64,000 bases of DNA from Williamsia soli (GTDB lineage Bacteria; Actinomycetota; Actinomycetes; Mycobacteriales; Mycobacteriaceae). The notes under the pieces are model-generated. The model was not told the DNA's origin. It made no database searches and saw nothing but the letters and a program-made list of their open reading frames with translations. The position numbers were made by a program, and so were the translations under genes. The DNA lies in assembly GCF_017377795.1 (NCBI RefSeq), contig NZ_JAFRDR010000014.1, positions 1-64,000 on the forward strand, read 5' to 3'. How positions within the stretch are numbered: the stretch's first letter is position 1; the number at the start of each line of letters is the position of its first letter. Positions 1 to 64,000 of the stretch are shown piece after piece.

Positions 1-411
1 TCAGTCGTTGGTGTTCATGGGGTAGGGGTGGTTGTCGTCGACCTCGTAGCAGATGGCGAAGGGTTTGTTGGTGATGAACAGCAGGGTGACGTCGTTGACG
101 GCGGTAGCGCCGTGTTCCATCCAGCCGCCTTCGGGGAACCAGACGAAGCTCCCCGGCCCGTACTCGCCTTTGTGGGTGTTCAGGACGCCATCGATGATGT
201 ACATGCCGTGCGCGTGCGGGTGGGTGTGCCAGGTGTTCATAAAGCCTGCTCGGTACCGGATGAGGAACACTTCCATGCCGGTATCGGGGTCGCTGAAGAG
301 CACCTTCACGGGGATCTGAGCGTTGATTTGTGGTACCTCGAGCAGGTCCCAGGGCATGCGCCCCGAGTCCGCGACAGTCAGCTCAAGCTGGTTGGTGGGC
401 ACGGTAGACAT
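1..411 (-). CDS. cupin-domain protein, small-molecule dioxygenase/isomerase type
   Basis: A 136-residue single-domain cupin. The first metal-binding motif is seen as WHTHPHAHGMYIIDG (residues about 61-75) and the second as PGSFVWFPEGGWMEHGA (about 86-102), giving the usual His-rich iron or manganese site. Small monocupins of this kind include diketone-cleaving and dihydroxyacetophenone-type dioxygenases, but the substrate cannot be read from sequence. It is complete (stop at the window edge) and lies in the same orientation as the TetR/acyl-CoA synthetase/dehydrogenase genes, after a 309-base gap. A role in the same carbonyl-compound catabolism is plausible but inferred. Confidence 0.8.
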   Translation of the reverse strand: MSTVPTNQLELTVADSGRMPWDLLEVPQINAQIPVKVLFSDPDTGMEVFLIRYRAGFMNTWHTHPHAHGMYIIDGVLNTHKGEYGPGSFVWFPEGGWMEHGATAVNDVTLLFITNKPFAICYEVDDNHPYPMNTND

Positions 412-720
412 GGCACTCCTTCTGTTCTGTTTGTAGGTCAGGCGGCTTGCGCCGGGTCACTGAGACGGGCGGATTCAGCCCCGAACATGCGCTGCAGCAA
501 TCGATTTGATAAGTCCGAGGCGAACAAAAAGGGTCCGCCATACTGTTTGTCTCACTCATTTCTAGCTTCCGTTCGGGTTGAATCTCCACCTGATGCTGTT
601 GGAGAGAACAGTGTTTCGGGTACGACAAGGTAGGCACGGGTCACACGTGCCTCGGTTTCGATGTTTGGGCGGCAGCTCGCGGCGGCCGAGGACGTCAGAA
701 GTGATCAGGCGGTGAGTGAT
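412..720. other. gap between TetR gene and cupin gene
   Basis: No convincing gene. Short frames on both strands have the composition of shadow reading frames and no recognisable domain. The gap probably holds the end of the TetR transcript and the promoter of the cupin gene. I found no copy of the TTAC-N7-GTAA motif that precedes the dehydrogenase. Confidence 0.5.
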
Positions 721-1350
721 CTACTCCAACGCAACTCTGAGCAGGATGGCTGCTGCGTCCTTCGCACTTCGGCCGGCATCCATGTCCCCCTCGACGAGGG
801 CGGTGATGATCGCGCCCTCCATCAGCAGCATGAGGTGGTTCGCGATTGTCGCCGATCGGGACGGTGGGACTCCGGATTCTTCGGCCAATTGTTGGAGCCA
901 GACCCGGGTGCGGTCTTTGTGGCTCAATACGGCGAGCTGCGCGCGTTCGTTGACGTGGCCGACCTCGACTGATGCGTTGATGAAGGTGCATCCACGAAAT
1001 GCTGACGAATTGAACCATTTAGTCAGTACGTCGAAGACAGCGAGTGCCGGCTTCTCATCGTTTGTTTGCAGTTTGGCGAGCTGGTCGACGAACCACGTGA
1101 AGTGCTTCTCATCCACCGAGGACAAGCATTCGGCGATAAGTAGATCCTTGGTCGGAAAGTGCTTGTATAGCGTTGGTTTGCTGACGCCGGCTGCCTCGGC
1201 GACGTCTTCCATCCCGACGCTGGTGATGCCCCGACGGTAGAAGGTGTTGGCGGCTTCTTGGAGGATCTTTGCGTGCGTGACCTCGCGACGCCTGGTCCGC
1301 GAGGCGTAGTCGGGCTTCGGGTCGATCTGTTGTCCGGTAATCGGGGTCAC
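721..1350 (-). CDS. TetR/AcrR-family transcriptional regulator
   Basis: 209-residue regulator with a typical N-terminal helix-turn-helix (residues about 47-66, GVSKPTLYKHF) and a variable ligand-binding C-terminus. It starts with GTG directly after the TAG stop of the upstream acyl-CoA synthetase-like gene, so it is co-transcribed with the catabolic genes. A TetR at the end of the operon it controls is common. The two TTAC-N7-GTAA palindromes in front of the dehydrogenase gene (5455-5485) are the obvious candidate operator. The inducer is unknown, probably a pathway acyl-CoA or alcohol/ketone. Confidence 0.88.
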   Translation of the reverse strand: MTPITGQQIDPKPDYASRTRRREVTHAKILQEAANTFYRRGITSVGMEDVAEAAGVSKPTLYKHFPTKDLLIAECLSSVDEKHFTWFVDQLAKLQTNDEKPALAVFDVLTKWFNSSAFRGCTFINASVEVGHVNERAQLAVLSHKDRTRVWLQQLAEESGVPPSRSATIANHLMLLMEGAIITALVEGDMDAGRSAKDAAAILLRVALE

Positions 1351-2769
1351 CTAGTTCCCTAGCTGCGCTTTCGGGGCGCGTTCCGTGCGATGGTCGATGA
1401 GGGTGGGCACCTTGTACTTGGCTAGTCGGCGGCCCATTCTGTCCCGGAACTCCTGGTCCGATGGTGGCGTCACGTCGCCGTTCCAGGTCAGCAGCGCAGA
1501 GACTGCCTCACCCCATCGGTCGTCGGGTTTGCCTTCGACATGGACGTCCTTGACTGTTGGGAATTCCGCGCGGATCGCTGCCACCACTTCTTGGGGGTAG
1601 ATGTGAAACGAGCCCGAATTGATCATTCCGTCCAGTCGCCCATGTAGGTAGTAGTAGCCGGCGTCGTCGACGGTGACCAGATCACCGAGGGCGCACCATC
1701 CGTCGGGGTCGCTAAACGGGCGCGAGACACAGGCACTGCGGACCCAAAGCTCAGCCTCGTTTGATCCTGCGACAGGCCGGGGATCGAGCTCAATGCCGTC
1801 GACAGCTCGTCCAACGCTCCGCGCCAGTGAGTGATCGCCATGCACGATCAGCGCGTGGTCCTTCTGACTGAGCACGGTCAGGGGCCAACCACCTTCGAAA
1901 CGGCCGTACAGTTGGGCGATCTGCGGCAGGACCTCTAGGCATGAGATGAGGTCCTGGAACTCGAAGGGCGCTCCCCCGCAGAGGATGTTCAGATTCCAGT
2001 CGGGTTTGTCCGAACCGAGTGCGTCAACGATCCGGGTCACCATGGCGGGGACCATGAACGATGCCGTGATTGCGTGCTTGTTCACGGCTCCTACAACGCG
2101 CTGAGCGTCGAATTTGTCGAGAACAACCTGGGGTAGTCCCATACGAAGGAACGGAAAGGTTCCGAGCAGCCCCGTGCCGTACTGCATTTGCTGCACGGTC
2201 AGATAGCACGCGTCGGGGCCTGGAGCTTGTCCGAAGGTTCCGTCTCGAAAGAGCCGCTCCGACAAAGCCATGTGTGCTTCCCAGTTGTCGAAGGACAGTG
2301 GGATTGCCAGAAGTTCTTCGCCTATGACCCCGCGGATGATTCGAAGTGCCACCCCGACCCCGGATATTGTCCGCGGCGCATAGGGAGCGGACTCTCGCGA
2401 CCAGATGTCGGGGGTCAATTCCATAGTCGGTCTATCGATGTCGAGGTGGTGCTGCGGCCCGACCAGGACGAGATCGACGTCCGTCTTGTCGAAGAGCCGG
2501 ACGGCTTCTGTGTGCGGCGCGGCAGGGTCGACCGGCACTCGGGTCAGGCCGGCACGTTCTATCGCGAGGTGGGCAACGAGAAGTTCAGCACTGTTCCACC
2601 CCCAGAGACCGATTTCGCCTGTGCCTCCGGTCCGTTCATGGATGTCGTGGGCGAGAACGTCTACCGCACTGTCTAGTTGGCTGCCCGTGTAGGACGCGTC
2701 GCCGTCGTGGACAAGAATCCGGTCCTGGGCGGACCTCAACGCTATCCGCGTACCGTTGCCGGCAATCAT
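1351..2769 (-). CDS. acyl-CoA synthetase-like AMP-binding protein, P-loop lost
   Basis: 472-residue ANL-superfamily protein. The C-terminal half is recognisable: GDLVTVDDAGYYYLHGRLDGMINSG corresponds to the A7/A8 region with its conserved Asp and hinge. The usual phosphate-binding loop (TSGTTGxPKG) is absent; the equivalent stretch reads as RIIRGVIGEE. The A10 lysine region is truncated to APKAQLGN at the very C-terminus. It overlaps the upstream intact synthetase by four bases (ATGA), so the two are translationally coupled. It may be a non-catalytic partner or a ligase with altered chemistry; adenylate formation is doubtful. Confidence 0.72.
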   Translation of the reverse strand: MIAGNGTRIALRSAQDRILVHDGDASYTGSQLDSAVDVLAHDIHERTGGTGEIGLWGWNSAELLVAHLAIERAGLTRVPVDPAAPHTEAVRLFDKTDVDLVLVGPQHHLDIDRPTMELTPDIWSRESAPYAPRTISGVGVALRIIRGVIGEELLAIPLSFDNWEAHMALSERLFRDGTFGQAPGPDACYLTVQQMQYGTGLLGTFPFLRMGLPQVVLDKFDAQRVVGAVNKHAITASFMVPAMVTRIVDALGSDKPDWNLNILCGGAPFEFQDLISCLEVLPQIAQLYGRFEGGWPLTVLSQKDHALIVHGDHSLARSVGRAVDGIELDPRPVAGSNEAELWVRSACVSRPFSDPDGWCALGDLVTVDDAGYYYLHGRLDGMINSGSFHIYPQEVVAAIRAEFPTVKDVHVEGKPDDRWGEAVSALLTWNGDVTPPSDQEFRDRMGRRLAKYKVPTLIDHRTERAPKAQLGN

Positions 2770-4340
2770 GGGGCCTCCTGGAGCAGAACACGCAACGCAC
2801 CTCTTTGCACTTTAGCGCCGCCCAGAACGGTCGGAAGTTCGTCGAGGAATACCACGTCACCGGGCACAGCGACCTCGGACAGATGGGCCGAGGTGAGCAC
2901 CTTCAGTGCCTGGTGCAGATCGTCGGTGGCTTGACGACGCGGTTTGAGGGTCACTGCTGCGACGATAGACGGTTGCCGATCGCCCTCGAGGTAGACAACC
3001 CCACAGTTGGCGACATCCTCGTGTGCGAGCAGGGAGGCTTCGATGATGTGCGGGTAGATGACATTGTCGTCGAGACGAATGGTGTCGCCGGCGCGGTCGC
3101 CGTAGAACAGGTAGCCATCGGAGTCGATGTAGCCGACGTCACCGCTTCTGAACCAATCGTTGGGGAAGTATGCGGCCTCGGTTTTGTCGGCCAGACCCCA
3201 GTACCGGCCGTCGGACATGGCCGAACGCACCACGATTTCACCTACCGACCGCGCCGGCAGTCGCCTGCCCTCGGGGTCTACGGTCGCGATCTCGATGTTG
3301 GGCGAGGCCGGTCGTCCTACGCTCTCTAGCCGATGCTCGCCGCCGTTGGCGACATCAGACGGCAGCAGTCGAGTCGTGACCGCTCCCTGTTCTGTTGCTC
3401 CAAAGCCGTGGGCCCAGATGGGTCCGATGAGCGAGGTAGTTCGTTCGAGCAGATCCTTTGATCCGAAAAACACAACTATCCGCTTAAGCGACAGATCGCT
3501 GCTCCCCCGCGATGCGAGCACATCGAGAATTGCAGAGAGCAGCGGCCCTGGCGCGAAGGTACCGGTCACCTTTTCAGCGATCAGAAGATCAACTACTTCG
3601 TCGGCATCAAACTCTTCGTCCGACAGCAGCACCGTTCTCGCACCCCGAAGCAGGTACGGGTACAACGTCTGAAAGCCCGAGGCCCACTGCAAAGGATGAA
3701 AATGAAGATTGACGTCGTTCTCGTCAACGGCGGGCTGGTCGGTGAAAGTATCGAGATGAATGGTGTTCTGGGTGATCACAGCCGCCCAAGACCGGTAGGT
3801 CTTCACCCAAGGCTTCGACATCCCAGTGGTACCTGAGGTCAGCTGGAGGAAACAGGCATCGTTTTCGTCGACCTCGATGTACGGATCCTCAGGCGAACCC
3901 GCATCCGACACCTCCGAGGAGGACACGGCCCACTCTGGGCAGTCCTCACCGAACGCAACGAACACGGTGTGCGGGGAAAGTGCGTCACGGACGGAGTCGA
4001 TCTGGTCGGCGAACGCGGTGTCAAATACCAGTGCTCGAGCTTCGACGTGCTTGAGCAGCTCGACTTGGTCTTCGAGTGGGGTATGCGTATGAAGAGCGGT
4101 GCGGACTAGAGCAAACTTCTCCAAGCCCAGCCATGCCTGCACCAGTTCGGGACGGTTGTAGGACAGTACCGCCACACGGTCACCCTTTGACAACCCGTGC
4201 TGCAGCAGGCCGGATCCGAACCTGTTCGCCAGCACGTTCAGTTCGGCGAACGTTAGGTCAGATCCTTTGTAAGTAAGTGCGATTCGATCCGGGTGATGCT
4301 GTGCCGCTATCCGGAACAGAAATCCTGCTTCTTGTTTCAT
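2766..4340 (-). CDS. AMP-dependent acyl-CoA synthetase
   Basis: 524-residue ANL-superfamily ligase that should activate a carboxylic acid as acyl-AMP and transfer it to CoA. The phosphate loop LTSGTTGMSKPW lies near residue 168, the GFGATEQG motif (A5) near 315, and SGDVGYIDSDGYLFYGDRAGDTI (A7/A8) near 400-422. The C-terminal lysine segment reads as GGAKVQRGALR. It follows the dehydrogenase by 24 bases on the same strand and overlaps the next synthetase-like gene by four, forming one operon. Alcohol dehydrogenase plus CoA ligase suggests oxidation of a small alcohol or aldehyde to an acyl-CoA; the substrate is unknown. Confidence 0.88.
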   Translation of the reverse strand: MKQEAGFLFRIAAQHHPDRIALTYKGSDLTFAELNVLANRFGSGLLQHGLSKGDRVAVLSYNRPELVQAWLGLEKFALVRTALHTHTPLEDQVELLKHVEARALVFDTAFADQIDSVRDALSPHTVFVAFGEDCPEWAVSSSEVSDAGSPEDPYIEVDENDACFLQLTSGTTGMSKPWVKTYRSWAAVITQNTIHLDTFTDQPAVDENDVNLHFHPLQWASGFQTLYPYLLRGARTVLLSDEEFDADEVVDLLIAEKVTGTFAPGPLLSAILDVLASRGSSDLSLKRIVVFFGSKDLLERTTSLIGPIWAHGFGATEQGAVTTRLLPSDVANGGEHRLESVGRPASPNIEIATVDPEGRRLPARSVGEIVVRSAMSDGRYWGLADKTEAAYFPNDWFRSGDVGYIDSDGYLFYGDRAGDTIRLDDNVIYPHIIEASLLAHEDVANCGVVYLEGDRQPSIVAAVTLKPRRQATDDLHQALKVLTSAHLSEVAVPGDVVFLDELPTVLGGAKVQRGALRVLLQEAP

Positions 4341-4364
4341 GGTTGGTACCAGCTCTCAGATGGG

Positions 4365-5423
4365 TTACGGGTGGACGATGATTTTGATGTGTTCGTCCTT
4401 GTTGCGGATCAATTCCTCGAACCCGCCCTCCACCACATCTTCCAGTGAGATTCGGGCAGTGATCATGTCAGCAGGCTTGATCCGACCATCATCGAGCGCA
4501 GACAGAACGCTGGGGTGCACACCAGCGAAACCGAGGGTCGAGGCGAGCTTCTTGCCCCCCAGCACCAGCGAGTTCACGTCGAACGTCGCTGGTTTCTCCC
4601 AGATCGCAACATTGAACGCTGTGCCCTTGGGACGGACACTTTCGACCGCCGTCTGCAGCGTGCTGTTCAAGCCGGAGGCGTCATAGGAGACGTGGGCACC
4701 CAGCCCTTGCGTTCGCTCACGGACCAGCGCTGGAACATCATCGACGGTCGGGTCGAACACATCGTCTGCCCCGAAGTGCACCGCCTGCTTTTTCCTCGCC
4801 GCTGATACCTCGCTGACTCCTACCCAGCGCGCGCCGCTGGCCTTTAATGTCAGCAGCAACGCCAACCCGATAGGTCCGGCACCGATGACCAAAGCGCTCT
4901 GGCCCGGTGCATACCCGGAATCGACCATCGCTTGCCAAGCGACGACTAGAGGGTCGATCAGGACACCAACGTCTGTAGGCACCGTCTCTGGGAGGATGTA
5001 GAGATTGCGAGCATCGATGACGGCGTACTCGGCTAGCCCACCGCCCCATCCTGATAATCCGTAGAAACCTCCCTGCGGGCACAGGTTGTACGAACCTGTG
5101 CGGCATTCGTGGCACGTGTTGTCTCGGATGTTTGGTTCCACGATGACCGGGTCACCAACGTTGAATCCTGTTACTCCGGAGCCGATTTCGGCGACACGGC
5201 CAGTGAACTCGTGACCCATGGTCACCGGCAGCACCTCACCGGTCAGAGGGTGAGGACTGTCAGCATCCGGAATGAGAATCGGGCCACCGAGGTACTCATG
5301 CAGGTCTGTCCCACAGATCCCACACCACTCGACCTTGATCTTGATGTGGCCGGGTGTTACCTCGGGCTCGGGGATGTCATCGATCCGGAGATCGCCTTTA
5401 CCGTGGAAACGAAGTGCCTTCAT
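4365..5423 (-). CDS. zinc-dependent alcohol dehydrogenase, 2,3-butanediol dehydrogenase type
   Basis: 352-residue medium-chain dehydrogenase. Catalytic zinc ligands are visible as Cys37 (CGICGTDLHEY) and the GHEF motif (His71-Glu72). The long insert after the first ligand (EYLGGPILIPDADSPHPLTGE) is typical of the 2,3-butanediol/sorbitol dehydrogenase branch. The structural zinc loop has three of the usual four cysteines (Cys104, Cys107, Cys115), so that zinc may be missing. The NAD fold motif VIGAGPIGLALL lies near residue 178. It is the first gene of the catabolic operon, directly behind the tandem palindrome at 5449-5491. Confidence 0.88.
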   Translation of the reverse strand: MKALRFHGKGDLRIDDIPEPEVTPGHIKIKVEWCGICGTDLHEYLGGPILIPDADSPHPLTGEVLPVTMGHEFTGRVAEIGSGVTGFNVGDPVIVEPNIRDNTCHECRTGSYNLCPQGGFYGLSGWGGGLAEYAVIDARNLYILPETVPTDVGVLIDPLVVAWQAMVDSGYAPGQSALVIGAGPIGLALLLTLKASGARWVGVSEVSAARKKQAVHFGADDVFDPTVDDVPALVRERTQGLGAHVSYDASGLNSTLQTAVESVRPKGTAFNVAIWEKPATFDVNSLVLGGKKLASTLGFAGVHPSVLSALDDGRIKPADMITARISLEDVVEGGFEELIRNKDEHIKIIVHP

Positions 5424-5448
5424 ACGAACATCCTTTGCGCCAGAGCCA

Positions 5449-5491
5449 GTAGATTTACGGGCTCGGTAAGTTACCGGTGTCGTAAATCTAC
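5449..5491. promoter_or_regulatory. 43-bp nested palindrome, probable TetR operator
   Basis: Outer arms GTAGATTTACG (5449-5459) and CGTAAATCTAC (5481-5491) are perfect inverted repeats. The centre CGGTAAGTTACCG (5464-5476) is itself a perfect palindrome on the same axis (position 5470). The same bases can be read as two tandem 15-bp sites, TTACGGGCTCGGTAA (5455-5469) and TTACCGGTGTCGTAA (5471-5485), both TTAC-N7-GTAA. It sits 26 bases upstream of the dehydrogenase start, where a repressor would block transcription. The TetR protein encoded in the operon is the likely ligand (inference). Confidence 0.75.
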
Positions 5492-5582
5492 GTCGCAGAC
5501 AGATGGATCACAAGTATTGAGTTCCCATGCACGCAGGCGTATACTCCTGCCTCGCCGCCCGGCGACGGGCGTTCCGCAGTGA

Positions 5583-5939
5583 CGCGCGCAGGTCCCGACA
5601 CGAAACCGTCCCAGCCGCTCGTCAACCAGGAAGCGACACGGCGCGACCCGCCAAGCCCTCAGCCTCCAACACCAGCAGCATCAGTTTGATCAGCGCCGGG
5701 CACAACTAGCTAAGTTCACCGAAGGCCCTGACGACGAATACGCGTCCACCCAGGTGGTGAAGGATCTGATCGAGTTGGCTGCTGGTGTGCTCGTGGCACA
5801 TGAGGTGCGGATCGCACGAAGAATGGGCACGGAGTGGCTACTGAACGCCGCTACGAGCTGGGTAGCGCGACACAACACTCCGGGTGGCGCCCTAGACATC
5901 GCACATCGGGTTGACATCCTGCGGGATGCTCTTGCTTAG
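5583..5939 (+). other. open frame without clear start, possible gene remnant
   Basis: The 5492-6046 interval has no clear gene. One plus-strand frame stays open from 5583 to the stop ending at 5939. Its last 75 codons read like protein (DDEYASTQVVKDLIELAAG, then helical, charged sequence). The first plausible start in that stretch is GTG at 5754, which would give 61 residues; there is no ATG and no good ribosome-binding site. It may be the 3' remnant of a truncated gene. I recognise no family. Confidence 0.3.
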
Positions 5940-6046
5940 CTTGAAAGCGGCCTGCATCTACCCTCGGGACGATGGCCCGACCTGGGCTTTCGCTCACGGC
6001 AGTCAGCTAGGGCCAGCACAAACCGTCGTGTCGTCTCTCGAGCTGG

Positions 6047-7741
6047 TTGAAGTACGACAAGATGTTCTATGTGGCGCCTTTAACTCCCGCTTTTCACCCT
6101 GACGATTCAGCGCATACGCGCAAGGCGCGTGGAGCGTTCTTCACCCCTGATGATGTCACGCAGTTCATTTCGACTTGGGCCATCGCGTCAGTGAACGACA
6201 AGGTGCTCGAGCCGTCCGCCGGCGACGCGGCGTTCCTGGTGTCAGCGGTGAACCGGCTCCAAGAGCTGTCTTCTGATCCGACTTTCGAGCCGGTTGTCGA
6301 GGGCATCGAGATCCATGAATACTCCGCCCGCGTCGGACGCAAGCGTGTGCGCGAGGCCGGCGGCAAGGCCCATGTTCGTGTCTCTGACTTCTTCCTTGTC
6401 GATCCAGAACCGTCGTACGACGTCGTGATCGGCAACCCGCCGTTCGTGCGGTATCAGGACTGGACGGGCGAGGCACGTACGCGCTCTCGCGCGGCCGCCC
6501 TACGAGCCGGCGTCGCCTTAACGGGTCTCGCGTCGAGCTGGGCTGCGTTCACCGTGCACTCCGCTCTGTTCCTCAAGGAGGGTGGGCGCCTGGGACTGGT
6601 TCTGCCGGCGGAATTGCTGTCCGTCAACTACGCCGCGCCGGTACGCCAGTTCTTGTTCAGCCACTTCAAATCTGTCGAGCTCGTGCTGTTCGAAGAGCAG
6701 ATCTTCCCCGAAGCTGAGGCCGACGTCGTGCTATTGCTGGCCGACGGCTATCGGATGGGGCCGACTGACCACGCAGTGATCCGCCAGGCGAAGAACGCCA
6801 CCGACCTGCCCTCACTTGGCACCGGGCAACCATGGACGCCGCCGGATCCGGCCGGAAAGTGGACTGGATCCCTGGTCCCCCCCGAGGGCATTGCACCTCT
6901 GCGGCGTCTTGTTCAGAGCGAAGCTTTTACCAATCTCGAGACGTGGGGTGACACGACACTGGGTATGGTCACCGGCGCGAACCACTACTTCACCCTGTCA
7001 CCGCACGACGTGGAAAAGGTTGGGCTGCAACCCAACGAGCTCCTGCGATTGTCCCCTCCAGGGTCGTCACACCTTCGGGGGCTAGTTCTTTCGACCGCGA
7101 TGCTCAACCGCTTAGGTCGCGAAGGAAAATCGACCTACCTTTTCTACCCTGGCGAGAACCCGTCGGCTGAAGCGCGGGCGTACATCGAGGCCGGGGAGAA
7201 GACCGGAGTGGAGAAGGCTTACAAATGCCGTGTCCGCAGGATCTGGTATCGGGTACCCCTGGTCAAACCTGCCGACCTCTTGTTGACCTGCATGAATGCG
7301 GACACACCACGGTTGACGACCAACCTGGCCCACGCCTACCACCTCAACTCCATACACGGTGTCTACCTAGCTCCCGAGCACCAAGAAATCGGGAAAGAAC
7401 TACTACCGCTGGCCAGCCTGAACTCGCTCACGCTGCTCAACGCCGAGATGGTCGGACGAGCCTATGGCGGCGGCATCCTCAAGCTCGAGCCTAGGGAAGC
7501 AGACGTATGGGCGATGCCCGCACCCTCGTTGGTCAAGAGCCGCGCGCCCGCGCTACGAAAGATCCGCACCGCAGTGACCCGCAAACTCAAAACCGGCAAC
7601 CTCTTGGAAGCCGTCGAACTGGTCGACCAGGCACTGCTTATCGACTCTCGCAAGGTGGGTACGAGGCAGATCTCGCATGTGCGGCAGGCGCGCACCGACC
7701 TTGCAGCCCGTCGAACCACGAGGGCAAACAGTGGCCGCTAA
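6047..7741 (+). CDS. adenine-specific DNA methyltransferase, TaqI/Eco57I class
   Basis: 564-residue class I SAM-dependent N6-adenine methyltransferase. Visible motifs: motif X RGAFFTPDDV (residues 29-38), motif I LEPSAGDAAF (54-63) and catalytic motif IV NPPFVRY (130-136). The remaining about 400 residues would hold the target-recognition domain. The order X-I-IV is the gamma-class arrangement of M.TaqI-like enzymes. Start is TTG at 6047; ATG at 6062 is an alternative five codons in. It overlaps the downstream endonuclease-like gene by 11 bases, the tight coupling seen in restriction-modification pairs. Its job would be protective methylation of host DNA. Confidence 0.87.
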   Translation: MKYDKMFYVAPLTPAFHPDDSAHTRKARGAFFTPDDVTQFISTWAIASVNDKVLEPSAGDAAFLVSAVNRLQELSSDPTFEPVVEGIEIHEYSARVGRKRVREAGGKAHVRVSDFFLVDPEPSYDVVIGNPPFVRYQDWTGEARTRSRAAALRAGVALTGLASSWAAFTVHSALFLKEGGRLGLVLPAELLSVNYAAPVRQFLFSHFKSVELVLFEEQIFPEAEADVVLLLADGYRMGPTDHAVIRQAKNATDLPSLGTGQPWTPPDPAGKWTGSLVPPEGIAPLRRLVQSEAFTNLETWGDTTLGMVTGANHYFTLSPHDVEKVGLQPNELLRLSPPGSSHLRGLVLSTAMLNRLGREGKSTYLFYPGENPSAEARAYIEAGEKTGVEKAYKCRVRRIWYRVPLVKPADLLLTCMNADTPRLTTNLAHAYHLNSIHGVYLAPEHQEIGKELLPLASLNSLTLLNAEMVGRAYGGGILKLEPREADVWAMPAPSLVKSRAPALRKIRTAVTRKLKTGNLLEAVELVDQALLIDSRKVGTRQISHVRQARTDLAARRTTRANSGR

Positions 7742-8768
7742 GCCGACAGCAAAAGATAGAGCGTGGGTTCTCTTCGACCGCATCGTCGCTGAAGCCGCAC
7801 CGGACGGGCAATACGTGACGCCCTGGGTGCGCCGGCCGGACGAAACACTTCGATACGAGCCGGACTACACGACCCTCGAGCGACTTCTCGGTGTGCCGCT
7901 GCACCTGGCCGCAGACACCCAGACAGGCGTGCCCGCCCTCGCTTTGGACGTGTGGCTCGCGTACGAACTACGACGGGCCGGTTTTGATAAAGACGCCGTC
8001 TGGCCGCGGGCCAGCCATCCACGCATCCTTCCCGGTCCAGTCGCGCGACTCTTAGACAAAGGCGCGCTGCCTGCAAAAATGCAAGACGACCTACGAAACA
8101 GATTGACCAAGAAGGGCAACATAAAGAACGTCACCGGGTCCTCAGCGTCCATCCTGGGGAAAAACTACCTCAAGCAAGTCGACGTCATAATGACCGACTG
8201 GCAGACCGGTCCCGAGGTCCTGATCTCAACGAAGCGGATGGACTCGTCCTACGGGAAGAACGCGCCGAACCGTATCGAGGAGTCCTACGGCGATGCCAAG
8301 AATCTGAGGCTGCGACACCCGATGGCCGCGCTCGGTTTTGCTTTCGGGCTGCGCACTGACGTCTTCACGAAGGAGCCCATTACCGCCGAATGGCTGCTCG
8401 ACCTGCTGGCAAAGCTTGGGCGCGAAGATGACGCATACCATGCAACGTGCGTGATCCTGATGGAGTACAGCAAGGACGAAGCGGTGCCTATCGACAACGG
8501 CGACGACGACGAGGACCGCAGCGTAACAGCAGGTCTCGTGCCGTCACCGGATGAAGGCGTGGACGAAGAACCTCTCGATCTACCCGAGTCACAAATCAGC
8601 CAAGACCTTGCCCAGCTCCCGCCAGTCGGGATCGATCACAAACGAACGCCGCAGAACCTATCTCCTGCAGTCTTCCTGGCGACCTTGATCGAGCGCGTGC
8701 TCGACGCGACACCGGTCAACCTCCACAAGCAGGCACGTGACCTCCGAAAGGAAACACACGCGACTTAA
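7731..8768 (+). CDS. putative restriction endonuclease partner, PD-(D/E)xK type
   Basis: 345 residues from GTG 7731, which overlaps the methyltransferase stop; an upstream in-frame start at 7677 would overlap by 65 bases and is less likely. A PD-(D/E)xK-like core is visible: Asp151 in KQVDVIMTD, then PEVLISTKRM with Glu162 and Lys168. The acidic residue is displaced relative to the canonical E-x-K, so the assignment is by pattern and context. An acidic low-complexity stretch (DNGDDDEDR, about 255-263) follows. Co-translation with a DNA methyltransferase supports a Type II restriction role; the recognition site is unknown. Confidence 0.68.
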   Translation: MAAKPTAKDRAWVLFDRIVAEAAPDGQYVTPWVRRPDETLRYEPDYTTLERLLGVPLHLAADTQTGVPALALDVWLAYELRRAGFDKDAVWPRASHPRILPGPVARLLDKGALPAKMQDDLRNRLTKKGNIKNVTGSSASILGKNYLKQVDVIMTDWQTGPEVLISTKRMDSSYGKNAPNRIEESYGDAKNLRLRHPMAALGFAFGLRTDVFTKEPITAEWLLDLLAKLGREDDAYHATCVILMEYSKDEAVPIDNGDDDEDRSVTAGLVPSPDEGVDEEPLDLPESQISQDLAQLPPVGIDHKRTPQNLSPAVFLATLIERVLDATPVNLHKQARDLRKETHAT

Positions 8769-8921
8769 CCCCCATTTGACTCCTGTGACGACGCCGAGGT
8801 TTGCCAGCGCTTTTCTCAACGCGGGCATTCCGGACTAGGGCCCCGCCCACCGGAGCCGCCGCTCGTCGACCGGGACGCTCGGTGTGAAATCGATGTGCAT
8901 GAATGGATTTTGATCAGTAGG

Positions 8922-9701
8922 TTAGTCCACCAGCGCCTTACTGGTGATAATACGTTTGGCCCGCGCCAAGGCTGCGGCATTGTTGGGTGCGTAAAGCATC
9001 CTGAGAGCGATTTCAATGAACTCGGCCATCTCTAGGACGGCGGCGGCGTCGATGGTTGCTCCGCCAGCGTGGGTTCCGTCGTTGCCGACCCACTTGACCG
9101 CCTCAAGGAGGTCGGAGGCGTTGGCGCGTGTTGCGGCGTCGGTTGTGCCGGATGCCGCTCCAGTGCGGAAGTCTTTGAGGCGCTTGTGCAACCCCAGGGG
9201 CGGCCCGCCCGAAGCGGCCTGTGCGGGTACGCCCTGCGCGTCCATAAGACGCTCAAGGCCAGTTCGAAGAGCCGTAATAGCCGATCTCGGATCTGACCAG
9301 ATGATTGCAGCGGCCCGGTCGAGTTCGGTCACAACCGGCTCGGGTACACCGCTCGGGGTCTCGACAAGCGACAAGGCCGGATGGAGCATCCGGACCTTCA
9401 GGAACTCGCCGAGCTCGGTGCGACCTGTCGGGCCTTCGTCCCATCCGACGGCGAAGTCACCTAGGACGGAGACAACCTCACCGCAGAGGAGGTTGACGCA
9501 CACGAGACGACCACTGAACACGCCGCGGATGTCGTCGGGTTCATAACCGAGTTCACTCCAGCGCGCCATCGTCGTGCTGAGGCGGTCGTAGTGGATGTCC
9601 CCTTTGAGTGCAGTCAGCGTCGCGTCGCACCTCGGGCACGGTAGCGCCGGCCACTTGTCGACGGGAAAGAACTTTCGCAACGCTGCAACCTGGCTTCTCA
9701 T
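8922..9701 (-). CDS. DUF4145-domain protein with zinc ribbon
   Basis: 259 residues. An N-terminal zinc ribbon is suggested by CPRC (Cys22, Cys25) and a second pair (Cys68, Cys73). The C-terminal part has the DUF4145 pattern, a helical domain with the signature WVGNDGTHAGG (about residues 205-215) resembling the HEPN-like GNxxxH motif. DUF4145 proteins often travel with restriction-modification and other defence genes, as here, where it is convergent with the methyltransferase/endonuclease pair. Molecular function is not established; an RNA- or DNA-linked accessory role is inference. Confidence 0.75.
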   Translation of the reverse strand: MRSQVAALRKFFPVDKWPALPCPRCDATLTALKGDIHYDRLSTTMARWSELGYEPDDIRGVFSGRLVCVNLLCGEVVSVLGDFAVGWDEGPTGRTELGEFLKVRMLHPALSLVETPSGVPEPVVTELDRAAAIIWSDPRSAITALRTGLERLMDAQGVPAQAASGGPPLGLHKRLKDFRTGAASGTTDAATRANASDLLEAVKWVGNDGTHAGGATIDAAAVLEMAEFIEIALRMLYAPNNAAALARAKRIITSKALVD

Positions 9702-9974
9702 CGCTTAACCGTTCCTTGCCGGTTCTGTCGGCCGACAAAGGTGACGAATATCCGTGGCACCGCTTCGACCGACCGTCCTATCCATCGGACGATTCTCATG
9801 CCGCAGATAGTACGCGGGCTTCAACGTCGACCCGGCACGCCCCACAGGACTGCGCACACGGCGGGAGGGATCGGCGCCGCGCGGCAGCTTCGAGATATGG
9901 CTAGACAGTTCTGGCCGGGAATGACTACCTGTACGACTGCGCCTCGTTGTTGCGCCCACCGGCTCCACGCGCCC

Positions 9975-11435
9975 TCACGGCAACGTTCCTTCTTGACAAA
10001 GCTCAGCAATGCTCAATGGTGGCGGCCATGGGTCTGGTTGGACATTGTCCGGTTTCGCTAGGCCTGGACCTTGTTCTGCGCTAGGTAGTGGCCAATCCCA
10101 ATCGAAGTGGACATTCTCCCAAACGGCCGGGTCGAGATAGGAGATGCGGCGACTCTGGAACTGTGCCTCGGTGAACGCAGTGGACTGGCCGTCGAACGTG
10201 ACCTGGTAGAACGACACCAACTGTCCGTGAAACTGGGCCTTAAAGAACGTCGTGGCCTGGCTGTGAAACTGGGCTCTTTTGAACGAAGTACGCTCGCCGC
10301 GAAACTGCGACTGATTGAACGACGTGCGCTCTCCGCGAAACTGCACTTGGTCAAACAAGGTGCGAGTGCAGCAGAACCTCGCCTGGTTAAACGATGCGCG
10401 GCCTCTGTGAAACTGGGCCTCTTTGAATGTTGTCTGCTCACCGCTGAACTGGGCATTGGTGAACGACGTGCTCTTGCTGCGGAACTCCGCCTGACTGAAC
10501 GAGGTGCGCTTACCGTGGAACGCAGTCTGGCTGAACGATGTTGTCCACCCATGAAACTGGGTCCTAAAGAACGTCGTGAGCTCGCTGTAAAAATGGGCAC
10601 GTCCGAATGAGGTTCTATCGCTATGGAACTCAGCCTGACTGAACGAGGTGTTCTTGCCGTGAAACTGTGCCCCGCCGAACGAAGTTGACTCGCCGTAGAA
10701 TTGGACTTGTTGGAAGTTTGCGGTCCCACGGAAGTGGGAGCCGGCGAACTTCGCATCGTACAAGCGGGCTCCAGAGAGGTCAAAGTCGAGGTGGCTCCAT
10801 TGTTCACCTGGTGCCTTGTCGGTGAGGTGGGCTGCGATGGTGCGGACGATGCTTTGCCGAACGTGGAGGTCCACTGGAGGTGTCTTCGCGGCCAAGCCTG
10901 CGGTGAAGTCGTAGATTCGCGTTTGTTTGCTGCCGTCTTTGATGGGAGGAAGCCGGAGGTAGGCACAAAGAACGTTGATGCAGGCTTGGGCTTGGCCGGT
11001 GCTGCGCTGGGCGAGGTGATTGCGTGTTTTTGTGCGACCCTTTGTGTTCCACGTGACCGTAGGTTTGGTGAGGTACCAGGTCCAGGGGATTGGACGGGGT
11101 TTCAGCCAGTCGTCAACGAGGGCTTCCATGGCGTAAACGCCGGCGATACGGACTGCTGCTGATTTATCGGCGAGCTGGGTGCCGATCGCGGTGAATCGGT
11201 CTTGCCGGTTACTTGTGCGCCAGTGTTTTTCGGTTTGCCGCCGATTCCAGTAGGCGACGAGGAACGCTAGGACACCTGCGGCGACGACGCAGAGGCCGCC
11301 GATGACTGTGGCGACCGGTTGGGTGAGAAATGCCCCTGGCTCGGCCCTTGGTGACGGCGCGGGCGCAGCTGACGGCGTGCCGACGTGCAGGGCTGCAAGT
11401 GCGCGCATTAGCGCGTCGATGTGCAAGGCGATCAC
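9975..11435 (-). CDS. membrane-anchored pentapeptide-type repeat protein with 12-residue units
   Basis: 486 residues. One membrane segment (about 42-64, VATVIGGLCVVAAGVLAFLV) is followed by a basic patch and a helical linker. From about residue 225 come classical pentapeptide-like units (LSGARLYDAKFAGSHF). These pass into about 15 consecutive units of exactly 12 residues with the pattern TSFxxAxFxGxx, for example TSFSQAEFHSDR. The phenylalanines would stack inside a right-handed quadrilateral beta-helix. Such repeats are frequent in actinobacterial hypothetical proteins; the function is unknown. The start codon lies within the end of the upstream HTH gene (4-base overlap), so the pair is one operon. 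Confidence 0.82.
   Translation of the reverse strand: MIALHIDALMRALAALHVGTPSAAPAPSPRAEPGAFLTQPVATVIGGLCVVAAGVLAFLVAYWNRRQTEKHWRTSNRQDRFTAIGTQLADKSAAVRIAGVYAMEALVDDWLKPRPIPWTWYLTKPTVTWNTKGRTKTRNHLAQRSTGQAQACINVLCAYLRLPPIKDGSKQTRIYDFTAGLAAKTPPVDLHVRQSIVRTIAAHLTDKAPGEQWSHLDFDLSGARLYDAKFAGSHFRGTANFQQVQFYGESTSFGGAQFHGKNTSFSQAEFHSDRTSFGRAHFYSELTTFFRTQFHGWTTSFSQTAFHGKRTSFSQAEFRSKSTSFTNAQFSGEQTTFKEAQFHRGRASFNQARFCCTRTLFDQVQFRGERTSFNQSQFRGERTSFKRAQFHSQATTFFKAQFHGQLVSFYQVTFDGQSTAFTEAQFQSRRISYLDPAVWENVHFDWDWPLPSAEQGPGLAKPDNVQPDPWPPPLSIAELCQEGTLP
10120..10720. repeat. 36-bp coding tandem repeat array
   Basis: About 15 degenerate 36-bp units encode the 12-residue repeats of the overlapping minus-strand gene. 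They are recognisable by recurring gaac-gaggtgcgct and gtgaaactgggc words on the plus strand. Periodicity is regular and without spacers, so this is protein-coding repeat expansion and not a CRISPR array. It is a likely site of copy-number variation between strains. Confidence 0.8.
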
Positions 11436-11692
11436 ACCGGTTCGCCATCTGCATCGTCATCGAGGTATCCGGCGTCGTGCAAGGCGGCATCGAGAACCGT
11501 CCGATAAGGGCGGGCGGTCACTGTCGCGATGCCATCGAGGGTCGCGCGGGTTGGTAGCCCGCGAACCCCTTTGGTCCGCCACAGGTGCAAGTTCTGGCGA
11601 GTCACGCCGATACGGCGTGCCAATTCTGCGTCGCGGACACCGTACGCATCCTGGTGGGCATCGAGGATGGAAAGCAGACGGGCCGTTGTCAC
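11432..11692 (-). CDS. small HTH DNA-binding protein
   Basis: 86 residues from GTG 11692. The frame is open further up to a TTG at 11749, but that codon lies inside the palindromic operator-like DNA, so I prefer the GTG. A helix-turn-helix is evident as AELARRIGVTRQNLHLWRTKG (about residues 22-42), of the Cro/Xre or MerR-like fold. The rest is short and helical. The gene overlaps the pentapeptide-repeat gene by four bases and is preceded by two palindromes (11745-11774). It is probably the autoregulator of this two-gene operon. Confidence 0.72.
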   Translation of the reverse strand: MTTARLLSILDAHQDAYGVRDAELARRIGVTRQNLHLWRTKGVRGLPTRATLDGIATVTARPYRTVLDAALHDAGYLDDDADGEPV

Positions 11693-11744
11693 GCTGCAAG
11701 CGTGACCACATCGATCAGAGTTGTCAAGCAGTAGTTGGCATGAA

Positions 11745-11774
11745 GTCAAGTGTTACTTGACATAATATATGTCA
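11745..11774. promoter_or_regulatory. two overlapping palindromes, candidate operator/promoter
   Basis: GTCAAGTGTTACTTGAC (11745-11761) is a perfect 7-3-7 inverted repeat. It overlaps TGACATAATATATGTCA (11758-11774), a perfect 6-5-6 inverted repeat in an AT-rich island. Both lie upstream of the HTH gene and could cover its promoter; the AT-rich centre could supply a -10 element on either strand. Autoregulation by the HTH protein is inferred. Confidence 0.6.
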
Positions 11775-12206
11775 TCGGCGTAAGAGAAGGACGTGAAATC
11801 CGCTGTGTGACATTCGCTATCGCTAGCTGCCGTCTGCCCGGTTTGCACTCGAACTACCAGAATCGTCGATGCGGTATCGCCGGATCGGACGTTTGTCGGA
11901 CCTCAAACGAAACGCACCCAGGCTCGGCGCGAGTAAGCGTCACATACTTGCGGACGATTGCTAACTCTTCAGAGCTCTTACACACCAGTTGTCCGATGAG
12001 GACGCACGCTTGGCACCATCCAGTCCTCTCATGCGGGAGACTCTCCCACGAATGAACTGTACCCACCCCCAGCTCGCAGAGGTCGATTCGCCAGGGGCAG
12101 CCAACTCGTCTCCAATCAACACGTCTCAGTACCAGTTCAGACTGCCACCAGTCGTCGAACCAGATTGCGCGAGGGATTCTGCTCGCGAGCTCGACTCAGC
12201 CAGAAA
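11775..12206. other. intergenic stretch without recognisable gene
   Basis: No supported gene. Short frames on both strands have no domain, ribosome-binding site or coding-like composition. It separates the HTH/repeat-protein operon from the 3' end of the NUDIX gene. It may contain transcription terminators, but I see no strong hairpin followed by a T-run. Confidence 0.45.
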
Positions 12207-12911
12207 TCATCGCCCACTGTTGTTACGAAACTTGAGTTCATAGGTCGTCACCGCGATAACAAGTTGGGCGTTCGAAACCCGACCCGTCAGTGCAGCATCA
12301 AGCAAAACATCGAACGGAATAGGAAGAACCTCCATGTCGGCCTCTTCGTCTGCCGGCTCAAAACTCGCTAGGGGCGCCGGGGTTAGGTCGTTCGCGAGGT
12401 AAATCCTGACAACCTCGCTACTCATGCCCGGCGAGGAGCACGTAGTAGACAATGGCTCCCATCGCTGGGCCACCAGCCCCGCCTCTTCTTGCAGCTCACG
12501 CTGGGCGACGTGCATCGGGTCTTCTCCAGGGCTGTCACATAAGCCTGCTGGCAGTTCAATGAAGCGACGCTGATGTGCGTGGCGATATTGGCGTATACAT
12601 ACAACGCAGTCGTTGTCGTCTATCGCCAGAATGACGACTGACCCGGGGTGTTCCAGTACCCGACGGCGAAAGACAGTCGAATTGCCATCGGCGCTTGTGC
12701 GCTGAAGAACATCTTGTCTCAAGGCCACTACCCAATCGTCACGGTGCAGATCCGTGCTTTCCACGACGGACCAGGTCGGTGGTTCCTCCCTCGGTAAGTC
12801 CTCAACGAAATTCTGGCTGTCCAACGATGACACCGCGGCATCATCTGCAGGGATTTCAGGTTGCAACAGGCTACCTCGCTTAACAATCTGCGCGAAATGC
12901 ACGCGATTCAC
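12207..12911 (-). CDS. NUDIX hydrolase, ADP-ribose pyrophosphatase-like
   Basis: 234 residues. The NUDIX box is visible as GLCDSPGEDPMHVAQREL followed by QEEAGLV, with one extra residue between the first Gly and Glu, as in mycobacterial ADP-ribose pyrophosphatases. The PAG before the box and ELPAGL context also fit that branch. Predicted activity is hydrolysis of a nucleoside diphosphate linked to another moiety. About 50 N-terminal residues before WSVVES are extra compared with the family and have no recognised domain. It lies about 150 bases downstream of the low-GC operon on the same strand and may be its last member. Confidence 0.82.
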   Translation of the reverse strand: MNRVHFAQIVKRGSLLQPEIPADDAAVSSLDSQNFVEDLPREEPPTWSVVESTDLHRDDWVVALRQDVLQRTSADGNSTVFRRRVLEHPGSVVILAIDDNDCVVCIRQYRHAHQRRFIELPAGLCDSPGEDPMHVAQRELQEEAGLVAQRWEPLSTTCSSPGMSSEVVRIYLANDLTPAPLASFEPADEEADMEVLPIPFDVLLDAALTGRVSNAQLVIAVTTYELKFRNNSGR

Positions 12912-13063
12912 ATTCGGGAATACGGTCGAGGGACACCCATGTCAGACTTAATCTAACCCGTTCACTCGGGCTGTCCCGTCGATATGTCGTTATCCGATGG
13001 TTCGCCCTAATCACCCTAGATCGGGATTGTCACAAACGACTACATGACCAAAGGTGCGACACC

Positions 13064-13741
13064 TCAGCCTTTAGAATAAATCTGAATAACAGCTCGCGAT
13101 CGCCTACGCTGACATCGACCATCGTCGAAATCCCAGCTCGTCACCGCCTTGAGCTGAGCGGCCTTCGCCAGAACCCGCATCTCAGAGTCCGAAAGTATGT
13201 GCATCGTGAATCCCTCTAGAGATACCCCTCCGGCGTGATTGGAACCGCCGCCGCGTACATCACCGAACTCATTCACACGCCCGGCAACGAAATGCAGAAT
13301 CTGCCTCGGGAGACGGTAATTTCGCCGCACATGTCGCGTTAAGCAAAGCAGCCCGCCCGGCCGGAGAATCCGCGCCGCCTCACTGATCGCCGCAAAGCGC
13401 GATTGAACACCAAGCACCGACTCGATCATATGGTATCCTAGAAGTACTGAATCGAAGCTGTTGTCGAAGAATGGTAAGTGAGTTGCATCCGCATTTACAA
13501 GCGGGGCTTCGGGGTGGAGTCTACGATACAGCGCTAACTGCGCAAGCGCGTAATCGATACCGACAATCTGGTCAACGTTGGTAAACGCGTCATGGAGCCT
13601 TCCAGACCCACAACCGACGTCCAATACTAGGCCGCCGCGGTTGTTTATATATTCCATCAATCGATGCTCACCATGTGCGAGTTGTTCTCGCAAGAATCCA
13701 GCGGCAGTGACATGTGAATCGTAAAAGCTGTGATTGGTCAT
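13064..13741 (-). CDS. class I SAM-dependent methyltransferase
   Basis: 225 residues from ATG 13741 (an upstream in-frame start at 13774 would run into the preceding gene). Motif I is VLDVGCGSGRLHDAF and motif II reads IVGIDYALAQL; the post-I DATHLPFFDNSFDSVL is typical of Methyltransf_11 small-molecule enzymes. Only one base separates the start from the stop of the oxidoreductase gene. The substrate is unknown. Base composition is clearly lower in GC than flanking genes, as in the rest of this operon. Confidence 0.85.
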   Translation of the reverse strand: MTNHSFYDSHVTAAGFLREQLAHGEHRLMEYINNRGGLVLDVGCGSGRLHDAFTNVDQIVGIDYALAQLALYRRLHPEAPLVNADATHLPFFDNSFDSVLLGYHMIESVLGVQSRFAAISEAARILRPGGLLCLTRHVRRNYRLPRQILHFVAGRVNEFGDVRGGGSNHAGGVSLEGFTMHILSDSEMRVLAKAAQLKAVTSWDFDDGRCQRRRSRAVIQIYSKG

Positions 13742-13742
13742 G

Positions 13743-14735
13743 TTAGTCCCGTCTTCCGCGCGAATACATTTCAAATACGAGACGGTGTAGGGAATCGGTA
13801 TCCGGCAACTCGATTCTATACCGAGACTGCGTGCCGTTTAAAAGAGATGTAACTACGTCGTCAACCGCCTCGCGATAGCCTGGCCCGTATACATCGCCTG
13901 CGCGCACTAACTGTGCGATTTGCGTTTCAACCGGTGCCCCATGCCGGATTAGACCCCAAGAGACTACTTCGCTCCCAACCAGCACTACAAGATCTTGGCC
14001 CAGCGCGATTCGTATAATTTGACTCTCATTAGTTGCTGACGCAGTGGTCGCTGCAAGAACGACCGGTGTACCGCCGTTGAGGGTGAGCAGTGCTGTTACC
14101 ACGGTCTCCACTTCCATTTCTGACACGGTCAACATAGAACATGACCTCAGCTGGAAGTCGCTTGCGGTTACAAACTGCGCCAGATCTAGCGCGTGAATAG
14201 CCTGGTTCATCAATACACCACCCCCTGACCGCGCCAAATTCCCCTTCCACGTCTCGTAATAGGCGGTGCTGCGCGCGAGTACTTGCTGCACACTTACCGC
14301 GGTGATTTCAGCACGCCGACTCGCAAGATAATCTCGGCACTCGAGCATTGCTGGGCTGCATCGTTGCACAAGCGAACAGAAGACTCGACCACCATTAGAG
14401 TTGGCAGCTGCTTCCATTAGCGCAAACCACTGGTCGGGGGTAGTGACTAGCGGCTTGTCGCAAAGCACAGAAGAGCCGTATGCCAGAGCGTGTACAAGCT
14501 GTCCAGCGTGGCAATCATGCGGCGTCGCAATAACCACCAGATCGGGGTTGTACGCCGTCCAGTCGTCAGTTGGTCCCAGAGCCACCACCCCAAGAGGATC
14601 TGCTATACGCGCAGCCGACAGACGACTCCCGGCAGCTACGGCACTAAGCTCCACAAGCGGGTGCGAGACAAGTGCGTCCACAAAAAGACTTCCGCTCTTA
14701 CCAACGCCCAGGACCACAGTTCGCAATTGACTCAT
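13743..14735 (-). CDS. Gfo/Idh/MocA-family NAD(P)-dependent oxidoreductase
   Basis: 330 residues. The N-terminal Rossmann fold has GVGKSG (residues 10-15) and the family hallmark CDKPL (Asp93-Lys94-Pro95), where Lys is catalytic. GGGVLMNQAIHALDL (about 171-185) is the conserved GGG...D/H active-site segment of sugar or inositol dehydrogenases. It would oxidise or reduce a hydroxyl/keto group on a sugar-like or cyclitol-like intermediate. It overlaps the upstream methyltransferase by four bases (ATGA), so expression is coupled. Confidence 0.87.
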   Translation of the reverse strand: MSQLRTVVLGVGKSGSLFVDALVSHPLVELSAVAAGSRLSAARIADPLGVVALGPTDDWTAYNPDLVVIATPHDCHAGQLVHALAYGSSVLCDKPLVTTPDQWFALMEAAANSNGGRVFCSLVQRCSPAMLECRDYLASRRAEITAVSVQQVLARSTAYYETWKGNLARSGGGVLMNQAIHALDLAQFVTASDFQLRSCSMLTVSEMEVETVVTALLTLNGGTPVVLAATTASATNESQIIRIALGQDLVVLVGSEVVSWGLIRHGAPVETQIAQLVRAGDVYGPGYREAVDDVVTSLLNGTQSRYRIELPDTDSLHRLVFEMYSRGRRD

Positions 14736-15691
14736 GCAGCGCGGGCCTTAAATGCCAGTCCGATCGGATGAGCCGTGCCATGCGTCTGGATCAAGAATTG
14801 CGCCGCTGTGAAGCCTGCGCTGTCGAACATCCGTTCCAAGTCGGACTGTTCGAGCGCCCACAGGTGCTCGGGATGATGGCCCATATCTTCGTGTCCCCAC
14901 GGCCCGTGCGCGTGCGGAACTGAGCCCACCAGTATGCCTCCAGATATGAGCACGCGCCGGGCTTCTACTAATATCTCCAAGGGGTTCAACGCATGCTCAA
15001 GTAGCTCAGCGCAAATTACCGCGCCAAACATCTCAGCTGGGTACGGCGTATCTTCGGCCCAGCAGCGTATTGCGTTCACACCCCGCCCCCGCGCTTCTTC
15101 AACCAATGCGTAACTCAGGTCGACCCCGTGCACCTCGCAATTTTTGGTGAGAAGCGCGGCTCCGAAAGCCCCGCTGTTACAGCCGAGATCAAGGGTGCGC
15201 GCACCATCTGGTACCCAGGACGTCAGCAGTTCAAGCCGATCTAGATCTGGACTGTCTTGGTCGAAGTGACCTTGCGCATGCATGTCTGTGTAATCGGCGT
15301 ACAAGCGTTCGATGTCGTGTCTCGACTCTGGAGTCCCGATGTTGCCCCTAGGTATCTCGACATCGGAAGGCAATACCACGCCTTGCAAGCCCAGCTCACC
15401 TAGAATAGCTATTTCAGAAACTCCGGCTCGGACACCACACTCGATAGCGATACGTTCCAGTTCTTTAGTATTTATTCGCCAGAATCCACGGTCGTCGACG
15501 GCCTCGCAAAGAATGACCTCGCCGCCGCGGCTTAAGATAAACTTAATAAACCGGTGCCGCGTCAGGACGTCCTTCTTCTTGTAGAAGACACCGACGGGGA
15601 TTTTCTGGATTTCCTGCCTGGTTAGATAACGGTGGTCTTCCGTAAGGTTGGGCGCCTGATTCAGGAAATCCGAATGACTCCATGAGCTCAT
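14732..15691 (-). CDS. two-domain SAM-dependent methyltransferase
   Basis: 319 residues. The C-terminal domain is a class I methyltransferase: TLDLGCNSGAFGAAL (about 166-180), VHGVDLSYALVEEA (motif II) and AELLEHALNPLEILVEARRVL (motif IV/V region). The N-terminal 130 residues (YLTRQEIQKIPVGVFYKKKD onward) are a separate basic domain that I do not recognise. It overlaps the aminotransferase gene by four bases. Substrate and fold of the N-domain are open questions, and the fusion is one reason this operon looks novel. Confidence 0.8.
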   Translation of the reverse strand: MSSWSHSDFLNQAPNLTEDHRYLTRQEIQKIPVGVFYKKKDVLTRHRFIKFILSRGGEVILCEAVDDRGFWRINTKELERIAIECGVRAGVSEIAILGELGLQGVVLPSDVEIPRGNIGTPESRHDIERLYADYTDMHAQGHFDQDSPDLDRLELLTSWVPDGARTLDLGCNSGAFGAALLTKNCEVHGVDLSYALVEEARGRGVNAIRCWAEDTPYPAEMFGAVICAELLEHALNPLEILVEARRVLISGGILVGSVPHAHGPWGHEDMGHHPEHLWALEQSDLERMFDSAGFTAAQFLIQTHGTAHPIGLAFKARAA

Positions 15692-17007
15692 ACTGGCACC
15701 TTGGCCGTTGCTTCAGTGAGCCGGCTTATCAACTCGGATGTCTCGTCGGCAGTTATATTTAGCGGGGGTTTGATCTTTACAATCGACGGGTCGTAACCTC
15801 CTAACCCAACGACCAGCCCGGCGTCAATGCAACGCATCCGCACCGTTGCAGCCAGGGACGCTCGTTGTTGCCAGGTTTCCGCGCAAACGCGTAACCCCAC
15901 GTGAAGCCCCACCTGCCTTATTTCGCTAAAAACCGTCGCCTGCGCGCACATCTGAGCAGAAGCATTCCTCAATTGGACCCCCCGATGTTTCACGTTGTTT
16001 AGCACATCGTCTCGGTCGATTATCTCCAGCTGTTTTATGCCGACACTATGGGCGAGCGCTGAAGATCCAAACGTGTGCAAGTCGTAGGTACCACCTCCTG
16101 GAAAGCCGTCGATGTCGGACCTCAGCAACACAGCTCCGGCAGCGAACCCGCCACAGAGTCCCTTTCCTAGCACGATGAAGTGCGGGCGTAGGAGCTCCGG
16201 CTGGGTGTAGTGGCGTCCAGTTCGCAGGTAGGTCTGAATCTCGTCAAATACGACTGTGAATCCCTCTTTGTCGGCACGACGTATCAGTGCGTTTAACCAC
16301 CAGACTGGGACTTCTCGCTGTCCACCCGAACCCTGCAGCGGCTCTACAACCACGGCGACCAACTTGTCTGCCACAGCATCAAGCTCGAGATTCATGACGG
16401 CGATAGCGCGTTCCCTCGCAACATCGTCGATGTCGGGATTGGAGTCAGGAAAACTGAGTGTCACTGAAGACACACCCATGTGGGCAAAGGCGGATAGACT
16501 CCGCCGGTTGCCGGGGACGTCGTCCGTAGCTGGCCAAGAAAGCTGCGCGGTTCCGAGCGTCGTGCCATGAAACCCGCCCTGCACTCGTCCAACCAGACTC
16601 CGGCCGGGACGGTTCAAAGTTGCAAGCTTAAGTGCAGTCTCGATCGCTAGTCCCGATGTGGCGGTGAACGCCACCTTCGCGTAGATATCGCGATGCTCAT
16701 TGCGAGGCACTGCATGAAGTAGCTTCTCCGCGAACTCCTCTCGACTGTCCGTTGCAAAACCTTGATGTACATGCCAAAAGCTGCGCATGACTTCGGCCGC
16801 ATGTTGCTGGATCTCATCGTGGGCGTGCCCGAGATATAGGGCCCAACTCTGAGATGTACAGTCTAGAAACTTTCGCCCTTTGCGATCCCACAGCCATACA
16901 CCTTTACCGCGCGCGAAATCTACCGTCGGCGTCCCTCCGCCCACCGTGACAGCGCTGCTGGGGGTGGGCCGCGGCGAGGACGGCTGGACGTTCTCCATGC
17001 TACTCAT
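15688..17007 (-). CDS. class III PLP-dependent aminotransferase
   Basis: 439 residues. The PLP Schiff-base lysine is in VLGKGLCGG (Lys282), and the pyridine-nitrogen aspartate is in VVFDEIQTYLRTGR (Asp255). The usual SGxEAxExAxKLAR segment reads TSGLAIETALKLA, with a changed substrate-proximal position. The family transaminates omega-amino groups and keto-sugars or aldehydes (ornithine, GABA, glutamate semialdehyde relatives). It overlaps the genes on both sides by four bases. In context it probably places an amino group on an oxidised intermediate made or used by the Gfo/Idh enzyme. Confidence 0.87.
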   Translation of the reverse strand: MSSMENVQPSSPRPTPSSAVTVGGGTPTVDFARGKGVWLWDRKGRKFLDCTSQSWALYLGHAHDEIQQHAAEVMRSFWHVHQGFATDSREEFAEKLLHAVPRNEHRDIYAKVAFTATSGLAIETALKLATLNRPGRSLVGRVQGGFHGTTLGTAQLSWPATDDVPGNRRSLSAFAHMGVSSVTLSFPDSNPDIDDVARERAIAVMNLELDAVADKLVAVVVEPLQGSGGQREVPVWWLNALIRRADKEGFTVVFDEIQTYLRTGRHYTQPELLRPHFIVLGKGLCGGFAAGAVLLRSDIDGFPGGGTYDLHTFGSSALAHSVGIKQLEIIDRDDVLNNVKHRGVQLRNASAQMCAQATVFSEIRQVGLHVGLRVCAETWQQRASLAATVRMRCIDAGLVVGLGGYDPSIVKIKPPLNITADETSELISRLTEATAKVPV

Positions 17008-18086
17008 GCGAACCCTGTTTCACTTGGAGAATATTGTGGTCCAAGGACGATACCGGAGGCTCCAAATCGATTAGGTCGAAGTATTATAGGCGCCGAGAAT
17101 GACTGGTGGTATATCTCATTGCTTCGAATGTCTGACGCTGTTGTCCGCCCGTGTAATTCGCGGTAAGAGACCACACCATTACCGTGTCGCACAGTCCCAA
17201 TTCGGTAAAGTTCACGGCCAAACGACGCAGCCACATCACCTAAGAGGCTTTCGTGGGAAGCTGCCGCGGTGAAAATGAGTCGATTGTCGCCAGCTAGACC
17301 CATTATCGCTAGGGCGTGCGGTTGAACTCCCATCTCTCTCTCGGCCAGCAGAGCAGAATTAGATAGAGGAACCATAGTCTCGTCGATATCGGCGCTAAGA
17401 CCGAGTGGCCGAACAAGGTCGCGAAGACACTTGTCCAGACCGTCGTTAGCGTCGGTACATGCAGAGACTAACCCGCTTGCGGCTAGTGCTTGACCAAACT
17501 CAAGCTCTGGCCGGTAGTCCACGAAGTCGTCACGGACTAGTATCCACTCGGACTCTGACAGATCCGCCCCCGCGTAGTTCAGTAGCGCCAGTGCTGAATT
17601 CCAGCCACCCGTTGGGCCGCTGATGAAGACTTGATCGCCACTTCGGGCCCCCGCTCGCGTCATCGGCGTGCAGTCGTCAATCGTGCCGATCACTGTGTTG
17701 CTGACGCCGAACTCGCCACGCGACATGTTCGAAGCCTGCAGAAGGTAGCCACCGTGTTCGACGAGTACGTCCTGCACCCCTTGTCCTACAGCATGGAAGT
17801 CAGCGTAATCGAAGGAACCGGGGGCCCTTAAATCGATCTGAACCCCGTGGAACTCAGCGCCAACTGCGGCGAGGTCGCTGATCGCCTCGATCAGCCCTCG
17901 TCGGACGAGGGACCGCACGTCTTCCCCCGGAAAGGCTTGGGTTGCACTGATATAATCGCTTGAGATCGCCAGGTGCCGACTGTTTTTCTGGTCCACGACG
18001 TACGCGTCAACCGGGCCTCGTATGTGTTGCGGGCATCCCTCGAGGACTGCGTTGATCGCCTCTGGCTCGTTCCACGCTGGACTCAC
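17004..18086 (-). CDS. ThiL/PurM-superfamily ATP-dependent enzyme
   Basis: 360 residues from GTG 18086. It resembles thiamine-monophosphate kinase and relatives (PurM, SelD, HypE). Recognisable are SDYIS (43-47), SDLAAVGAEF (70-79, matching the ThiL SDxAAMGG segment), GDQVFISGPTGGW (150-162) and TDANDGLD (211-218, matching DxSDGL). The GGDTTR metal/ATP segment of true ThiL is replaced by QASNMSRG, so it is unlikely to be the housekeeping kinase. First gene of the coupled operon. Predicted: ATP-dependent phosphorylation or activation of a carbonyl, amide or phosphate in a specialised pathway. Confidence 0.78.
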   Translation of the reverse strand: MSPAWNEPEAINAVLEGCPQHIRGPVDAYVVDQKNSRHLAISSDYISATQAFPGEDVRSLVRRGLIEAISDLAAVGAEFHGVQIDLRAPGSFDYADFHAVGQGVQDVLVEHGGYLLQASNMSRGEFGVSNTVIGTIDDCTPMTRAGARSGDQVFISGPTGGWNSALALLNYAGADLSESEWILVRDDFVDYRPELEFGQALAASGLVSACTDANDGLDKCLRDLVRPLGLSADIDETMVPLSNSALLAEREMGVQPHALAIMGLAGDNRLIFTAAASHESLLGDVAASFGRELYRIGTVRHGNGVVSYRELHGRTTASDIRSNEIYHQSFSAPIILRPNRFGASGIVLGPQYSPSETGFA

Positions 18087-18240
18087 TGCGAGGCACTCGA
18101 TTCGAGGTCAGTCCGATTCACTCGCATCGGAACGTTACGTACCCACGCTGGGTGGCCCGCCTGAGACAGCGTTGCTCTCTTCGGTGGGTGCGAAGACCCC
18201 ATCTGCAGCAAACCCCCCATTTTCGCACGCCCCAGCCTTC

Positions 18241-20029
18241 ATAGTTGTCTAACAGAGTGAAGCTCAAAATAGCACCGACTTGCCGCCTGCGCTTGCGGAA
18301 GCTGTAGCAGTCTGAGCATGATCGATAAGACCGAGGGGCCGGGTCCGCGTTGATTGGTTAGTCCAACGATTCGCCGTTCGACTTGGCATGTGAGACAACT
18401 TGAACACTCAGAGCGCCCGCCGTTCATAGACGGCAGTCACTTGCATGGGTTCATCACAGGCCGCCGGTGGTGGCTGGACCGGTTCGACGGTGTGGACGAC
18501 TCTTAAGAGGTGCGGCGGCCGGCCGATCTTCCAACGACTCGGGACCAAGTCCCGTGGTGACATGTAGGAACAGAAAAAGACAACCGGACGAGCGTCGAGC
18601 ATCCCGTTCCGTGGATGAACCGCCGAGGTTTGCCAGGATGATGCGTGGGGGTTAATTCCATCCCGGCGGCGTGTGGTGGGTGTCGGGGTCGCTGGCAGGC
18701 ACGATGTAGGGGGCTGGTTCGTCCATAGGAAAGCAGGTCCGTCCCAGGGCACTTTGCCGTCAGGGTCGAGATCCCAACCATCGCCGACATGTCGTTGCGC
18801 CACATCCCAGCAGCACGCCATTTGGTCGTCGTCGACGCGCGCACCCTGAGTTGAGGTCTGCGATCATGGGGACGAAGGGAACGCCAACCCGAGCACACCC
18901 GCGGCTGGGCGCCTGCGAGCTACCGCTGATGTAGGGATTCGCACAGACCAGCGTTCACGCCGCCGACCAGCGGCCGGACCTGGTCGCCGTATGCCAATAC
19001 CTGTCGTGACACGCATCCGATGGCGGCGTCATGGCCTGCCACCACTGGAGCCGCCACGGCCATCAGCCGCACACGGCCGAGGTGTCGCTCTGATGCACGC
19101 GCTGGCCGACATCACCACCGGACCCGACGGCGACCGAGCTGGCGGCGTCCTATAGTCCCGGCACGCATACGACACCGTCGCTCGGCTGTCGTCGTTGCGG
19201 TATCGTCGAGATGCAGCTGATGCGGCAGGCGTGGTCTTCGAAGGGGCCGACCTCGATGCGGAGGGCTACCTTCTGTGCGTCACACCTCGGCGGACCTGTG
19301 ATCCGAGATGAGCGCTGGCACACCGTCATCGATAGCGATGGGCAGTGGCGTATCGAGGGTGCAGCTCAACCTTGACCACACGCGCCTCCGGTGTGGCCAG
19401 AAGGCGTGCCTACGCAGCAAGTGCATCTAGACCTGCACATGTCAGATCCCCGCCCGGCCCACGAGCAGGCAACGCCGGCGGGCGCGCGACTGCTGTCACG
19501 GTGATTCAGCTCAGGGCCACCAGGTGTACACCGATCCTGCTGGGCACCCCTTCTGCATAGGTTGGGCCATCCGTTACAAACTGAGCTGGCCCACTTCATC
19601 GCCACTGGGGCGAAGTGATGCGATCGGTGACGAGCGACGCCTGTTTTCGCCCGTCCCACAGTAAAGCGACGCGTGTACGTCGCCGCACGGTCAGCGTGCC
19701 CAGCCCCTGGACGCGCTTGTTCTGCGTTCACACCGGCTGTCCGGCAACCAATCAGCGCAGAAGCGAGTACTGCGCGGTGCCCCGCCGGCACGGTAGGAAG
19801 CAGTGTTAGTCGAGTGGGCTGATCATCTGCGCTCACTTGCACCGTGTACGTCAGAGCGACCCGAGACCTAAACAACCTCGTATTGCGGTGGTGAGGGCGT
19901 CGACCGACCTGGGCACCTACAGAGTGGCCAAGAGGCGTCGCGTGACCACATAACACCCATCTAAGACCGGTGGTGTTCGATAGTCACGCGGGTCGCTCTT
20001 CGACGGGCGACTGACGTACGACCGGCGGG
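18241..20029. other. 1.8-kb region without intact genes
   Basis: No intact gene is visible. Many short frames on both strands lack domains. At least one decayed minus-strand gene is recognisable (18652-18905, listed separately). The longest other frame (about 196 codons, 19366-19956 minus) is rich in Arg, Cys and His and does not look coding. The region is best read as decayed accessory DNA between the low-GC operon and the phospholipase D-like gene. Confidence 0.5.
18652..18905 (-). pseudogene. frameshifted remnant of a conserved hypothetical gene
   Basis: In one frame the minus strand reads DDDQMACCWDVAQRHVGDGW, then DLDPDGKVPWDGPAFLW. Continuing in the next frame after one lost base it reads DEPAPYIVPASDPDTHHTPP and ends GWN-stop at 18652. 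The join restores a sensible Asp/Pro-rich protein. Further upstream a third frame offers GVPFVPMIADLNSG, implying a second shift near 18850. I do not recognise the family. The call rests on frame continuity, not on a known domain. Confidence 0.45.
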
Positions 20030-21136
20030 TTAGTGGTTGATGGGTTCGGCCAGTGTGGTTGTGATGCGGTTGATTTCGGTGAGTGCGTATCCGGCAATCT
20101 GCTGTTGTCCTGCTTCGGCTGCGGGGTCGGTTTCTTCGAGGTCGCCGAGCACGATGATGTTCTCGTCGTTCAGGGTCGTCGCTGGTGCGGTGTAGTTGAA
20201 GCTGCCCACGATGGTCAGGCGTTCATCGATGACCATCAGTTTGTGATGGATCTTGCGGACGCCGGTACCAATGGTGTTGCGCGACAGTTCCACTCCCGCC
20301 TCGAGCAGTGGCGCGGTGGCGGCCCACTGTTGTCCGCCTTGTCCGCGGTCGATGACGCCCTGAAGCCGTTGTAGGGCGGGGGCCAGGCGGATCATGGTGT
20401 CGTCGATGCCGGAGGATTGAGCGAAGGTGAACATCGCGAAATCCACGCTGACAGCTGCTTTGAGCATCTGTTTCATGATTTCCATCTCGGGACCGTGCCG
20501 CGGTGCGAACAGCGGTTTGACCCGCACGCCGCCGAGCTTGAATTCGCGGGGCCGTGGTTCGACTCGTTCGTGCAGGTCTCCGAAGGTGCCCGAGCGCATG
20601 CGAGTGAACTCGTCGAGATACTGCCCGGCGGCGCGTTGACCCCGCAGGATCAGAACGTGATTGAGGTTGTTGCCGATCACGCGGCCGGTGGTGGCGGTGT
20701 TCGTGCCGGTGTCGGTGTGGGTGAAGTTCGCCGACCCGGTCAGCACGCCCGCCCCGGGTTGTCCGGCGTCGCGGACGACGAACTTTTGGTGAAAGATCGC
20801 GGGATTGAGGTCGGTGATGACGTCGATGCCGGCGCGCAGCAGCGCGGCGTAGATGGTGCGGTTGTCTTCGTTACCCCCGCCTAGCGCCCAGGGGTCCGCG
20901 GTCGCGGGCTTCTCGATCAGATAGTCGCCTTCTAAGATGATGCGCACGCGCAGTCGGTTGTGGGCGGCGGCGACGATAGCTTCGGCGATAGGCCGCGAGT
21001 CCAGTTCCTGCACCGCTATCGACAGTGAATGCTTGGCGCCGGAGATGAAGTCGCGGATCACAGCATCGATGTCGTCGGGTCCGCCGAGCACGGCAGGTCC
21101 CGTGAATAACTCGATACCGCCGACCTGAACGCCCAT
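20030..21136 (-). CDS. phospholipase D-like protein (two HKD motifs)
   Basis: 368 residues from ATG 21136 (MGVQVGGIELFTGP); the frame is open to 21289, but that extension would overlap the divergent CorA gene and has no family match. Two PLD motifs are visible: HQKFVVRD plus VLTGSANFT (about 116-140) and HHKLMVIDERLTIVGSFNYT (about 294-313). These give the paired HxK catalytic sites of one active centre. Members include phosphodiesterases, nucleases and lipid-cleaving enzymes. No signal peptide or membrane segment is seen, so a cytoplasmic phosphodiesterase is likely; the substrate is unknown. Confidence 0.85.
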   Translation of the reverse strand: MGVQVGGIELFTGPAVLGGPDDIDAVIRDFISGAKHSLSIAVQELDSRPIAEAIVAAAHNRLRVRIILEGDYLIEKPATADPWALGGGNEDNRTIYAALLRAGIDVITDLNPAIFHQKFVVRDAGQPGAGVLTGSANFTHTDTGTNTATTGRVIGNNLNHVLILRGQRAAGQYLDEFTRMRSGTFGDLHERVEPRPREFKLGGVRVKPLFAPRHGPEMEIMKQMLKAAVSVDFAMFTFAQSSGIDDTMIRLAPALQRLQGVIDRGQGGQQWAATAPLLEAGVELSRNTIGTGVRKIHHKLMVIDERLTIVGSFNYTAPATTLNDENIIVLGDLEETDPAAEAGQQQIAGYALTEINRITTTLAEPINH

Positions 21137-21315
21137 CTTCCGCACCCCCGGATGTTCGCCGACGCGTTCGACGCCCACGGTACCTCGCGGGTGATGCGTC
21201 TGAGGGGGCAACAGCCCGAGAAAACGCCTGCGGCCCGCACCACCATCGGGGAGCCGTGCCCCCAGGCGCGGGGCTAGGATGCGAGCCATTAGAGGGCATC
21301 GACGGGGGGTGGGGT

Positions 21316-22329
21316 GTGGCGATCATTGACAATGCCGTGTACGTCGACGGCAAACGAACGAAGAACCCCGAAAGTCTCGACCTGACCTACGAGGTGATGC
21401 GCGAACGCGGCGGCATGGCATGGATTGGGCTTTACCGCCCCGGGCGGGCCGAGATCGATTCCGTAAGAGCTGAATTCAGCTTGCATCATCTGGCGGTCGA
21501 AGATGCGATCGCGGCCCATCAGCGCCCCAAGCTCGAAGGGTATGGCGATCAACTGTTCGTGGTGCTACGCCCGGCGCGGTACATCGAGGCGACCGAGAAA
21601 GTCGAGTTCGGTGAAGTCCACGTCTTCGTGGGCCCGGACTTCGTGGTCACCATTCGCCACGCCGAATCCCCCGACCTCGGGCGCGTGCGCCACCGCCTCG
21701 AGGAGACCCCGGAGTTGCTGGGCCTGGGAACCGACGCCGTGCTCTACGCGATCATCGACCAGGTCATCGACGAATACGAACCGGTCATTGACGGGCTGCA
21801 GACCGATATCGACGAAATCGAAGACCAGCTGTTCACTGGCCAGCCCGACGTTGCGCGCCGCATCTATGACCTGTCGCGGGAGGTGATGGAGTTCCAGCGG
21901 GCGACCGCACCGCTTGTCGTGATGGTCGAAGCCCTGCGCGAAGACGCCAAAGCTGACGGCAACCTCGAACTGCGCCGCAGTTTCCGCGACGTCCTTGATC
22001 ACATCCTGCGCCTCACTGAACGCGCCGACGCGTTCCGGATGACCCTGCAGAACGCGCTGACGGTTCACGCGACGCTGGTCACCCAACAACAAAACGAAGA
22101 GATCCGGGCAATGACCCAGGTCAGCATCGAACAAAACGAGCAAGTCAAGAAAATCTCCGCGTGGGGCGCAATCCTGTTCGCGCCCACCCTGATCGCCGGG
22201 ATCTACGGCATGAACTTCGAGCACATGCCCGAACTACGCCGGCTGGGCGGGTACCCAATGGCGGTGCTGGCGATGGTGACCTCGTCCATCGCGCTCTATG
22301 CCGTGTTCCGCCGCCAACGATGGCTATAA
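21316..22329 (+). CDS. corA: CorA-family magnesium/cobalt transporter
   Basis: 337 residues from GTG 21316 (VAIIDNAVYVDGKRT), the start shared by actinobacterial homologues; an earlier start at 21256 would overlap the divergent gene more. The long charged N-terminal cytoplasmic domain is followed by two C-terminal membrane helices. The first ends in the selectivity motif GMNF (298-301), and the expected loop EHMPELRR comes between helices. CorA forms pentameric Mg2+ channels in the plasma membrane. It is divergent from the phospholipase D-like gene, so both may share a regulatory region of about 180 bases. Confidence 0.9.
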   Translation: MAIIDNAVYVDGKRTKNPESLDLTYEVMRERGGMAWIGLYRPGRAEIDSVRAEFSLHHLAVEDAIAAHQRPKLEGYGDQLFVVLRPARYIEATEKVEFGEVHVFVGPDFVVTIRHAESPDLGRVRHRLEETPELLGLGTDAVLYAIIDQVIDEYEPVIDGLQTDIDEIEDQLFTGQPDVARRIYDLSREVMEFQRATAPLVVMVEALREDAKADGNLELRRSFRDVLDHILRLTERADAFRMTLQNALTVHATLVTQQQNEEIRAMTQVSIEQNEQVKKISAWGAILFAPTLIAGIYGMNFEHMPELRRLGGYPMAVLAMVTSSIALYAVFRRQRWL

Positions 22330-22556
22330 CGAGGACACCTGCCGGGGCTCACACAGTCTGGGACCGGCATCGCCATACCGCTAGTGTGTCGCGGTCACCT
22401 GCGGTGGTGGCGGCGGACCCACCTGTGGCCGGGCGCCGATCGAAGGTTGTGACGCTGAGCCCGGCAGGTCCGAATTACGCGACTATCTGCGGGGGCCCGC
22501 ACCTCGGACGGTGGGCGATCATTCCGTCGCCGTGACCGTTCGTGCAGACTTCGTGC

Positions 22557-23474
22557 ATGAAAGACTCCGCGCTGATCTCGATCGGACTACCGATCGCGTT
22601 GGCCATCATCATGTGCGGTCTGGGCCTGTCCCTGACCCCAGGCGACTTCGCCCGCGTTCTCCGCACGCCGCGAGCCGTGCTGGTTGCCCTGGCCTTGCAG
22701 GTCCTCGTACTGCCCGCTGTCGCGTTCGGACTCGCTGTTGCCTTCGGACTTTCGCCACTGATCGCGGTCGGCATCATGCTGCTCGCAGCCTCCCCCGGAG
22801 GAACCACCGCGAACCTGCTGAGCCACCTCTTCGGCGGCGATGTCGCCCTCAACGTGACACTGACGGCGATCAATTCGGTGCTTGCCGTCGCCACCATCCC
22901 CGTGGTGACCAACCTGGCGATCGACCACTTCGACAGCGACGGCACGCTCGGATTGCAGTTCGCGAAAATCGTGCAGGTCATCGCGATCGTCCTCATACCG
23001 GTGCTGATCGGAATGGCCATTCGACACCTCGCGCCCACGTTCGCCGCCAAGGCAGACAAACCTGTGCGGATCTTTTCGGTCGCGGTCCTGTTCGTGGTCA
23101 CTGTGGGCGCGCTGATCAGCGAACGCGAGAATGCCGCCGACTATGTTCGCCAAGCCGGGGGCGCGGTGACACTGTTCTGCGCCCTGAGCTTGACCATCGG
23201 CTACCTCGGCGCGCGCCTGCTGCGCCTAAATACCCGCCAGGCCATTGCTACGTCGATGGAAGTGGGCGTGCACAACACCACCGTCGCCTTGACCATCGCG
23301 CTCAGTGTCCTCAACAGCATCGACGTCGCCATACCCGTCGCCGTCTACTCCATCGTGATGTACCCCCTGGCCGCCGTCTTTGGCTGGGTAGTCACCCGCA
23401 CCAGCTCTGGCGACGATCTAGGCATGTCCAGTGCGACTGCCGGTCAGGCCGGTGCCGCGGCCCCTCGCCAGTAG
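22557..23474 (+). CDS. bile acid:sodium symporter family (BASS) transporter
   Basis: 305 residues from ATG 22557 (MKDSALISIGLPIALAI); a GTG 15 bases earlier is also possible. About nine to ten hydrophobic helices are present. Family-typical segments include AASPGGTTANLLSHLFGGDVALN (about 75-97) and GVHNTTVALTIALS (about 238-251), the two crossover regions that bind Na+ in BASS proteins. It would import an organic anion with sodium; actinobacterial members may carry pantoate-like or other carboxylates. It follows corA by about 230 bases on the same strand. Confidence 0.87.
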   Translation: MKDSALISIGLPIALAIIMCGLGLSLTPGDFARVLRTPRAVLVALALQVLVLPAVAFGLAVAFGLSPLIAVGIMLLAASPGGTTANLLSHLFGGDVALNVTLTAINSVLAVATIPVVTNLAIDHFDSDGTLGLQFAKIVQVIAIVLIPVLIGMAIRHLAPTFAAKADKPVRIFSVAVLFVVTVGALISERENAADYVRQAGGAVTLFCALSLTIGYLGARLLRLNTRQAIATSMEVGVHNTTVALTIALSVLNSIDVAIPVAVYSIVMYPLAAVFGWVVTRTSSGDDLGMSSATAGQAGAAAPRQ

Positions 23475-23552
23475 AGACCCACAGCACACATAGCCGCCTG
23501 ACGACCCGCTGGTTGTTTGGTGATCTCGGCTCGATGGATGGTGTGGGGAAAG

Positions 23553-24608
23553 ATGGCCGGTGTGAGCGAACTGGCGCAGGTACCCGACGACTACGGCGAG
23601 GTGCTCGAGCAGCTCAAGACGAAAGTTCGTGGCGCTCGGGTGCAGGCCACCCGCACCGTCAACACTCAGCTTTTGGTGTTGTACTGGGATATCGGCCGGG
23701 CGATCCTCGACCGCCAGGACGCCCGCGGCTGGGGTAGCCGGGTCATCGATCGGCTTGCGGCCGATCTGCGGGCAGAGTTCCCCGAGATGCGGGGATTCTC
23801 CCGCAGCAACCTGCACTACATGCGCACCATCGCCGGCACGTGGCCGCGGGAGGCAATTGTCCAACAGCCTGTTGGACAATTGCCGTGGGGGCACCTCACC
23901 GTCCTGATCGACAAGCTCGACGACCACGCTACCCGCAACTGGTACGCCGCCGCTGCGGTCCAGCACGGCTGGTCGCGGGCTGTATTGACGCACCAGATCC
24001 GCAACCACCTCGACCAGCGGGTCGGTGCGGCGCCCACCAACTTCGGCGACCACCTACCGCCCGCGGACTCCGACCTGGCCCATCAATTGGTCCGCGACCC
24101 CTACGTATTTGACTTCCTCGACATCAACGAACGCGTCGCCGAACGCGAACTCGAAGCCGCCCTGATGACCCGGCTGGAGCGGTTTCTCCTCGAACTCGGG
24201 CATGGGTTCGCCTTCGCCGGCCGTCAGTACCACTTCAACGCCGGCGGCGACGACTTCTACATCGACCTGCTGTTCTTCAACTGGATACAGTCCCGGTTCG
24301 TCGTCGTCGAGCTCAAAGTCGGCAGATTCGAACCCGAGTACTTGGGCAAGCTCGGCTTTTACGTGTCCTGGGTCGATGACAACCTCCGCGACCACGACCG
24401 GCACGCCCCGACCATCGGCATCCTGCTCTGCGCCGGCCGCAACGACAAAGTCGTGCGCTACTCCCTCGCCGGCACCACAGCGCCGCTGGCGGTCGCCGAC
24501 TACACCTACGACACCCTGCCCGCCCTCGTTCGCGAGCTGGTGCCCACCGACGATGAACTGGCCTCCGCCGTCGACGAAACCATCACCCATCTCGACGCCG
24601 ACACCTAG
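23553..24608 (+). CDS. DUF1016 / YhcG-type PD-(D/E)xK nuclease-domain protein
   Basis: 351 residues from ATG 23553 (MAGVSELAQVP). The N-terminal DUF1016_N part includes LLVLYWDIGRAI, RGFSRSNLHYMR and QQPVGQLPWGH. The C-terminal nuclease core has FYIDLLFFN (Asp about 238) and VVVELKVG (Glu-x-Lys about 252-254), a complete PD-(D/E)xK set. YhcG-family proteins occur in bacterial chromosomes, plasmids and defence loci; roles in DNA handling are proposed but not settled. It is stand-alone here, between a transporter and decayed or mobile DNA. A perfect 12-bp inverted repeat lies inside the gene (23854-23882). Confidence 0.87.
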   Translation: MAGVSELAQVPDDYGEVLEQLKTKVRGARVQATRTVNTQLLVLYWDIGRAILDRQDARGWGSRVIDRLAADLRAEFPEMRGFSRSNLHYMRTIAGTWPREAIVQQPVGQLPWGHLTVLIDKLDDHATRNWYAAAAVQHGWSRAVLTHQIRNHLDQRVGAAPTNFGDHLPPADSDLAHQLVRDPYVFDFLDINERVAERELEAALMTRLERFLLELGHGFAFAGRQYHFNAGGDDFYIDLLFFNWIQSRFVVVELKVGRFEPEYLGKLGFYVSWVDDNLRDHDRHAPTIGILLCAGRNDKVVRYSLAGTTAPLAVADYTYDTLPALVRELVPTDDELASAVDETITHLDADT

Positions 24609-24842
24609 ACTCACGCGAGCCGGTAGCCCGGCAACTGCCGCGAACGCGCCACCGCCACAGCCCCTTCAATGCCGGAGTGCACGCTCCGACGCTCGCTCCT
24701 CAGGAGAACATGGGCAGGTCGACCTTCATCAGCGGCGACGTGACTGCGTCCCAGGGCCGTGCGCGCAGTAGCCCCCATTGACGGCGACAGCCGCCGAACC
24801 AGTACGAACGGTTCCGCGGCTGTTGCCTCGATGAAGTAGTGG

Positions 24843-25049
24843 TCAGTCGGCGAGCTTGGCGACGGCCTGGGCCCAGAGGAAGTATTTGTTGGTGCCCAGA
24901 TCCCGGACGGTCTTGATGTTGAAGGCGTCCTTGAGGTGCTGGGCATCGCCGGGGCTCACGCCCTGCAGCGCCTCGACAGGGGCGTTGGCGAGATCACTGA
25001 TCGGCTTGGTTTCGTAGGCCTTATCGAACTTGTCGGCAATTCCACCCAT
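24843..25049 (-). CDS. small helix-hairpin-helix-like conserved hypothetical protein
   Basis: 68 residues from ATG 25049 (MGGIADKFDKAYETKPISDL). A strong AGGAGG lies 8 bases upstream of this ATG but only 2 bases from the earlier in-frame ATG at 25055, so 25049 is chosen. The sequence APVEALQGVSPGDAQHLKDA followed by FNIKTVRDLGTNKYFLWAQ looks like a pair of helix-hairpin-helix-type elements. These are often seen in small nucleic-acid-associated proteins. No further function can be given. It is divergent from the interrupted ligase gene. Confidence 0.75.
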   Translation of the reverse strand: MGGIADKFDKAYETKPISDLANAPVEALQGVSPGDAQHLKDAFNIKTVRDLGTNKYFLWAQAVAKLAD

Positions 25050-25383
25050 GAGCATGACCTCCTGTGTACGACTGCGGGAGCCGGGTCCGGCACCCGCGCC
25101 CACCCTACGAGCGCCCCGGCACTCTGGCCACCACGACACCCGACATCGCCCCTATGGCGGCCCTCACCACGGCAGGCACATGGCGGTCGATGCGCAGGAC
25201 GCCATCGCTCACCGCTGATCGGCGACAACGGCCGACCAGCTCCCGCCGTCGCCTGCCGACGCCGGTGGGCCCAACCACCGGCGGTCACACACTGCAGACC
25301 TGGCGGCGGACAGCGCCCGCCTCGTTACCCTTCTGCGCCCGAGGCTGCTGTGCGATCGCACACGAGCCAGGCACACTAGATCC
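25050..25383. other. promoter-containing gap between small gene and ligase remnant
   Basis: No supported gene. The stretch is Pro/Arg-rich in every frame and contains the ribosome-binding site of the small minus-strand gene (AGGAGG near 25058-25063). It also holds the upstream region of the divergent, interrupted DNA ligase gene. Confidence 0.45.
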
Positions 25384-25512
25384 ATGTCGCCTGCCCCGTC
25401 GCCGATGCTCGCCACCCTGGGCACCCCGCCCACAGGTGAGGGGTGGGCCTTCGAAATGAAGTGGGACGGAATCCCACGGGTTCTCGGAATCCTGTCGCGC
25501 ATATGTGTTTAA
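25384..25512 (+). pseudogene. 5' fragment of ATP-dependent DNA ligase, cut by element
   Basis: ATG 25384 opens MSPAPSPMLATLGTPPTGEG followed by WAFEMKWDG, the N-terminus of LigC/LigD-type ATP-dependent ligases. KWDG (residues 26-29) is motif I, whose lysine takes the AMP. After Gly29 (codon ending 25470) the sequence stops resembling a ligase and ends 13 codons later. The expected continuation, QRIVADIDNG and onward, is found 17.5 kb downstream at 42997 in the same orientation. The gene has therefore been split by the mobile element. Confidence 0.85.
25476..25494 (+). repeat. left imperfect terminal inverted repeat of element
   Basis: ACGGGTTCTCGGAATCCTG. Compared with the reverse complement of 42963-42981, the first eight and last five bases are identical and the middle is shifted. 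It starts 5 bases inside the inferred left junction. Confidence 0.45.
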
Positions 25513-25702
25513 CTCGGCGGACGTTGCGCAGTTCTGGTCAATGTGTCCACGGGTTCGGACCGTTTAATGGTGCAAACGGGTCTGCCCGTGGGTCGGCACA
25601 AATGTGAACGCGGCCGGGAGAGGAACGGTTTGACTCTGGTCGCCGGTGACCGACGAGGTTGCTCGTCGCTGCCTCGCACCGACCTGTTCTGGCTGAGGGC
25701 GA

Positions 25703-27553
25703 TCAACCGCGGCGGAGATCTGAAGGTGCCCGGGAACCGAACTTTGTCGGGCGGCTGGGGTGGAGTGGTGGATAAATGAGGGTCAGGGTCGATCCGAGTG
25801 TGAAGTAGCTGCGTAGCAGGCGGAAACAGAGGTACATCGGGATGTACCTCACCGCGCTCGGACGCCAGATCACACACACCACGACCGTCATGATCATCGA
25901 CATCCCTAGCAAGGTCGCGACCACAGGTTGCCATTGCAACGACGAGAACGTCGAGCCGAAGGCGACGCCGGCGATCACCGCGAAGATGATCAATGGGGCG
26001 AGCATCGCACGACGGGCGGCGTTGACGAGGTTGAACGGCAAGACGAAGGTCCCCACCATCGTGCGTCGGTCCAGCAGCATGGCCCGGTTGCGGGCACTGA
26101 GGTGGTAGATGCTGCGGAACCACCGGGTGCGTTGTTCTCGGAGGTGAGCGTACGACGCCGGGGTCTCGCTGTAGTACACCGCTTTCGGGTCGGCGACACT
26201 GCGGTAGCCCGCAGTGGTCAGACGCATACAGATGTCGGTGTCTTCGCCGTTCATTCCCTGGACCATTCCGCCGACCCTGAGCAACTGGTTACGGCGATAG
26301 ACCGCGAACATACCCGGAATACCCATGACACCTTGGTATCCGTCCAGCGACACCTGGAAGAAGCCATGACGCATGTACACCTCGATGAGTCGGCACTTGT
26401 CTATCCAGGTCTTCTCTTCGGCAGGCATGGGAATTCCTCCGACACAGCCGACTTCGGGATCTGCGAAGTGCTTCATCGCTGTTTCCAGGCAGCCCGGCCC
26501 GATGACGGTGTCGGCGTCGATACGGACTACGAACTCCTCGGTGATCCGCGCGATGCCCAGATTCAACGCGATGGCTTTGCCCGGTGTCGGGCACTCGAGT
26601 ACCTCCCCGGTGATGTGAGCACACTCCCCGATCGCTTCCCCCGCAACGGCGGCAGTCGCGTCCGTGGATGCGTTGTTCACCACGTACAGACGAATGCGCC
26701 CTGGATATGTCTTTGCCGCGTCGTCGACGGCCGCGATGGTGGCAGCGATGCTGTGGCCTTCGTTGTGCGCGGGCACCAGTATGGCTGTGGGCGGTGAGAA
26801 CTCGTGATTGCGTGACTTCTTCAGTGCGTGAGCGCCGAACAGCGCTGTGGAGGCCGCCAGCAGTTGCTGCATCAAGAAGACACCGGCACCGATGCCTCCG
26901 AGGATTGCCCAGTGCTTCAGTGTTTCCACGACGTCGAAGAAGACGTGGAGGGCGAGGGCCGCACCTACGATCGCGAACGCGAGGCACCCGACCAGTGTCG
27001 CGAACGCTGCAGGGTCGATTCGCCCTTCATGGCGCTGCGGCCCCTGCACCGGGAGTTGGGCCTGTCTCAGAACCGTGTGCGGGAAGATACCGAGAGCGAT
27101 GAGCCCGGACAACATCTGGGCACCGTAGACGGAGATCGAGACGATGCCGGCATCGTGCAGTAACCAGGTCAAGAAGTCGATGAGGAAGCAGAAGACAGCG
27201 TACTTGCCGAGCAGGGAAGCACCGAGCGCGATCCGCCGCCAGACATTGCTGTACGCGTGGATGGCGTAGGTCAGAAAGAACAGGACCAGGAACAGTCGGA
27301 GCGGGAACACCACTTGTCCGCGGGCTTCGTGGAGCACGACCAAGTCGCGGGGCAGGTCGTCCCAGCCACCGGCATGGACGATCACGGTACGGGCACACAT
27401 GGCGATGATGGACACCCCCGCGAACGTGATCAGGAAGCCGTTGGTCCCGCTCGGCGGTCGGTCGACTGCGTAGCCGACCGGCGCGCTGTCGACTGAGCGG
27501 AAATGGTCCGCGATCGCCTCGGTGTGTTCCGGTCCATCCTCGAGTGCGGTCAT
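25703..27553 (-). CDS. processive GT2 membrane glycosyltransferase (cellulose/hyaluronan synthase-like)
   Basis: 616 residues from the start at 27553 (MTALEDGPEHTEAIADHF); the open frame extends upstream but would overlap the BcsB-like gene. About five N-terminal membrane helices precede a GT2 domain with ILVPAHNEG, VVNNASTDAT, VRIDADTV (DxD-type), GMNGEDTDICMR (catalytic base region) and QRTRWFRS (QxxRW). Further helices form the C-terminal part. QxxRW and flanking helices mark processive synthases that polymerise and export a glycan. It is co-transcribed with a BcsB-like protein and SqdB, so sulfoquinovose may be the donor sugar; that link is inference. Confidence 0.85.
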   Translation of the reverse strand: MTALEDGPEHTEAIADHFRSVDSAPVGYAVDRPPSGTNGFLITFAGVSIIAMCARTVIVHAGGWDDLPRDLVVLHEARGQVVFPLRLFLVLFFLTYAIHAYSNVWRRIALGASLLGKYAVFCFLIDFLTWLLHDAGIVSISVYGAQMLSGLIALGIFPHTVLRQAQLPVQGPQRHEGRIDPAAFATLVGCLAFAIVGAALALHVFFDVVETLKHWAILGGIGAGVFLMQQLLAASTALFGAHALKKSRNHEFSPPTAILVPAHNEGHSIAATIAAVDDAAKTYPGRIRLYVVNNASTDATAAVAGEAIGECAHITGEVLECPTPGKAIALNLGIARITEEFVVRIDADTVIGPGCLETAMKHFADPEVGCVGGIPMPAEEKTWIDKCRLIEVYMRHGFFQVSLDGYQGVMGIPGMFAVYRRNQLLRVGGMVQGMNGEDTDICMRLTTAGYRSVADPKAVYYSETPASYAHLREQRTRWFRSIYHLSARNRAMLLDRRTMVGTFVLPFNLVNAARRAMLAPLIIFAVIAGVAFGSTFSSLQWQPVVATLLGMSMIMTVVVCVIWRPSAVRYIPMYLCFRLLRSYFTLGSTLTLIYPPLHPSRPTKFGSRAPSDLRRG

Positions 27554-27563
27554 GAAAGCCCGG

Positions 27564-29486
27564 TCACCGAGATGGATTCGCTGTGGCCGGATCACTCGCG
27601 CGGGTGGTTCCGTCCGGATAGATGACGAAGCTGCCCTGGCTCGTGATGACTTGTGCAGGTTCGGTTCCGAATGCCGGGAGCGTGAGCAGCCCAGGACTGC
27701 CTGCGTATTGGATGACCAAGCCGGCCGTACTGGTGTCACTGGTGGCGGGTTCGACGATCATGCCGGTGTCGAACGCCGAGATGTTCAGATTCGGTGTTGC
27801 CGGTCCGGCTTCGATCCGGCCGTCGGTCAGCCGAACCAGAGGATCGGTGGTCGCGCTCTGGCCGATGAGGACAAACGGTTGACCCGGGGCCGGCTCGGCA
27901 TTCCACAGGATATTCGGATCGTACTGCGCCGGTGTGAATTTGGTGAGTACCGGAACGATCGCGTTGAGCTGTTCGATCGCCGCCGGCGCGGGAGCATCGG
28001 GAAGGTAGACCGCAAACCCTCCGGCCAAGTCCCGAGGAACGGACGTGAAACCGCTACCACCATCGTCACCGAGGAGCAGTGCCGAGCTCGGCTCCAGTTG
28101 CATCGGATAGGTTGTCACCCGAACGTCGCATCCACCGAGATCTCGATCGCGTTGAACTGTGAGTGTCAGCGAGTTCTCCAGCAATTGCGCCGCCGGCGGT
28201 AGCGCGATCGTTACCTGGCTTGCCGTCGAATTCAGTCGTCGACTGTCGATCAGCTGCCCGTTCAGTTGGGTGTTCAGGATCCAGGTCAGATCGTCCGGGG
28301 CTGCGGGCAGCGACAGAGCGACCCGCACCGCTTGCGGCAATCTCCCGCCGGGCAGGTCGGCGAGGGAGTAGCCGGAGCCCCACCGATGGCTGTCCGCGAT
28401 CTGGACCACAGTCGTGTCGGCGCCAAGAGCGTCCAATCCGACTTCGTTTCCGTCGGGAACAGGAGAGGAAAGTATCTGCGGATCGCTCTGTCCGGAGTCA
28501 GCCGTTTCGACTGTTGGTGTCGTCAAGAACCGTGAGATCAACGCGCCGTCGGGTTCGAGAACCGCCACGACAGGGTTCTTCTTCACAGTGCCCATCTGCA
28601 GCGGATCGTCGGAGTCGTCGGAGCCCGACCAGTTCAGATCTTCGATCGCCTGCCGCGGGCCGACCAGGATTGTGTTCTCAACGTCTTCATCGGGCACTTC
28701 ACCCGAGAAGGTCACCTCGTGACCCGATCGGGTCAGCGCTATGCCAAGGTGGGCCGCCGTTGTGCGCCATGGGTCACCGGTGTCGGCGAGGACGACGGTG
28801 ACCCGGCGATCCCAGGACACCACGGCGTCGCGGATGGTGTGGACACGTTCGTCCAGTGCTGCCTCGACGACACTCGCCGGGTCGAGGTGGACCTGCATAC
28901 CGGCCGAGTGATCAGGAGTGCACGTCCGGTCGTCGAGCGTTCCCTGGACCAGCGCCTGGACACGAACCTGCCCGTCGCTCGAGAGCTGATCGGGAACGTC
29001 GATCAAGGCCTCCAGGGGATTGCTCCCCCGCGGCAATTCGCTCTTGAAGACCTGCTGGCCGTCCATCCGGATGACCAGGAACACCACGCTGTCCTGTGCC
29101 ACCTGGGTGGTACCGGTCAACTTCAGCCGGGTCTCATCGCGCCCGGAATCGGCCGGGAAGGCCACGAGAAAACTCGACGACGGGGAATCGTCCGTCAGCC
29201 AGACGCCGTCCTCGTAGCCCGCACCGGACAGCGACTTCGTGAAATGCCGATCGGCCGGGACGTCGAGACTGTCGTCGTCGGCGTCACGATCGAACCAGGA
29301 CGGCCGTACGATCACGAATGCGAGCAGCAGCACCAGTGCGATGCCGAGCACCCACCACGCCGAACGAGGTACCGAACGCCCCTGCTCACCGCGAAAGTAC
29401 TCGGGGTCAGTCCGGTCAGCCCGGCGCACATCCTCATTCGGTGCCCCCGGCCGAGCGTCGCCCTCGGGTGAGTCGTCGTCGCTCAT
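27564..29486 (-). CDS. BcsB-like membrane-anchored glycan synthase partner
   Basis: 640 residues. One N-terminal membrane helix (about 43-62, SAWWVLGIALVLLLAFVIV) is followed by a large extracytoplasmic region. That region has beta-sandwich character resembling the cellulose synthase subunit BcsB (FLVAFPADSGRDETRLKLTG; ALPPAAQLLENSLTLTVQRD). BcsB guides the nascent polymer after the membrane synthase. The stop is 10 bases before the glycosyltransferase start and the start overlaps SqdB by four bases. Most BcsB proteins have a C-terminal tail anchor; here the anchor is N-terminal. The BcsB call is by pattern and context. Confidence 0.7.
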   Translation of the reverse strand: MSDDDSPEGDARPGAPNEDVRRADRTDPEYFRGEQGRSVPRSAWWVLGIALVLLLAFVIVRPSWFDRDADDDSLDVPADRHFTKSLSGAGYEDGVWLTDDSPSSSFLVAFPADSGRDETRLKLTGTTQVAQDSVVFLVIRMDGQQVFKSELPRGSNPLEALIDVPDQLSSDGQVRVQALVQGTLDDRTCTPDHSAGMQVHLDPASVVEAALDERVHTIRDAVVSWDRRVTVVLADTGDPWRTTAAHLGIALTRSGHEVTFSGEVPDEDVENTILVGPRQAIEDLNWSGSDDSDDPLQMGTVKKNPVVAVLEPDGALISRFLTTPTVETADSGQSDPQILSSPVPDGNEVGLDALGADTTVVQIADSHRWGSGYSLADLPGGRLPQAVRVALSLPAAPDDLTWILNTQLNGQLIDSRRLNSTASQVTIALPPAAQLLENSLTLTVQRDRDLGGCDVRVTTYPMQLEPSSALLLGDDGGSGFTSVPRDLAGGFAVYLPDAPAPAAIEQLNAIVPVLTKFTPAQYDPNILWNAEPAPGQPFVLIGQSATTDPLVRLTDGRIEAGPATPNLNISAFDTGMIVEPATSDTSTAGLVIQYAGSPGLLTLPAFGTEPAQVITSQGSFVIYPDGTTRASDPATANPSR

Positions 29487-30679
29487 TCGCTCTGCTCCTG
29501 GGCCGCCGACCTGCGATCACCGTTCCAGTAGGAGACGCAGGGTATTCGGCTGACGTCGATGCGATCGGCGTACTTCTGGGCGATCTCCGCCGATTCGGCC
29601 AGGAGACCCGACACCAGCCGGGTGGGTTCCAGGCCCAACTCGGTGAGGTGATCGTTGCGGGCCTCGAGATCATTCATATCGGCTTCGGCGCGCGGGTTGA
29701 GCACCGGGCCGACGGTGGCCCCGGTGGTGGCTGCCACCAGGTCCGCCAGGTCGCGCACCCGATGCGTCTCGGTCAACTGGTTCATCACCCGGACGCGTCC
29801 GGACACCTGGGCCCCTGACTCGACGGCGAGGCGGATGCAGTGCACCGAATCCCTGATGTTGATGAACGCTCGTGTCTGACCACCGGAGCCGTGGACGGTC
29901 AACGGGTATCCCACCGCCGCTTCGACAAGGAACCGATTCAAGACGGTTCCGTAGTCGCCGTCGTAATCGAACCGGTTGATGAGTCGGTCATCCCGTCTCG
30001 TTTCGTCGGTCTGGGTCCCCCAGACGATCCCCTGGTGAAGGTCGGTGATCCTCACGTTGTCGTTGCGGGCGTAGAACTGGAACAACAACTGGTCCATCGA
30101 TTTGGTCAGGTGATAGACGCTGCCCGGTGCAGTGGGATAGAGGATCTCGCGCGTGTGCAGGTCACCGTTCCGGTCCGGGTAGCTGACAGACAGGTATCCC
30201 TCCGGCAGGTCTACGGGCACAGACTCGTACCCGTAGACACCCATCGTGCCCAGATGAACGATATGGATATCAAGGCCAAGATCGACGACCGCAGCGAGGA
30301 GATTGTGCGTGACGTTGATGTTGTTGTCGACGGTATAACGCTTATGTGCAGGCGTTTTCATCGAGTATGGAGCTGCCCGTTGTTCTGCGAAGTGAACAAC
30401 ACAATCCGGCCGAATCGCAGCGAGCATGGAAATGAGGGATTCGTAGTCATGCGCGAGGTCCAGTTCGACGAAATCCATGCCGTTCCCGGATTCCGAGCGC
30501 CACGCATCCAGTCGCTCGTCGATGGTGGCGATCGGAGTGAGTGAGCGCACCCCGAGTTCGTCGTCGATTCGGCGACGAACAAGGCTGTCGGCGATGATGA
30601 CATCGTGGCCGTGTTCAGAAAGATGCAATGCCGTGGGCCAACCGCAGAATCCGTCGCCGCCGAGGATCACCACCCGCAT
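29483..30679 (-). CDS. sqdB: UDP-sulfoquinovose synthase (SqdB/SQD1 family)
   Basis: 398 residues from ATG 30679, which has GGGAGGTGG seven bases upstream; the frame is open to 30775 without a better start. An extended SDR with the family-typical nucleotide motif LGGDGFCGWPTALHLS (6-21), TMGVYG, the catalytic YHLTK, and ETRRDDRLINRFDYDGDYGT. It converts UDP-glucose plus sulfite to UDP-sulfoquinovose in the cytoplasm. No SqdX-type glycolipid transferase is nearby; instead it is coupled to a BcsB-like protein and a processive GT2. The last ten codons overlap the next gene's start region. Confidence 0.9.
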   Translation of the reverse strand: MRVVILGGDGFCGWPTALHLSEHGHDVIIADSLVRRRIDDELGVRSLTPIATIDERLDAWRSESGNGMDFVELDLAHDYESLISMLAAIRPDCVVHFAEQRAAPYSMKTPAHKRYTVDNNINVTHNLLAAVVDLGLDIHIVHLGTMGVYGYESVPVDLPEGYLSVSYPDRNGDLHTREILYPTAPGSVYHLTKSMDQLLFQFYARNDNVRITDLHQGIVWGTQTDETRRDDRLINRFDYDGDYGTVLNRFLVEAAVGYPLTVHGSGGQTRAFINIRDSVHCIRLAVESGAQVSGRVRVMNQLTETHRVRDLADLVAATTGATVGPVLNPRAEADMNDLEARNDHLTELGLEPTRLVSGLLAESAEIAQKYADRIDVSRIPCVSYWNGDRRSAAQEQSE

Positions 30680-30722
30680 TGTCGCCACCTCCCGACGCCA
30701 TGTGTACTTCTGGATGATCTCT

Positions 30723-30998
30723 CTAAACTGTTTGCGCTGCTTTTCTTTTGCTGCGACCCCGAGCGGTGAGGACACCCGCGAGCCAGCCGACCGCGAACAG
30801 AACGATCAGAATGAACCACAACGGCGACCGAACACTGACCCAGAACAGATCGACGGAAATCGAGTCCCGGTTCTGGAGGATGAACACGACCGCCAGAATC
30901 GTCAGAATCAGAGCTATCCCCCGCGACAGGGAGAGAGCCGGAAGTGAACGGCCTTTCGCGGGCACGTTTCCGGTGCGGCGGTCGGTGCTGTCAGACAT
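30723..30998 (-). CDS. LapA-domain small membrane protein
   Basis: 91 residues from ATG 30998 (MSDSTDRRTGNVPAKG). Two membrane helices (about 25-43, IALILTILAVVFILQNRDS, and 53-72, WFILIVLFAVGWLAGVLTAR) with the NRDSISVDLFW linker are the LapA (lipopolysaccharide assembly protein A) domain pattern. A basic C-terminal tail follows. Actinobacterial members have no established function. It is the first gene of the minus-strand operon, 43 bases before sqdB, and divergent from the alkyl sulfatase gene. Confidence 0.82.
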   Translation of the reverse strand: MSDSTDRRTGNVPAKGRSLPALSLSRGIALILTILAVVFILQNRDSISVDLFWVSVRSPLWFILIVLFAVGWLAGVLTARGRSKRKAAQTV

Positions 30999-31242
30999 AC
31001 CTGAGAGGCTACTGCCGCGCGTCACCATTGTCCGCGCTTCAGCGAATCAACGCGACCTTGACCATAATTTCTGAGCAGCACACTTGACCCGATTTTTCAT
31101 CACTCTTCCGGCGTCGCTGATCGCTATTCACGACGCACAGCAGAAATGAAAGGACACCCGACGTCGCTATCGATTCATATTGCCTGCGCTGCAGTCCAAC
31201 ACAGGTAACAATGGTTCTCACGACGTCAAACCAAGGAAAGGC

Positions 31243-33153
31243 ATGGTGAGCGTGATGGGAAATCCGCAAGAAGCCACTTCGTCCGTGGCCGATGCGAACT
31301 CGGCGGCGCGTTCCTCGCTTCCATTCGGTGACACCCGCGATCTGGACAATGCCTCCCGTGGGCTGATCGCGACTCTGGATTCATCGGTGATCGCAGGCGA
31401 CGACGGCAATCCGGTGTGGGATTGCGCCGAATTCGACTTCCTCACCGAAAGCTGCCCACCCACCGCCAATCCCAGTCTGTGGCGACAATCGGAACTGGTT
31501 GCCCGGCACGGTCTGTACGAGGTGACCGATCGCGTGTATCAGATCCGAGGATTCGATCTGTCGAACATGACCCTCGTCGAGGGTGACACCGGCGTGATCG
31601 TCATCGATCCGCTGATCTCGGCCGAGACCGCGGCCGCGGGTCTCCAGCTCTATCGGGAACAGCGTGGCGACAAACCGGTGGTTGCCGTCATCTATACCCA
31701 CTGCCACATCGATCACTTCGGCGGTGTCAAAGGGGTCACCACTCAGGAGGCTGTGGACGCCGGCGACTGCCTGATCGTTGCTCCGTCGGGTCTGGTTGAA
31801 CACGCTGTGGCCGAGAATGTTTATGCCGGAACAGCTATGGGACGCCGGGCCGCCTACATGTACGGCGCGGCACTGCCCCGCGGCCCGCAAGGCGCCGTCG
31901 GAGCCGGCTTGGGTCAGTCGACATCCACCGGGCACGCCGGACTCATCTCACCGACGGTGAACATCTCGAAGACCGGTCATACCGAAACCATCGATGGCGT
32001 GACCATCGAGTTCCAGATGACCCCCGGCACCGAGGCGCCCGCGGAGATGAACTTCTACTTCCCGCAGATGCGCGCTCTGTGTATGGCCGAGAACGCCACC
32101 CATACGCTGCACAATCTGCTGACGCTGCGCGGCGCGCTCGTCCGGGATCCGCACGTGTGGTCGAAGTATCTGACCGAAGCAATCAACCTGTTTGCCGGCC
32201 GCTCGGACGTATTGTTCGCTTCCCACCACTGGCCGACCTGGGGCACCGACGAACTCACCGAGTTTCTCGCACTCCAGCGTGACCTCTACGGATATCTGCA
32301 CGACCAGACTCTGCGGGCCCTCAATCAGGGCAAGACCGGCCTGGAGATAGCCGAGGACATCCAACTGCCGCCCGCCTTGGGCGAGGCGTGGCACACCCAC
32401 GGGTACTACGGCTCGGTCAGCCACAACGTGAAGGCCATCTATCAGCGATACATGGGGTGGTTCGACGGCAATCCAGCCCACCTATGGGAACACCCTCCGG
32501 TCGAGTCGGCGAAGCGTCACGTGGAGTTCATGGGCGGTGTCGAGGCTGTGGTCGAGAAAGCGCGAAAGACTTACGCCGATGGCGACTTCCGGTGGACGGC
32601 GACCGTCCTCAACTACGTACTGTTCACCGACCCGGACCACGTCGCGGCCAGGGATCTGCAAGCAGACACCCTCGAGCAACTCGGATACGGCGCCGAGAAC
32701 GGGACCTGGCGGAACTTCTTTCTGATGGGTGCCTACGAGCTGCGCAACGGAGCGGTGGGCACCCCCACCACCGCCGCCGCGCCTGACATCATCGCCGCCA
32801 TGACCGTCGAGCAATTGTTCGATGCGATCGCGCTGCGCCTCGACGGGCCGGCGAGCTGGGACGCTCACATCACGATCGACTGGGTCATCAGCGATCAGAA
32901 CCGCCGACATCGCACCGAATTGCGCAATGGTCTCCTCGTCCACTTCGACGTTCCCGACGACGGACCCGGATCCGCCGAGGCGACGTTCACCCTGACCAAA
33001 ACCGCACTGCTGAGCGTGTTGCTGGGAGGGGTCGACCTTCAGAGCGCCATCTCAGACGGTGCGGTGTCCGTCGACGGAGACGCGACACGATTCGCCGAAC
33101 TCGCCGGTTACCTCGACCAACCCGACCCCGATTTCGCCATCGTCACACCCTGA
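31243..33153 (+). CDS. alkyl sulfatase, SdsA1-type metallo-beta-lactamase fold
   Basis: 636 residues from ATG 31243, preceded by AAGGAAAGG; a TTG-like start at 31180 and an ATG at 31255 are alternatives. The metallo-hydrolase motif THCHIDHFGG (about 152-161) binds two zincs. Then come MAENATHTLHNLLTLRG and the HHWP segment typical of linear primary alkyl sulfatases, an alpha-helical dimerisation domain, and a C-terminal SCP2-like domain. It releases sulfate from alkyl sulfates such as SDS-like esters. No signal peptide is obvious, unlike secreted SdsA1. It adds to the sulfur theme of the element. Confidence 0.9.
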   Translation: MVSVMGNPQEATSSVADANSAARSSLPFGDTRDLDNASRGLIATLDSSVIAGDDGNPVWDCAEFDFLTESCPPTANPSLWRQSELVARHGLYEVTDRVYQIRGFDLSNMTLVEGDTGVIVIDPLISAETAAAGLQLYREQRGDKPVVAVIYTHCHIDHFGGVKGVTTQEAVDAGDCLIVAPSGLVEHAVAENVYAGTAMGRRAAYMYGAALPRGPQGAVGAGLGQSTSTGHAGLISPTVNISKTGHTETIDGVTIEFQMTPGTEAPAEMNFYFPQMRALCMAENATHTLHNLLTLRGALVRDPHVWSKYLTEAINLFAGRSDVLFASHHWPTWGTDELTEFLALQRDLYGYLHDQTLRALNQGKTGLEIAEDIQLPPALGEAWHTHGYYGSVSHNVKAIYQRYMGWFDGNPAHLWEHPPVESAKRHVEFMGGVEAVVEKARKTYADGDFRWTATVLNYVLFTDPDHVAARDLQADTLEQLGYGAENGTWRNFFLMGAYELRNGAVGTPTTAAAPDIIAAMTVEQLFDAIALRLDGPASWDAHITIDWVISDQNRRHRTELRNGLLVHFDVPDDGPGSAEATFTLTKTALLSVLLGGVDLQSAISDGAVSVDGDATRFAELAGYLDQPDPDFAIVTP

Positions 33154-33174
33154 CCGCCCGGTGAAGGACACGCC

Positions 33175-34146
33175 ATGTCGGTGTTGATACCGGACAACCA
33201 GCGTCGCTCTACCGACGAACTCGACGAACGCCTCGATCTGGCGATCGGTGACAGCCGGGCAAAGCAGTCCGCGTTCTGGGTGATGCTGCTGCTGTCGAGC
33301 GTGATCGCCGCAGCGGGTATCACGTCAGATTCGACCGCCACGGTGATCGGCGCCATGATCGTCGCTCCGCTGTCGACACCGATTCTGGGTGTGGGACTCG
33401 GCATCGTCACCGGCCGGGGAGCCCTCATCGCGCGCAGCCTGCTCTACGTCCTCGCCGGCATCGTCCTGGTCGTGGCCGTCGGGTTCCTCCTTGCCCAGCT
33501 GCTCCCGAATCCGACGAACGTGTTGTCGAACTCCCAAGTTCTTGGCCGCACCTCGCCGACGCTGATGGACCTCCTGGCCGCACTCGCCACCGGGCTGGTC
33601 GGTGCCGTCGCCATCACCCGCCGCGACGTCGGAGACGTCTTGCCTGGTGTCGCGATCGCCATCTCGCTGGTTCCCCCACTCGCGGTCGCAGGAGTGTGCC
33701 TGGGTTCGTCGGCACCGATCCTCGCACTCGGCGCGTTCGTACTCTTCGCCTCCAACGTCATCGCGATGATCATCACCGCAGCGGTGGTGTTCATCGTTGC
33801 GAAATACCACGTCTCAGCCGACGACCGCCGTCACCAGCGCGCACGGGCCTACCTGGTGCTGACGGTAGCGCTTGTCGTGGTGGCGGTGCCGATGGTGGTC
33901 AACTCGTTGTCATCGCTGTGGGCCCGCCAGGTTTACACCGCCACCGAGGACTGGCTGTCCGGGACTCCTGGGGCAGATGTCTCAGGGGTGACCTGGCACG
34001 GCAACAAGGCGACCATCACCGTATTGGGACCACCTACGCTCCCACCCATAGCCGACTTGGAGGCGTCGGTAACCGACCTGCTGCCCTGGCACCCCACCAT
34101 CACCTTGATCCATGACTTCGGCACCACGATGAACGAACCTGAGTAG
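33175..34146 (+). CDS. DUF389 family multi-pass membrane protein
   Basis: 323 residues with AAGGA about eight bases before the ATG. The N-terminal segment (LDERLDLAIGDSRAKQSAFW) leads into the DUF389 domain. Its hallmark TVIGAMIVAPLSTPILGVGLGIVTG is followed by five to six hydrophobic helices and then a soluble C-terminal tail. Function is not established for the family. It lies 21 bases after the alkyl sulfatase and is probably co-transcribed. Confidence 0.87.
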   Translation: MSVLIPDNQRRSTDELDERLDLAIGDSRAKQSAFWVMLLLSSVIAAAGITSDSTATVIGAMIVAPLSTPILGVGLGIVTGRGALIARSLLYVLAGIVLVVAVGFLLAQLLPNPTNVLSNSQVLGRTSPTLMDLLAALATGLVGAVAITRRDVGDVLPGVAIAISLVPPLAVAGVCLGSSAPILALGAFVLFASNVIAMIITAAVVFIVAKYHVSADDRRHQRARAYLVLTVALVVVAVPMVVNSLSSLWARQVYTATEDWLSGTPGADVSGVTWHGNKATITVLGPPTLPPIADLEASVTDLLPWHPTITLIHDFGTTMNEPE

Positions 34147-34339
34147 CCGCCGATCTGGGCTTGGCACAGTACAGCAGGATGCAAAGACCACATTTGTGAG
34201 CCACACATTGCGATGCGTATCCGGCGGAAGGCACAAAGGAACAGCACCATTACGGACACCGAAACGCCGCGAATCGCGAGCGCTGCAAGACCTTTCCCGA
34301 CACCGAGTGCATCGTCAGCACGCGCAGTAGGCTATTAAC

Positions 34340-35686
34340 ATGGCTGACGCTGGTGCAGTGCCTGAGGTTGCGGCACGTGCGTATATGTACGGGTTTCCGT
34401 TAGTGTTCAATCTCGATCAGATGAACCGATATGTCAGCGAAGGAATCGGCGCAAACCCTGCGGCGCCGTTCAATTCGTTCAGCCATGCGCGCACGCTGGC
34501 CGGCCCGAAGGATACGTTCGTCACGATCAACAACGACACCGTGTATTCGATGGCGCAGCTCGATCTGTCCGTCGGCCCGGTGACGTTGCAGGTACCCGAC
34601 ACCGCCGGTCGCTATTACGTCCTGCAGTTCGTCGACGCCTGGACGAACAACTTCGCCTACATCGGCCACCGCGCCACCGGCACCGGTGCCGGGCAGTTCG
34701 TGCTCGTACCGCCCGGATGGGACGGCCCGACCCCGCAGGACGCCACCGTGATCACTTTCCCGACCACCGTCGCCTCCATCGTCGGGCGGTGGGCGTGCGA
34801 CGGCACCGACGACCTTCCCGCCGTTCACGCTCTACAAGACGCCACCGTCCTGACGGCGCTCGATGCCGACGCTGCGCCGACTGGGCTACCTAAGCCAGAT
34901 GCGGGTGTCGACGCTGAACTTCTGTTTCTGGAAAAGCTGCGCCTGTGGTCCCAATCCTTTCCGCCGGCGCCACGAGACCGCGACCTGCAAGCATCCCTGG
35001 AACCCGTCGGCATCGTTACCCAGGGCGCCTCCCCCTATGCGACACCGGAACCGGGGTTCGCCGCTGAACTTGCCGCCGGTCTACACGCCGGTGAGGAGAA
35101 CCTGCATACGGCGCTGACCAAGGGGGCCAGCCCGGAGGTCAATGGCTGGAAACTCACGTTCCACGCATTCGATTACAACCTCGACTACTTCGAGGTCGGG
35201 GCGCTGGACGACCCGGCATTCAAGATCGACAACCCCCAGCTGCGCATCATCGAGCGCGCCGCGGCCGCCAAAGGCGGACTGTGGGGTAACCATCCGTATG
35301 AAGCGGCGTACATCATGACCTACCTCGACGACGCCGGCGACAAGCTCACCGGCACCAACACCTACACACTGCGGCTGGATCCGACACCGCCGGTGGGCGC
35401 GTTCTGGTCGCTGACCATGTACTCGGTCCCAGACTTCTACCTCGTCGACAATCCGATCGACCGGTACTCCATCGGAGACCGCACCCCTGGCGTACGCCGC
35501 GATGCCGACGGCGCACTGACCATCACCATCAGCCACACCGAACCCGCAGATCCCGTGGCACGGGCCAATTGGCTTCCCGCGCCTGCCGGGGACTTTCGGC
35601 CGGTGCTGCGGATGTACGAACCCGACCCGACCGTGCTCGATCAAACCTACGTCGTGCCCGCCATCACCCGCCTCCACACAACCTAA
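34340..35686 (+). CDS. DUF1254/DUF1214 domain protein
   Basis: 448 residues. The N-terminal DUF1254 part shows AYMYGFPLVFNLDQMN and TVYSMAQLDLSVGPVTLQVPD; the C-terminal DUF1214 part shows FWSLTMYSVPDFYLVDNPIDRYSIGD. Proteins with this architecture are common in bacteria and lack an agreed biochemical role. No signal peptide is visible here, though many family members have one. A second, divergent copy lies in the same element (38051-39436), suggesting a paired or duplicated role. Confidence 0.88.
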   Translation: MADAGAVPEVAARAYMYGFPLVFNLDQMNRYVSEGIGANPAAPFNSFSHARTLAGPKDTFVTINNDTVYSMAQLDLSVGPVTLQVPDTAGRYYVLQFVDAWTNNFAYIGHRATGTGAGQFVLVPPGWDGPTPQDATVITFPTTVASIVGRWACDGTDDLPAVHALQDATVLTALDADAAPTGLPKPDAGVDAELLFLEKLRLWSQSFPPAPRDRDLQASLEPVGIVTQGASPYATPEPGFAAELAAGLHAGEENLHTALTKGASPEVNGWKLTFHAFDYNLDYFEVGALDDPAFKIDNPQLRIIERAAAAKGGLWGNHPYEAAYIMTYLDDAGDKLTGTNTYTLRLDPTPPVGAFWSLTMYSVPDFYLVDNPIDRYSIGDRTPGVRRDADGALTITISHTEPADPVARANWLPAPAGDFRPVLRMYEPDPTVLDQTYVVPAITRLHTT

Positions 35687-35885
35687 CGGTTCCCACACTC
35701 CTGCATTCCACATTCCCACTCGATGCGTGCCCGAGTGAGGATTCAAGGATCGTCACGACTTTAAACCGATGGCGCACAAACAATTCCTTTTCATCGCTGC
35801 GGACGGCATGGTGTTGAGGACTGCTACGGCAATAGACGAGGGGTTTGTTGCGTAACAGTGATGGTCACTTCGAAAGGGACACACT

Positions 35886-36302
35886 GTGACAACGCAACCC
35901 CGCCACGACGACGCGGTCAAACAGGGATTGGCCGGAGGCACCACATTCGCTGCCTCCGTCCTGTTGTTCACCGGCGGTCTACTCGCCATTTTCCAGGGCA
36001 TCTCCGCGATAGCCAACGACGACGTTTTCGTGGTCGCACCAAACTACACCTACGAGTTCGACATCACCGCGTGGGGATGGATTCACCTGATCGCCGGCAT
36101 TCTCGCGCTGGCCATCGCCTTTGGGTTGCTGACCGGCGCCCTCTGGGCACGCTCGGCCGCGATCGTCATCGCCGCGATCTCGATCATCCTCAACTTCTTG
36201 TGGCTGCCCTACTATCCCCTGTGGTCCATCCTGGTCATCGCCCTCGATCTCATCGTGATCTGGGCAGTGACGACCTGGAAAACCGAGCCCAGCACTCGGT
36301 AG
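35886..36302 (+). CDS. four-helix membrane protein, DUF7144-like
   Basis: 138 residues from GTG 35886 with AAAGGGA upstream. Four hydrophobic helices are visible, with the family-type segment YTYEFDITAWGWIHLIAGIL in the second. Mycobacterial and other actinobacterial genomes encode many such small integral membrane proteins; their function is unknown. It is convergent with the SulP gene, the two stops lying two bases apart. Confidence 0.82.
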   Translation: MTTQPRHDDAVKQGLAGGTTFAASVLLFTGGLLAIFQGISAIANDDVFVVAPNYTYEFDITAWGWIHLIAGILALAIAFGLLTGALWARSAAIVIAAISIILNFLWLPYYPLWSILVIALDLIVIWAVTTWKTEPSTR

Positions 36303-36304
36303 CG

Positions 36305-38041
36305 CTACTGCTCACGATCGTTTGGCTGTGGTGCGGCCGCCGGACCGGTATCGTCCGGCGGCCCATCGGCCAGAGCCTGCGCGACGGCCGGGAAGATCTG
36401 CAGATCCGTGCCCGGGGCGGCGGCGTGAATGACGTCGCGGAACTGGCCTACATCGCGTGCAATGCGGAACGCAACTCCTCTGTGGGCCAGGGAATCATGA
36501 AGTTCGACGAGCATCGACACCGCGCTGACGTCGATGAACGGTGATGTTTCGGCGTCGAGAACGATGGTGCCGACATCTGACCCGGCCAGGGCGGTGATCC
36601 GGTCGCGGACATCGTCGGCGTTGGCGAAAAACAACCCGGCCTCGACGCGCACAACTTTCACCCCGGTGAGCTGCCGCGAGTCTGCCTCGCCAGCGGCCGC
36701 CTCCACCCACCTGGTTCCGTCTTTGACCAACGTCGCCACGTGCGGCCGCGAGACCCGGTAGAGCAGCAGCAGCATGGACACGGCGACGCCGATGACCAGA
36801 CCGGGCAGGGTGTCGAATACCAGCACCCCAAACAGCGCCGCCAGGGCAGCGATGAAATCGACCCGGGTCGCGCGTCCGTAGATGCTGCCCAGCCGGGTGG
36901 TCCACACCCGGTACAGGCGCCGTAACGCGGCGATGTCGACGAGCTCGATAACCGCAGCGATCACCACCGCGGCCAGTGTCGCGTCGGGCAGTTTCTCGAA
37001 TAGGCCGGTCAGCAGCAGCAAGGTCAGGACGGTCAGCATCGCAACGACGAGCCCGCTCACCTGCGTCTTGGCGCCGGCGCCCCCGTTGACCGCGGTCTTC
37101 GACAGACTGCCGTTGACGACCATGCCTGAACACAGACCGGATCCGACATTCGCGGCGCCGAGGCCGATGAGTTCGCGGTTGGCATCGACGGTGTACCCAG
37201 CCTTGGCGGCATAGGTTTTCGCCGCCCCGAGGCCTTCGGCGAATCCGATCAGCACGATCCCGACTGCGGGACCGACCAATGCGAGGTACTGATCCATCGA
37301 CACCCCGGACGGCAGCCCGAGTGAAGGCAGCCCCGGATCGATGTGTCCGACGATGGCAACGCCTTTGTCGTCGAGGTCCAGCAGCCACACCGCACCGATC
37401 CCGCCCAGGACTGCCACCAGCGATCCGGGGACCAGCGGGAGCCACCGCCGGATCGCCAGCACGAGTACGAGGCTGGCGACGCCGATGATCGTGGTCCGCC
37501 AATTCCATTCCGTCACATGGGTGATGAAGGAACCGGTTTGTTCGAAGAAGTTCCCTGACCCTTTCGGCACGCCGAACAGTTTGGGGATCTGTCCGATGAT
37601 GATGGTCAGCGCGAGTCCGACGATGAACCCTTTGAGAACCGGTTCGGAGATGAACGAGGCGATGAACCCCATCCGCAGGGCACCGGCTATCAGGGCCACC
37701 ACACCGGCCGCGATCGACAACGCGACCGTCGTAGCGAGAAACAGTTGCGGATCGTCACCGGCGATCGGGCCGACGATGGCCGCCGACAACGCCGCAGTCG
37801 CCGACATCGGACCGACCACCAGATGTCTCGAGCTCCCGGCCGCCGCATACAGCACCAGCGCCGGAACTGCCGCATACAAACCCACCACCGCCGGAACCCC
37901 GGCAATCGCCGCATACGCCAGGGCCTCGGGCACCAGAACCGCCCACACCGTCAGCCCAGCCACCACATCGGGCCGCAGGTACGCCGAGCGATAGTGGTGC
38001 AGCGACGTGAACACAGCCCCGCCCAGGCGCAGCGATGTCAT
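36305..38041 (-). CDS. SulP-family inorganic anion transporter with STAS domain
   Basis: 578 residues from ATG 38041 (MTSLRLGGAVFTSLHHYRSAY). The membrane domain has the SulP signature PEALAYAAIAGVPAVVGLYAAV and VGPMSATAALSAAIVGP. The C-terminal STAS domain starts near residue 440 (GVKVVRVEAGLFFANADDVRD, with IVLDAETSPFIDVSAVSML holding the conserved Asp-x-Ser). Members carry sulfate, bicarbonate, chloride or other anions. The start is about ten bases after the stop of the upstream DUF1254 gene, so both are one transcript. Sulfate import would suit the SqdB and sulfatase neighbours but is inferred. Confidence 0.9.
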   Translation of the reverse strand: MTSLRLGGAVFTSLHHYRSAYLRPDVVAGLTVWAVLVPEALAYAAIAGVPAVVGLYAAVPALVLYAAAGSSRHLVVGPMSATAALSAAIVGPIAGDDPQLFLATTVALSIAAGVVALIAGALRMGFIASFISEPVLKGFIVGLALTIIIGQIPKLFGVPKGSGNFFEQTGSFITHVTEWNWRTTIIGVASLVLVLAIRRWLPLVPGSLVAVLGGIGAVWLLDLDDKGVAIVGHIDPGLPSLGLPSGVSMDQYLALVGPAVGIVLIGFAEGLGAAKTYAAKAGYTVDANRELIGLGAANVGSGLCSGMVVNGSLSKTAVNGGAGAKTQVSGLVVAMLTVLTLLLLTGLFEKLPDATLAAVVIAAVIELVDIAALRRLYRVWTTRLGSIYGRATRVDFIAALAALFGVLVFDTLPGLVIGVAVSMLLLLYRVSRPHVATLVKDGTRWVEAAAGEADSRQLTGVKVVRVEAGLFFANADDVRDRITALAGSDVGTIVLDAETSPFIDVSAVSMLVELHDSLAHRGVAFRIARDVGQFRDVIHAAAPGTDLQIFPAVAQALADGPPDDTGPAAAPQPNDREQ

Positions 38042-38050
38042 CGGCAAGGG

Positions 38051-39436
38051 TCAGGCCGAGACGACATCGCCGAGTTTCCAGCTGCGGTCGAAATAGCTCT
38101 CCAGCGGGCCGTAGAACCGGAAGTACGAGAACCAGTGCTGGCCGGGAAGAGTCTGAATCCAGTTGCTTCCGTGTCCTTCGGGTTCGTGCGGCCCGAAATA
38201 CAGGTCCACCGAGCCATCGTCGTTGAACACCAGGTCCGGGTCGCGCGACCCGCGGTCGCCGCGTTGCTGCTCGTTGTCGATCAAGCACCGGGTGTCCACG
38301 GAGTACACCGTGGCTGACCAGAACAACTTCGCCGGCGGATCCGCCGGGATGTGCAGGGTGTAGATTCGTTCGCCGTCGAGCCACTTGCCCTCGTTGTCGG
38401 TGTAACACCCCAAGTAGGCCTGGCCCAGGCCCGGTGTCTGACTTTTCATCGCTGCTGAAAAGCTCACCGCCTCGTAGAACCATGCGGCCCGCTCGAGCAA
38501 TTGATCGTAGAACTCGGCTCGCTGGCTCGATTTGTCCAATGCCAGAACCAGATCCCACTGCCGGTCCGGCCAGTACCTGGAGTCGGGGAATCGTTTGGCG
38601 AACGTGTTCGCCTGCGCCATCAGCTCACCAGCGGCAGTGGCGGATTCGAGAATGGTGGTCAGGCGTTCATCGGGGGTGAACGGCTTTCCCTTCTCGATAC
38701 CGAGTGTCGCGAGCATCGCCAGGTAGAAGCGGTCGCGCTCATCGACGACCTCGCTTTGATAGATCCCATGCAACCGAACCCAGTACTCCAGCCCGCGGGG
38801 CTGATCACCCGACCATGGTCTGCCCTCCGGAGACACCACTGTCGTCGCCGGCGGGTTGTCCCGGTCTGCGAACGGGTAGACCTTGACCGCCTCGACCAGT
38901 TGTTGAGCCCGCGCCGGGTCGGGATCGAGCGTGCGGAAGCCGAACATGATGTTCATGCCGCTGGAGTGTTGGAGGAAGTAGCCGTCTGCGCCTTCGGGTA
39001 CCGATCCGCCGGGCGGAATCACCAAGTGGCGACCGCCCTTACCTTGATCAGGGCCCATCTCGCCCATCACACCAATCTCCCGTTGCCAGAAGTCTGACAA
39101 CCCGCCCGCGGTGGGGCCGGCGGGCAGCTCGATGACCAGGGGGCCGGTCTGGCTGAGGTCGAAAAAGTTCAGGATGTACGGGGTCGTGGCGTTCGCTGTG
39201 ATCAGACCGAGCCGATCACGGTAGGTCACGTAATGGACCATGTCCGAGCCCGTGGCGCCGAACACCTCGTAGTGCACCTTCTTCCACTGCGCGTACGACA
39301 CCAGCGGCAACGCCCACAGGTACACCTGACACGCCATCTGATAGTCGAGTTCGTCGAACACCACCGGCAGATCGTCGCGCTCGGGTAGCTCACCATCGCG
39401 GCGAACCTGCCCCAACCGACCAGGCACATCACTCAC
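38051..39436 (-). CDS. DUF1254/DUF1214 domain protein, second copy
   Basis: 461 residues from GTG 39436 (VSDVPGRLGQVRRDGELPER), with GGAGGT six bases upstream; an ATG seven codons earlier is less well placed. DUF1254 part: YQMACQVYLWALPLVSYAQW; DUF1214 part: LFWSATVYSVDTRCLIDNEQQRGDRGSRD. It is only distantly similar to the copy at 34340-35686, so recent duplication is unlikely. It is directly upstream of the SulP transporter in the same operon. Confidence 0.86.
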   Translation of the reverse strand: MSDVPGRLGQVRRDGELPERDDLPVVFDELDYQMACQVYLWALPLVSYAQWKKVHYEVFGATGSDMVHYVTYRDRLGLITANATTPYILNFFDLSQTGPLVIELPAGPTAGGLSDFWQREIGVMGEMGPDQGKGGRHLVIPPGGSVPEGADGYFLQHSSGMNIMFGFRTLDPDPARAQQLVEAVKVYPFADRDNPPATTVVSPEGRPWSGDQPRGLEYWVRLHGIYQSEVVDERDRFYLAMLATLGIEKGKPFTPDERLTTILESATAAGELMAQANTFAKRFPDSRYWPDRQWDLVLALDKSSQRAEFYDQLLERAAWFYEAVSFSAAMKSQTPGLGQAYLGCYTDNEGKWLDGERIYTLHIPADPPAKLFWSATVYSVDTRCLIDNEQQRGDRGSRDPDLVFNDDGSVDLYFGPHEPEGHGSNWIQTLPGQHWFSYFRFYGPLESYFDRSWKLGDVVSA

Positions 39437-39658
39437 AGACCAACCTCCAGCAATCATCGTGCTCGGATCTACCTGTCATAGATGCGCGAGGGCATCCCCT
39501 GATCAGTTTGCAGCACCACAGCCGAATCCAACAGACATACGCGCCCGGCCCATTTGCCGTGCCGCCGTCGCGTTGCGTGGGTTAAATTGAGGGCAGCTGG
39601 CCGACGCTGGCGGGCCCACCACAAACGCTGGGTCTGATCGAGCGAAGGAGCAGCAGAC

Positions 39659-40318
39659 GTGGGCACAGTCATCGGTGATCTTCTGCCACTGGCGGTCGGT
39701 GTGGCCGTCTCCCCGGTCCCCATCATCGCGGCCATCTTGATGCTGCTGTCCAAACGAGCCGGCAGTACCAGTGTGGGATTCGCGCTCGGCTGGCTGGCCG
39801 GGATCGTGGTCGCCACCACCATCTTCGTAGCGCTGGCCGGAGCCATCACCACCTCCGACGACGGTCCGTCGACGACCGCGTCGGTGATCAAACTCGTTCT
39901 GGGCGTTCTACTGCTAGCGGTGGGCGCGCGGCAGTGGCGTGGCCGCAGCGGCGAGCATGCCACCCCGAAATGGATGGCCGCGATCGACGACCTCACCGCC
40001 GCCAAAGGTTTCGGTCTCGCATTCGCGCTCGCCGCCATCAACCCGAAGAACCTCCTCATGTGTGTGGCCGCCGGCGTCACCATCGGCGGGGCGTCGTTGT
40101 CGCTGGGACAGCAGATCGGTTCCGTTGCGGTCTTCACGGTGATCGCCGCGTCCACCGTCGCGATCCCGGTGATCGGCTACCTCGTTGCCGCACAACGCTT
40201 GAGAGCACCACTCGACGCCCTCAAACAATGGCTCCAGGCGAACAACGCGACAGTCATGGCCGTCCTGATCCTCGTCATCGGCGTCGTGCTCATCGGCAAA
40301 GGTGTCGGCGGCCTGTAG
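39659..40318 (+). CDS. GAP/Sap family (sulfolipid-1-addressing-type) membrane protein
   Basis: 219 residues from GTG 39659 with AAGGAG nine bases upstream. Six hydrophobic helices with the family pattern LPLAVGVAVSPVPIIAAILML and NPKNLLMCVAAGVTIGGASLS, as in the LysE/GAP group of exporters. The mycobacterial namesakes assist export of sulfolipid-1 and glycopeptidolipid to the cell surface. Presence beside SqdB and a GT2 synthase suggests surface export of a sulfonated glycolipid or glycan; that is inference. Confidence 0.85.
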   Translation: MGTVIGDLLPLAVGVAVSPVPIIAAILMLLSKRAGSTSVGFALGWLAGIVVATTIFVALAGAITTSDDGPSTTASVIKLVLGVLLLAVGARQWRGRSGEHATPKWMAAIDDLTAAKGFGLAFALAAINPKNLLMCVAAGVTIGGASLSLGQQIGSVAVFTVIAASTVAIPVIGYLVAAQRLRAPLDALKQWLQANNATVMAVLILVIGVVLIGKGVGGL

Positions 40319-40413
40319 CCCCGCTCGCGGCTCGAGGGAACGCGCGGACGCAGGAAGTGTGCAGATTGAATCCCCAACTATCAGCCGAGCTCAATTGTGG
40401 CCTAGCGCGTCGT

Positions 40414-41358
40414 TCACTCGGATATCGGATCGAGGTCGAAGCGCGTGGGGTGCGCCGCACGAACGTAGCGCACAGCAGTGGTGACCCCGATTCCGAACAC
40501 ATTCATCAACCTGACGGGGTCAGACGTATGCGCAGCCTCGTCGAAGATCCGGTCTGCGCGCAACGTGCCTGCACCGATCCCGATGATACGAAACCCAGTG
40601 GTGAGGCCATACGGGCTCATAGGTTTGTGCACGTCCGCTGAGTAGCGGCTGACGAACAGGTACCGGTTGGGCGTGCCCGGCCAATACCGGTACCTGTAGT
40701 CAATCCATTCCTGGACGAGCCGGTGCACTGCCTCGTCAAGATAAATGATGTGCTGTAGGTCTTTTCGCTTGACGGTCAGAGTTCCGTGAGCAAGGTCGAC
40801 ATCACTGAGCTGCAGGGCCTGGACTTCCGAGATACCCACGGCGTGCACCGCAACTAGTGCCACGATCAGCCGATGCTTGGGTGATTCCAACTGGGTCAAC
40901 AGCCCACGAAGTCTGTCAGTCGGCAGCGGGCGAGGTAGCCGCCGGGCAAAGTGGCCGACCACTCCTCGGGCAGGGTCAGTGAAGACCCGCTTCTCTCGTT
41001 TGAGGCGGCCAAAGAGCGACCGCAATGCGGTATGCACATTGTGCGGCGAGTTACCACGATGGCGTGTCAGTGCTAGCTCGACGTCCTTGCGTGTCACCTC
41101 CCGAAGCGAGCTATACCGCCTGGCCCACTTCTTGAGCACCGGCAGTGCGAACTTCACGTAGGTCCTGACTGTCACCCACTGCACCGGGATCGATGGTCTG
41201 GAGCCGTTGCCGCGCAACGCTTGTACCCACACACCGATGTCGCTGCGGAATTGGGCTGGCACATCGGTCATGTACCGCCCAACCGCACGTTCGTCGCGGC
41301 CCGGCGCAGCAGGATCCTCCGGAGGAGTGCCCTCCCGACGAGGGCGAGTTGTGTCCAT
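40414..41358 (-). CDS. tyrosine recombinase-like protein, catalytic residues altered
   Basis: 314 residues. The N-terminal SAM-like core-binding part (WVTVRTYVKFALPVLKKWAR) and C-terminal catalytic fold are recognisable. In box I the sequence reads HAVGISEVQALQLSDVD, with Ile where catalytic Arg is expected, and the second box lacks a clear HxxR. A C-terminal RYVRAAHP could hold the tyrosine. It is the third gene of a recombinase / XRE / recombinase operon. It probably acts as an accessory partner of the intact enzyme upstream, as paired recombinases do in Tn554-like elements. Confidence 0.75.
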   Translation of the reverse strand: MDTTRPRREGTPPEDPAAPGRDERAVGRYMTDVPAQFRSDIGVWVQALRGNGSRPSIPVQWVTVRTYVKFALPVLKKWARRYSSLREVTRKDVELALTRHRGNSPHNVHTALRSLFGRLKREKRVFTDPARGVVGHFARRLPRPLPTDRLRGLLTQLESPKHRLIVALVAVHAVGISEVQALQLSDVDLAHGTLTVKRKDLQHIIYLDEAVHRLVQEWIDYRYRYWPGTPNRYLFVSRYSADVHKPMSPYGLTTGFRIIGIGAGTLRADRIFDEAAHTSDPVRLMNVFGIGVTTAVRYVRAAHPTRFDLDPISE

Positions 41359-41364
41359 CGCTGA

Positions 41365-41688
41365 CTAATTTGGTGGCAGCGATCGGCGTCCCTTGGTGCG
41401 GGGAACAGGCCGGTACTGCTTATCGGCCTCACCGACCGCCCGGGGCTTCGTGTCCACCGCACCAGCGCCGGCAAGGGGCTCAGCCTGCATCAGTTCGTCG
41501 ACGGTGCAGTCCAGCGCCGCGCAGATCTTGTCGAGGTCGTCGAGCCTGACCGTCACAGGTGAGTGCGACCACAGGGCGGCGACCTTGCTCAGCGATGGCT
41601 CAAACCCGACCTCTTCGAAAGCTTTCAGCAGCTGCGTGGGCCGCCAGATGTCTCGTTGGGCGGCGACCATCCGCAGATTCCACTTCAT
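41365..41688 (-). CDS. XRE-family HTH regulator of the recombinase operon
   Basis: 107 residues. The MKWNLRMVAAQRDIWRPTQL start and VRLDDLDKICAALDCTVDEL end of the domain match the HTH_26/Xre type; the segment between is the HTH. A Pro/Arg/Lys-rich tail follows. The start directly follows the stop of the upstream recombinase and the stop is six bases before the next gene. Middle position in a recombinase-XRE-recombinase operon suggests control of excision/integration (inference). Confidence 0.85.
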   Translation of the reverse strand: MKWNLRMVAAQRDIWRPTQLLKAFEEVGFEPSLSKVAALWSHSPVTVRLDDLDKICAALDCTVDELMQAEPLAGAGAVDTKPRAVGEADKQYRPVPRTKGRRSLPPN

Positions 41689-42843
41689 CTAACCCTCCAT
41701 ACCGAGGCGGCGTACTGCCCGTTGTGTTGATTCCAGGACTGTTCGTTCAGGGTCCGCGCCCGCCGAGGCGAGATAACCGACCGTGGTGCTGGGCCATTCG
41801 TGTCCCAGAAGTTTCTGTACGTCCCACAGTGGCATGCCGTTCTCGTAGTTGTGGGTGGCGCAGGCGTGGCGCATCAGGTGGGGGTAGAGCTCGGGCACCG
41901 GACCGGGCAGGTACCGGCGTGAGAACTGTTTGAGGGTTCTGCGGAACGTTTCGGGAACGATCGCGGGCGCGACGGCGAGATTGAGTGCCGCAACCGCGGC
42001 GGGGAGGCGTTCTGAGGGCCACAGCGGTCCCGCGTCGTTGGTGGGGTCGTCGCAGAACTGGCCTCGGATCTCTTCCATGTACCACCACAACAACTCTCGG
42101 CCCTCGGCGAACAGAAACGCCTCACGCTGGCGGGGCCCAGAGCCTCGCGCGCCCTTGCCTGTGACCACGAATCTCCCCCACTGTCCGCGTTCCCAGTGCA
42201 CGTCGCCTATTTTCACCGCGCACAATTCGCTGGCACGCACACCCGAGAGGTAGCAGATTTTGGCCATCACGTAGTCGCGAGCTGCAATCGGGTACTTGCG
42301 TGAGTGCGGTAGGTCGACTCGCCACGCGGCGAAGAAGTCGTTCATCGCCTTCTCGGTCGGTGGGATGCGCAGCGCGAAGTCCCCACGGTGGCGCGGCCGG
42401 TTGAACAGGTCGACCGGCGATTCAACGCTCACCCCGAACCGCCGGGAGATCTCGCCGCCGTACCTTCGCTCGAGAAACGCGAAGTAGTTGTCGACCTGGA
42501 CTACCTTTTTCCGAGTGGTTGCTCGATGTTGTCTACCTGGGCCAGAGAAGTACCGGTCGAACTCCCGAGGTGTTAGACGCCATGGAACGCAGTCGTAGTA
42601 CTCGCACACCTCAATGACGGGCTTGATCAAAGACTTCAGCGTCGATGGGGCGAGGCCTGCAACATCGCGCGCCCAGCTGTATTCGGCGAGGGTCTCCAAA
42701 TAGAAGGTCGCTTCGTCCTCTGGGTTGGTGGTGCGTACAGCTCGAGATTGCAGGGTCTCGACATCAGCCAACCCGGTGTCGGCGGCGGTGCCGCCGGACT
42801 CGGCCGCAACAGCAGCAGCCCGACGAGTCCGAAAATCTGCCAT
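41689..42843 (-). CDS. site-specific tyrosine recombinase / integrase
   Basis: 384 residues with a full catalytic set: Arg203 (SGVRASEL), Lys230 (VVTGKGARG), His322-x2-Arg325-His326 (PHLMRHACA), His348 (LGHEW) and Tyr357 (TTVGYL). An N-terminal core-binding domain spans about 45-165. It is first in the three-gene operon and about 150 bases from the inferred right end, the usual place for an integrase. It probably catalyses integration into and excision from the ligase gene. Confidence 0.9.
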   Translation of the reverse strand: MADFRTRRAAAVAAESGGTAADTGLADVETLQSRAVRTTNPEDEATFYLETLAEYSWARDVAGLAPSTLKSLIKPVIEVCEYYDCVPWRLTPREFDRYFSGPGRQHRATTRKKVVQVDNYFAFLERRYGGEISRRFGVSVESPVDLFNRPRHRGDFALRIPPTEKAMNDFFAAWRVDLPHSRKYPIAARDYVMAKICYLSGVRASELCAVKIGDVHWERGQWGRFVVTGKGARGSGPRQREAFLFAEGRELLWWYMEEIRGQFCDDPTNDAGPLWPSERLPAAVAALNLAVAPAIVPETFRRTLKQFSRRYLPGPVPELYPHLMRHACATHNYENGMPLWDVQKLLGHEWPSTTVGYLASAGADPERTVLESTQRAVRRLGMEG

Positions 42844-42962
42844 GAACGCTGATAATAGGCGAGTAACTCGCAGATTTCAGGAGTTCTTGCCAACTTTTCT
42901 ACCGCTTCCTAGATCCCAACTCGAAGGCCGTGACCAGCAGACACGCAGCAACCTCGGTCAAT

Positions 42963-42981
42963 CAGGACCGATGGAACCCGT
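42963..42981 (-). repeat. right imperfect terminal inverted repeat of element
   Basis: Read on the minus strand as ACGGGTTCCATCGGTCCTG. It shares ACGGGTTC and TCCTG with the left-end copy at 25476. It lies 15 bases inside the inferred right junction, not 5 as at the left end, so the pair may be recombinase binding sites and not strict termini. Confidence 0.4.
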
Positions 42982-42996
42982 CTGCACTCCAGTGGA

Positions 42997-43870
42997 CAGC
43001 GCATCGTCGCCGACATCGACAATGGCACAACATATTTGAACACCCGCAACGCTAACCAAGTCGCCGCCAGCTACCCCGACCTCACAGCAGCAATCGCCAA
43101 GGTACTCGGCAACCACTCGGCCATCCTCGACGGCGAAATCGTCGCCCTGGACTCTGCGGGTGTCCCGTCCTTCAAACGGTTGCAGCGCCGGATGCATGTC
43201 CTCACACCCACCGCCGCGCTGCAGCGCGAGGTACCCGTCGCGTTCTACGTCTTCGACGTCCTGGCCATCAACGGCGGAGACACCACCCGCCTGCCCTACC
43301 TGCGCCGCCGCGAGCTGCTCGAGGACCTCGCGTTGTCCACCACGGCCGTGGCAACCCCGCCGTTCTGGACCGACGCCGACGGGCCATCGATGCTCGACAC
43401 CGCCCGCGACCACGACCTCGAAGGGATCGTGGCCAAGAAGTCCACCTCCCTCTACCTACCGGGCAAACGATCCCCGTCCTGGATCAAGACGCCGCTGCGC
43501 AACAACACCGAAGTCGTTGTGTGCGGCTGGATCCCAGGGCGAAGGAGCTGCGTCCGGCGGCATCGGATCGCTGCTGCTCGGTGCGCACAACACCGATCGT
43601 GAACTCGTCTACATCGGCCATGTCGGGACCGAATTCACGGCGAAAGCCCGGCGTGAGCTCCTCACCCAGCTCGAACCCACCGAACAACCAGACCCGCCCT
43701 TCGACACCGCTCCCCCACGCTCGCTCACCAAGGGCGCGCACTGGGTGAGCCCGACGTTGGTCGGCGACGTCGAGTACCGCGAGTTCACCGACCGGCTCAG
43801 ACACCCAGCATGGAAGGGCCTGCGAGATGACAAGGGCCCGAGCGATGTTGACTGGCCGGGCAGTCACTGA
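42997..43870 (+). pseudogene. 3' part of ATP-dependent DNA ligase, frameshifted
   Basis: The frame resumes at CAG 42997 as QRIVADIDNGTTYLNTRNAN. It contains ligase motifs including LDGEIVALD (motif III region), FYVFDVL, DLEGIVAKK (motif IV/V) and WIKTPL. At 43537-43539 an extra G (GGG for GG) shifts the frame. The intended continuation, GEGAASGGIGSLLLGAHNTD and RELVYIGHVGTEF, with LVGDVEYREF near the end, is in the next frame to the stop at 43870. Together with the 5' fragment it makes a ligase of about 310 residues, split by the element and then damaged. Confidence 0.87.
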
Positions 43871-44004
43871 CCAGAGTCGGGGTCGCAGCACTTCTTCAGC
43901 AGCGAAAGCTGCCAGCGAACCAGATCTATCGCCGCAGCAGTGTCCGGGCTATCGGGGTCGAGGCCCTCGGCGAGCAGCGCTTCCCGCTCGATCTCGTCAA
44001 ACAC
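43864..44004 (-). CDS. small acidic hypothetical protein
   Basis: 46 residues from GTG 44004 (VFDEIEREALLAEGLDPDSP), ending LLKKCCDPDSGQ with an adjacent Cys pair. Composition is that of a real soluble, mostly helical protein, unlike the Arg/His-rich upstream part of the same open frame. It overlaps the end of the ligase remnant on the opposite strand by seven bases. Family unknown; moderate to low confidence. Confidence 0.45.
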   Translation of the reverse strand: MFDEIEREALLAEGLDPDSPDTAAAIDLVRWQLSLLKKCCDPDSGQ

Positions 44005-44352
44005 AGCTACTGCCCTCCGCCCACCTGGCCGAACTCTGCGCCGATAATGCCAGAGGACATGTGGTGATGTGGTGCGGGCCGATGCTTCCGACTTGTATGT
44101 AAGTACGTCGTGGCGTTCGAACCGGCGGGTTCGTAGCCTGGCGTAGGAGAGCGCAGGGGTGTGGCTCGGGTGCTTCGTGCCGTCCCGAGGGCGCGCTGTT
44201 GAGGGAATGGCTTGGTCTGGGTGTGTCACTCTCTGCGCTTTCCGTCTCTGGCCTGGCTCAACAGAGGCATGAGCGCACGCACGACGGTGTGACTGGAAGT
44301 CGGATTGCCGGCCGGGGATCTCCACAACCGCTCACTGAAAGGACTCCCCCTT
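44005..44352. other. non-coding leader of the IS110 transposase
   Basis: No supported gene. In IS110-group elements the non-coding end upstream of the transposase carries the left terminus and the bridge RNA that pairs with target and donor DNA. This stretch is in the right place for such an RNA. I cannot fold it by eye with confidence. A ribosome-binding site (AAAGGA) for the transposase lies near 44338-44343. Confidence 0.35.
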
Positions 44353-45480
44353 TTGATCGTCATCGGTATCGATCCACATAAATCTAGCCACACCGCCACC
44401 GCCGTTGACCCTGCGACGAACGTCGACCTCGGATCGCTACGCATCCGCTCGACAGAGCCGGACTACCGAGCTCTGTTGGAATGGGCCAGGCGCTGGCCCG
44501 ACCATCGATGGGCCGTCGAGAACGCCAAAGGCCTCGGACATCACCTGTCGTTATGGCTTGTCCAGCAGGGTGAATCAGTCGTGGACGTCCCCTCCACAGC
44601 CACCGCACGCGTCCGACAACTCTCCCGCGGTGGCCGACGAAAGAATGATCGTATCGATGCCGCGGCCGCCGCATGCGTGGCAGCACTGCAAGGCGACGAA
44701 CGACCCGTGTTCTGCGAGGACTACACCAGTGTCTTGCGGGTGCTCGACGACCGCCGACGCAGCCTGCTGAGCGCCAAGAGCAAACTGGTGAACCAATTGC
44801 ACGCCGTGTTGCGCCAACTCCTTCCCGGTGGTGCAGATGTCGATCTGGACTCGGAGAAGGCAGCGGTGCTGTTGCGCAGGTTCGTACCTGAATCGCCGGC
44901 TGATGTGATGCGGCATCGAATCGCTCTGGAACTGGTGGGAGACCTCCGCCGGTTAGACGTGCAACTCGCCGATATCTCCGAGCGCACCGAAATCACGCTG
45001 ACCGACTGCGGCTCGACGCTGACGACGATCTTCGGCTGCGGATCTGTCACCGCCGGACGCATCATCGCCCGCACCGGCAATCCGTTCCGGTTTGCTTCCG
45101 AGGCCGCGTTCGCTACCTACTCCGGGACCGCACCAGTGCAGATCGCCTCGGCAGACTCTAACCGCCATCGTCTGTCTAGAGACGGCGACCGCGTGCTCAA
45201 CTCCGCGCTCCATGTCATCGCGGTCTGTCAGGGAAGAAACCTCAGTAGTCCCGGCTACCCCTACGTGCACAACAAAATCGAAGGTGGCATGACCCGACGC
45301 TCGGCGATGCGCTGCCTCAAACGCCAAGTGGCGAAAAAGGTCTGGCGAACCATGTGCCAGGACCACCGCCGGTGGGAGGCACGAGAACAACTGAGAGACC
45401 CCGCCGCCGTTTAGGTCCACATCGCACTCTCTGCCGCTGTCCAGAACTCTCCCGACAGGCGGCGATGCCCGTGCGCGCTT
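44100..45480 (+). mobile_element. IS110-family insertion sequence, ends approximate
   Basis: Defined by the intact IS110 transposase. IS110 elements lack terminal inverted repeats and usually do not duplicate their target, so the ends cannot be fixed by eye; the coordinates are approximate limits around the gene and leader. A comparison with an empty site would fix them. Confidence 0.5.
44353..45414 (+). CDS. IS110-family transposase (DEDD recombinase)
   Basis: 353 residues from TTG 44353; an upstream TTG at 44305 is possible. The N-terminal DEDD_Tnp domain begins IVIGIDPHKSSHTATAVDP with the first catalytic Asp, then ENAKGLGHHL and KNDRIDAAAAA. The C-terminal Transposase_20 domain has FGCGSVTAGRIIARTGNPFRF and YSGTAPVQIASADSNRHRLS with the catalytic Ser. 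The enzyme is full length and looks intact. It was inserted near the end of the ligase remnant, adding to evidence of instability here. Confidence 0.92.
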   Translation: MIVIGIDPHKSSHTATAVDPATNVDLGSLRIRSTEPDYRALLEWARRWPDHRWAVENAKGLGHHLSLWLVQQGESVVDVPSTATARVRQLSRGGRRKNDRIDAAAAACVAALQGDERPVFCEDYTSVLRVLDDRRRSLLSAKSKLVNQLHAVLRQLLPGGADVDLDSEKAAVLLRRFVPESPADVMRHRIALELVGDLRRLDVQLADISERTEITLTDCGSTLTTIFGCGSVTAGRIIARTGNPFRFASEAAFATYSGTAPVQIASADSNRHRLSRDGDRVLNSALHVIAVCQGRNLSSPGYPYVHNKIEGGMTRRSAMRCLKRQVAKKVWRTMCQDHRRWEAREQLRDPAAV

Positions 45481-45879
45481 ACAAGATGACAACAGAGCGC
45501 GGAGGCCTGCTTCCCGCGCACCCAAGATGCCTCAGGCACGCCAGGCCTCCGCGTCGCAATGCTATCGCTAATCGAACACCTGTGCTAGTCGCCGCCTGGC
45601 CTGGCACCCTTGATACGAGCCTAACCCTACGGTGGCAATCAACCGCGCGGACGAACCATAGCTCGCAGACGAATGCCTAGCATTCGCCTGCCTCCTTCTC
45701 CTGCGCCACAACCTAGCAATACCGCGGATTTCGAGCACCCCACCCCTACTAGTCGCATGGAACCGAATACAGCAGAGTGGATACGGCGGGCAATCATATG
45801 TGACTCGTCGATGAAGGGAGCCGTCGCGCGTCGATGACTTCACTTGTTCGTCGACATTTCTGGCTGAGAGAATGGAGCG
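45415..45879. other. intergenic region with long hairpin
   Basis: No supported gene. It contains a perfect 12-bp inverted repeat, CGCGGAGGCCTG (45498-45509) and CAGGCCTCCGCG (45542-45553), with a 32-base loop, about 85 bases after the transposase stop. It could be a transcription terminator without a T-run or part of the IS right end. Confidence 0.5.
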
Positions 45880-47025
45880 GTGGTATCCATTCGAATCTCA
45901 TTGCCCAAAGACACACCTCAGCTCTTCATCACCGCCGACTTCATCAGGTGGCCCAACAACCATCGCGGAGAGATCCTCAGCGCAGGAGGACAACCCCTCA
46001 GTGCAGACGGCAGTCCTCCTCCGTTCCCGCCCGCAAACGATCTAGCCAATTATGTATCCATTGACTTTCAAGATCGCCGCACCCAAAAAGGCCCGACAAC
46101 GTCGATCGCCCTGGAGGTGCACCTTGGGGACGATGACCCAGGAGTGGATCTAGAGGCCTGGGAAAGTATCGAGGAGGCCGGGGTACGCATGAACAGCTCC
46201 GTACTGCCAATGATGGATACCTTCGAACATGAACTTGACGAAGTGGCTACCGCCACCGAGGGCCAGATCGCCACTGGCGGCTGGTACATGCTCAGGGCCA
46301 GCGTTCGCGACTTGAACGCAGCCGCAGACACTGGACATCCGCGGGTGCGTATCGACCTGTGGCCGATCGCAAAGCCGGCGGCACTGCGTCGCATCAAGCA
46401 CAAGCCAGCAACCGTTCCTCGCTCGAAAGCGCCCACAGCAGTCGATATCTCATCGGAATGGAACCGGCTCATGCTCGCCCTACTACGGGCCGGCGACAGC
46501 ACAACCACACTGCATGATGCGATCGCAGCGAAACGCGCTATGGAAAACCTTGACGCAGTGCGCGATGCGGCCAGTGCCAGCGGCATCGATCTGAACGGTC
46601 CACTAATCGAGTGGTTCGCGATCCTGGCGCTCACCCCGACCCAAAAGCCTAGAATTTTACCCTCCTACGATGCACTCACCCTGGACGAATCGATACAGAC
46701 CAGACAACGGATGCTCGACGCCTGGGAACCCGACGACGACACCTCCCCCACCGCCGGCGAGGCCGCCTACACCTTCATCCCGGAGTTCATCCCCATCGCT
46801 GAACGCGACGGATACGTTCTCTTCGTCGACACGCGCAGCGGAAAGAAGCATGGCCTGGTGCGCGAATTCGACAAGGTAGACGCCGACGACACCCCCACCA
46901 CATGGCGATCACTGCCACGCCTCCTCAACGAGCTTGCCGTCGCCATCGAATACCGGCAACCCTTCAACGGCTGGCAACCCAGCTTCGACACCGGCGAACT
47001 GCGCTGGGACTATCGCGTGTCTTAG
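45880..47025 (+). CDS. SMI1/KNR4 (SUKH)-domain protein with novel N-terminal domain
   Basis: 381 residues from GTG 45880 (GGAG upstream). The C-terminal part (about 270-365) has the SMI1/KNR4 pattern: LDAWEPDD, YTFIPEFIPIAERDGYVLFVD, RSGKKHGLVREFD, WRSLPRLLNELAVAIE. In bacteria such domains are typical of immunity proteins against polymorphic toxins and of regulatory adaptors. The N-terminal 170 residues are Asp/Ala-rich with no family I recognise, followed by a linker with a conserved-looking EWNRLMLALLRAGD helix. No cognate toxin gene is adjacent. Confidence 0.78.
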   Translation: MVSIRISLPKDTPQLFITADFIRWPNNHRGEILSAGGQPLSADGSPPPFPPANDLANYVSIDFQDRRTQKGPTTSIALEVHLGDDDPGVDLEAWESIEEAGVRMNSSVLPMMDTFEHELDEVATATEGQIATGGWYMLRASVRDLNAAADTGHPRVRIDLWPIAKPAALRRIKHKPATVPRSKAPTAVDISSEWNRLMLALLRAGDSTTTLHDAIAAKRAMENLDAVRDAASASGIDLNGPLIEWFAILALTPTQKPRILPSYDALTLDESIQTRQRMLDAWEPDDDTSPTAGEAAYTFIPEFIPIAERDGYVLFVDTRSGKKHGLVREFDKVDADDTPTTWRSLPRLLNELAVAIEYRQPFNGWQPSFDTGELRWDYRVS

Positions 47026-47248
47026 GTCGATACCGGCTCGGCCTGGCTCGTCGCCACCCGCGAACGGAATCAAAGACAAGTTCCGCCTCTGGCACTAAAG
47101 CCTTGATGCTGACCGCCGAACGATAGCCATTCAGCCAATGACCCAGCCGTGCGGGAGATCAATTCGAACGGATCGTGGCCTTGACTTACACAGAGGCACC
47201 CAGGTATCGCTACCCCATCGGCCCGCACCGTCCCATAGTATCGAACGT

Positions 47249-47590
47249 ATGTTCGCATCGACAGGGGTGGCCGAGTCCTGGGGTCACCGACGGACGCTGC
47301 GGATCTGCACCCCTGCTGTGCCGGTGACCGTCGATCTGTCTGTGGTGTTGGGGTGGGCGTTCGCCACCCGCCGCCCGCCCATCGGGGTCTCCCTCGATAC
47401 CCGTGCCCACGGAGTCCGGTTCGAACCGGACCATCCCGGCCTGCTGCTGGCGTGGCTGCGGGCCAGCAGTGGGCAATGGATCGGCATCTGCGAGGTCCAG
47501 TTGTGGAGCACGAACGCCCGCTGCGTCATCACCGAACGGTTCTGGCTACCGCCCAGCGCGGTACGGCGCCGCGCCGACCCACCGCGTTAG
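47249..47590 (+). CDS. hypothetical protein
   Basis: 113 residues from ATG 47249 (MFASTGVAESWGHRRTLRIC); an upstream start at 47138 gives a less convincing Arg/His/Ser-rich extension. The middle (VTVDLSVVLGWAFATRRPPI, then GVSLDTRAHGVRFEPDHPGL) has a soluble alpha/beta look. I recognise no family. It is followed 84 bases later by an Lsr2 gene on the same strand. Confidence 0.5.
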   Translation: MFASTGVAESWGHRRTLRICTPAVPVTVDLSVVLGWAFATRRPPIGVSLDTRAHGVRFEPDHPGLLLAWLRASSGQWIGICEVQLWSTNARCVITERFWLPPSAVRRRADPPR

Positions 47591-47674
47591 CTGGCCTTTT
47601 AACGATCCGCCGCACACAGTCGCCGCTAGTATCGGATCAACAACACTCAACTGAGCAATGAAGGACGTGCATTT

Positions 47675-48046
47675 GTGGCTACCGTGACCCGTGTCGAGTT
47701 CACCGACGATATCGACGGCAAGGCGCTCGACATCGACGATCTCAACCGGGTGAGCTGGTCCTGGCTAGGTGTGGACTACGAATTCGAGACCAGCACAGCC
47801 AATCTCGACCGGATCGAACACGGCCGGGTACCCCTGGCGACTCTGCTCGCCACGTCGCGGCGGGTCGGCGGACGCAAACATAGGCCCTCCCACACCACCA
47901 CCGCACCCACACGTATCGCGGTCGTGGCCGGGACCGATAGCACCACCATCCGGCAGTGGGCCAGAGACAACGGCTACGAACTCGGTGACCGCGGGAGAAT
48001 CCCCACGCACATCCTCACAGCCTTCACCGACCGCTCAACACCTTGA
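47675..48046 (+). CDS. lsr2: Lsr2-family nucleoid-associated protein
   Basis: 123 residues from GTG 47675 (AAGGA upstream). The N-terminal dimerisation domain reads VTRVEFTDDIDGKALDIDDL; the C-terminal DNA-binding domain reads IRQWARDNGYELGDRGRIPT, with the RGR AT-hook-like residues that enter the minor groove. Lsr2 silences AT-rich, horizontally acquired DNA. An extra copy in a mobile region often acts as a regulator of the element's own or host genes. The linker is longer and more basic than in the housekeeping protein. Confidence 0.88.
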   Translation: MATVTRVEFTDDIDGKALDIDDLNRVSWSWLGVDYEFETSTANLDRIEHGRVPLATLLATSRRVGGRKHRPSHTTTAPTRIAVVAGTDSTTIRQWARDNGYELGDRGRIPTHILTAFTDRSTP

Positions 48047-48182
48047 GCGATCCGGTCGGCGCGCAACGCATCGCCGCAGCACGCCCAGAAGGTCGGTCAG
48101 TTCGGCTGCGCCGCAGCACTTCTCATCGCACGCGGCGGGAATGTCGGCACATGCACCAGGCGCGGTGAGACCGGCGCCGCGC

Positions 48183-48695
48183 CTACGGAATGTCAGCATG
48201 ATCGAGGAGGTGTTCGGTGCGCTCGAGCAGTGCTGCCATCTGATGGTCGAGGGCATCGAAGATGTCGTCGAGGTTCTCCAGGTCGCCGGCGGCGCGGCGC
48301 CGCGCAGCGATGCCGTCGTCGTAGGTGTCGTCCAAGGGCGCCGCGACAATGGGGCAGGGACGTTCTCGGTGGGGCGGGCGCGGCGCTTGAGCACCCCCGT
48401 TGTCCAGTCGGTGCGCGCGGTGATCGGCCGCCCCGGTGCCCGCAGATGGGTGTGTAGGACGGCGTCGATGGCACGCGGTTTCATGCCCGTGGTGGTGTCG
48501 CCGATCGGTGCGGTGGGGTTGCCCCACCGGTCGAAGGTCGGCAGTAACGCAGCGTCGGGGTTGTGATGCTCATGCCAGAAGACCTCTGAGGCCTGGGCGC
48601 GAGGCGCTGCGGTGTGCAGGACCGGAGCCCACGCCATCGGTGACGGGCGGCGCAGGGTGAGGTCGCGGATGGTCGCCCACCGCGAGAACTATGCG
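48183..48695 (-). pseudogene. frameshifted conserved hypothetical gene
   Basis: The minus strand codes ASEVFWHEHHNPDAALLPTF and DRWGNPTAPIGDTTTGMKPR, on to TDWTTGVLKRRARPTENVP in one frame. It then continues as PIVAAPLDDTYDDGIAARRR and ENLDDIFDALDHQMAALLER in the next frame, to a stop at 48183. One base is lost near 48350-48362. Upstream, a TAG interrupts the frame near 48690. The protein was probably 150-180 residues with a helical C-terminus; family unknown. Confidence 0.55.
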
Positions 48696-48831
48696 TCTGT
48701 GTCGGTGACGAACTCGTGGGCGTGGAACAAGCCCTATAAGGTCCGACACCACCCCAGTGAGTCAGACGCAAGTGAGGAGAACATGAATACACACGGCACC
48801 TTCGCGTCGAACTCGGCAGACCGTGGGGCAT

Positions 48832-49497
48832 TCACATCTGCGAATTGACCTTCTCCGCGGCCGTCATCAGGGTGCTGCGGACAGTGTCAACGGAAATCTC
48901 GTCCTGATCGTAGTTGGCAACCAATGAGACCGATACGTTGCCGCTGACCCATTGGACACCACCGCTACCGCCGTCCTCAGCCATGACGACCATCGCACCA
49001 GGGATCTCTGGCACGGGAGAACTCTGCGCACCGGACAACTCCTCATTGCTGCGCACGTTGGCAGCACAGTCGGCCAGGGCTTGCTCGGGTGTTGGGTACA
49101 CGCGGTATGCCACAGAGATTCCGCCTCCGTCGCAGAGGGACAGCGCGGTCTTTCCTGAAGGTTGCAATGCCTCGGCAGACTCTTTGTCGCGGCTGGCGAC
49201 AACAGTGCTGGCGTCCAGGTCTCCAACCTCGATTCCAATCGCTGTGATAGGTGCCACCGGTAAGAAGTCGCACGGCGATGAGATGTACTTGGGCACCACT
49301 TCTTGGACAGCGGAGGCTTTGGAGCTACTCGGTCGCGGTGCCGGCGTCATCGACTGTGTACTGGCCGAGCTCGTCGTGGTTGTGCTCTTTGCGATGTTCT
49401 CGCCATCCTCGGCGTCGCCGCATGCACCGATCGCGAGTGCAGCGCTCACCAGAGCGACGTAAGCGCAGGCGGGAGCCAGTCGAAAATTCACTTTCAC
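48832..49497 (-). CDS. DUF3558-type lipoprotein
   Basis: 221 residues from GTG 49497 (VKVNFRLAPACAYVALVSAA). A signal peptide ends in the lipobox LAIGAC, so the mature protein begins at Cys and is lipid-anchored outside the membrane. A Ser/Thr-rich linker (STTTTSSASTQSMTPAPRPS) leads to the DUF3558-like domain with the two expected Cys, PCDFLPVAPITAIGI and SLCDGGGISVAYRVYPTPEQ. Such proteins are specific to Mycobacteriales; their function is unknown. Confidence 0.82.
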   Translation of the reverse strand: MKVNFRLAPACAYVALVSAALAIGACGDAEDGENIAKSTTTTSSASTQSMTPAPRPSSSKASAVQEVVPKYISSPCDFLPVAPITAIGIEVGDLDASTVVASRDKESAEALQPSGKTALSLCDGGGISVAYRVYPTPEQALADCAANVRSNEELSGAQSSPVPEIPGAMVVMAEDGGSGGVQWVSGNVSVSLVANYDQDEISVDTVRSTLMTAAEKVNSQM

Positions 49498-50028
49498 CGT
49501 CCAATCTTCCAAGGCGTTATGTCTGTGGCCGCCGCCCACGCAGCCCTCGCGAATGTGACCCAACTTGAGCCGGCGCGTGCGCAGAACGGGTAAGCGTCAA
49601 AATGTTGGACCAGGCCGACCGCTCTCGAATTGAGCACGCCGCGTCGACAGCCCATTCTCGCGATCACCAAACCATCTGGGCCAGATTCTATCCGATGTGT
49701 CGCGGCGGCTAGGTTGAAATCCTCAGCTCACGGTTCCTGTGGTGTTATAGAGCTAGAGCCAAAACCCGTTGGTCAGACGTCGCGACCATTAGATAACAGC
49801 GCGTGTTGCAGGCCTTGTGATTTCACTTGCCGCGTAATTTTCCTCGTGGTGAAGATCATCCCGGCACTCGATGCAGCTCGTATCCTACGCCCTCCCCTCC
49901 GCCGGAAGGCCATCTGGAATATTTCGCCTCTGACTCGCGGACAGTCGACCCCTGTGAGCATCCGAAGCCCACTTTCAGGTGACGAAACATTCCTGGAGTC
50001 GGGCCATTTACTTAACCCGTCCCAGGGA
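49498..50028. other. intergenic region, no gene seen
   Basis: No supported gene in about 530 bases; frames are short and lack domains. It contains the promoter region of the lipoprotein gene and the region downstream of the McrC gene. It separates the lipoprotein from the defence island. Confidence 0.45.
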
Positions 50029-51303
50029 TCACCTGCTCGCAAACAGCTTTCGTAAGTGCTCGGCACACTCAATTTCAGTCACTGGCAGGCGTGTAAAACT
50101 CACGTGGTGCCCTTTCGACGTTGTCCACGGGCCATACTGCTCGGCGTAGGGCTCGTTGGCCTGTCCGGGGAAAGTGACGAAGCCCAGGGCGCCGCTGGGC
50201 AAAGGGAGCTGAGTTTGCGCGGAGAGATACGCATTCAGTTGATAAAGGTCCTCGCGATCGACACCGCGCGGCTCTGCCAGTGGCTTGTACTTGGCGTCGA
50301 TGATTGCTCGCGGCCGATCCACTGGTCCGACCACAATGTCAGGATACATTCGGCCGAATGCCTTGTCGGTGTGCGTGCTTCGGAGCAGCGGGTGCCCATC
50401 GCGCAGGTGTGTGCCGTGAAAGACGTCAGCTGCGCCGAACGCCTTTTTCGCGCAGTGGAGAAGGAACAGCTCCCAGAGCTCTGCAACGTCGATGAGGACA
50501 CCATCGGTGCGATCTGCTGTGGCAGTCGATCGCAACCCTTGGTGTCGCACGATCCGCCAGGAAAGTTCGGCAACTCGCTTGTAGGGCAGTGTAATCGGCG
50601 TATACCTCACTGTCTGCAATTCCCGCCAGGTCGGCAGCACCGGCCGGGGCCCGGTCGCCGCGCGTAGCCGCGGCATGAGCTCCTCAACACGGTTCCCGCG
50701 CCAGTCGCCGCGGTGAATGCGCCGATCTAAAACTCGATCAGCGAGGACGATCGACCGTGAGACAGGATTGTCGATCTTTTTGGGACGGACAGTCGACGCC
50801 AACATCGGTCTGCGTCCGGCGCGGAGCATCAACGTTTTGTGCACATCGAGCTGTCCTCTCGTGTGCTCCGACACGTGCAGTTGACGGGTGCGTATGCCCG
50901 GTGGACCGTGCCGCGCGGCGTCCACGAGTGCTGCTCTCCACGTTGCTGCGAGTAGTTCGGCGATGAAGGTCGGAGCCGCGACATGTTGAGCACTCCGCGG
51001 AATAACGTGCAGGTTAAGCGCTGCACCAGCCCAGGCAGCGATAGTGTTGAAGTCCAGGCGTGGGCGTATTTCGAGGATTCGTCCGTCACGGTACAGCTCA
51101 CCGATATACCGACCCGCCTTCCAGCCGTGCAGTTCACGTCGCACGATCGGGCCAGGAGTGTCCGCGGCGAGCGAGCGGCCCATTCGAAGCGTGAAGTCTG
51201 CAGGCTGGGTTGTCTCGGCGAGCTCCTGGAGCCATCGGTCGTCTTCGGTGGTCAGGGGCCGAACGGGTCCGACCAGGTCATGAAATATGAGCCTGTCAGT
51301 CAC
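50029..51303 (-). CDS. mcrC: McrC, nuclease subunit of Type IV restriction system McrBC
   Basis: 424 residues. N-terminal part: VRRELHGWKAGRYIGELYRDGRILEIRP. C-terminal PD-(D/E)xK nuclease: VELWELFLLHCAKKAF, YPDIVVGPVDRPRAIIDAKYKPL (Asp ... Asp-Ala-Lys, about 315-337) and YQLNAYLSAQ. It is recruited by the McrB GTPase and cuts DNA with modified cytosines. Its start overlaps the McrB stop by eight bases, so both are made together. The protein is of usual length and looks intact. Confidence 0.9.
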   Translation of the reverse strand: MTDRLIFHDLVGPVRPLTTEDDRWLQELAETTQPADFTLRMGRSLAADTPGPIVRRELHGWKAGRYIGELYRDGRILEIRPRLDFNTIAAWAGAALNLHVIPRSAQHVAAPTFIAELLAATWRAALVDAARHGPPGIRTRQLHVSEHTRGQLDVHKTLMLRAGRRPMLASTVRPKKIDNPVSRSIVLADRVLDRRIHRGDWRGNRVEELMPRLRAATGPRPVLPTWRELQTVRYTPITLPYKRVAELSWRIVRHQGLRSTATADRTDGVLIDVAELWELFLLHCAKKAFGAADVFHGTHLRDGHPLLRSTHTDKAFGRMYPDIVVGPVDRPRAIIDAKYKPLAEPRGVDREDLYQLNAYLSAQTQLPLPSGALGFVTFPGQANEPYAEQYGPWTTSKGHHVSFTRLPVTEIECAEHLRKLFASR

Positions 51304-53119
51304 GAGACAGAAACGTTCGCTTGAAGGCTTTCAGTTCTTCTGTTTGCGCATCTGAACCGGCGAGGTACTGGGCGAGCAGGGGTTCCAGTGATCTAGACCA
51401 GAGGTCGTCCAGTGCCGGTTGAACTGCCCCATTTGAAGTCCAGAGGTAGGTGCCCTTGGATGGCTTGTTCTTGCGTGCGCGTACCCACGGCCCTAGGAAG
51501 AACGCGATGTCAGCAAAGTAGGTGTGGCCCACTTGGTACTGTCTGCCCAGCTCGTCCGACTCCTCTATCGCCCGATTCAGAGCCTGTGCCCGGTCGGCGA
51601 ACTGCTCTAGCTGCTCGGCTGCGTCGTCGTACGAATGACGCTTCACATCACGATCCCAGCGATCGGCGACTATCGACAGCAGCGTCTCGCGTTCGAACGG
51701 ACATTCTCGCCACAAAAACCGTCGTCGAAGCGCGAAGTCGAGTGTCTCCACGGATTGGTCGATTTCATTCATCGTGCCGATGACATAGAGGTTCTCCGGG
51801 ATGACCAGGACATCTGGTTCCTGACCGGCGTCGAAGCCAGGGAGTTCTCGTTGCTTTCCCCGCTGATCGCGCTCGAGGAGGCTGAACGCTTCTCCTAGCA
51901 TCTCTGTCAGATTGGTCCGATTGATCTCGTCCAAGATCAACACGCCCGGCAGTGCGTCGAGCCCGCCCGGTTGTTGCTGATGTTCGAGTTTGTCCACTAC
52001 CCAGGGCAGAAATCCGGTCTGATATCGAGTGACATCGCCCTCCAGGCGCAGTCCGCGAATGAACTGCTCGTAGCCGAATCCCGGGTGCAGTTGGAGCCGA
52101 AAAATATTCGTGTCCATCGCCGTTTCCACTGCGGCAGCATTGGAAAAGTAGCGTTGAGGCCCCCACTGTGTTAGCGCTGCACGCCGAATCACTGCTTTCG
52201 CTAATGCCTCCGCCTGCCAGGTCTTACTCGTCCCTGGTGGGCCGTAGAGAACGATCTGTTTCTTCCACTCCAGGGCTTCGAGGTCGCCCACTCCGCCGGC
52301 TGTCGCGCCACCGGAGCTCTCCCAGACACCGCGCAAAGGCTCGTAGTAGAAGTCAACGGTCCCCCTCCTGGTGTTTCCTCCGGGAATGTACTTCTCAAGC
52401 TCTTGGCGGATCGCCCACAATTGCTCGTCAACATCATCGGAGATCCCCTCGGGGAGGAGCCCTGAGAAAGCATGGGCGATCTCGCGCTTGTGCGTACCAC
52501 TGGAGATGCGTTCGTAGTACTCGGGCCGGAGCAGGTGCAACATCACGTGTCGCATCTCGCGGATCGGCCAGTCAGTGTCGTCCGCAAACTCGCGTAATGC
52601 GCTTTCAGCGGCCAGGACAGCACGCCGCTCTAGATCGGATAGCACCTTCAAACGGCGTACGAAGTCGATCAGATAGGCAACCTGGACGTCGCGTCGGGTG
52701 TTAAATCCTATGCCCGGATGACCAATGCCTTGGCTCATTGCCTGAACCGCGACCGCATCCGTTGGCAGGTCTATGCCTGTGCCCTCGAGGGACCGAGTGA
52801 GGACGTTGAACTTGCCCCGCCTGGTCACCGAATCGACAAACAGGAAATGCACGAGGAGTACTTCTGCTCCCAAAAGCTTAACGTCGTCGGACGCTCCGCT
52901 GAGCTGCTCTTCCCATTTGGTGACAAAACGGCCGCCGGCCGTGTTTCCCGCCAGTTGGTTGCCGTTAAATCGCTCGTACAGGTCCTCGACGTTCTTCTGT
53001 GTCCACACATCGTGGCGGCCGTCGAAAACGAGTGACTCATCGCCCAACAGACAGGCACGTTCCCACCGCTCGGTCGTCCGGTCGATCTTCGATCGGTCAC
53101 CTTCAGTGAACCGTGCCAT
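51296..53119 (-). CDS. mcrB: McrB, GTP-dependent AAA+ motor of McrBC
   Basis: 607 residues. The N-terminal about 270 residues form a long helical domain whose homology I do not recognise; it presumably reads modified DNA. The AAA+ module has Walker A VLYGPPGTSKTWQAEAL (about 290-306), Walker B GVLILDEINRTNLTEMLG (about 389-406) and NLYVIGTMNEIDQS with the GTP-specific sensor typical of McrB. ALRRRFLWREC supplies the arginine finger region. With McrC it restricts methylated or hydroxymethylated incoming DNA. Directly downstream in the operon is McrC. Confidence 0.9.
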   Translation of the reverse strand: MARFTEGDRSKIDRTTERWERACLLGDESLVFDGRHDVWTQKNVEDLYERFNGNQLAGNTAGGRFVTKWEEQLSGASDDVKLLGAEVLLVHFLFVDSVTRRGKFNVLTRSLEGTGIDLPTDAVAVQAMSQGIGHPGIGFNTRRDVQVAYLIDFVRRLKVLSDLERRAVLAAESALREFADDTDWPIREMRHVMLHLLRPEYYERISSGTHKREIAHAFSGLLPEGISDDVDEQLWAIRQELEKYIPGGNTRRGTVDFYYEPLRGVWESSGGATAGGVGDLEALEWKKQIVLYGPPGTSKTWQAEALAKAVIRRAALTQWGPQRYFSNAAAVETAMDTNIFRLQLHPGFGYEQFIRGLRLEGDVTRYQTGFLPWVVDKLEHQQQPGGLDALPGVLILDEINRTNLTEMLGEAFSLLERDQRGKQRELPGFDAGQEPDVLVIPENLYVIGTMNEIDQSVETLDFALRRRFLWRECPFERETLLSIVADRWDRDVKRHSYDDAAEQLEQFADRAQALNRAIEESDELGRQYQVGHTYFADIAFFLGPWVRARKNKPSKGTYLWTSNGAVQPALDDLWSRSLEPLLAQYLAGSDAQTEELKAFKRTFLSRD

Positions 53120-53307
53120 CGCGCTCCCCCACAGTTATAAACAAACAGATCCTCAGCAGGTCATATCACAACCATCAACGCGTTAAGTCATACCGGGAGC
53201 CCGCGTACCGCTCTAGAGGGAGCACACTCACTAATAGCGATGTTGGTGTTCTCAACGTCGTTGAAGTGGAAGCGCCCACGCGTCACCTCGATCATCTGGC
53301 CAGGTCG

Positions 53308-54099
53308 CTACTCCGTGACCAGTGTGGGTTCGAACGGCTGCGGGACGCTCACATCGCTCGGCTTGGTCAACGGCAGGCTCGCGAGGTGCTTTTGGAGCCG
53401 CTTAGACATGGGCATGAATGTGGCGAACGTGAGACTGCCCGAGACCGCTGCTCCTACCAGCGGGACGATCTTGGCTGCGCTTTTGGCGAAGATCTGCTTG
53501 GTCATCTGTACACCGAGCACCGTCGCGACCTTTTTGACTACCGGGTAGATCGTGCCTTTGGTCAGCGCTTGCTGCGGGAGCTTCTTGGCCATCTGCTTCG
53601 CGATCAGCGCCGACACTTGCGCTACACCGGCCTGCGCCGCGTTCACCCCGAACATGACACCGATGAACAGTGTGAGCATGCTCTCGGTCGCGGAGTCCAT
53701 GCCGTCCCCATCGTCATCGAAGAGGTCAGGCCAGCTGTAGATGTAGGCGAGTTTCTGAACGACTCGCAAGACGTGGCCGTAGTACTGGGCGATATCGGCA
53801 GGGACCGTGGCGAACGCCGCGGGTCCACCCGGAATGCCCGCCACAGCCGAGATGGCAGTCACCTTGCCTGTCTCGTACTTGATCACACTTTTGGCGATCT
53901 GGTCGACCACGCTCAGCGGCACACCTGCGTCGGCAGGGGTCGTGGCGATTGCGCGGCGAACCTGCTCCTCCGAGCAGAACCTCTTCAGCTCACTGCGGAG
54001 GAACGCCTCACGGGGGATCCGCACCCCAGGCATCTGAGCCGAAGCCCGCAGCGTCTGCTCGAACTTCGTTGCTGGCTCGATCTGCTTGCCGTTGACCAT
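53308..54099 (-). CDS. EcsC-family-like hydrophobic protein
   Basis: 263 residues. The central part (GKVTAISAVAGIPGGPAAF, LTLFIGVMFGVNAAQAGVAQ) and C-terminal VPLVGAAVSGSLTFATFMPM followed by SKRLQKHL match the EcsC-type pattern. This is a family of membrane-associated proteins of unclear role. DLFDDDGDGMD in the middle is a possible Ca2+-binding loop. It lies 188 bases upstream of McrB on the same strand; whether it belongs to the defence operon is uncertain. Confidence 0.68.
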   Translation of the reverse strand: MVNGKQIEPATKFEQTLRASAQMPGVRIPREAFLRSELKRFCSEEQVRRAIATTPADAGVPLSVVDQIAKSVIKYETGKVTAISAVAGIPGGPAAFATVPADIAQYYGHVLRVVQKLAYIYSWPDLFDDDGDGMDSATESMLTLFIGVMFGVNAAQAGVAQVSALIAKQMAKKLPQQALTKGTIYPVVKKVATVLGVQMTKQIFAKSAAKIVPLVGAAVSGSLTFATFMPMSKRLQKHLASLPLTKPSDVSVPQPFEPTLVTE

Positions 54100-54425
54100 G
54101 CGATTAAGCTACTGCACCCTTCTGACACCCACCGACCCGACCGGGCGGACCTTTCACGCACGCCACTTCTATGGATGACTGCATTTCTTGGTGCCCCGGT
54201 GAAGAGAGCGCGCAGGGTCCCCGATCTAGGCCGCATTGTTCGATAAACAGCGCTGTGCCAGGTGTCGCACTGCATATTTCACCCCCATGCCATCCTTGGG
54301 CAATCACCGAAAGTGCGACTGCCTCACCATCTGGCACACTGAGACTCCAGTCGAACGACCGCGAAGCGACCCGGTCAGCCTTGCGACGACAACACCCGGG
54401 TGCTGACTTATCGTACGTTGGTAGA
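54100..54425. other. divergent promoter region
   Basis: No supported gene. It separates the EcsC-like gene (minus) from the SAP-domain gene (plus) and must hold both promoters. The SAP-domain frame is open upstream to 54171, but the extension has no family character and the ATG at 54426 is taken as the start. Confidence 0.45.
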
Positions 54426-55421
54426 ATGGAAACAGTTCCCATAGAGGTTCGCCTAAAAGGTAGCCTCAAGGGGCCGTCGGGCCTGTATCCCCACGAAGTC
54501 CTCATGCTCAGCTATGCGCCAGGCTTCACTACTGCATCACGAAAGTTTCAAGGATTCTGGTGGTATCAGTATGGTGTCAGCGACCCTCACGCGCTGCTCA
54601 CTGATCTCGCTGCCCGCGGGTTCCTCACTCCTGGTACTGCGGAACAGGCGGTGGAAGCGCAGACGGTCGCGACTCTGAAGGAATTCCTTCGCGCCCACAA
54701 ACTCATAGTTTCCGGCAGAAAATCTTCGTTAGTGCAACGAGTCATGACGTCGATCTCCGCCGACTCACTAGATAAACAGTTCCCGGAACGTTACTACATG
54801 CTCACCCCTACCGGCGAAGATGCACTGAAGTTGAGCCCGCAGATCCCCTACATCCATCATCATCCAAATATTATTACCCTCAACATCTTTACGGTTGATA
54901 CTGCGATAGTTGCTTATTCAGGGCGCTGGCGGGACGGAGTCTGGCGTCATCTAAATGAGCAGCTCGTATTGGAAGCAGTAGCAGGGAATTGGGGACACTT
55001 TCGAAACTGCAGACTATTTATGGCAAAATTTATCGCTGAAGAATCGAGATATTTAGAGGCCCTTACCCTGCTAGCGGATGTAGTTTATTTCGACCTAACC
55101 GGCATGGGCAATAAATTCTCCCTGGAACATCTCGATATCACCGCCGAATTCTTGTTTCCATACGAGCGATCACTTGCCACCCTTTCCCCGGGAGTCGTCT
55201 CGATGATCTTTAACTGGGCTCGCATAGAGCACCTAGATGACGCAGGTCTGCAGCAACTTCTCCAGGACCGAATCGTGATGTTGGGCTCACCCCTCCGCCT
55301 ATTTACAACCGAGCAGATCGTTTCAATAGTGTTCCTCGAGCGAGATCAAAAACTCAAAGAACTCACCGCTTTGTACACACAGGCCGAGAAAGCCTTCGTG
55401 GATACCTATCGCATCAGCTAA
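54426..55421 (+). CDS. SAP-domain protein of unknown function
   Basis: 331 residues from ATG 54426 (METVPIEVRLKGSLKGPSGL). A SAP DNA-binding motif is visible as ATLKEFLRAHKLIVSGRKSS followed by LVQRVM (about 79-104). The remaining 200 residues are helical and aromatic, with no recognised domain. Base composition is clearly lower in GC than neighbours (AT-rich codons around 54860-55090), a sign of recent transfer. It sits between McrBC and the SMC-like ATPase unit, in the same orientation as the latter, so a role in DNA-directed defence is plausible (inference). Confidence 0.68.
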   Translation: METVPIEVRLKGSLKGPSGLYPHEVLMLSYAPGFTTASRKFQGFWWYQYGVSDPHALLTDLAARGFLTPGTAEQAVEAQTVATLKEFLRAHKLIVSGRKSSLVQRVMTSISADSLDKQFPERYYMLTPTGEDALKLSPQIPYIHHHPNIITLNIFTVDTAIVAYSGRWRDGVWRHLNEQLVLEAVAGNWGHFRNCRLFMAKFIAEESRYLEALTLLADVVYFDLTGMGNKFSLEHLDITAEFLFPYERSLATLSPGVVSMIFNWARIEHLDDAGLQQLLQDRIVMLGSPLRLFTTEQIVSIVFLERDQKLKELTALYTQAEKAFVDTYRIS

Positions 55422-55714
55422 TCGCCAGATCGCTTGTCTGCAGGGATTATGATCCTGCACGTTCCGTTCGACTCACTGAGACCGCCTCCGCGAGGAATAT
55501 TCATTCGCGGACCAGCGCGCCGCACGACCACTCACCATGCCTAGTTGGCGTCATGTCAGCGTACAGAACCTGCCGCCCGCGTATCCGTCGAGCTGGTCGG
55601 ACCGCGGCCGCGCCAGCTGCAACGGCTGTCGGGTTTCGTTCACCTCACGCGAGTCGCACGAATCTGTCCGATGCTCGTGTGAAACTACGTTCGGATTGGA
55701 CGGGAGGAACACTT

Positions 55715-58171
55715 ATGGGTGTCAGCGACGGTGGTTCAGTGGTGGCCGAAGTCTGGGAGCTGCTCGACGCAGATGAAGGGGTAGCGGACGAGACCACCTA
55801 TCTCGTTGCCGCAGCCCTAGAGGGCGAAGATGCATTGGCCTTCCAGCTCGGCGGCGATGCCCCGGCCCCGGCGCGTCCAGAACCAGCGGTTGCCACCGAT
55901 GAACCTGCCCCTCTTCGGGCATTCATCCGCTCCATCACCGTCGAGGGATTCCGCGGGATTGGCCCTAAGACTGTGCTCGAGGTGAACCCGTACTGCGGGA
56001 TCACAGTCGTGAGTGGGCGCAACGGCTCGGGCAAGTCAAGCTTCGCCGAAGCGCTGGAGTACGCACTCACCGGCACCAGCTACCGGTGGCAGAACAAAAA
56101 GAGCCAGCAATGGCAATCCGCTTGGCGCAACCTGCATGCCGGCGAACCTTGCGCCATCACCGCCGAGTTCGCGATGGAAGCCGACGACCACCGAACGGGC
56201 ACAACGGCTCTTGTCGGTGCGACGTGGACACCGGAAGCCAAGCTGGACAACGCCCAACGCTGGTCCCAGATCAAAGGTCACAAACGTGACGCTGTCGCAG
56301 CACTCGGCTGGGACCAGGCCCTCTACACACACCGACCACTCATGTCGTACGACGAACTCGGCGGCCTTTTCGACGAGGGCCAGTCAGCGCTGTACGACGC
56401 ACTGAACCTGCTGCTTGGGCTCGACGACATCAGCGACGCTGACGCCAGACTCAAACGGGTCGAAAAGGAACTCGCCGAGCCGCGCAAGGCGGCCACCGCA
56501 GCCCGCGGTCAACTGCGTACGTTTCTCGGAGAATCAGCCGACCCGCGTGCAGCGCTCGTGATGGAATACACGACCAAAGCGCCCTACGACCTCGACGCGA
56601 TCACTTCCACCACATTGGGCACTGCCACCGACCAGGCCGCGACGATCACGCGGCTGCGCGCCATCGCTGCGACCGAGGTACCTGCCGAGGCCCAAGTCCG
56701 AGCGATCGCCACTGAACTACGCGAAGCGATCGATGCATTCGCCGCAGAATCCACTGCCGTGGATGACGCCTTGATCGCGCGGGCCGATCTACTGCGCGAC
56801 GCGCTCAACCTGCACGCGCACGGCGGCGACACACCATGCCCGGTGTGCGAGACCGGAACCCTCAACGACTCCTGGCGCGCCGCGGCGACGGCACGGCTTG
56901 CCCGCGCCGACGATGCCGCCGCCCAACACCGCGAGGCCGCGGGGCGTCTCAAGCAAGCACGCGTCGCAGGCGCGCGGATATTCATCAACGTAGAGGCCAT
57001 CTCGCCGATCGACGGGATCCATCTCGCGTCCCTGTCCGACTTCGATGACGCTCTTAAAGAAGCAATTGGTGTGCCTGCAAACCTCGCCGACCTACCAAAT
57101 CACGTGGAAACAGCGGCGATCGAGCTCGCCGCAGCAGCCGGTGCGCTACGAAGAGAAGCCGCGCAGCGTGCCAACGACCTCGACGACGCTTGGGCTCCTG
57201 CCGCCCGCGCGATCTCCACCTGGATCGAACTGGAGAGAACCGCCAGGGCCGACGACGAACGTCTCCTGCGTGTGAAGACTGCCGTCACCTGGATCCGCGA
57301 CTGCGCAGACACCTTGCGCGAGCGGCGCCTGGCGCCGATGGTTACCCAAGCAACCGACCTCTGGGCCCAGATGCGTCACGAAAGCAATGTAGATATCGGC
57401 AACATCACTCTCCATGGATCAGCAACTCGCCGCAGAGTCGTCGTCGACGGGACCGTGGATGGCGTACACACCGGCGCGCTGTCGGTGATGAGCCAAGGTG
57501 AGCTCCACGCTCTGGCGCTTGCGTTGTTCATTCCCCGGGCAACTACACCCGCCAGTCCCTTCCGGTTCCTCGTCCTCGACGACCCGATCCAGGCGATGGA
57601 CCCCGCCAAAATTGGCGGATTCCTCGACGTGCTGGTCGACCTCGCAAAGACACGTCAGGTCATCGTCTTCTCGCACGACGACCGCCTACCTGCAGCGATC
57701 CGAGTTCGCTCTATCCCGGCACAGTTACTCGAAGTCAGGAGAGAACACGGATCCAGCGTCGTAATCCAAGAGAATGGCAATCCCGCAGATCGCTATGTCG
57801 CCGACACCGAAGCACTGATCCGTGACGAATCGCTCGACGACATGGTCAAAAACAAGGCGGCGCCCGGCCTGTTCCGACTAGCAATCGAAGCCGCCGCTTA
57901 CCAGCGATTTTTCCGCGATCAGGCACGGGCCGGCGCTAACTTCTACCAATCCGATGCTGCTTGGGAAGACGCCAAAACCACACAGCGTCGCGTGGCGCTG
58001 GCACTGACCGGCACTGCCGACGCGGACATCTCGACATGGAAATCTCACCGCGACTACCGCTTCCCCACCATCGCAGTTGCCGCCTCAGCCGTTCACAGCG
58101 GCTTACTGCTAGACCGCACCCACATCCGCGATCTCCGCAACACCATCCGCGACATCGCGGAGTCTAAATGA
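55715..58171 (+). CDS. SMC/Rad50-like AAA ATPase with CPVC hook motif
   Basis: 818 residues from ATG 55715, with GGGAGG seven bases upstream; the frame is open to 55553, but that extension is Arg/Thr-rich. After a 65-residue acidic leader comes FIRSITVEGFRGIGPKTVLE and Walker A SGRNGSGKSSFAEALEYALTG (100-120). Helical arms flank CPVC (375-378), a zinc-hook-like motif. The signature SVMSQGELHALALALFIPRA and Walker B FLVLDDPIQAMDP (about 617-629) follow. About 140 C-terminal residues after the ATPase (from ENGNPADRYVADTEALIRDE) are extra. The last four bases overlap the small partner gene. Confidence 0.85.
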   Translation: MGVSDGGSVVAEVWELLDADEGVADETTYLVAAALEGEDALAFQLGGDAPAPARPEPAVATDEPAPLRAFIRSITVEGFRGIGPKTVLEVNPYCGITVVSGRNGSGKSSFAEALEYALTGTSYRWQNKKSQQWQSAWRNLHAGEPCAITAEFAMEADDHRTGTTALVGATWTPEAKLDNAQRWSQIKGHKRDAVAALGWDQALYTHRPLMSYDELGGLFDEGQSALYDALNLLLGLDDISDADARLKRVEKELAEPRKAATAARGQLRTFLGESADPRAALVMEYTTKAPYDLDAITSTTLGTATDQAATITRLRAIAATEVPAEAQVRAIATELREAIDAFAAESTAVDDALIARADLLRDALNLHAHGGDTPCPVCETGTLNDSWRAAATARLARADDAAAQHREAAGRLKQARVAGARIFINVEAISPIDGIHLASLSDFDDALKEAIGVPANLADLPNHVETAAIELAAAAGALRREAAQRANDLDDAWAPAARAISTWIELERTARADDERLLRVKTAVTWIRDCADTLRERRLAPMVTQATDLWAQMRHESNVDIGNITLHGSATRRRVVVDGTVDGVHTGALSVMSQGELHALALALFIPRATTPASPFRFLVLDDPIQAMDPAKIGGFLDVLVDLAKTRQVIVFSHDDRLPAAIRVRSIPAQLLEVRREHGSSVVIQENGNPADRYVADTEALIRDESLDDMVKNKAAPGLFRLAIEAAAYQRFFRDQARAGANFYQSDAAWEDAKTTQRRVALALTGTADADISTWKSHRDYRFPTIAVAASAVHSGLLLDRTHIRDLRNTIRDIAESK

Positions 58172-58533
58172 CAAGCGCGGCCAAGGCTCTCCTCACACGG
58201 GCCGAAGCCCTCCTGGACTCCCCTGCCGGTCCCACCATCGGCAACTCAGCCCGACTCGCGGCATTTCTTACCCGACAAGCAGTCGAGGACCTCATCGACC
58301 AGCGTTGCGAACGACTGTGCGGCGTAACTGTTTTCGGTGGATCTGCGAAGGCGAAACTCGCGGTTCTCATATCCTTGGACGCGACACCAACGGGCGCCGC
58401 CCTCATCGACTCCTGGCACCAGCTCACAACTTTCTGCCACCAACACGCATACCACCTATCCCCCACCGTCTCGGAAGTTCGCACACACTGTGACGCAGTC
58501 AGCACAATCCTCAGCAGCGAAGTGTCAAACTAG
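58168..58533 (+). CDS. small helical partner of the SMC-like ATPase
   Basis: 121 residues; ATG overlaps the ATPase stop (ATGA), so the two are translationally coupled. All-helical pattern: SARLAAFLTRQAVEDLIDQR near the start and WHQLTTFCHQHAYHLSPTVS near the end, followed by EVRTHCDAV. The size and the helical RxxxxH-like ending recall HEPN-type domains, but the motif is not canonical. Probably forms a complex with the ATPase. No named family. Confidence 0.68.
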   Translation: MTSAAKALLTRAEALLDSPAGPTIGNSARLAAFLTRQAVEDLIDQRCERLCGVTVFGGSAKAKLAVLISLDATPTGAALIDSWHQLTTFCHQHAYHLSPTVSEVRTHCDAVSTILSSEVSN

Positions 58534-58581
58534 TCGGACAGCAACAGCATCCGGCGCAGGTGACATATCGTCCAGATCAAT

Positions 58582-58881
58582 CTAAAGGTCGCTGGTCACC
58601 GCCGCCAGCGCGCTGATCAGGGGCATCGGATCACCCTGCGGGATGCCGCGTCCTTCGCGGACCGCCGCGTCGAGCAATTCGCCATTGAGAGCAGGAAACC
58701 CGTAAGCGACGGCGTAGAAGATGAAATCGAGCTTCGCCGATTCGAACTTTTTCGCAAGCGCTGTCCAGTGGCTCAGTTTCGTGAAGTTGCTTGAGGTATC
58801 CCGGGCGCTCTGCCACGCCGAACCCACAGTGCCGTTCGGGCCGACGAACTGGAAGATCCCGAGGACGAGAGGCTTCGCCAC
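58582..58881 (-). pseudogene. truncated NtaA/SnaA-type flavin monooxygenase (N-terminal fragment)
   Basis: GTG 58881 with AGAGG upstream opens a frame whose sequence, FQFVGPNGTVGSAWQSARDT then ESAKLDFIFYAVAYGFPALN and ISALAAVTSDL, matches the first about 95 residues of luciferase-like monooxygenases of the nitrilotriacetate monooxygenase group (about 450 residues). It then ends at a TAG, in mid-domain. The remaining 350 residues are not in the window. Truncation coincides with the edge of the ATPase unit. Confidence 0.82.
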
Positions 58882-58896
58882 CGTGCTGCCTCTAGC

Positions 58897-59982
58897 CTAT
58901 TGCGCCCGGCGGAAGATCTGGTCCGGGGCACATGTCGCGTTGTGGCCGAAGTAGTCCGTGAAGAGCGTATCGACTTGGTACCGTCCCGGGCGCGCCGCGA
59001 AGAACGGCCCAAGGGTTGACTCTGCCTCAACATCCTCCACAATCAAGTAGTCGAGCGCCTGAGTGAATCGGTCGAGGTGCTCGAGGACGCCGCTGATATT
59101 GACGTGCGCGTCCTCAATAATGAGCCATGGGTGTGGCAGCGATGTGAGCAGGTCGTCCGGCAAACCTTCGTCGATGCGATTCGAGTCGCCGCGCAGAAAC
59201 GTTATTCCCTCGTGCTCGAACTCCGGCGGGTCGATGTCCATGCTCACTACATGCGGCGTCAGCCCGCTGAGCTTCTGCAGATCAGCCCAGAGCAAAGTGC
59301 CACCGCCGGATGCGGTGCCAAGCTCGATGATCGTCTTCGGCTGGATCTCGTTGACTATCAGGGGGGCGAGAGCAAAATCCCACACCGAACGCATGGTCGG
59401 ACGGCCCGCCCACATTACGGGGCCGTTCATACCTTGCGCGGTGATGCTAGTGAAGAAGTCGGGCAGGTTTCCTGCGATGGCCCGCCGGTCGGTGTACTCG
59501 ACGAATCGCCCCATCTGTTTCAGCGAGACCCACTGCGACACCACATTGTGGGCATGAGCGTCGAGCCATGTGACTAGGTCAGGTGAGCGTCCGTCTAGGT
59601 CCGCTGCGAACTCGGTGCTCGGAGTCACGCGGTTCTCGAGGTAGTTGATAAATACCGTGAAACCCGAGAACCAGATGCTGTCATTGACATGAAAGCGGTC
59701 GTAACAGGCGTCTGCCAGGTGCTTACGGGCGAGTGGAATGAGTTCCGCCGGATCCTCAATCAGCGGGAACCCTCGGTATAGGGAGCGTTGCTTGTGATTG
59801 CAGGCCGGCTCGTATGCGCAGAGATCGCCGCCGCATTCGAAGCATCGGATGCGGGTCTCGGCCGTAGGGATGGCGCGACCGCAGCGTGAACAAGTGGAGC
59901 CATTTGAGCCGAGGAAGTCGGCCGGCGATTTCGCGAGGCTTCGCTCCAGCCAGTCGATAGCCTGCTTTTCAGTTGCCTTCAT
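58897..59982 (-). CDS. CmcI-like cephalosporin hydroxylase family methyltransferase with N-terminal zinc finger
   Basis: 361 residues from ATG 59982 with GGAG eight bases upstream; the frame is open to 60084, which would overlap the divergent adenylation gene. N-terminus: CSRCG (31-35) and CFECG (47-51), a four-cysteine zinc knuckle, with more Cys/His at 55-63. C-terminus: TIIELGTASGGGTLLWADL (217-235), VVSMDIDPPEF, FLRGDS, LIIEDAH, the CmcI / rhamnosyl O-methyltransferase fold. Likely an O-methyltransferase or related enzyme acting on a small metabolite. It precedes the truncated monooxygenase by 15 bases. Confidence 0.8.
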   Translation of the reverse strand: MKATEKQAIDWLERSLAKSPADFLGSNGSTCSRCGRAIPTAETRIRCFECGGDLCAYEPACNHKQRSLYRGFPLIEDPAELIPLARKHLADACYDRFHVNDSIWFSGFTVFINYLENRVTPSTEFAADLDGRSPDLVTWLDAHAHNVVSQWVSLKQMGRFVEYTDRRAIAGNLPDFFTSITAQGMNGPVMWAGRPTMRSVWDFALAPLIVNEIQPKTIIELGTASGGGTLLWADLQKLSGLTPHVVSMDIDPPEFEHEGITFLRGDSNRIDEGLPDDLLTSLPHPWLIIEDAHVNISGVLEHLDRFTQALDYLIVEDVEAESTLGPFFAARPGRYQVDTLFTDYFGHNATCAPDQIFRRAQ

Positions 59983-60077
59983 CGACGTCGCTCCGGTGTG
60001 TCGCCGTCGGCGGGGCCCGACTCCGGAGCTGAACTCTAACAGGGCGAGCGCACGCATCTGGACGTGGCTTAAAGTAC

Positions 60078-61670
60078 GTGTCAATGGAATCCCCCGTCGA
60101 CTGCACCCGCGCAGGACATCCGGCGCTATCCGACGAACGTGACGTGTTACTTGCTGCGGGAGACCGCACCGGCGAGGCGGCTCCGTTCGTCCCGATCATC
60201 GAATCAATCTTCGCGATCGCCGAATGGCACGGGGACGACGTAGCCGTCCAGTTCAAGTCTGAGCAGCTCGGCTACTGGGACCTGCGACGTCTCGCGCAGC
60301 ACCTTGCCGGGCTGCTCGCGGGTTGGGACATTCGGCGTGGTGACGTTGTGGCTGTCATGCTCGACCGCAGTCTCGAACTCATCATCGCCCAGCTCGCAGT
60401 CATGGCCTATGGAGCCATCCTATTGCCTATCGACCCGGAGCAGCCGCAGCAGCGCATCGATGTGATGCTGTCCGACTCGCGCGCGCGCCTCGTGCTCTCG
60501 GGCGATGCGGGTCCAGTGGGTCGGACGAGTCTGCTCCCGGTCCTCGACGTCGTTACCGCTTTGGCGGACGCGCCAGCGGGGCCCTCCCCGGCGCCAGCAC
60601 AGGACCTGCTGTCCTCCGAAGACGGGTCGTACGCACTGTTTACGTCCGGGTCAACCGGACGACCCAAAGGTGTCGTCAACACGCAAGGCGGGATCAGCAA
60701 TCGCATTGCATGGATGCAGGACACCTACCGCCTTACCCGAGATGATCGCGTCCTCTACAAAACGCCCGTCTCGTTCGACGTGGCCATGTGGGAATGGCTG
60801 TGGCCGCTCAGCGCGGGCGCTCGCATCGTGGTGGCAGATGTGGGGGCGCACTACGATCCCGGGGCAATTGCCAGCATCATCCGCCGTCACGGCGTAACAC
60901 TCGCGCACTTCATCCCGTCGATGCTCCGGCTGTTCACCGCCCACCCGAAGGCGCGCGAATGCCACACGCTCCGGCAGATCATCTGCAGCGGCGAGGAATT
61001 GAGCCCGACTGCCGTTGACGAGGCACTCGAGATTTTCCCTGCCATCGACAACTTGTATGGCCCGACGGAGGCGTCAATCGATGTCACCAGGTGGGCGTGC
61101 CGTGCCGGGGCGACGCGCACCCCGATAGGCCGTCCGATCTCGGGCGTCCGGCTGCGAGTGGTCGACGAGGGCGGAGAACTCGTACCCGTCGGGGTTCCGG
61201 GAGAGCTGCTGATCGGGGGTATTGCATTGGCGCGTGGGTATACGGGCCGTCCCGGTCTGACGGCACAGGCGTTTGTCCCCGATCGGTGGGCGGAGGGCGA
61301 ACGTCTCTACCGCACGGGTGATCGGGTCCGGTGGAGCGAGCCCGGCGTCCTCGAGTTTGTCGGTCGGCTGGACGCCCAAGTCAAGATCCGGGGGGTACGC
61401 GTTGAGCCCAGCGAAGTGGAGTCGGTGCTGAGCGCTATCCCCGGCATTACCGGGGGCGTCATCGTCGTGCAGCAAGACGAGCGCCGCGGGCCGCGGTTGA
61501 CCGCATTCGTAACGGGTTCCACCGACCCCGATGCACTGCGACGGCGCCTGCGCAACGTCCTGCCCGAGGTCATGGTTCCGGACGAGATTACCCGCCTCGA
61601 CGCGATGCCGCGAACGCCGAGCGGCAAGATAGACCGGGCCGAATTATCTGGGATTGTCCGGGCCCGATGA
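60078..61670 (+). CDS. stand-alone NRPS adenylation domain, serine-type pocket
   Basis: 530 residues from GTG 60078 or ATG 60084. Core motifs: A3 FTSGSTGRPKG (188-198), A4 FDVAMWEWLW, A5 NLYGPTEA, A7 YRTGDRVRW, A8 GRLDAQVKIRGVRVEPSEVE, A10 TPSGKIDRAEL near the end. Aligning with EntF, the ten-residue specificity code reads D-V-W-H-I-S-L-I-D-K, one conservative change from known serine codes. No carrier-protein domain is attached, so aminoacyl-AMP is passed to a separate carrier or used directly. It overlaps the aminotransferase gene by four bases. Confidence 0.9.
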   Translation: MSMESPVDCTRAGHPALSDERDVLLAAGDRTGEAAPFVPIIESIFAIAEWHGDDVAVQFKSEQLGYWDLRRLAQHLAGLLAGWDIRRGDVVAVMLDRSLELIIAQLAVMAYGAILLPIDPEQPQQRIDVMLSDSRARLVLSGDAGPVGRTSLLPVLDVVTALADAPAGPSPAPAQDLLSSEDGSYALFTSGSTGRPKGVVNTQGGISNRIAWMQDTYRLTRDDRVLYKTPVSFDVAMWEWLWPLSAGARIVVADVGAHYDPGAIASIIRRHGVTLAHFIPSMLRLFTAHPKARECHTLRQIICSGEELSPTAVDEALEIFPAIDNLYGPTEASIDVTRWACRAGATRTPIGRPISGVRLRVVDEGGELVPVGVPGELLIGGIALARGYTGRPGLTAQAFVPDRWAEGERLYRTGDRVRWSEPGVLEFVGRLDAQVKIRGVRVEPSEVESVLSAIPGITGGVIVVQQDERRGPRLTAFVTGSTDPDALRRRLRNVLPEVMVPDEITRLDAMPRTPSGKIDRAELSGIVRAR

Positions 61671-62758
61671 GCCTGGACGCACTCGTCCGCGAGGGCGCAG
61701 CTGACAGCAGCGTGATCATGCTGGGTGGCGGGATGCCGGCTACTGAGCTTTTTCCACGCGCCGCGCTCACCGATGCGTTCCGCGCTGCGATGGATGACCC
61801 CGCCGCAGCGGCCCTTCAATACGACTGGCCGGAAGGGAGACACGGTCTACGGGAATGGGTCGCGGCGCGACTGCGTGGGCGCGGCGCCGACGTCGATCAC
61901 AACGCCGTCATTCTTACAGCCGGGGCGCAGCAGGGCATCAGTCTGGCCTGCCAGTTTCTGCTGAGACCCGGTTCGCGCGTACGGGTCTCGGCCGAAAGCT
62001 ATCCGGCTGCCCTGGAGCTGTTCCGCCAGCGCGAGGTGGTGCTCGCCGTGGGGACGGCGCCCGCGGACTGCGTCTACGTGATGGACGGAATTGACAACCC
62101 CTACGGGTCCGCGTCGGATCCAGATGCGCGCGCCGACCTCATCCGCGAAGGACTTCCGCTGATCGTGGACGAGGCCTACGCGGAACTCGACTTCGAAGGC
62201 CGTATTCCTCGCCCGCTCCTCGCGGACGCTCGCGACCGGGTCTGGCACGTCGGGTCGGTGTCCAAGACGTTGTCGCCCGGACTGCGGACGGGGTGGCTCG
62301 TCCCGCCCCCGCACTTGGTGGGGCGGGTACGAAGAGCCAAGTTTACGACCGACCTCCAGTCATCGACCATGTCCCAGCTGCTCGTCGAACGGTTCCTCGC
62401 GACCGAAGACTACGACGCCCACCTGGTCCGAGCACGCTCGCTTTATGCACGCCGCGCGAGCGTGCTGTCGACCGCCGTCCGGCGCCACCTTCCAGAGTGG
62501 AGGTTTCTAGAACCCGCCGGTGGGTTCGCGCTCTTCCTCCAAACCGACCATGTCAGCGAGCATCCGACGGCGGACCAAGAGTGGTTGCGGACCGCGACCC
62601 ACCACGGCGTAGCGTTCGACCCCGGCTCGCTCTTTCAGGTGCAGCCGGGATCGGGAACTCTCGCCATGCGCCTGTGCTTCTCGGCGGCCGACGATGAGCA
62701 CCTGATCGAAGGAGCCAAACGGCTACGAACCGCCTGGCGTGCGTACCTCAAGGCCTGA
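61667..62758 (+). CDS. PLP-dependent class I/II aminotransferase (MocR-type domain)
   Basis: 363 residues. PLP lysine Lys200 in VGSVSKTLSPGLRTGW; PLP-binding aspartate in LIVDEAYAELDF (Asp168); substrate-carboxylate Arg in RLCFSAADDEHL. It lacks the N-terminal GntR HTH of true MocR regulators, so it is an enzyme. Fold-type I members of this branch include 2-aminoadipate and diaminobutyrate-type transaminases and amino-acid decarboxylases. Overlap with the serine-type adenylation gene suggests it makes or modifies the serine-derived unit. Confidence 0.87.
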   Translation: MSLDALVREGAADSSVIMLGGGMPATELFPRAALTDAFRAAMDDPAAAALQYDWPEGRHGLREWVAARLRGRGADVDHNAVILTAGAQQGISLACQFLLRPGSRVRVSAESYPAALELFRQREVVLAVGTAPADCVYVMDGIDNPYGSASDPDARADLIREGLPLIVDEAYAELDFEGRIPRPLLADARDRVWHVGSVSKTLSPGLRTGWLVPPPHLVGRVRRAKFTTDLQSSTMSQLLVERFLATEDYDAHLVRARSLYARRASVLSTAVRRHLPEWRFLEPAGGFALFLQTDHVSEHPTADQEWLRTATHHGVAFDPGSLFQVQPGSGTLAMRLCFSAADDEHLIEGAKRLRTAWRAYLKA

Positions 62759-62927
62759 GTCCGTGGCTCGGATTGCACCGGTCTTTCGCGGACGCACGAG
62801 CAGACCTTCGGCGTAATCCGAACGTGCGACTCGACAGATCAATCCGCCCCAAATATTCTGATTTCTCCTAGGCGCTTCATCGTCAGGGCGCAGCGCCCTC
62901 TCGCTACCGAACGAAGAGAGAATCGCG

Positions 62928-63157
62928 ATGTCGGTCGGTCCGGACGAGCGGTTTCTTGTCCTCGACGAGCAGGACTGCACTCGATCTGGCTTCCAAAACG
63001 CGCCGTGCCGGCCGGGTGGACGAATGTCTCGGCGGATCCCAAAGCTTTCTGCCTCGACCCCATCGACTCCGTCTACACAGTCTTGTGTTTGCGCAGCCTC
63101 CTCGAGAAAGGTCCCCATGCCCGAGAAGACCGCCGTCATCGAAGTGCCCGCGGGTGA
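62928..63157 (+). pseudogene. MbtH-like gene with one-base frameshift
   Basis: ATG 62928 reads MSVGPDERFLVLDE, the typical MbtH beginning. From about 62968 the matching sequence is in the next frame: AGLHSIWLPKRAVPAGWTNV and SADPKAFCLDPIDSVYTVLC, ending LRSLLEKGPH and running to a stop at 63157. It preserves S-x-W-x-P, PAGW and the CLDxI...T spacing of MbtH proteins, with Trp changed to Tyr in the last block. One missing G near 62965-62971 would restore the frame. It may be a real mutation or a base-call error. It would overlap the next gene's start. Confidence 0.65.
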
Positions 63158-64000
63158 CGCCTCCGGGGCAGTGGAAAGTCGCCGAGCCGAGATTCTTGAG
63201 ACCGTACACTCCATGGGGTCCGTTCTCCTCCGTGGCTTCGATGAGCTCAGCGTCGAAGAGTTCTCTGGGGTGGCCGAGATTCTGCTCGACGACGTCGTCC
63301 GCGAAAACGGCGAGCACGAACCCATCGGGGCGTCGAGTTTTGTGCAGACTCCGGTGCGCTTCAGCCCCGAGCGCAAGCTGCTTTGGCACAACGAGAACTC
63401 TTTTAACCATCGTTGGCCGCTGATCCTATTATTTTGCCCAGTTGTCACGGCCACGAGCGGCGGCCGAACGCCGCTGACCGACGCTCGAGAGCTACTCAGG
63501 GTGCTCGACCCTGCGATCGTCGAGCTGTTCCGTGAGCGTGGCATCACCTATGTGCGCCGCTTCGGTAACGGCATCGGCTTGCCCTGGCAGAAAGTCTTCG
63601 GGACCGATATCCGCTCGAAGCTCGAATCTCGTGCGGCCGCTGAGGGCGTCGCGGTCGAGTGGGGCACTGGCGGCAAATTGACGACCTGGAGCGTCCGTCC
63701 CGCGATGATCTCGCATCCGCTGACCGGCGAGCTGGCGTGGTTCGGTCAGCCGACCCACTGGCACCCCGCGTGCCTGGAAGACGAGACCCGCGAGGCGCTG
63801 ATTGACGTTCTCGGCGTCGACGATCTCCCACGCGACTGCCGCTTCGGCGACGGATCGGTCATCCCTGATTCGGTCATGGTCGAGTTGGTTGCGGCCCACG
63901 AATCGATCGAGAGCTCGTTCGACTGGATCGTAGGGGACGTGCTTATCGTTGACAACGTGCTGTCCGCGCATGCGCGCGATGCATACGAGGGTCCACGCCG
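63117..64000 (+). CDS. TauD/SyrP-type Fe(II)/2-oxoglutarate dioxygenase, runs off window
   Basis: At least 294 residues from ATG 63117 with AAAGG five bases upstream; an in-frame ATG at 63024 is possible but lies within the MbtH-like sequence. The iron ligands His91 and Glu93 are in LLWHNENSFNHRW, the HxE variant seen in SyrP-type hydroxylases. The distal His is in DNVLSAHARDAYEGPR, followed by the 2-oxoglutarate Arg. SyrP relatives hydroxylate amino acids bound to NRPS carriers. With a serine-type adenylation domain upstream, hydroxylation or desaturation of an amino-acid unit is likely. The 3' end is outside. Confidence 0.88.
   Translation, partial: MPEKTAVIEVPAGDASGAVESRRAEILETVHSMGSVLLRGFDELSVEEFSGVAEILLDDVVRENGEHEPIGASSFVQTPVRFSPERKLLWHNENSFNHRWPLILLFCPVVTATSGGRTPLTDARELLRVLDPAIVELFRERGITYVRRFGNGIGLPWQKVFGTDIRSKLESRAAAEGVAVEWGTGGKLTTWSVRPAMISHPLTGELAWFGQPTHWHPACLEDETREALIDVLGVDDLPRDCRFGDGSVIPDSVMVELVAAHESIESSFDWIVGDVLIVDNVLSAHARDAYEGPR

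Follow-up and report, generated by a model that had tools for sequence, protein, structure and literature searches.

The analysed window, 64,000 nucleotides from the start of contig NZ_JAFRDR010000014.1 of Williamsia soli, holds a tight operon of three genes on the minus strand. All three were found among the open reading frames (ORFs) of the window, in the order SqdB, BcsB-like gene and GT2:

29483..30679, minus strand: predicted SqdB-type UDP-sulfoquinovose synthase, 398 aa
27564..29486, minus strand: predicted BcsB-fold periplasmic/exoplasmic subunit, 640 aa
25703..27553, minus strand: multi-pass membrane GT2, 616 aa

The SqdB gene most likely begins at the ATG at 30679 rather than at the GTG of a longer frame at 30775. 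A Shine-Dalgarno-like stretch, GGGAGGTGG, lies ahead of this ATG, and the aligned SqdB homologues begin at the same point. SqdB and the BcsB-like gene overlap by 4 bp (ATGA), and the GT2 ATG at 27553 lies 10 nt past the BcsB stop; a longer GT2 ORF reaching to 27739 was regarded as read-through, and 27553 was taken as the start. The initial annotation had described an SqdB gene overlapping a BcsB-like gene that is followed by a membrane synthase with a QxxRW motif, and both the overlap and the motif (QRTRW, residues 474-478) are borne out. A 101 aa LapA-domain-like ORF (30723-31028) lies mostly inside the stretch up to 30998; its score of 27.8 bits is just under the Pfam cut-off of 28.

By homology and fingerprint, SqdB is a predicted UDP-sulfoquinovose synthase and the only SqdB in the genome. 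The SQD1 structures 1i24 and 1qrr match it over its full length (E 3e-97, residues 33-416 of the long ORF), and the SqdB of Sinorhizobium meliloti, whose gene adjoins an sqdD-like gene, is 61% identical. Against the curated family NF041015 the protein scores 329.5 bits; the equivalog cut-off of 575 bits does not separate here, because S. meliloti SqdB itself reaches 332.1 bits and likewise falls under it. The window protein carries the motifs HFAEQR, TMG and YHLTK, of which HxAEQR and YHL[ST]K are conserved in 16/16 and [ST]MG in 15/16 aligned members, and it satisfies the fingerprint [ST]MG...Yx3K published for UDP-sulfoquinovose synthases (excerpted text of PMC8987622). Mutation of His, Arg, Met, Tyr and Lys residues inactivates Agl3 (excerpted text of PMC4388408), and these residues correspond by motif to H96, R101, M146, Y189 and K193. 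The protein thus shares fold family, motifs and a full-length match with SQD1, SqdB and Agl3, whereas its gene sits with genes for a membrane GT2 and a BcsB-like protein, where a lipid transferase or archaeal N-glycan genes accompany the known enzymes.

Taken alone, the BcsB-like protein has no match in Pfam (including PF03170) or NCBIfam. With the E limit relaxed very far, to 10, PF03170 matches 10 of 16 aligned homologues (best 2.3e-5), and three related proteins (L056, L071 and L093) score 26.3, 42.4 and 21.4 against a gathering score of 21. A PDB sequence search gave two rows at E about 0.1, both unrelated. According to its AlphaFold2 model (mean pLDDT 73.7), the protein is predicted to adopt the BcsB fold across most of its chain. 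The first 22 Foldseek rows are all BcsB structures (7l2z_C, E 2.2e-24), and BcsB rows align over 449-513 residues with an rmsd of 6.6-7.4 (9fmt_C in VIA: Z 14.8, rmsd 7.1, 478 residues). VIA Z-scores are 11.3-14.8 for E. coli BcsB rows and 10.4-10.6 for Rhodobacter rows, the latter tying with single-domain rows (6za2_A, Z 10.3, 126 residues). An N-terminal helix (residues 41-60) is a putative membrane anchor. A C-terminal membrane anchor is typical of BcsB; the model shows no C-terminal helix, its chain finishing in strands and coil and running 13 residues beyond the last BcsB-aligned residue.

The GT2 is matched by the Pfam GT2 model and carries D298, D346xD348, GED (436-438) and the QxxRW motif. 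D, DxD, ED and QxxRW are hallmark motifs of processive membrane GT2 enzymes such as BcsA and hyaluronan synthase (HAS). In all 83 collected GT2s D298, D346, D348, E437, D438, Q474, R477 and W478 are invariant, position 395 is basic (K in 43, R in 40) and H396 is present; this K/R395-H396 pair is a mere candidate for a basic pocket at C6 of the donor sugar. The AlphaFold2 model, of moderate confidence (mean pLDDT 68.3), shows the arrangement of BcsA and HAS, a GT-A domain plus transmembrane and interface helices. VIA comparisons gave the following matches:

HAS 8sne_A: Z 21.3, rmsd 3.0, 364 residues
BcsA 9fnn_A: Z 20.9, rmsd 3.4, 329 residues
PcManGT 6yv7_B, a mannosyltransferase and the best match: Z 25.2, rmsd 3.5, 333 residues

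The HAS and BcsA rows cover 311-372 residues and include the transmembrane part, and soluble GT-A enzymes score nearly as high. Cellulose synthase proper was set aside (TIGR03030, 32.7 bits against a cut-off of 699), and poly-GlcNAc synthase was dropped, its model TIGR03937 being the best NCBIfam match but at 100.7 against 422.3 bits. The architecture of cellulose or hyaluronan machines that had been claimed for the locus holds at the level of predicted structure, with BcsB first in Foldseek and the GT2 model matching HAS and BcsA. Like BcsA-BcsB, the window pairs a multi-pass GT2 bearing D, DxD, ED and QxxRW with a BcsB-fold partner; it differs in that Pfam finds no PilZ domain in the GT2 and TIGR03030 stays far below its cut-off, in that the partner has an N-terminal but no C-terminal helix in the model, and in that the operon begins with SqdB and BcsB precedes GT2. 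A Pfam scan of 30 ORFs in the window gave no member of a bcsC- or bcsZ-type family. The hyaluronan synthases of Chlorella virus and Xenopus resemble the GT2 as multi-pass structural matches, whereas their sequence identity to it is 14-17%. HAS needs no BcsB partner.

The grouping of the three genes is far more than chance would produce, because the same order recurs in 60 of 80 related GT2 loci (the best 80 of 126 found), in Actinomycetota and Alphaproteobacteria; Rhodococcus erythropolis NBRC 15567 (L035) and Ruegeria atlantica (L101) are examples. In the other 20 of these 80 loci no SqdB lies beside the BcsB-GT2 pair; 17 belong to Maricaulis, Oceanicaulis and kin, and the rest are L070, L071 and L093. 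An SqdB was present somewhere in 23/23 genomes searched, 19 whose GT2 locus lacks a linked SqdB and four with triplets; in the Hoeflea genome of L093 the sole SqdB is sqdD-linked. Across the order of the Maricaulis group, SqdB occurs in 12/12 genomes with the GT2, yet also in 83/200 genomes overall. Among 201 genomes of the window's own family, 19 carry SqdB, and all 14 that bear BcsB also have SqdB and the triplet (hypergeometric 9e-18, relatedness not corrected), one of them (G145) with an extra BcsB-GT2 copy that lacks SqdB. BcsB without SqdB was not found in these 201 genomes, and in each of the five with SqdB but no BcsB a GT4 gene adjoins SqdB. Twenty further SqdB genomes from the wider class have the triplet at one locus (L143); the other 19 SqdBs lie elsewhere, two of these loci ending at contig ends. 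The triplet is therefore conserved in relatives, in 14/14 BcsB-bearing family genomes and in Alphaproteobacteria, as the initial annotation needed, and conservation across two phyla goes beyond what it had proposed. Gene neighbourhoods were read by tblastn with named genes; antisense ORFs dominate ORF clustering in this GC-rich DNA. Row set A1 omits L034 (BcsB in two pieces), and row set A3 omits L027 and L030 (a stop inside the extracted sequence).

In a quick tree of SqdB (without L160, which was too short), the triplet SqdBs of both phyla share one side of a branch (SH-aLRT 95), set apart from the sqdD-linked (SH-aLRT 100) and the GT4-linked SqdBs (89). An unlinked SqdB of Devosia sediminis branches amid the triplet SqdBs, and the 16 Maricaulis-group SqdBs in the tree are placed away from them, although the Maricaulis-type and actinobacterial GT2s form sister groups. 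Only seven GT2 positions are common to both triplet groups and absent from Maricaulis-type GT2s; since these are mostly conservative (for example Y460F and S462T), no donor signature can be named. Because the Maricaulis-group SqdBs lie apart despite sister GT2s that are distinguished at only seven positions, use of a single donor may not be a fixed trait of the GT2 family.

The actinobacterial cassette is often set among sulfur-related genes, and the window contains the following neighbours:

31180..33153, plus strand: alkyl sulfatase (MBL fold), PF14863 214.5 bits, divergent from SqdB
33175..34146, plus strand: DUF389 membrane protein
36305..38047, minus strand: SulP-family anion transporter, TIGR00815 362 bits (cut-off 380.45)
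39659..40318, plus strand: SfLAP/Sap ("sulfolipid-1-addressing protein") family membrane protein, PF11139 180.9 bits
40414..42843, minus strand: two phage-type integrases (PF00589), beside the cluster

Of 29 actinobacterial loci, 12 also have the DUF389 protein and 13 the SulP transporter, and within 10 kb of the GT2 the alkyl sulfatase lies in 16 and a Sap-like gene in 11, the window's own Sap-like gene falling just beyond this limit. One copy each of the alkyl sulfatase and Sap-like genes was found in the window's genome. In the alphaproteobacterial triplet loci that were retrieved, a Sap query matched nothing.

Placement of the cluster on a mobile element, as first claimed, is plausible but only partly borne out. 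Together with an IS110-family transposase the integrases span 40414-45414, none of eight listed genomes of the same genus has the BcsB gene, and one relative bears the cluster on a 523-kb plasmid. A BcsB-like match was found on four plasmids, and of the three examined one has the triplet. The plasmid of Rhodococcus sp. 008 shows just remnants of BcsB and GT2, next to an alkyl sulfatase; the BcsB-GT2 pair of Hyphomicrobiales UR115 is distant, and no SqdB lies within 6 kb of it.

We propose, with a probability of about 0.6, that UDP-sulfoquinovose feeds a BcsA/HAS-like synthase that would export a sulfoquinovose-containing glycan. Sulfoquinovose is the donor predicted from genetic linkage, and the polymer and its glycosidic linkage are likewise predictions. 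The operon would then encode a membrane synthase of two proteins, cellulose/hyaluronan-like in type, along with the enzyme producing its donor. Judging from fold and genetic linkage, the GT2 would extend a growing chain with sulfoquinovose, either by itself or in alternation with a second UDP-sugar, and its transmembrane part would thread the chain through the membrane; the BcsB-like protein, anchored by its one N-terminal helix, could, from its fold, take and guide the chain outside. This would yield a sulfonated, anionic glycan at the cell surface. More speculatively, in actinobacteria the alkyl sulfatase, the SulP transporter and the Sap-like protein might supply sulfur and help to place the product in the envelope. 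An exported glycan of this type from a three-gene machine had been predicted initially, and triplet conservation together with the failure to find an sqdD-like gene or a close SqdX-like GT4 in the window's genome lends it support, with sulfoquinovose as the predicted donor.

Instead, SqdB might serve ordinary sulfolipid (SQDG) synthesis, with the products of the adjoining genes using UDP-Glc or UDP-GlcNAc to build an unrelated glycan, for example cellulose or poly-GlcNAc. The SQDG pathways, sqdB-sqdD and sqdB-sqdX, use the same donor enzyme, and both the 61% identity to the sqdD-adjoining S. meliloti SqdB and the 20 of 80 loci (best 80 of 126) with a BcsB-GT2 pair but no linked SqdB would fit this explanation. 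Those pathways, however, have a GT8-type SqdD-like or a GT4 SqdX-like transferase where the window has the GT2 and BcsB-like genes. An sqdD-like gene is absent from 23 of 24 genomes tested (E 1e-10), including the window's (best E 0.245), where the best GT4 is 32% identical to an SqdX-like query, itself inferred and uncharacterised and compared in this genome only. This query, the GT4 adjoining SqdB in genome G002 (L151), is 43-75% identical to GT4s adjoining SqdB in six other loci; a GT4-signature pattern scan over all ORFs found two. Within these limits the searches agree with the initial expectation that no lipid transferase would account for SqdB, and with the clustering of triplet SqdBs from two phyla and the family-wide pattern of BcsB only in genomes with SqdB and GT4-linked SqdB where BcsB is missing, they make this explanation distinctly improbable. 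We consider it very improbable that the SqdB homologue makes another nucleotide sugar for the GT2, for instance UDP-glucose-5,6-ene or the product of another nucleophile. UDP-sulfoquinovose synthases yield the 5,6-ene without sulfite (excerpted text of PMC8987622), and the window protein falls under the NF041015 cut-off; on the other hand, S. meliloti SqdB has an equal score (332 bits), and the motifs are conserved in 15 or all of the 16 aligned SqdBs.

A product that is a small glycolipid or a lipid-linked sulfoquinovosyl oligosaccharide, made by a non-processive GT2 and carried outward by the BcsB-like and Sap-like proteins, appears unlikely, though less so. Mycolate-bearing hosts have many surface glycolipids, 11 of 29 actinobacterial loci have a Sap/SfLAP gene close to the cluster, and the GT2 model is matched best by a mannosyltransferase and almost as well by soluble GT-A enzymes as by HAS and BcsA. 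Against it, full-length structural matches to the BcsB-like model come solely from BcsB chains in cellulose synthase complexes, the HAS and BcsA alignments take in the transmembrane part, and Sap matches are missing from the alphaproteobacterial triplet loci fetched.

Returning to the exported glycan, sulfoquinovose is usually ascribed to the sulfolipid SQDG, archaeal glycoproteins being another known use (excerpted text of PMC4388408). Among the listed matches from the open-licence literature searched we found neither a bacterial sulfoquinovose polysaccharide synthase nor an SqdB-BcsB-GT2 cluster, which is weak evidence of absence. Tentatively, the synthase family of the two phyla might build an exported polysulfonate glycan from UDP-sulfoquinovose itself, the polymer being a sulfoquinovan that resembles a "sulfonated cellulose"; if true, this would be a bacterial use and an environmental source of sulfoquinovose besides sulfolipid. 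More generally, a conserved SqdB-BcsB-GT2 cassette shared by soil actinobacteria and marine Rhodobacteraceae would extend the uses of sulfoquinovose to a sulfonated polysaccharide, would offer a test case for donor choice among cellulose and hyaluronan synthases, and would give sulfoquinovose-degrading bacteria a non-lipid source.

The triplet lies on the minus strand, in this order:

29483-30679, minus strand, SqdB, first gene of the triplet
27564-29486, minus strand, BcsB-like gene, second gene of the triplet
25703-27553, minus strand, GT2 gene, third gene of the triplet

SqdB and the BcsB-like gene share a 4-bp ATGA overlap and a gap of 10 nt separates the latter from the GT2 gene, whose product carries QRTRW at residues 474-478. 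The arrangement is the one described in the initial annotation, an SqdB gene overlapping a BcsB-like gene that is followed by a QxxRW membrane synthase.

The window SqdB matches Arabidopsis SQD1 across its full length (E 3e-97) and is 61% identical to SqdB of S. meliloti Ak57, whose gene adjoins a GT8-type, sqdD-like gene. Its score against NCBIfam NF041015 (329.5 bits) falls short of the curated threshold (575), a miss that carries little weight because the S. meliloti Ak57 protein scores 332.1 bits as well. The UDP-sulfoquinovose synthase fingerprint [ST]MG...Yx3K, as given in PMC8987622, is present, and motif matching located all five residues (His, Arg, Met, Tyr and Lys) at which alanine substitution abolishes Agl3 activity according to PMC4388408. 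The enzyme would act on UDP-glucose and sulfite, the GT2 would accept UDP-sulfoquinovose as donor, and the predicted product is an exported polymer.

The remaining GT2 motifs are D298, DAD (346-348) and GED (436-438); all motif positions are invariant in 83/83 collected GT2s. The structural model is of moderate quality (mean pLDDT 68.3) and aligns with an archaeal mannosyltransferase (Z 25.2, rmsd 3.5, 333 residues), Chlorella virus hyaluronan synthase (HAS; Z 21.3, rmsd 3.0, 364 residues) and E. coli BcsA (Z 20.9, rmsd 3.4, 329 residues). Since soluble GT-A enzymes also score about Z 20 on shorter alignments (for instance 9omm_B, 20.9, 221 residues), the telling point is not the Z score but the transmembrane span, through which the model aligns with both HAS and BcsA. 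No donor signature was identifiable among the GT2 residues, which counts against the sulfoquinovose reading.

On its own, the window BcsB-like protein matches no Pfam or NCBIfam model; at a very permissive limit, 10 of 16 aligned homologues match PF03170 (best E 2.3e-5). With its AlphaFold2 model (15 rows, mean pLDDT 73.7, pTM 0.69), the first 22 Foldseek rows are BcsB (best E 2.2e-24, TM about 0.51). By VIA, the model aligns with 9fmt_C (Z 14.8, 478 residues, rmsd 7.1) and 6yg8_B (Z 14.7, 513 residues, rmsd 6.6), while the Rhodobacter BcsB rows (Z 10.4-10.6) are level with the highest-ranking row other than BcsB (Z 10.3, only 126 residues). The model has a single N-terminal helix of membrane-spanning length and no C-terminal one. 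We call the protein BcsB-like rather than BcsB because it has neither the PF03170 match nor the C-terminal anchor.

The BcsB-like gene occurs in 14 of 201 genomes of the window's family. A homologous GT2 adjoins it in all 16 fetched family loci (15 from 13 other genomes, and one plasmid) and SqdB precedes it in 15, the exception being a second copy in one genome (G145). That genome also carries the full triplet; its second pair (L024/L070) is followed by a 531-aa ORF without Pfam match. When the best 80 of 126 relatives from a GT2-profile scan of named genomes were examined, 60 loci had SqdB, BcsB and GT2 in order on one strand (in this count the genes of one locus, L051, are broken), so that the triplet is conserved in two phyla. 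Nineteen are actinobacterial (Rhodococcus, Nocardia, Gordonia, Prescottella, Speluncibacter, Nocardioides, Mycolicibacterium), some of them on contigs that the family search had also yielded, and 41 alphaproteobacterial, mostly with Rhodobacterales names but also Devosia, Novosphingobium and Rhizobiaceae.

The other 20 of the 80 comprise 17 from Maricaulis, Oceanicaulis and their relatives, in which BcsB and GT2 are encoded on opposite strands, together with the second G145 pair (L070), Devosia sediminis (L071) and Hoeflea (L093). Such pairs without linked SqdB count against the sulfoquinovose-glycan reading. SqdB is found somewhere in 23/23 genomes searched (19 of the 20 non-triplet GT2 genomes and four with the triplet). 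In Devosia sediminis, an OpgC-family gene (PF10129; L071:6792-8015, plus strand) adjoins the pair, and a triplet-type SqdB is located elsewhere. Of four plasmids with a BcsB-like match, three were examined. One holds the triplet, and another a distant BcsB-GT2 pair whose surrounding 6 kb contain no SqdB; on Rhodococcus sp. 008 plasmid pR8L1 (L237), remnants of the BcsB-like gene and the GT2 end, directly before an alkyl sulfatase gene, are a decayed copy of the cluster.

In a quick IQ-TREE of 106 SqdBs, the triplet SqdBs of both phyla lie on one side of a branch (SH-aLRT 95) that holds 65 rows, 64 from triplets and one unlinked, from Devosia sediminis (L205). Set apart are the sqdD-like-linked (SH-aLRT 100), GT4-linked (89) and Maricaulis-type SqdBs. 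The midpoint-rooted GT2 tree places Maricaulis-type pairs sister to actinobacterial GT2s. A simple history would be an ancestral cassette whose linked SqdB was lost or replaced in the Maricaulis-type group.

SqdB occurs in 19 of the 201 family genomes, namely all 14 with BcsB (hypergeometric 9e-18, kinship ignored) and five of one other genus, in each of which a GT4 directly adjoins SqdB; the one such GT4 scanned resembles lipid glycosyltransferases. Among 394 genomes drawn from the class, 21 have SqdB, and of the 20 besides the window's genome only one (L143) has the triplet, the other 19 SqdBs standing in different settings or being truncated where the contig stops (L153, L159). SqdB as such therefore does not imply BcsB-GT2, whereas triplet-type SqdB does. 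In the order of Maricaulis, SqdB is present in 12/12 GT2-bearing genomes versus 83/200 overall (1.6e-5), an association of little weight because so many have SqdB anyway and the 12 genomes are related. As to lipid transferases, the window's genome carries a single SqdB, lacks an SqdD-like gene (best E 0.245) and yields, as best match to an uncharacterised SqdX-like GT4 query, a protein at 32%; SqdD was not found in 23 of 24 genomes with pair or triplet, the exception being Hoeflea (G588).

Other SqdB settings were also seen. In two genomes of one genus, a single long ORF (L145:7018-9309, minus strand; L146:6018-7994, plus strand) scores as SqdB (653 bits) and PAPS reductase (115 and 107 bits), possibly a natural fusion of sulfite-making and sulfite-using enzymes. 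On a Rhodobacteraceae M382 plasmid (L120:12001-15764), the direct neighbours of SqdB are a phosphoadenylyl-sulfate reductase and a sulfotransferase, and glycosyltransferases lie in the vicinity, an arrangement suggestive of additional sulfoquinovose-glycan loci that lack BcsB.

Neighbours up to 10 kb from the GT2 were counted in 29 actinobacterial loci, after repeat fetches of a contig had been removed; the counts are lower bounds, given uneven flank lengths. They include SqdB in at least 28, alkyl sulfatase in at least 16, SulP in at least 13, DUF389 in at least 12 and a Sap-like gene in at least 11, excluding the window's own, 12 kb away. For alkyl sulfatase (29 matches across 14 genomes), 10 of these genomes have a copy no more than 10 kb from the triplet, compared with about 0.1 genomes by chance on our own estimate; for the Sap/SfLAP family (28 matches) the figure is 7 of 14. 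The window's genome has one match to each, both in this cluster. These neighbours may point to a supply of sulfur and to placement in the envelope. In Rhodobacteraceae loci (L073-L114) the recurrent partners are instead a response regulator, a hybrid histidine kinase and a small protein that matches a molybdopterin domain; among 65 loci clustered, the kinase family occurs in 26, a LuxR-type response regulator in 20 and a ~165-aa Oxidored_molyb-match protein in 18.

Positions 40414-45414, at the edge of the window's sulfur-related cluster, encode a pair of phage-type integrases and one IS110-family transposase. A lower-GC stretch (0.55-0.57) at 12207-18086, with tightly ordered NUDIX, GFO/IDH/MocA oxidoreductase, class III aminotransferase and AIR-synthase-like genes, is possibly a biosynthetic cluster. 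Defence-like genes of the window are:

6047-7741, Eco57I-type methylase
20030-21289, PLD protein, weak DrmC match
23517-24608, YhcG/DUF1016 nuclease
50029-53119, McrBC-type pair
55553-58171, SMC-like ATPase

The gene identities, the BcsB-like and HAS/BcsA-like folds, the conservation in two phyla, the grouping of triplet SqdBs and the absence of sqdD-like genes are computed results. We put the probability that the triplet is a conserved sulfoquinovose-glycan synthase, as predicted, at roughly 0.60, not 0.62, because the class-wide and plasmid results were weighed in. An SqdB partnership of this kind was not found in the open-licence papers searched. The proposal of a sulfoquinovose polysaccharide locus stands on stronger support, as a predicted synthase kept in two phyla, a variant of the BcsA/BcsB and HAS machines that differs by its partnership with the donor enzyme SqdB.
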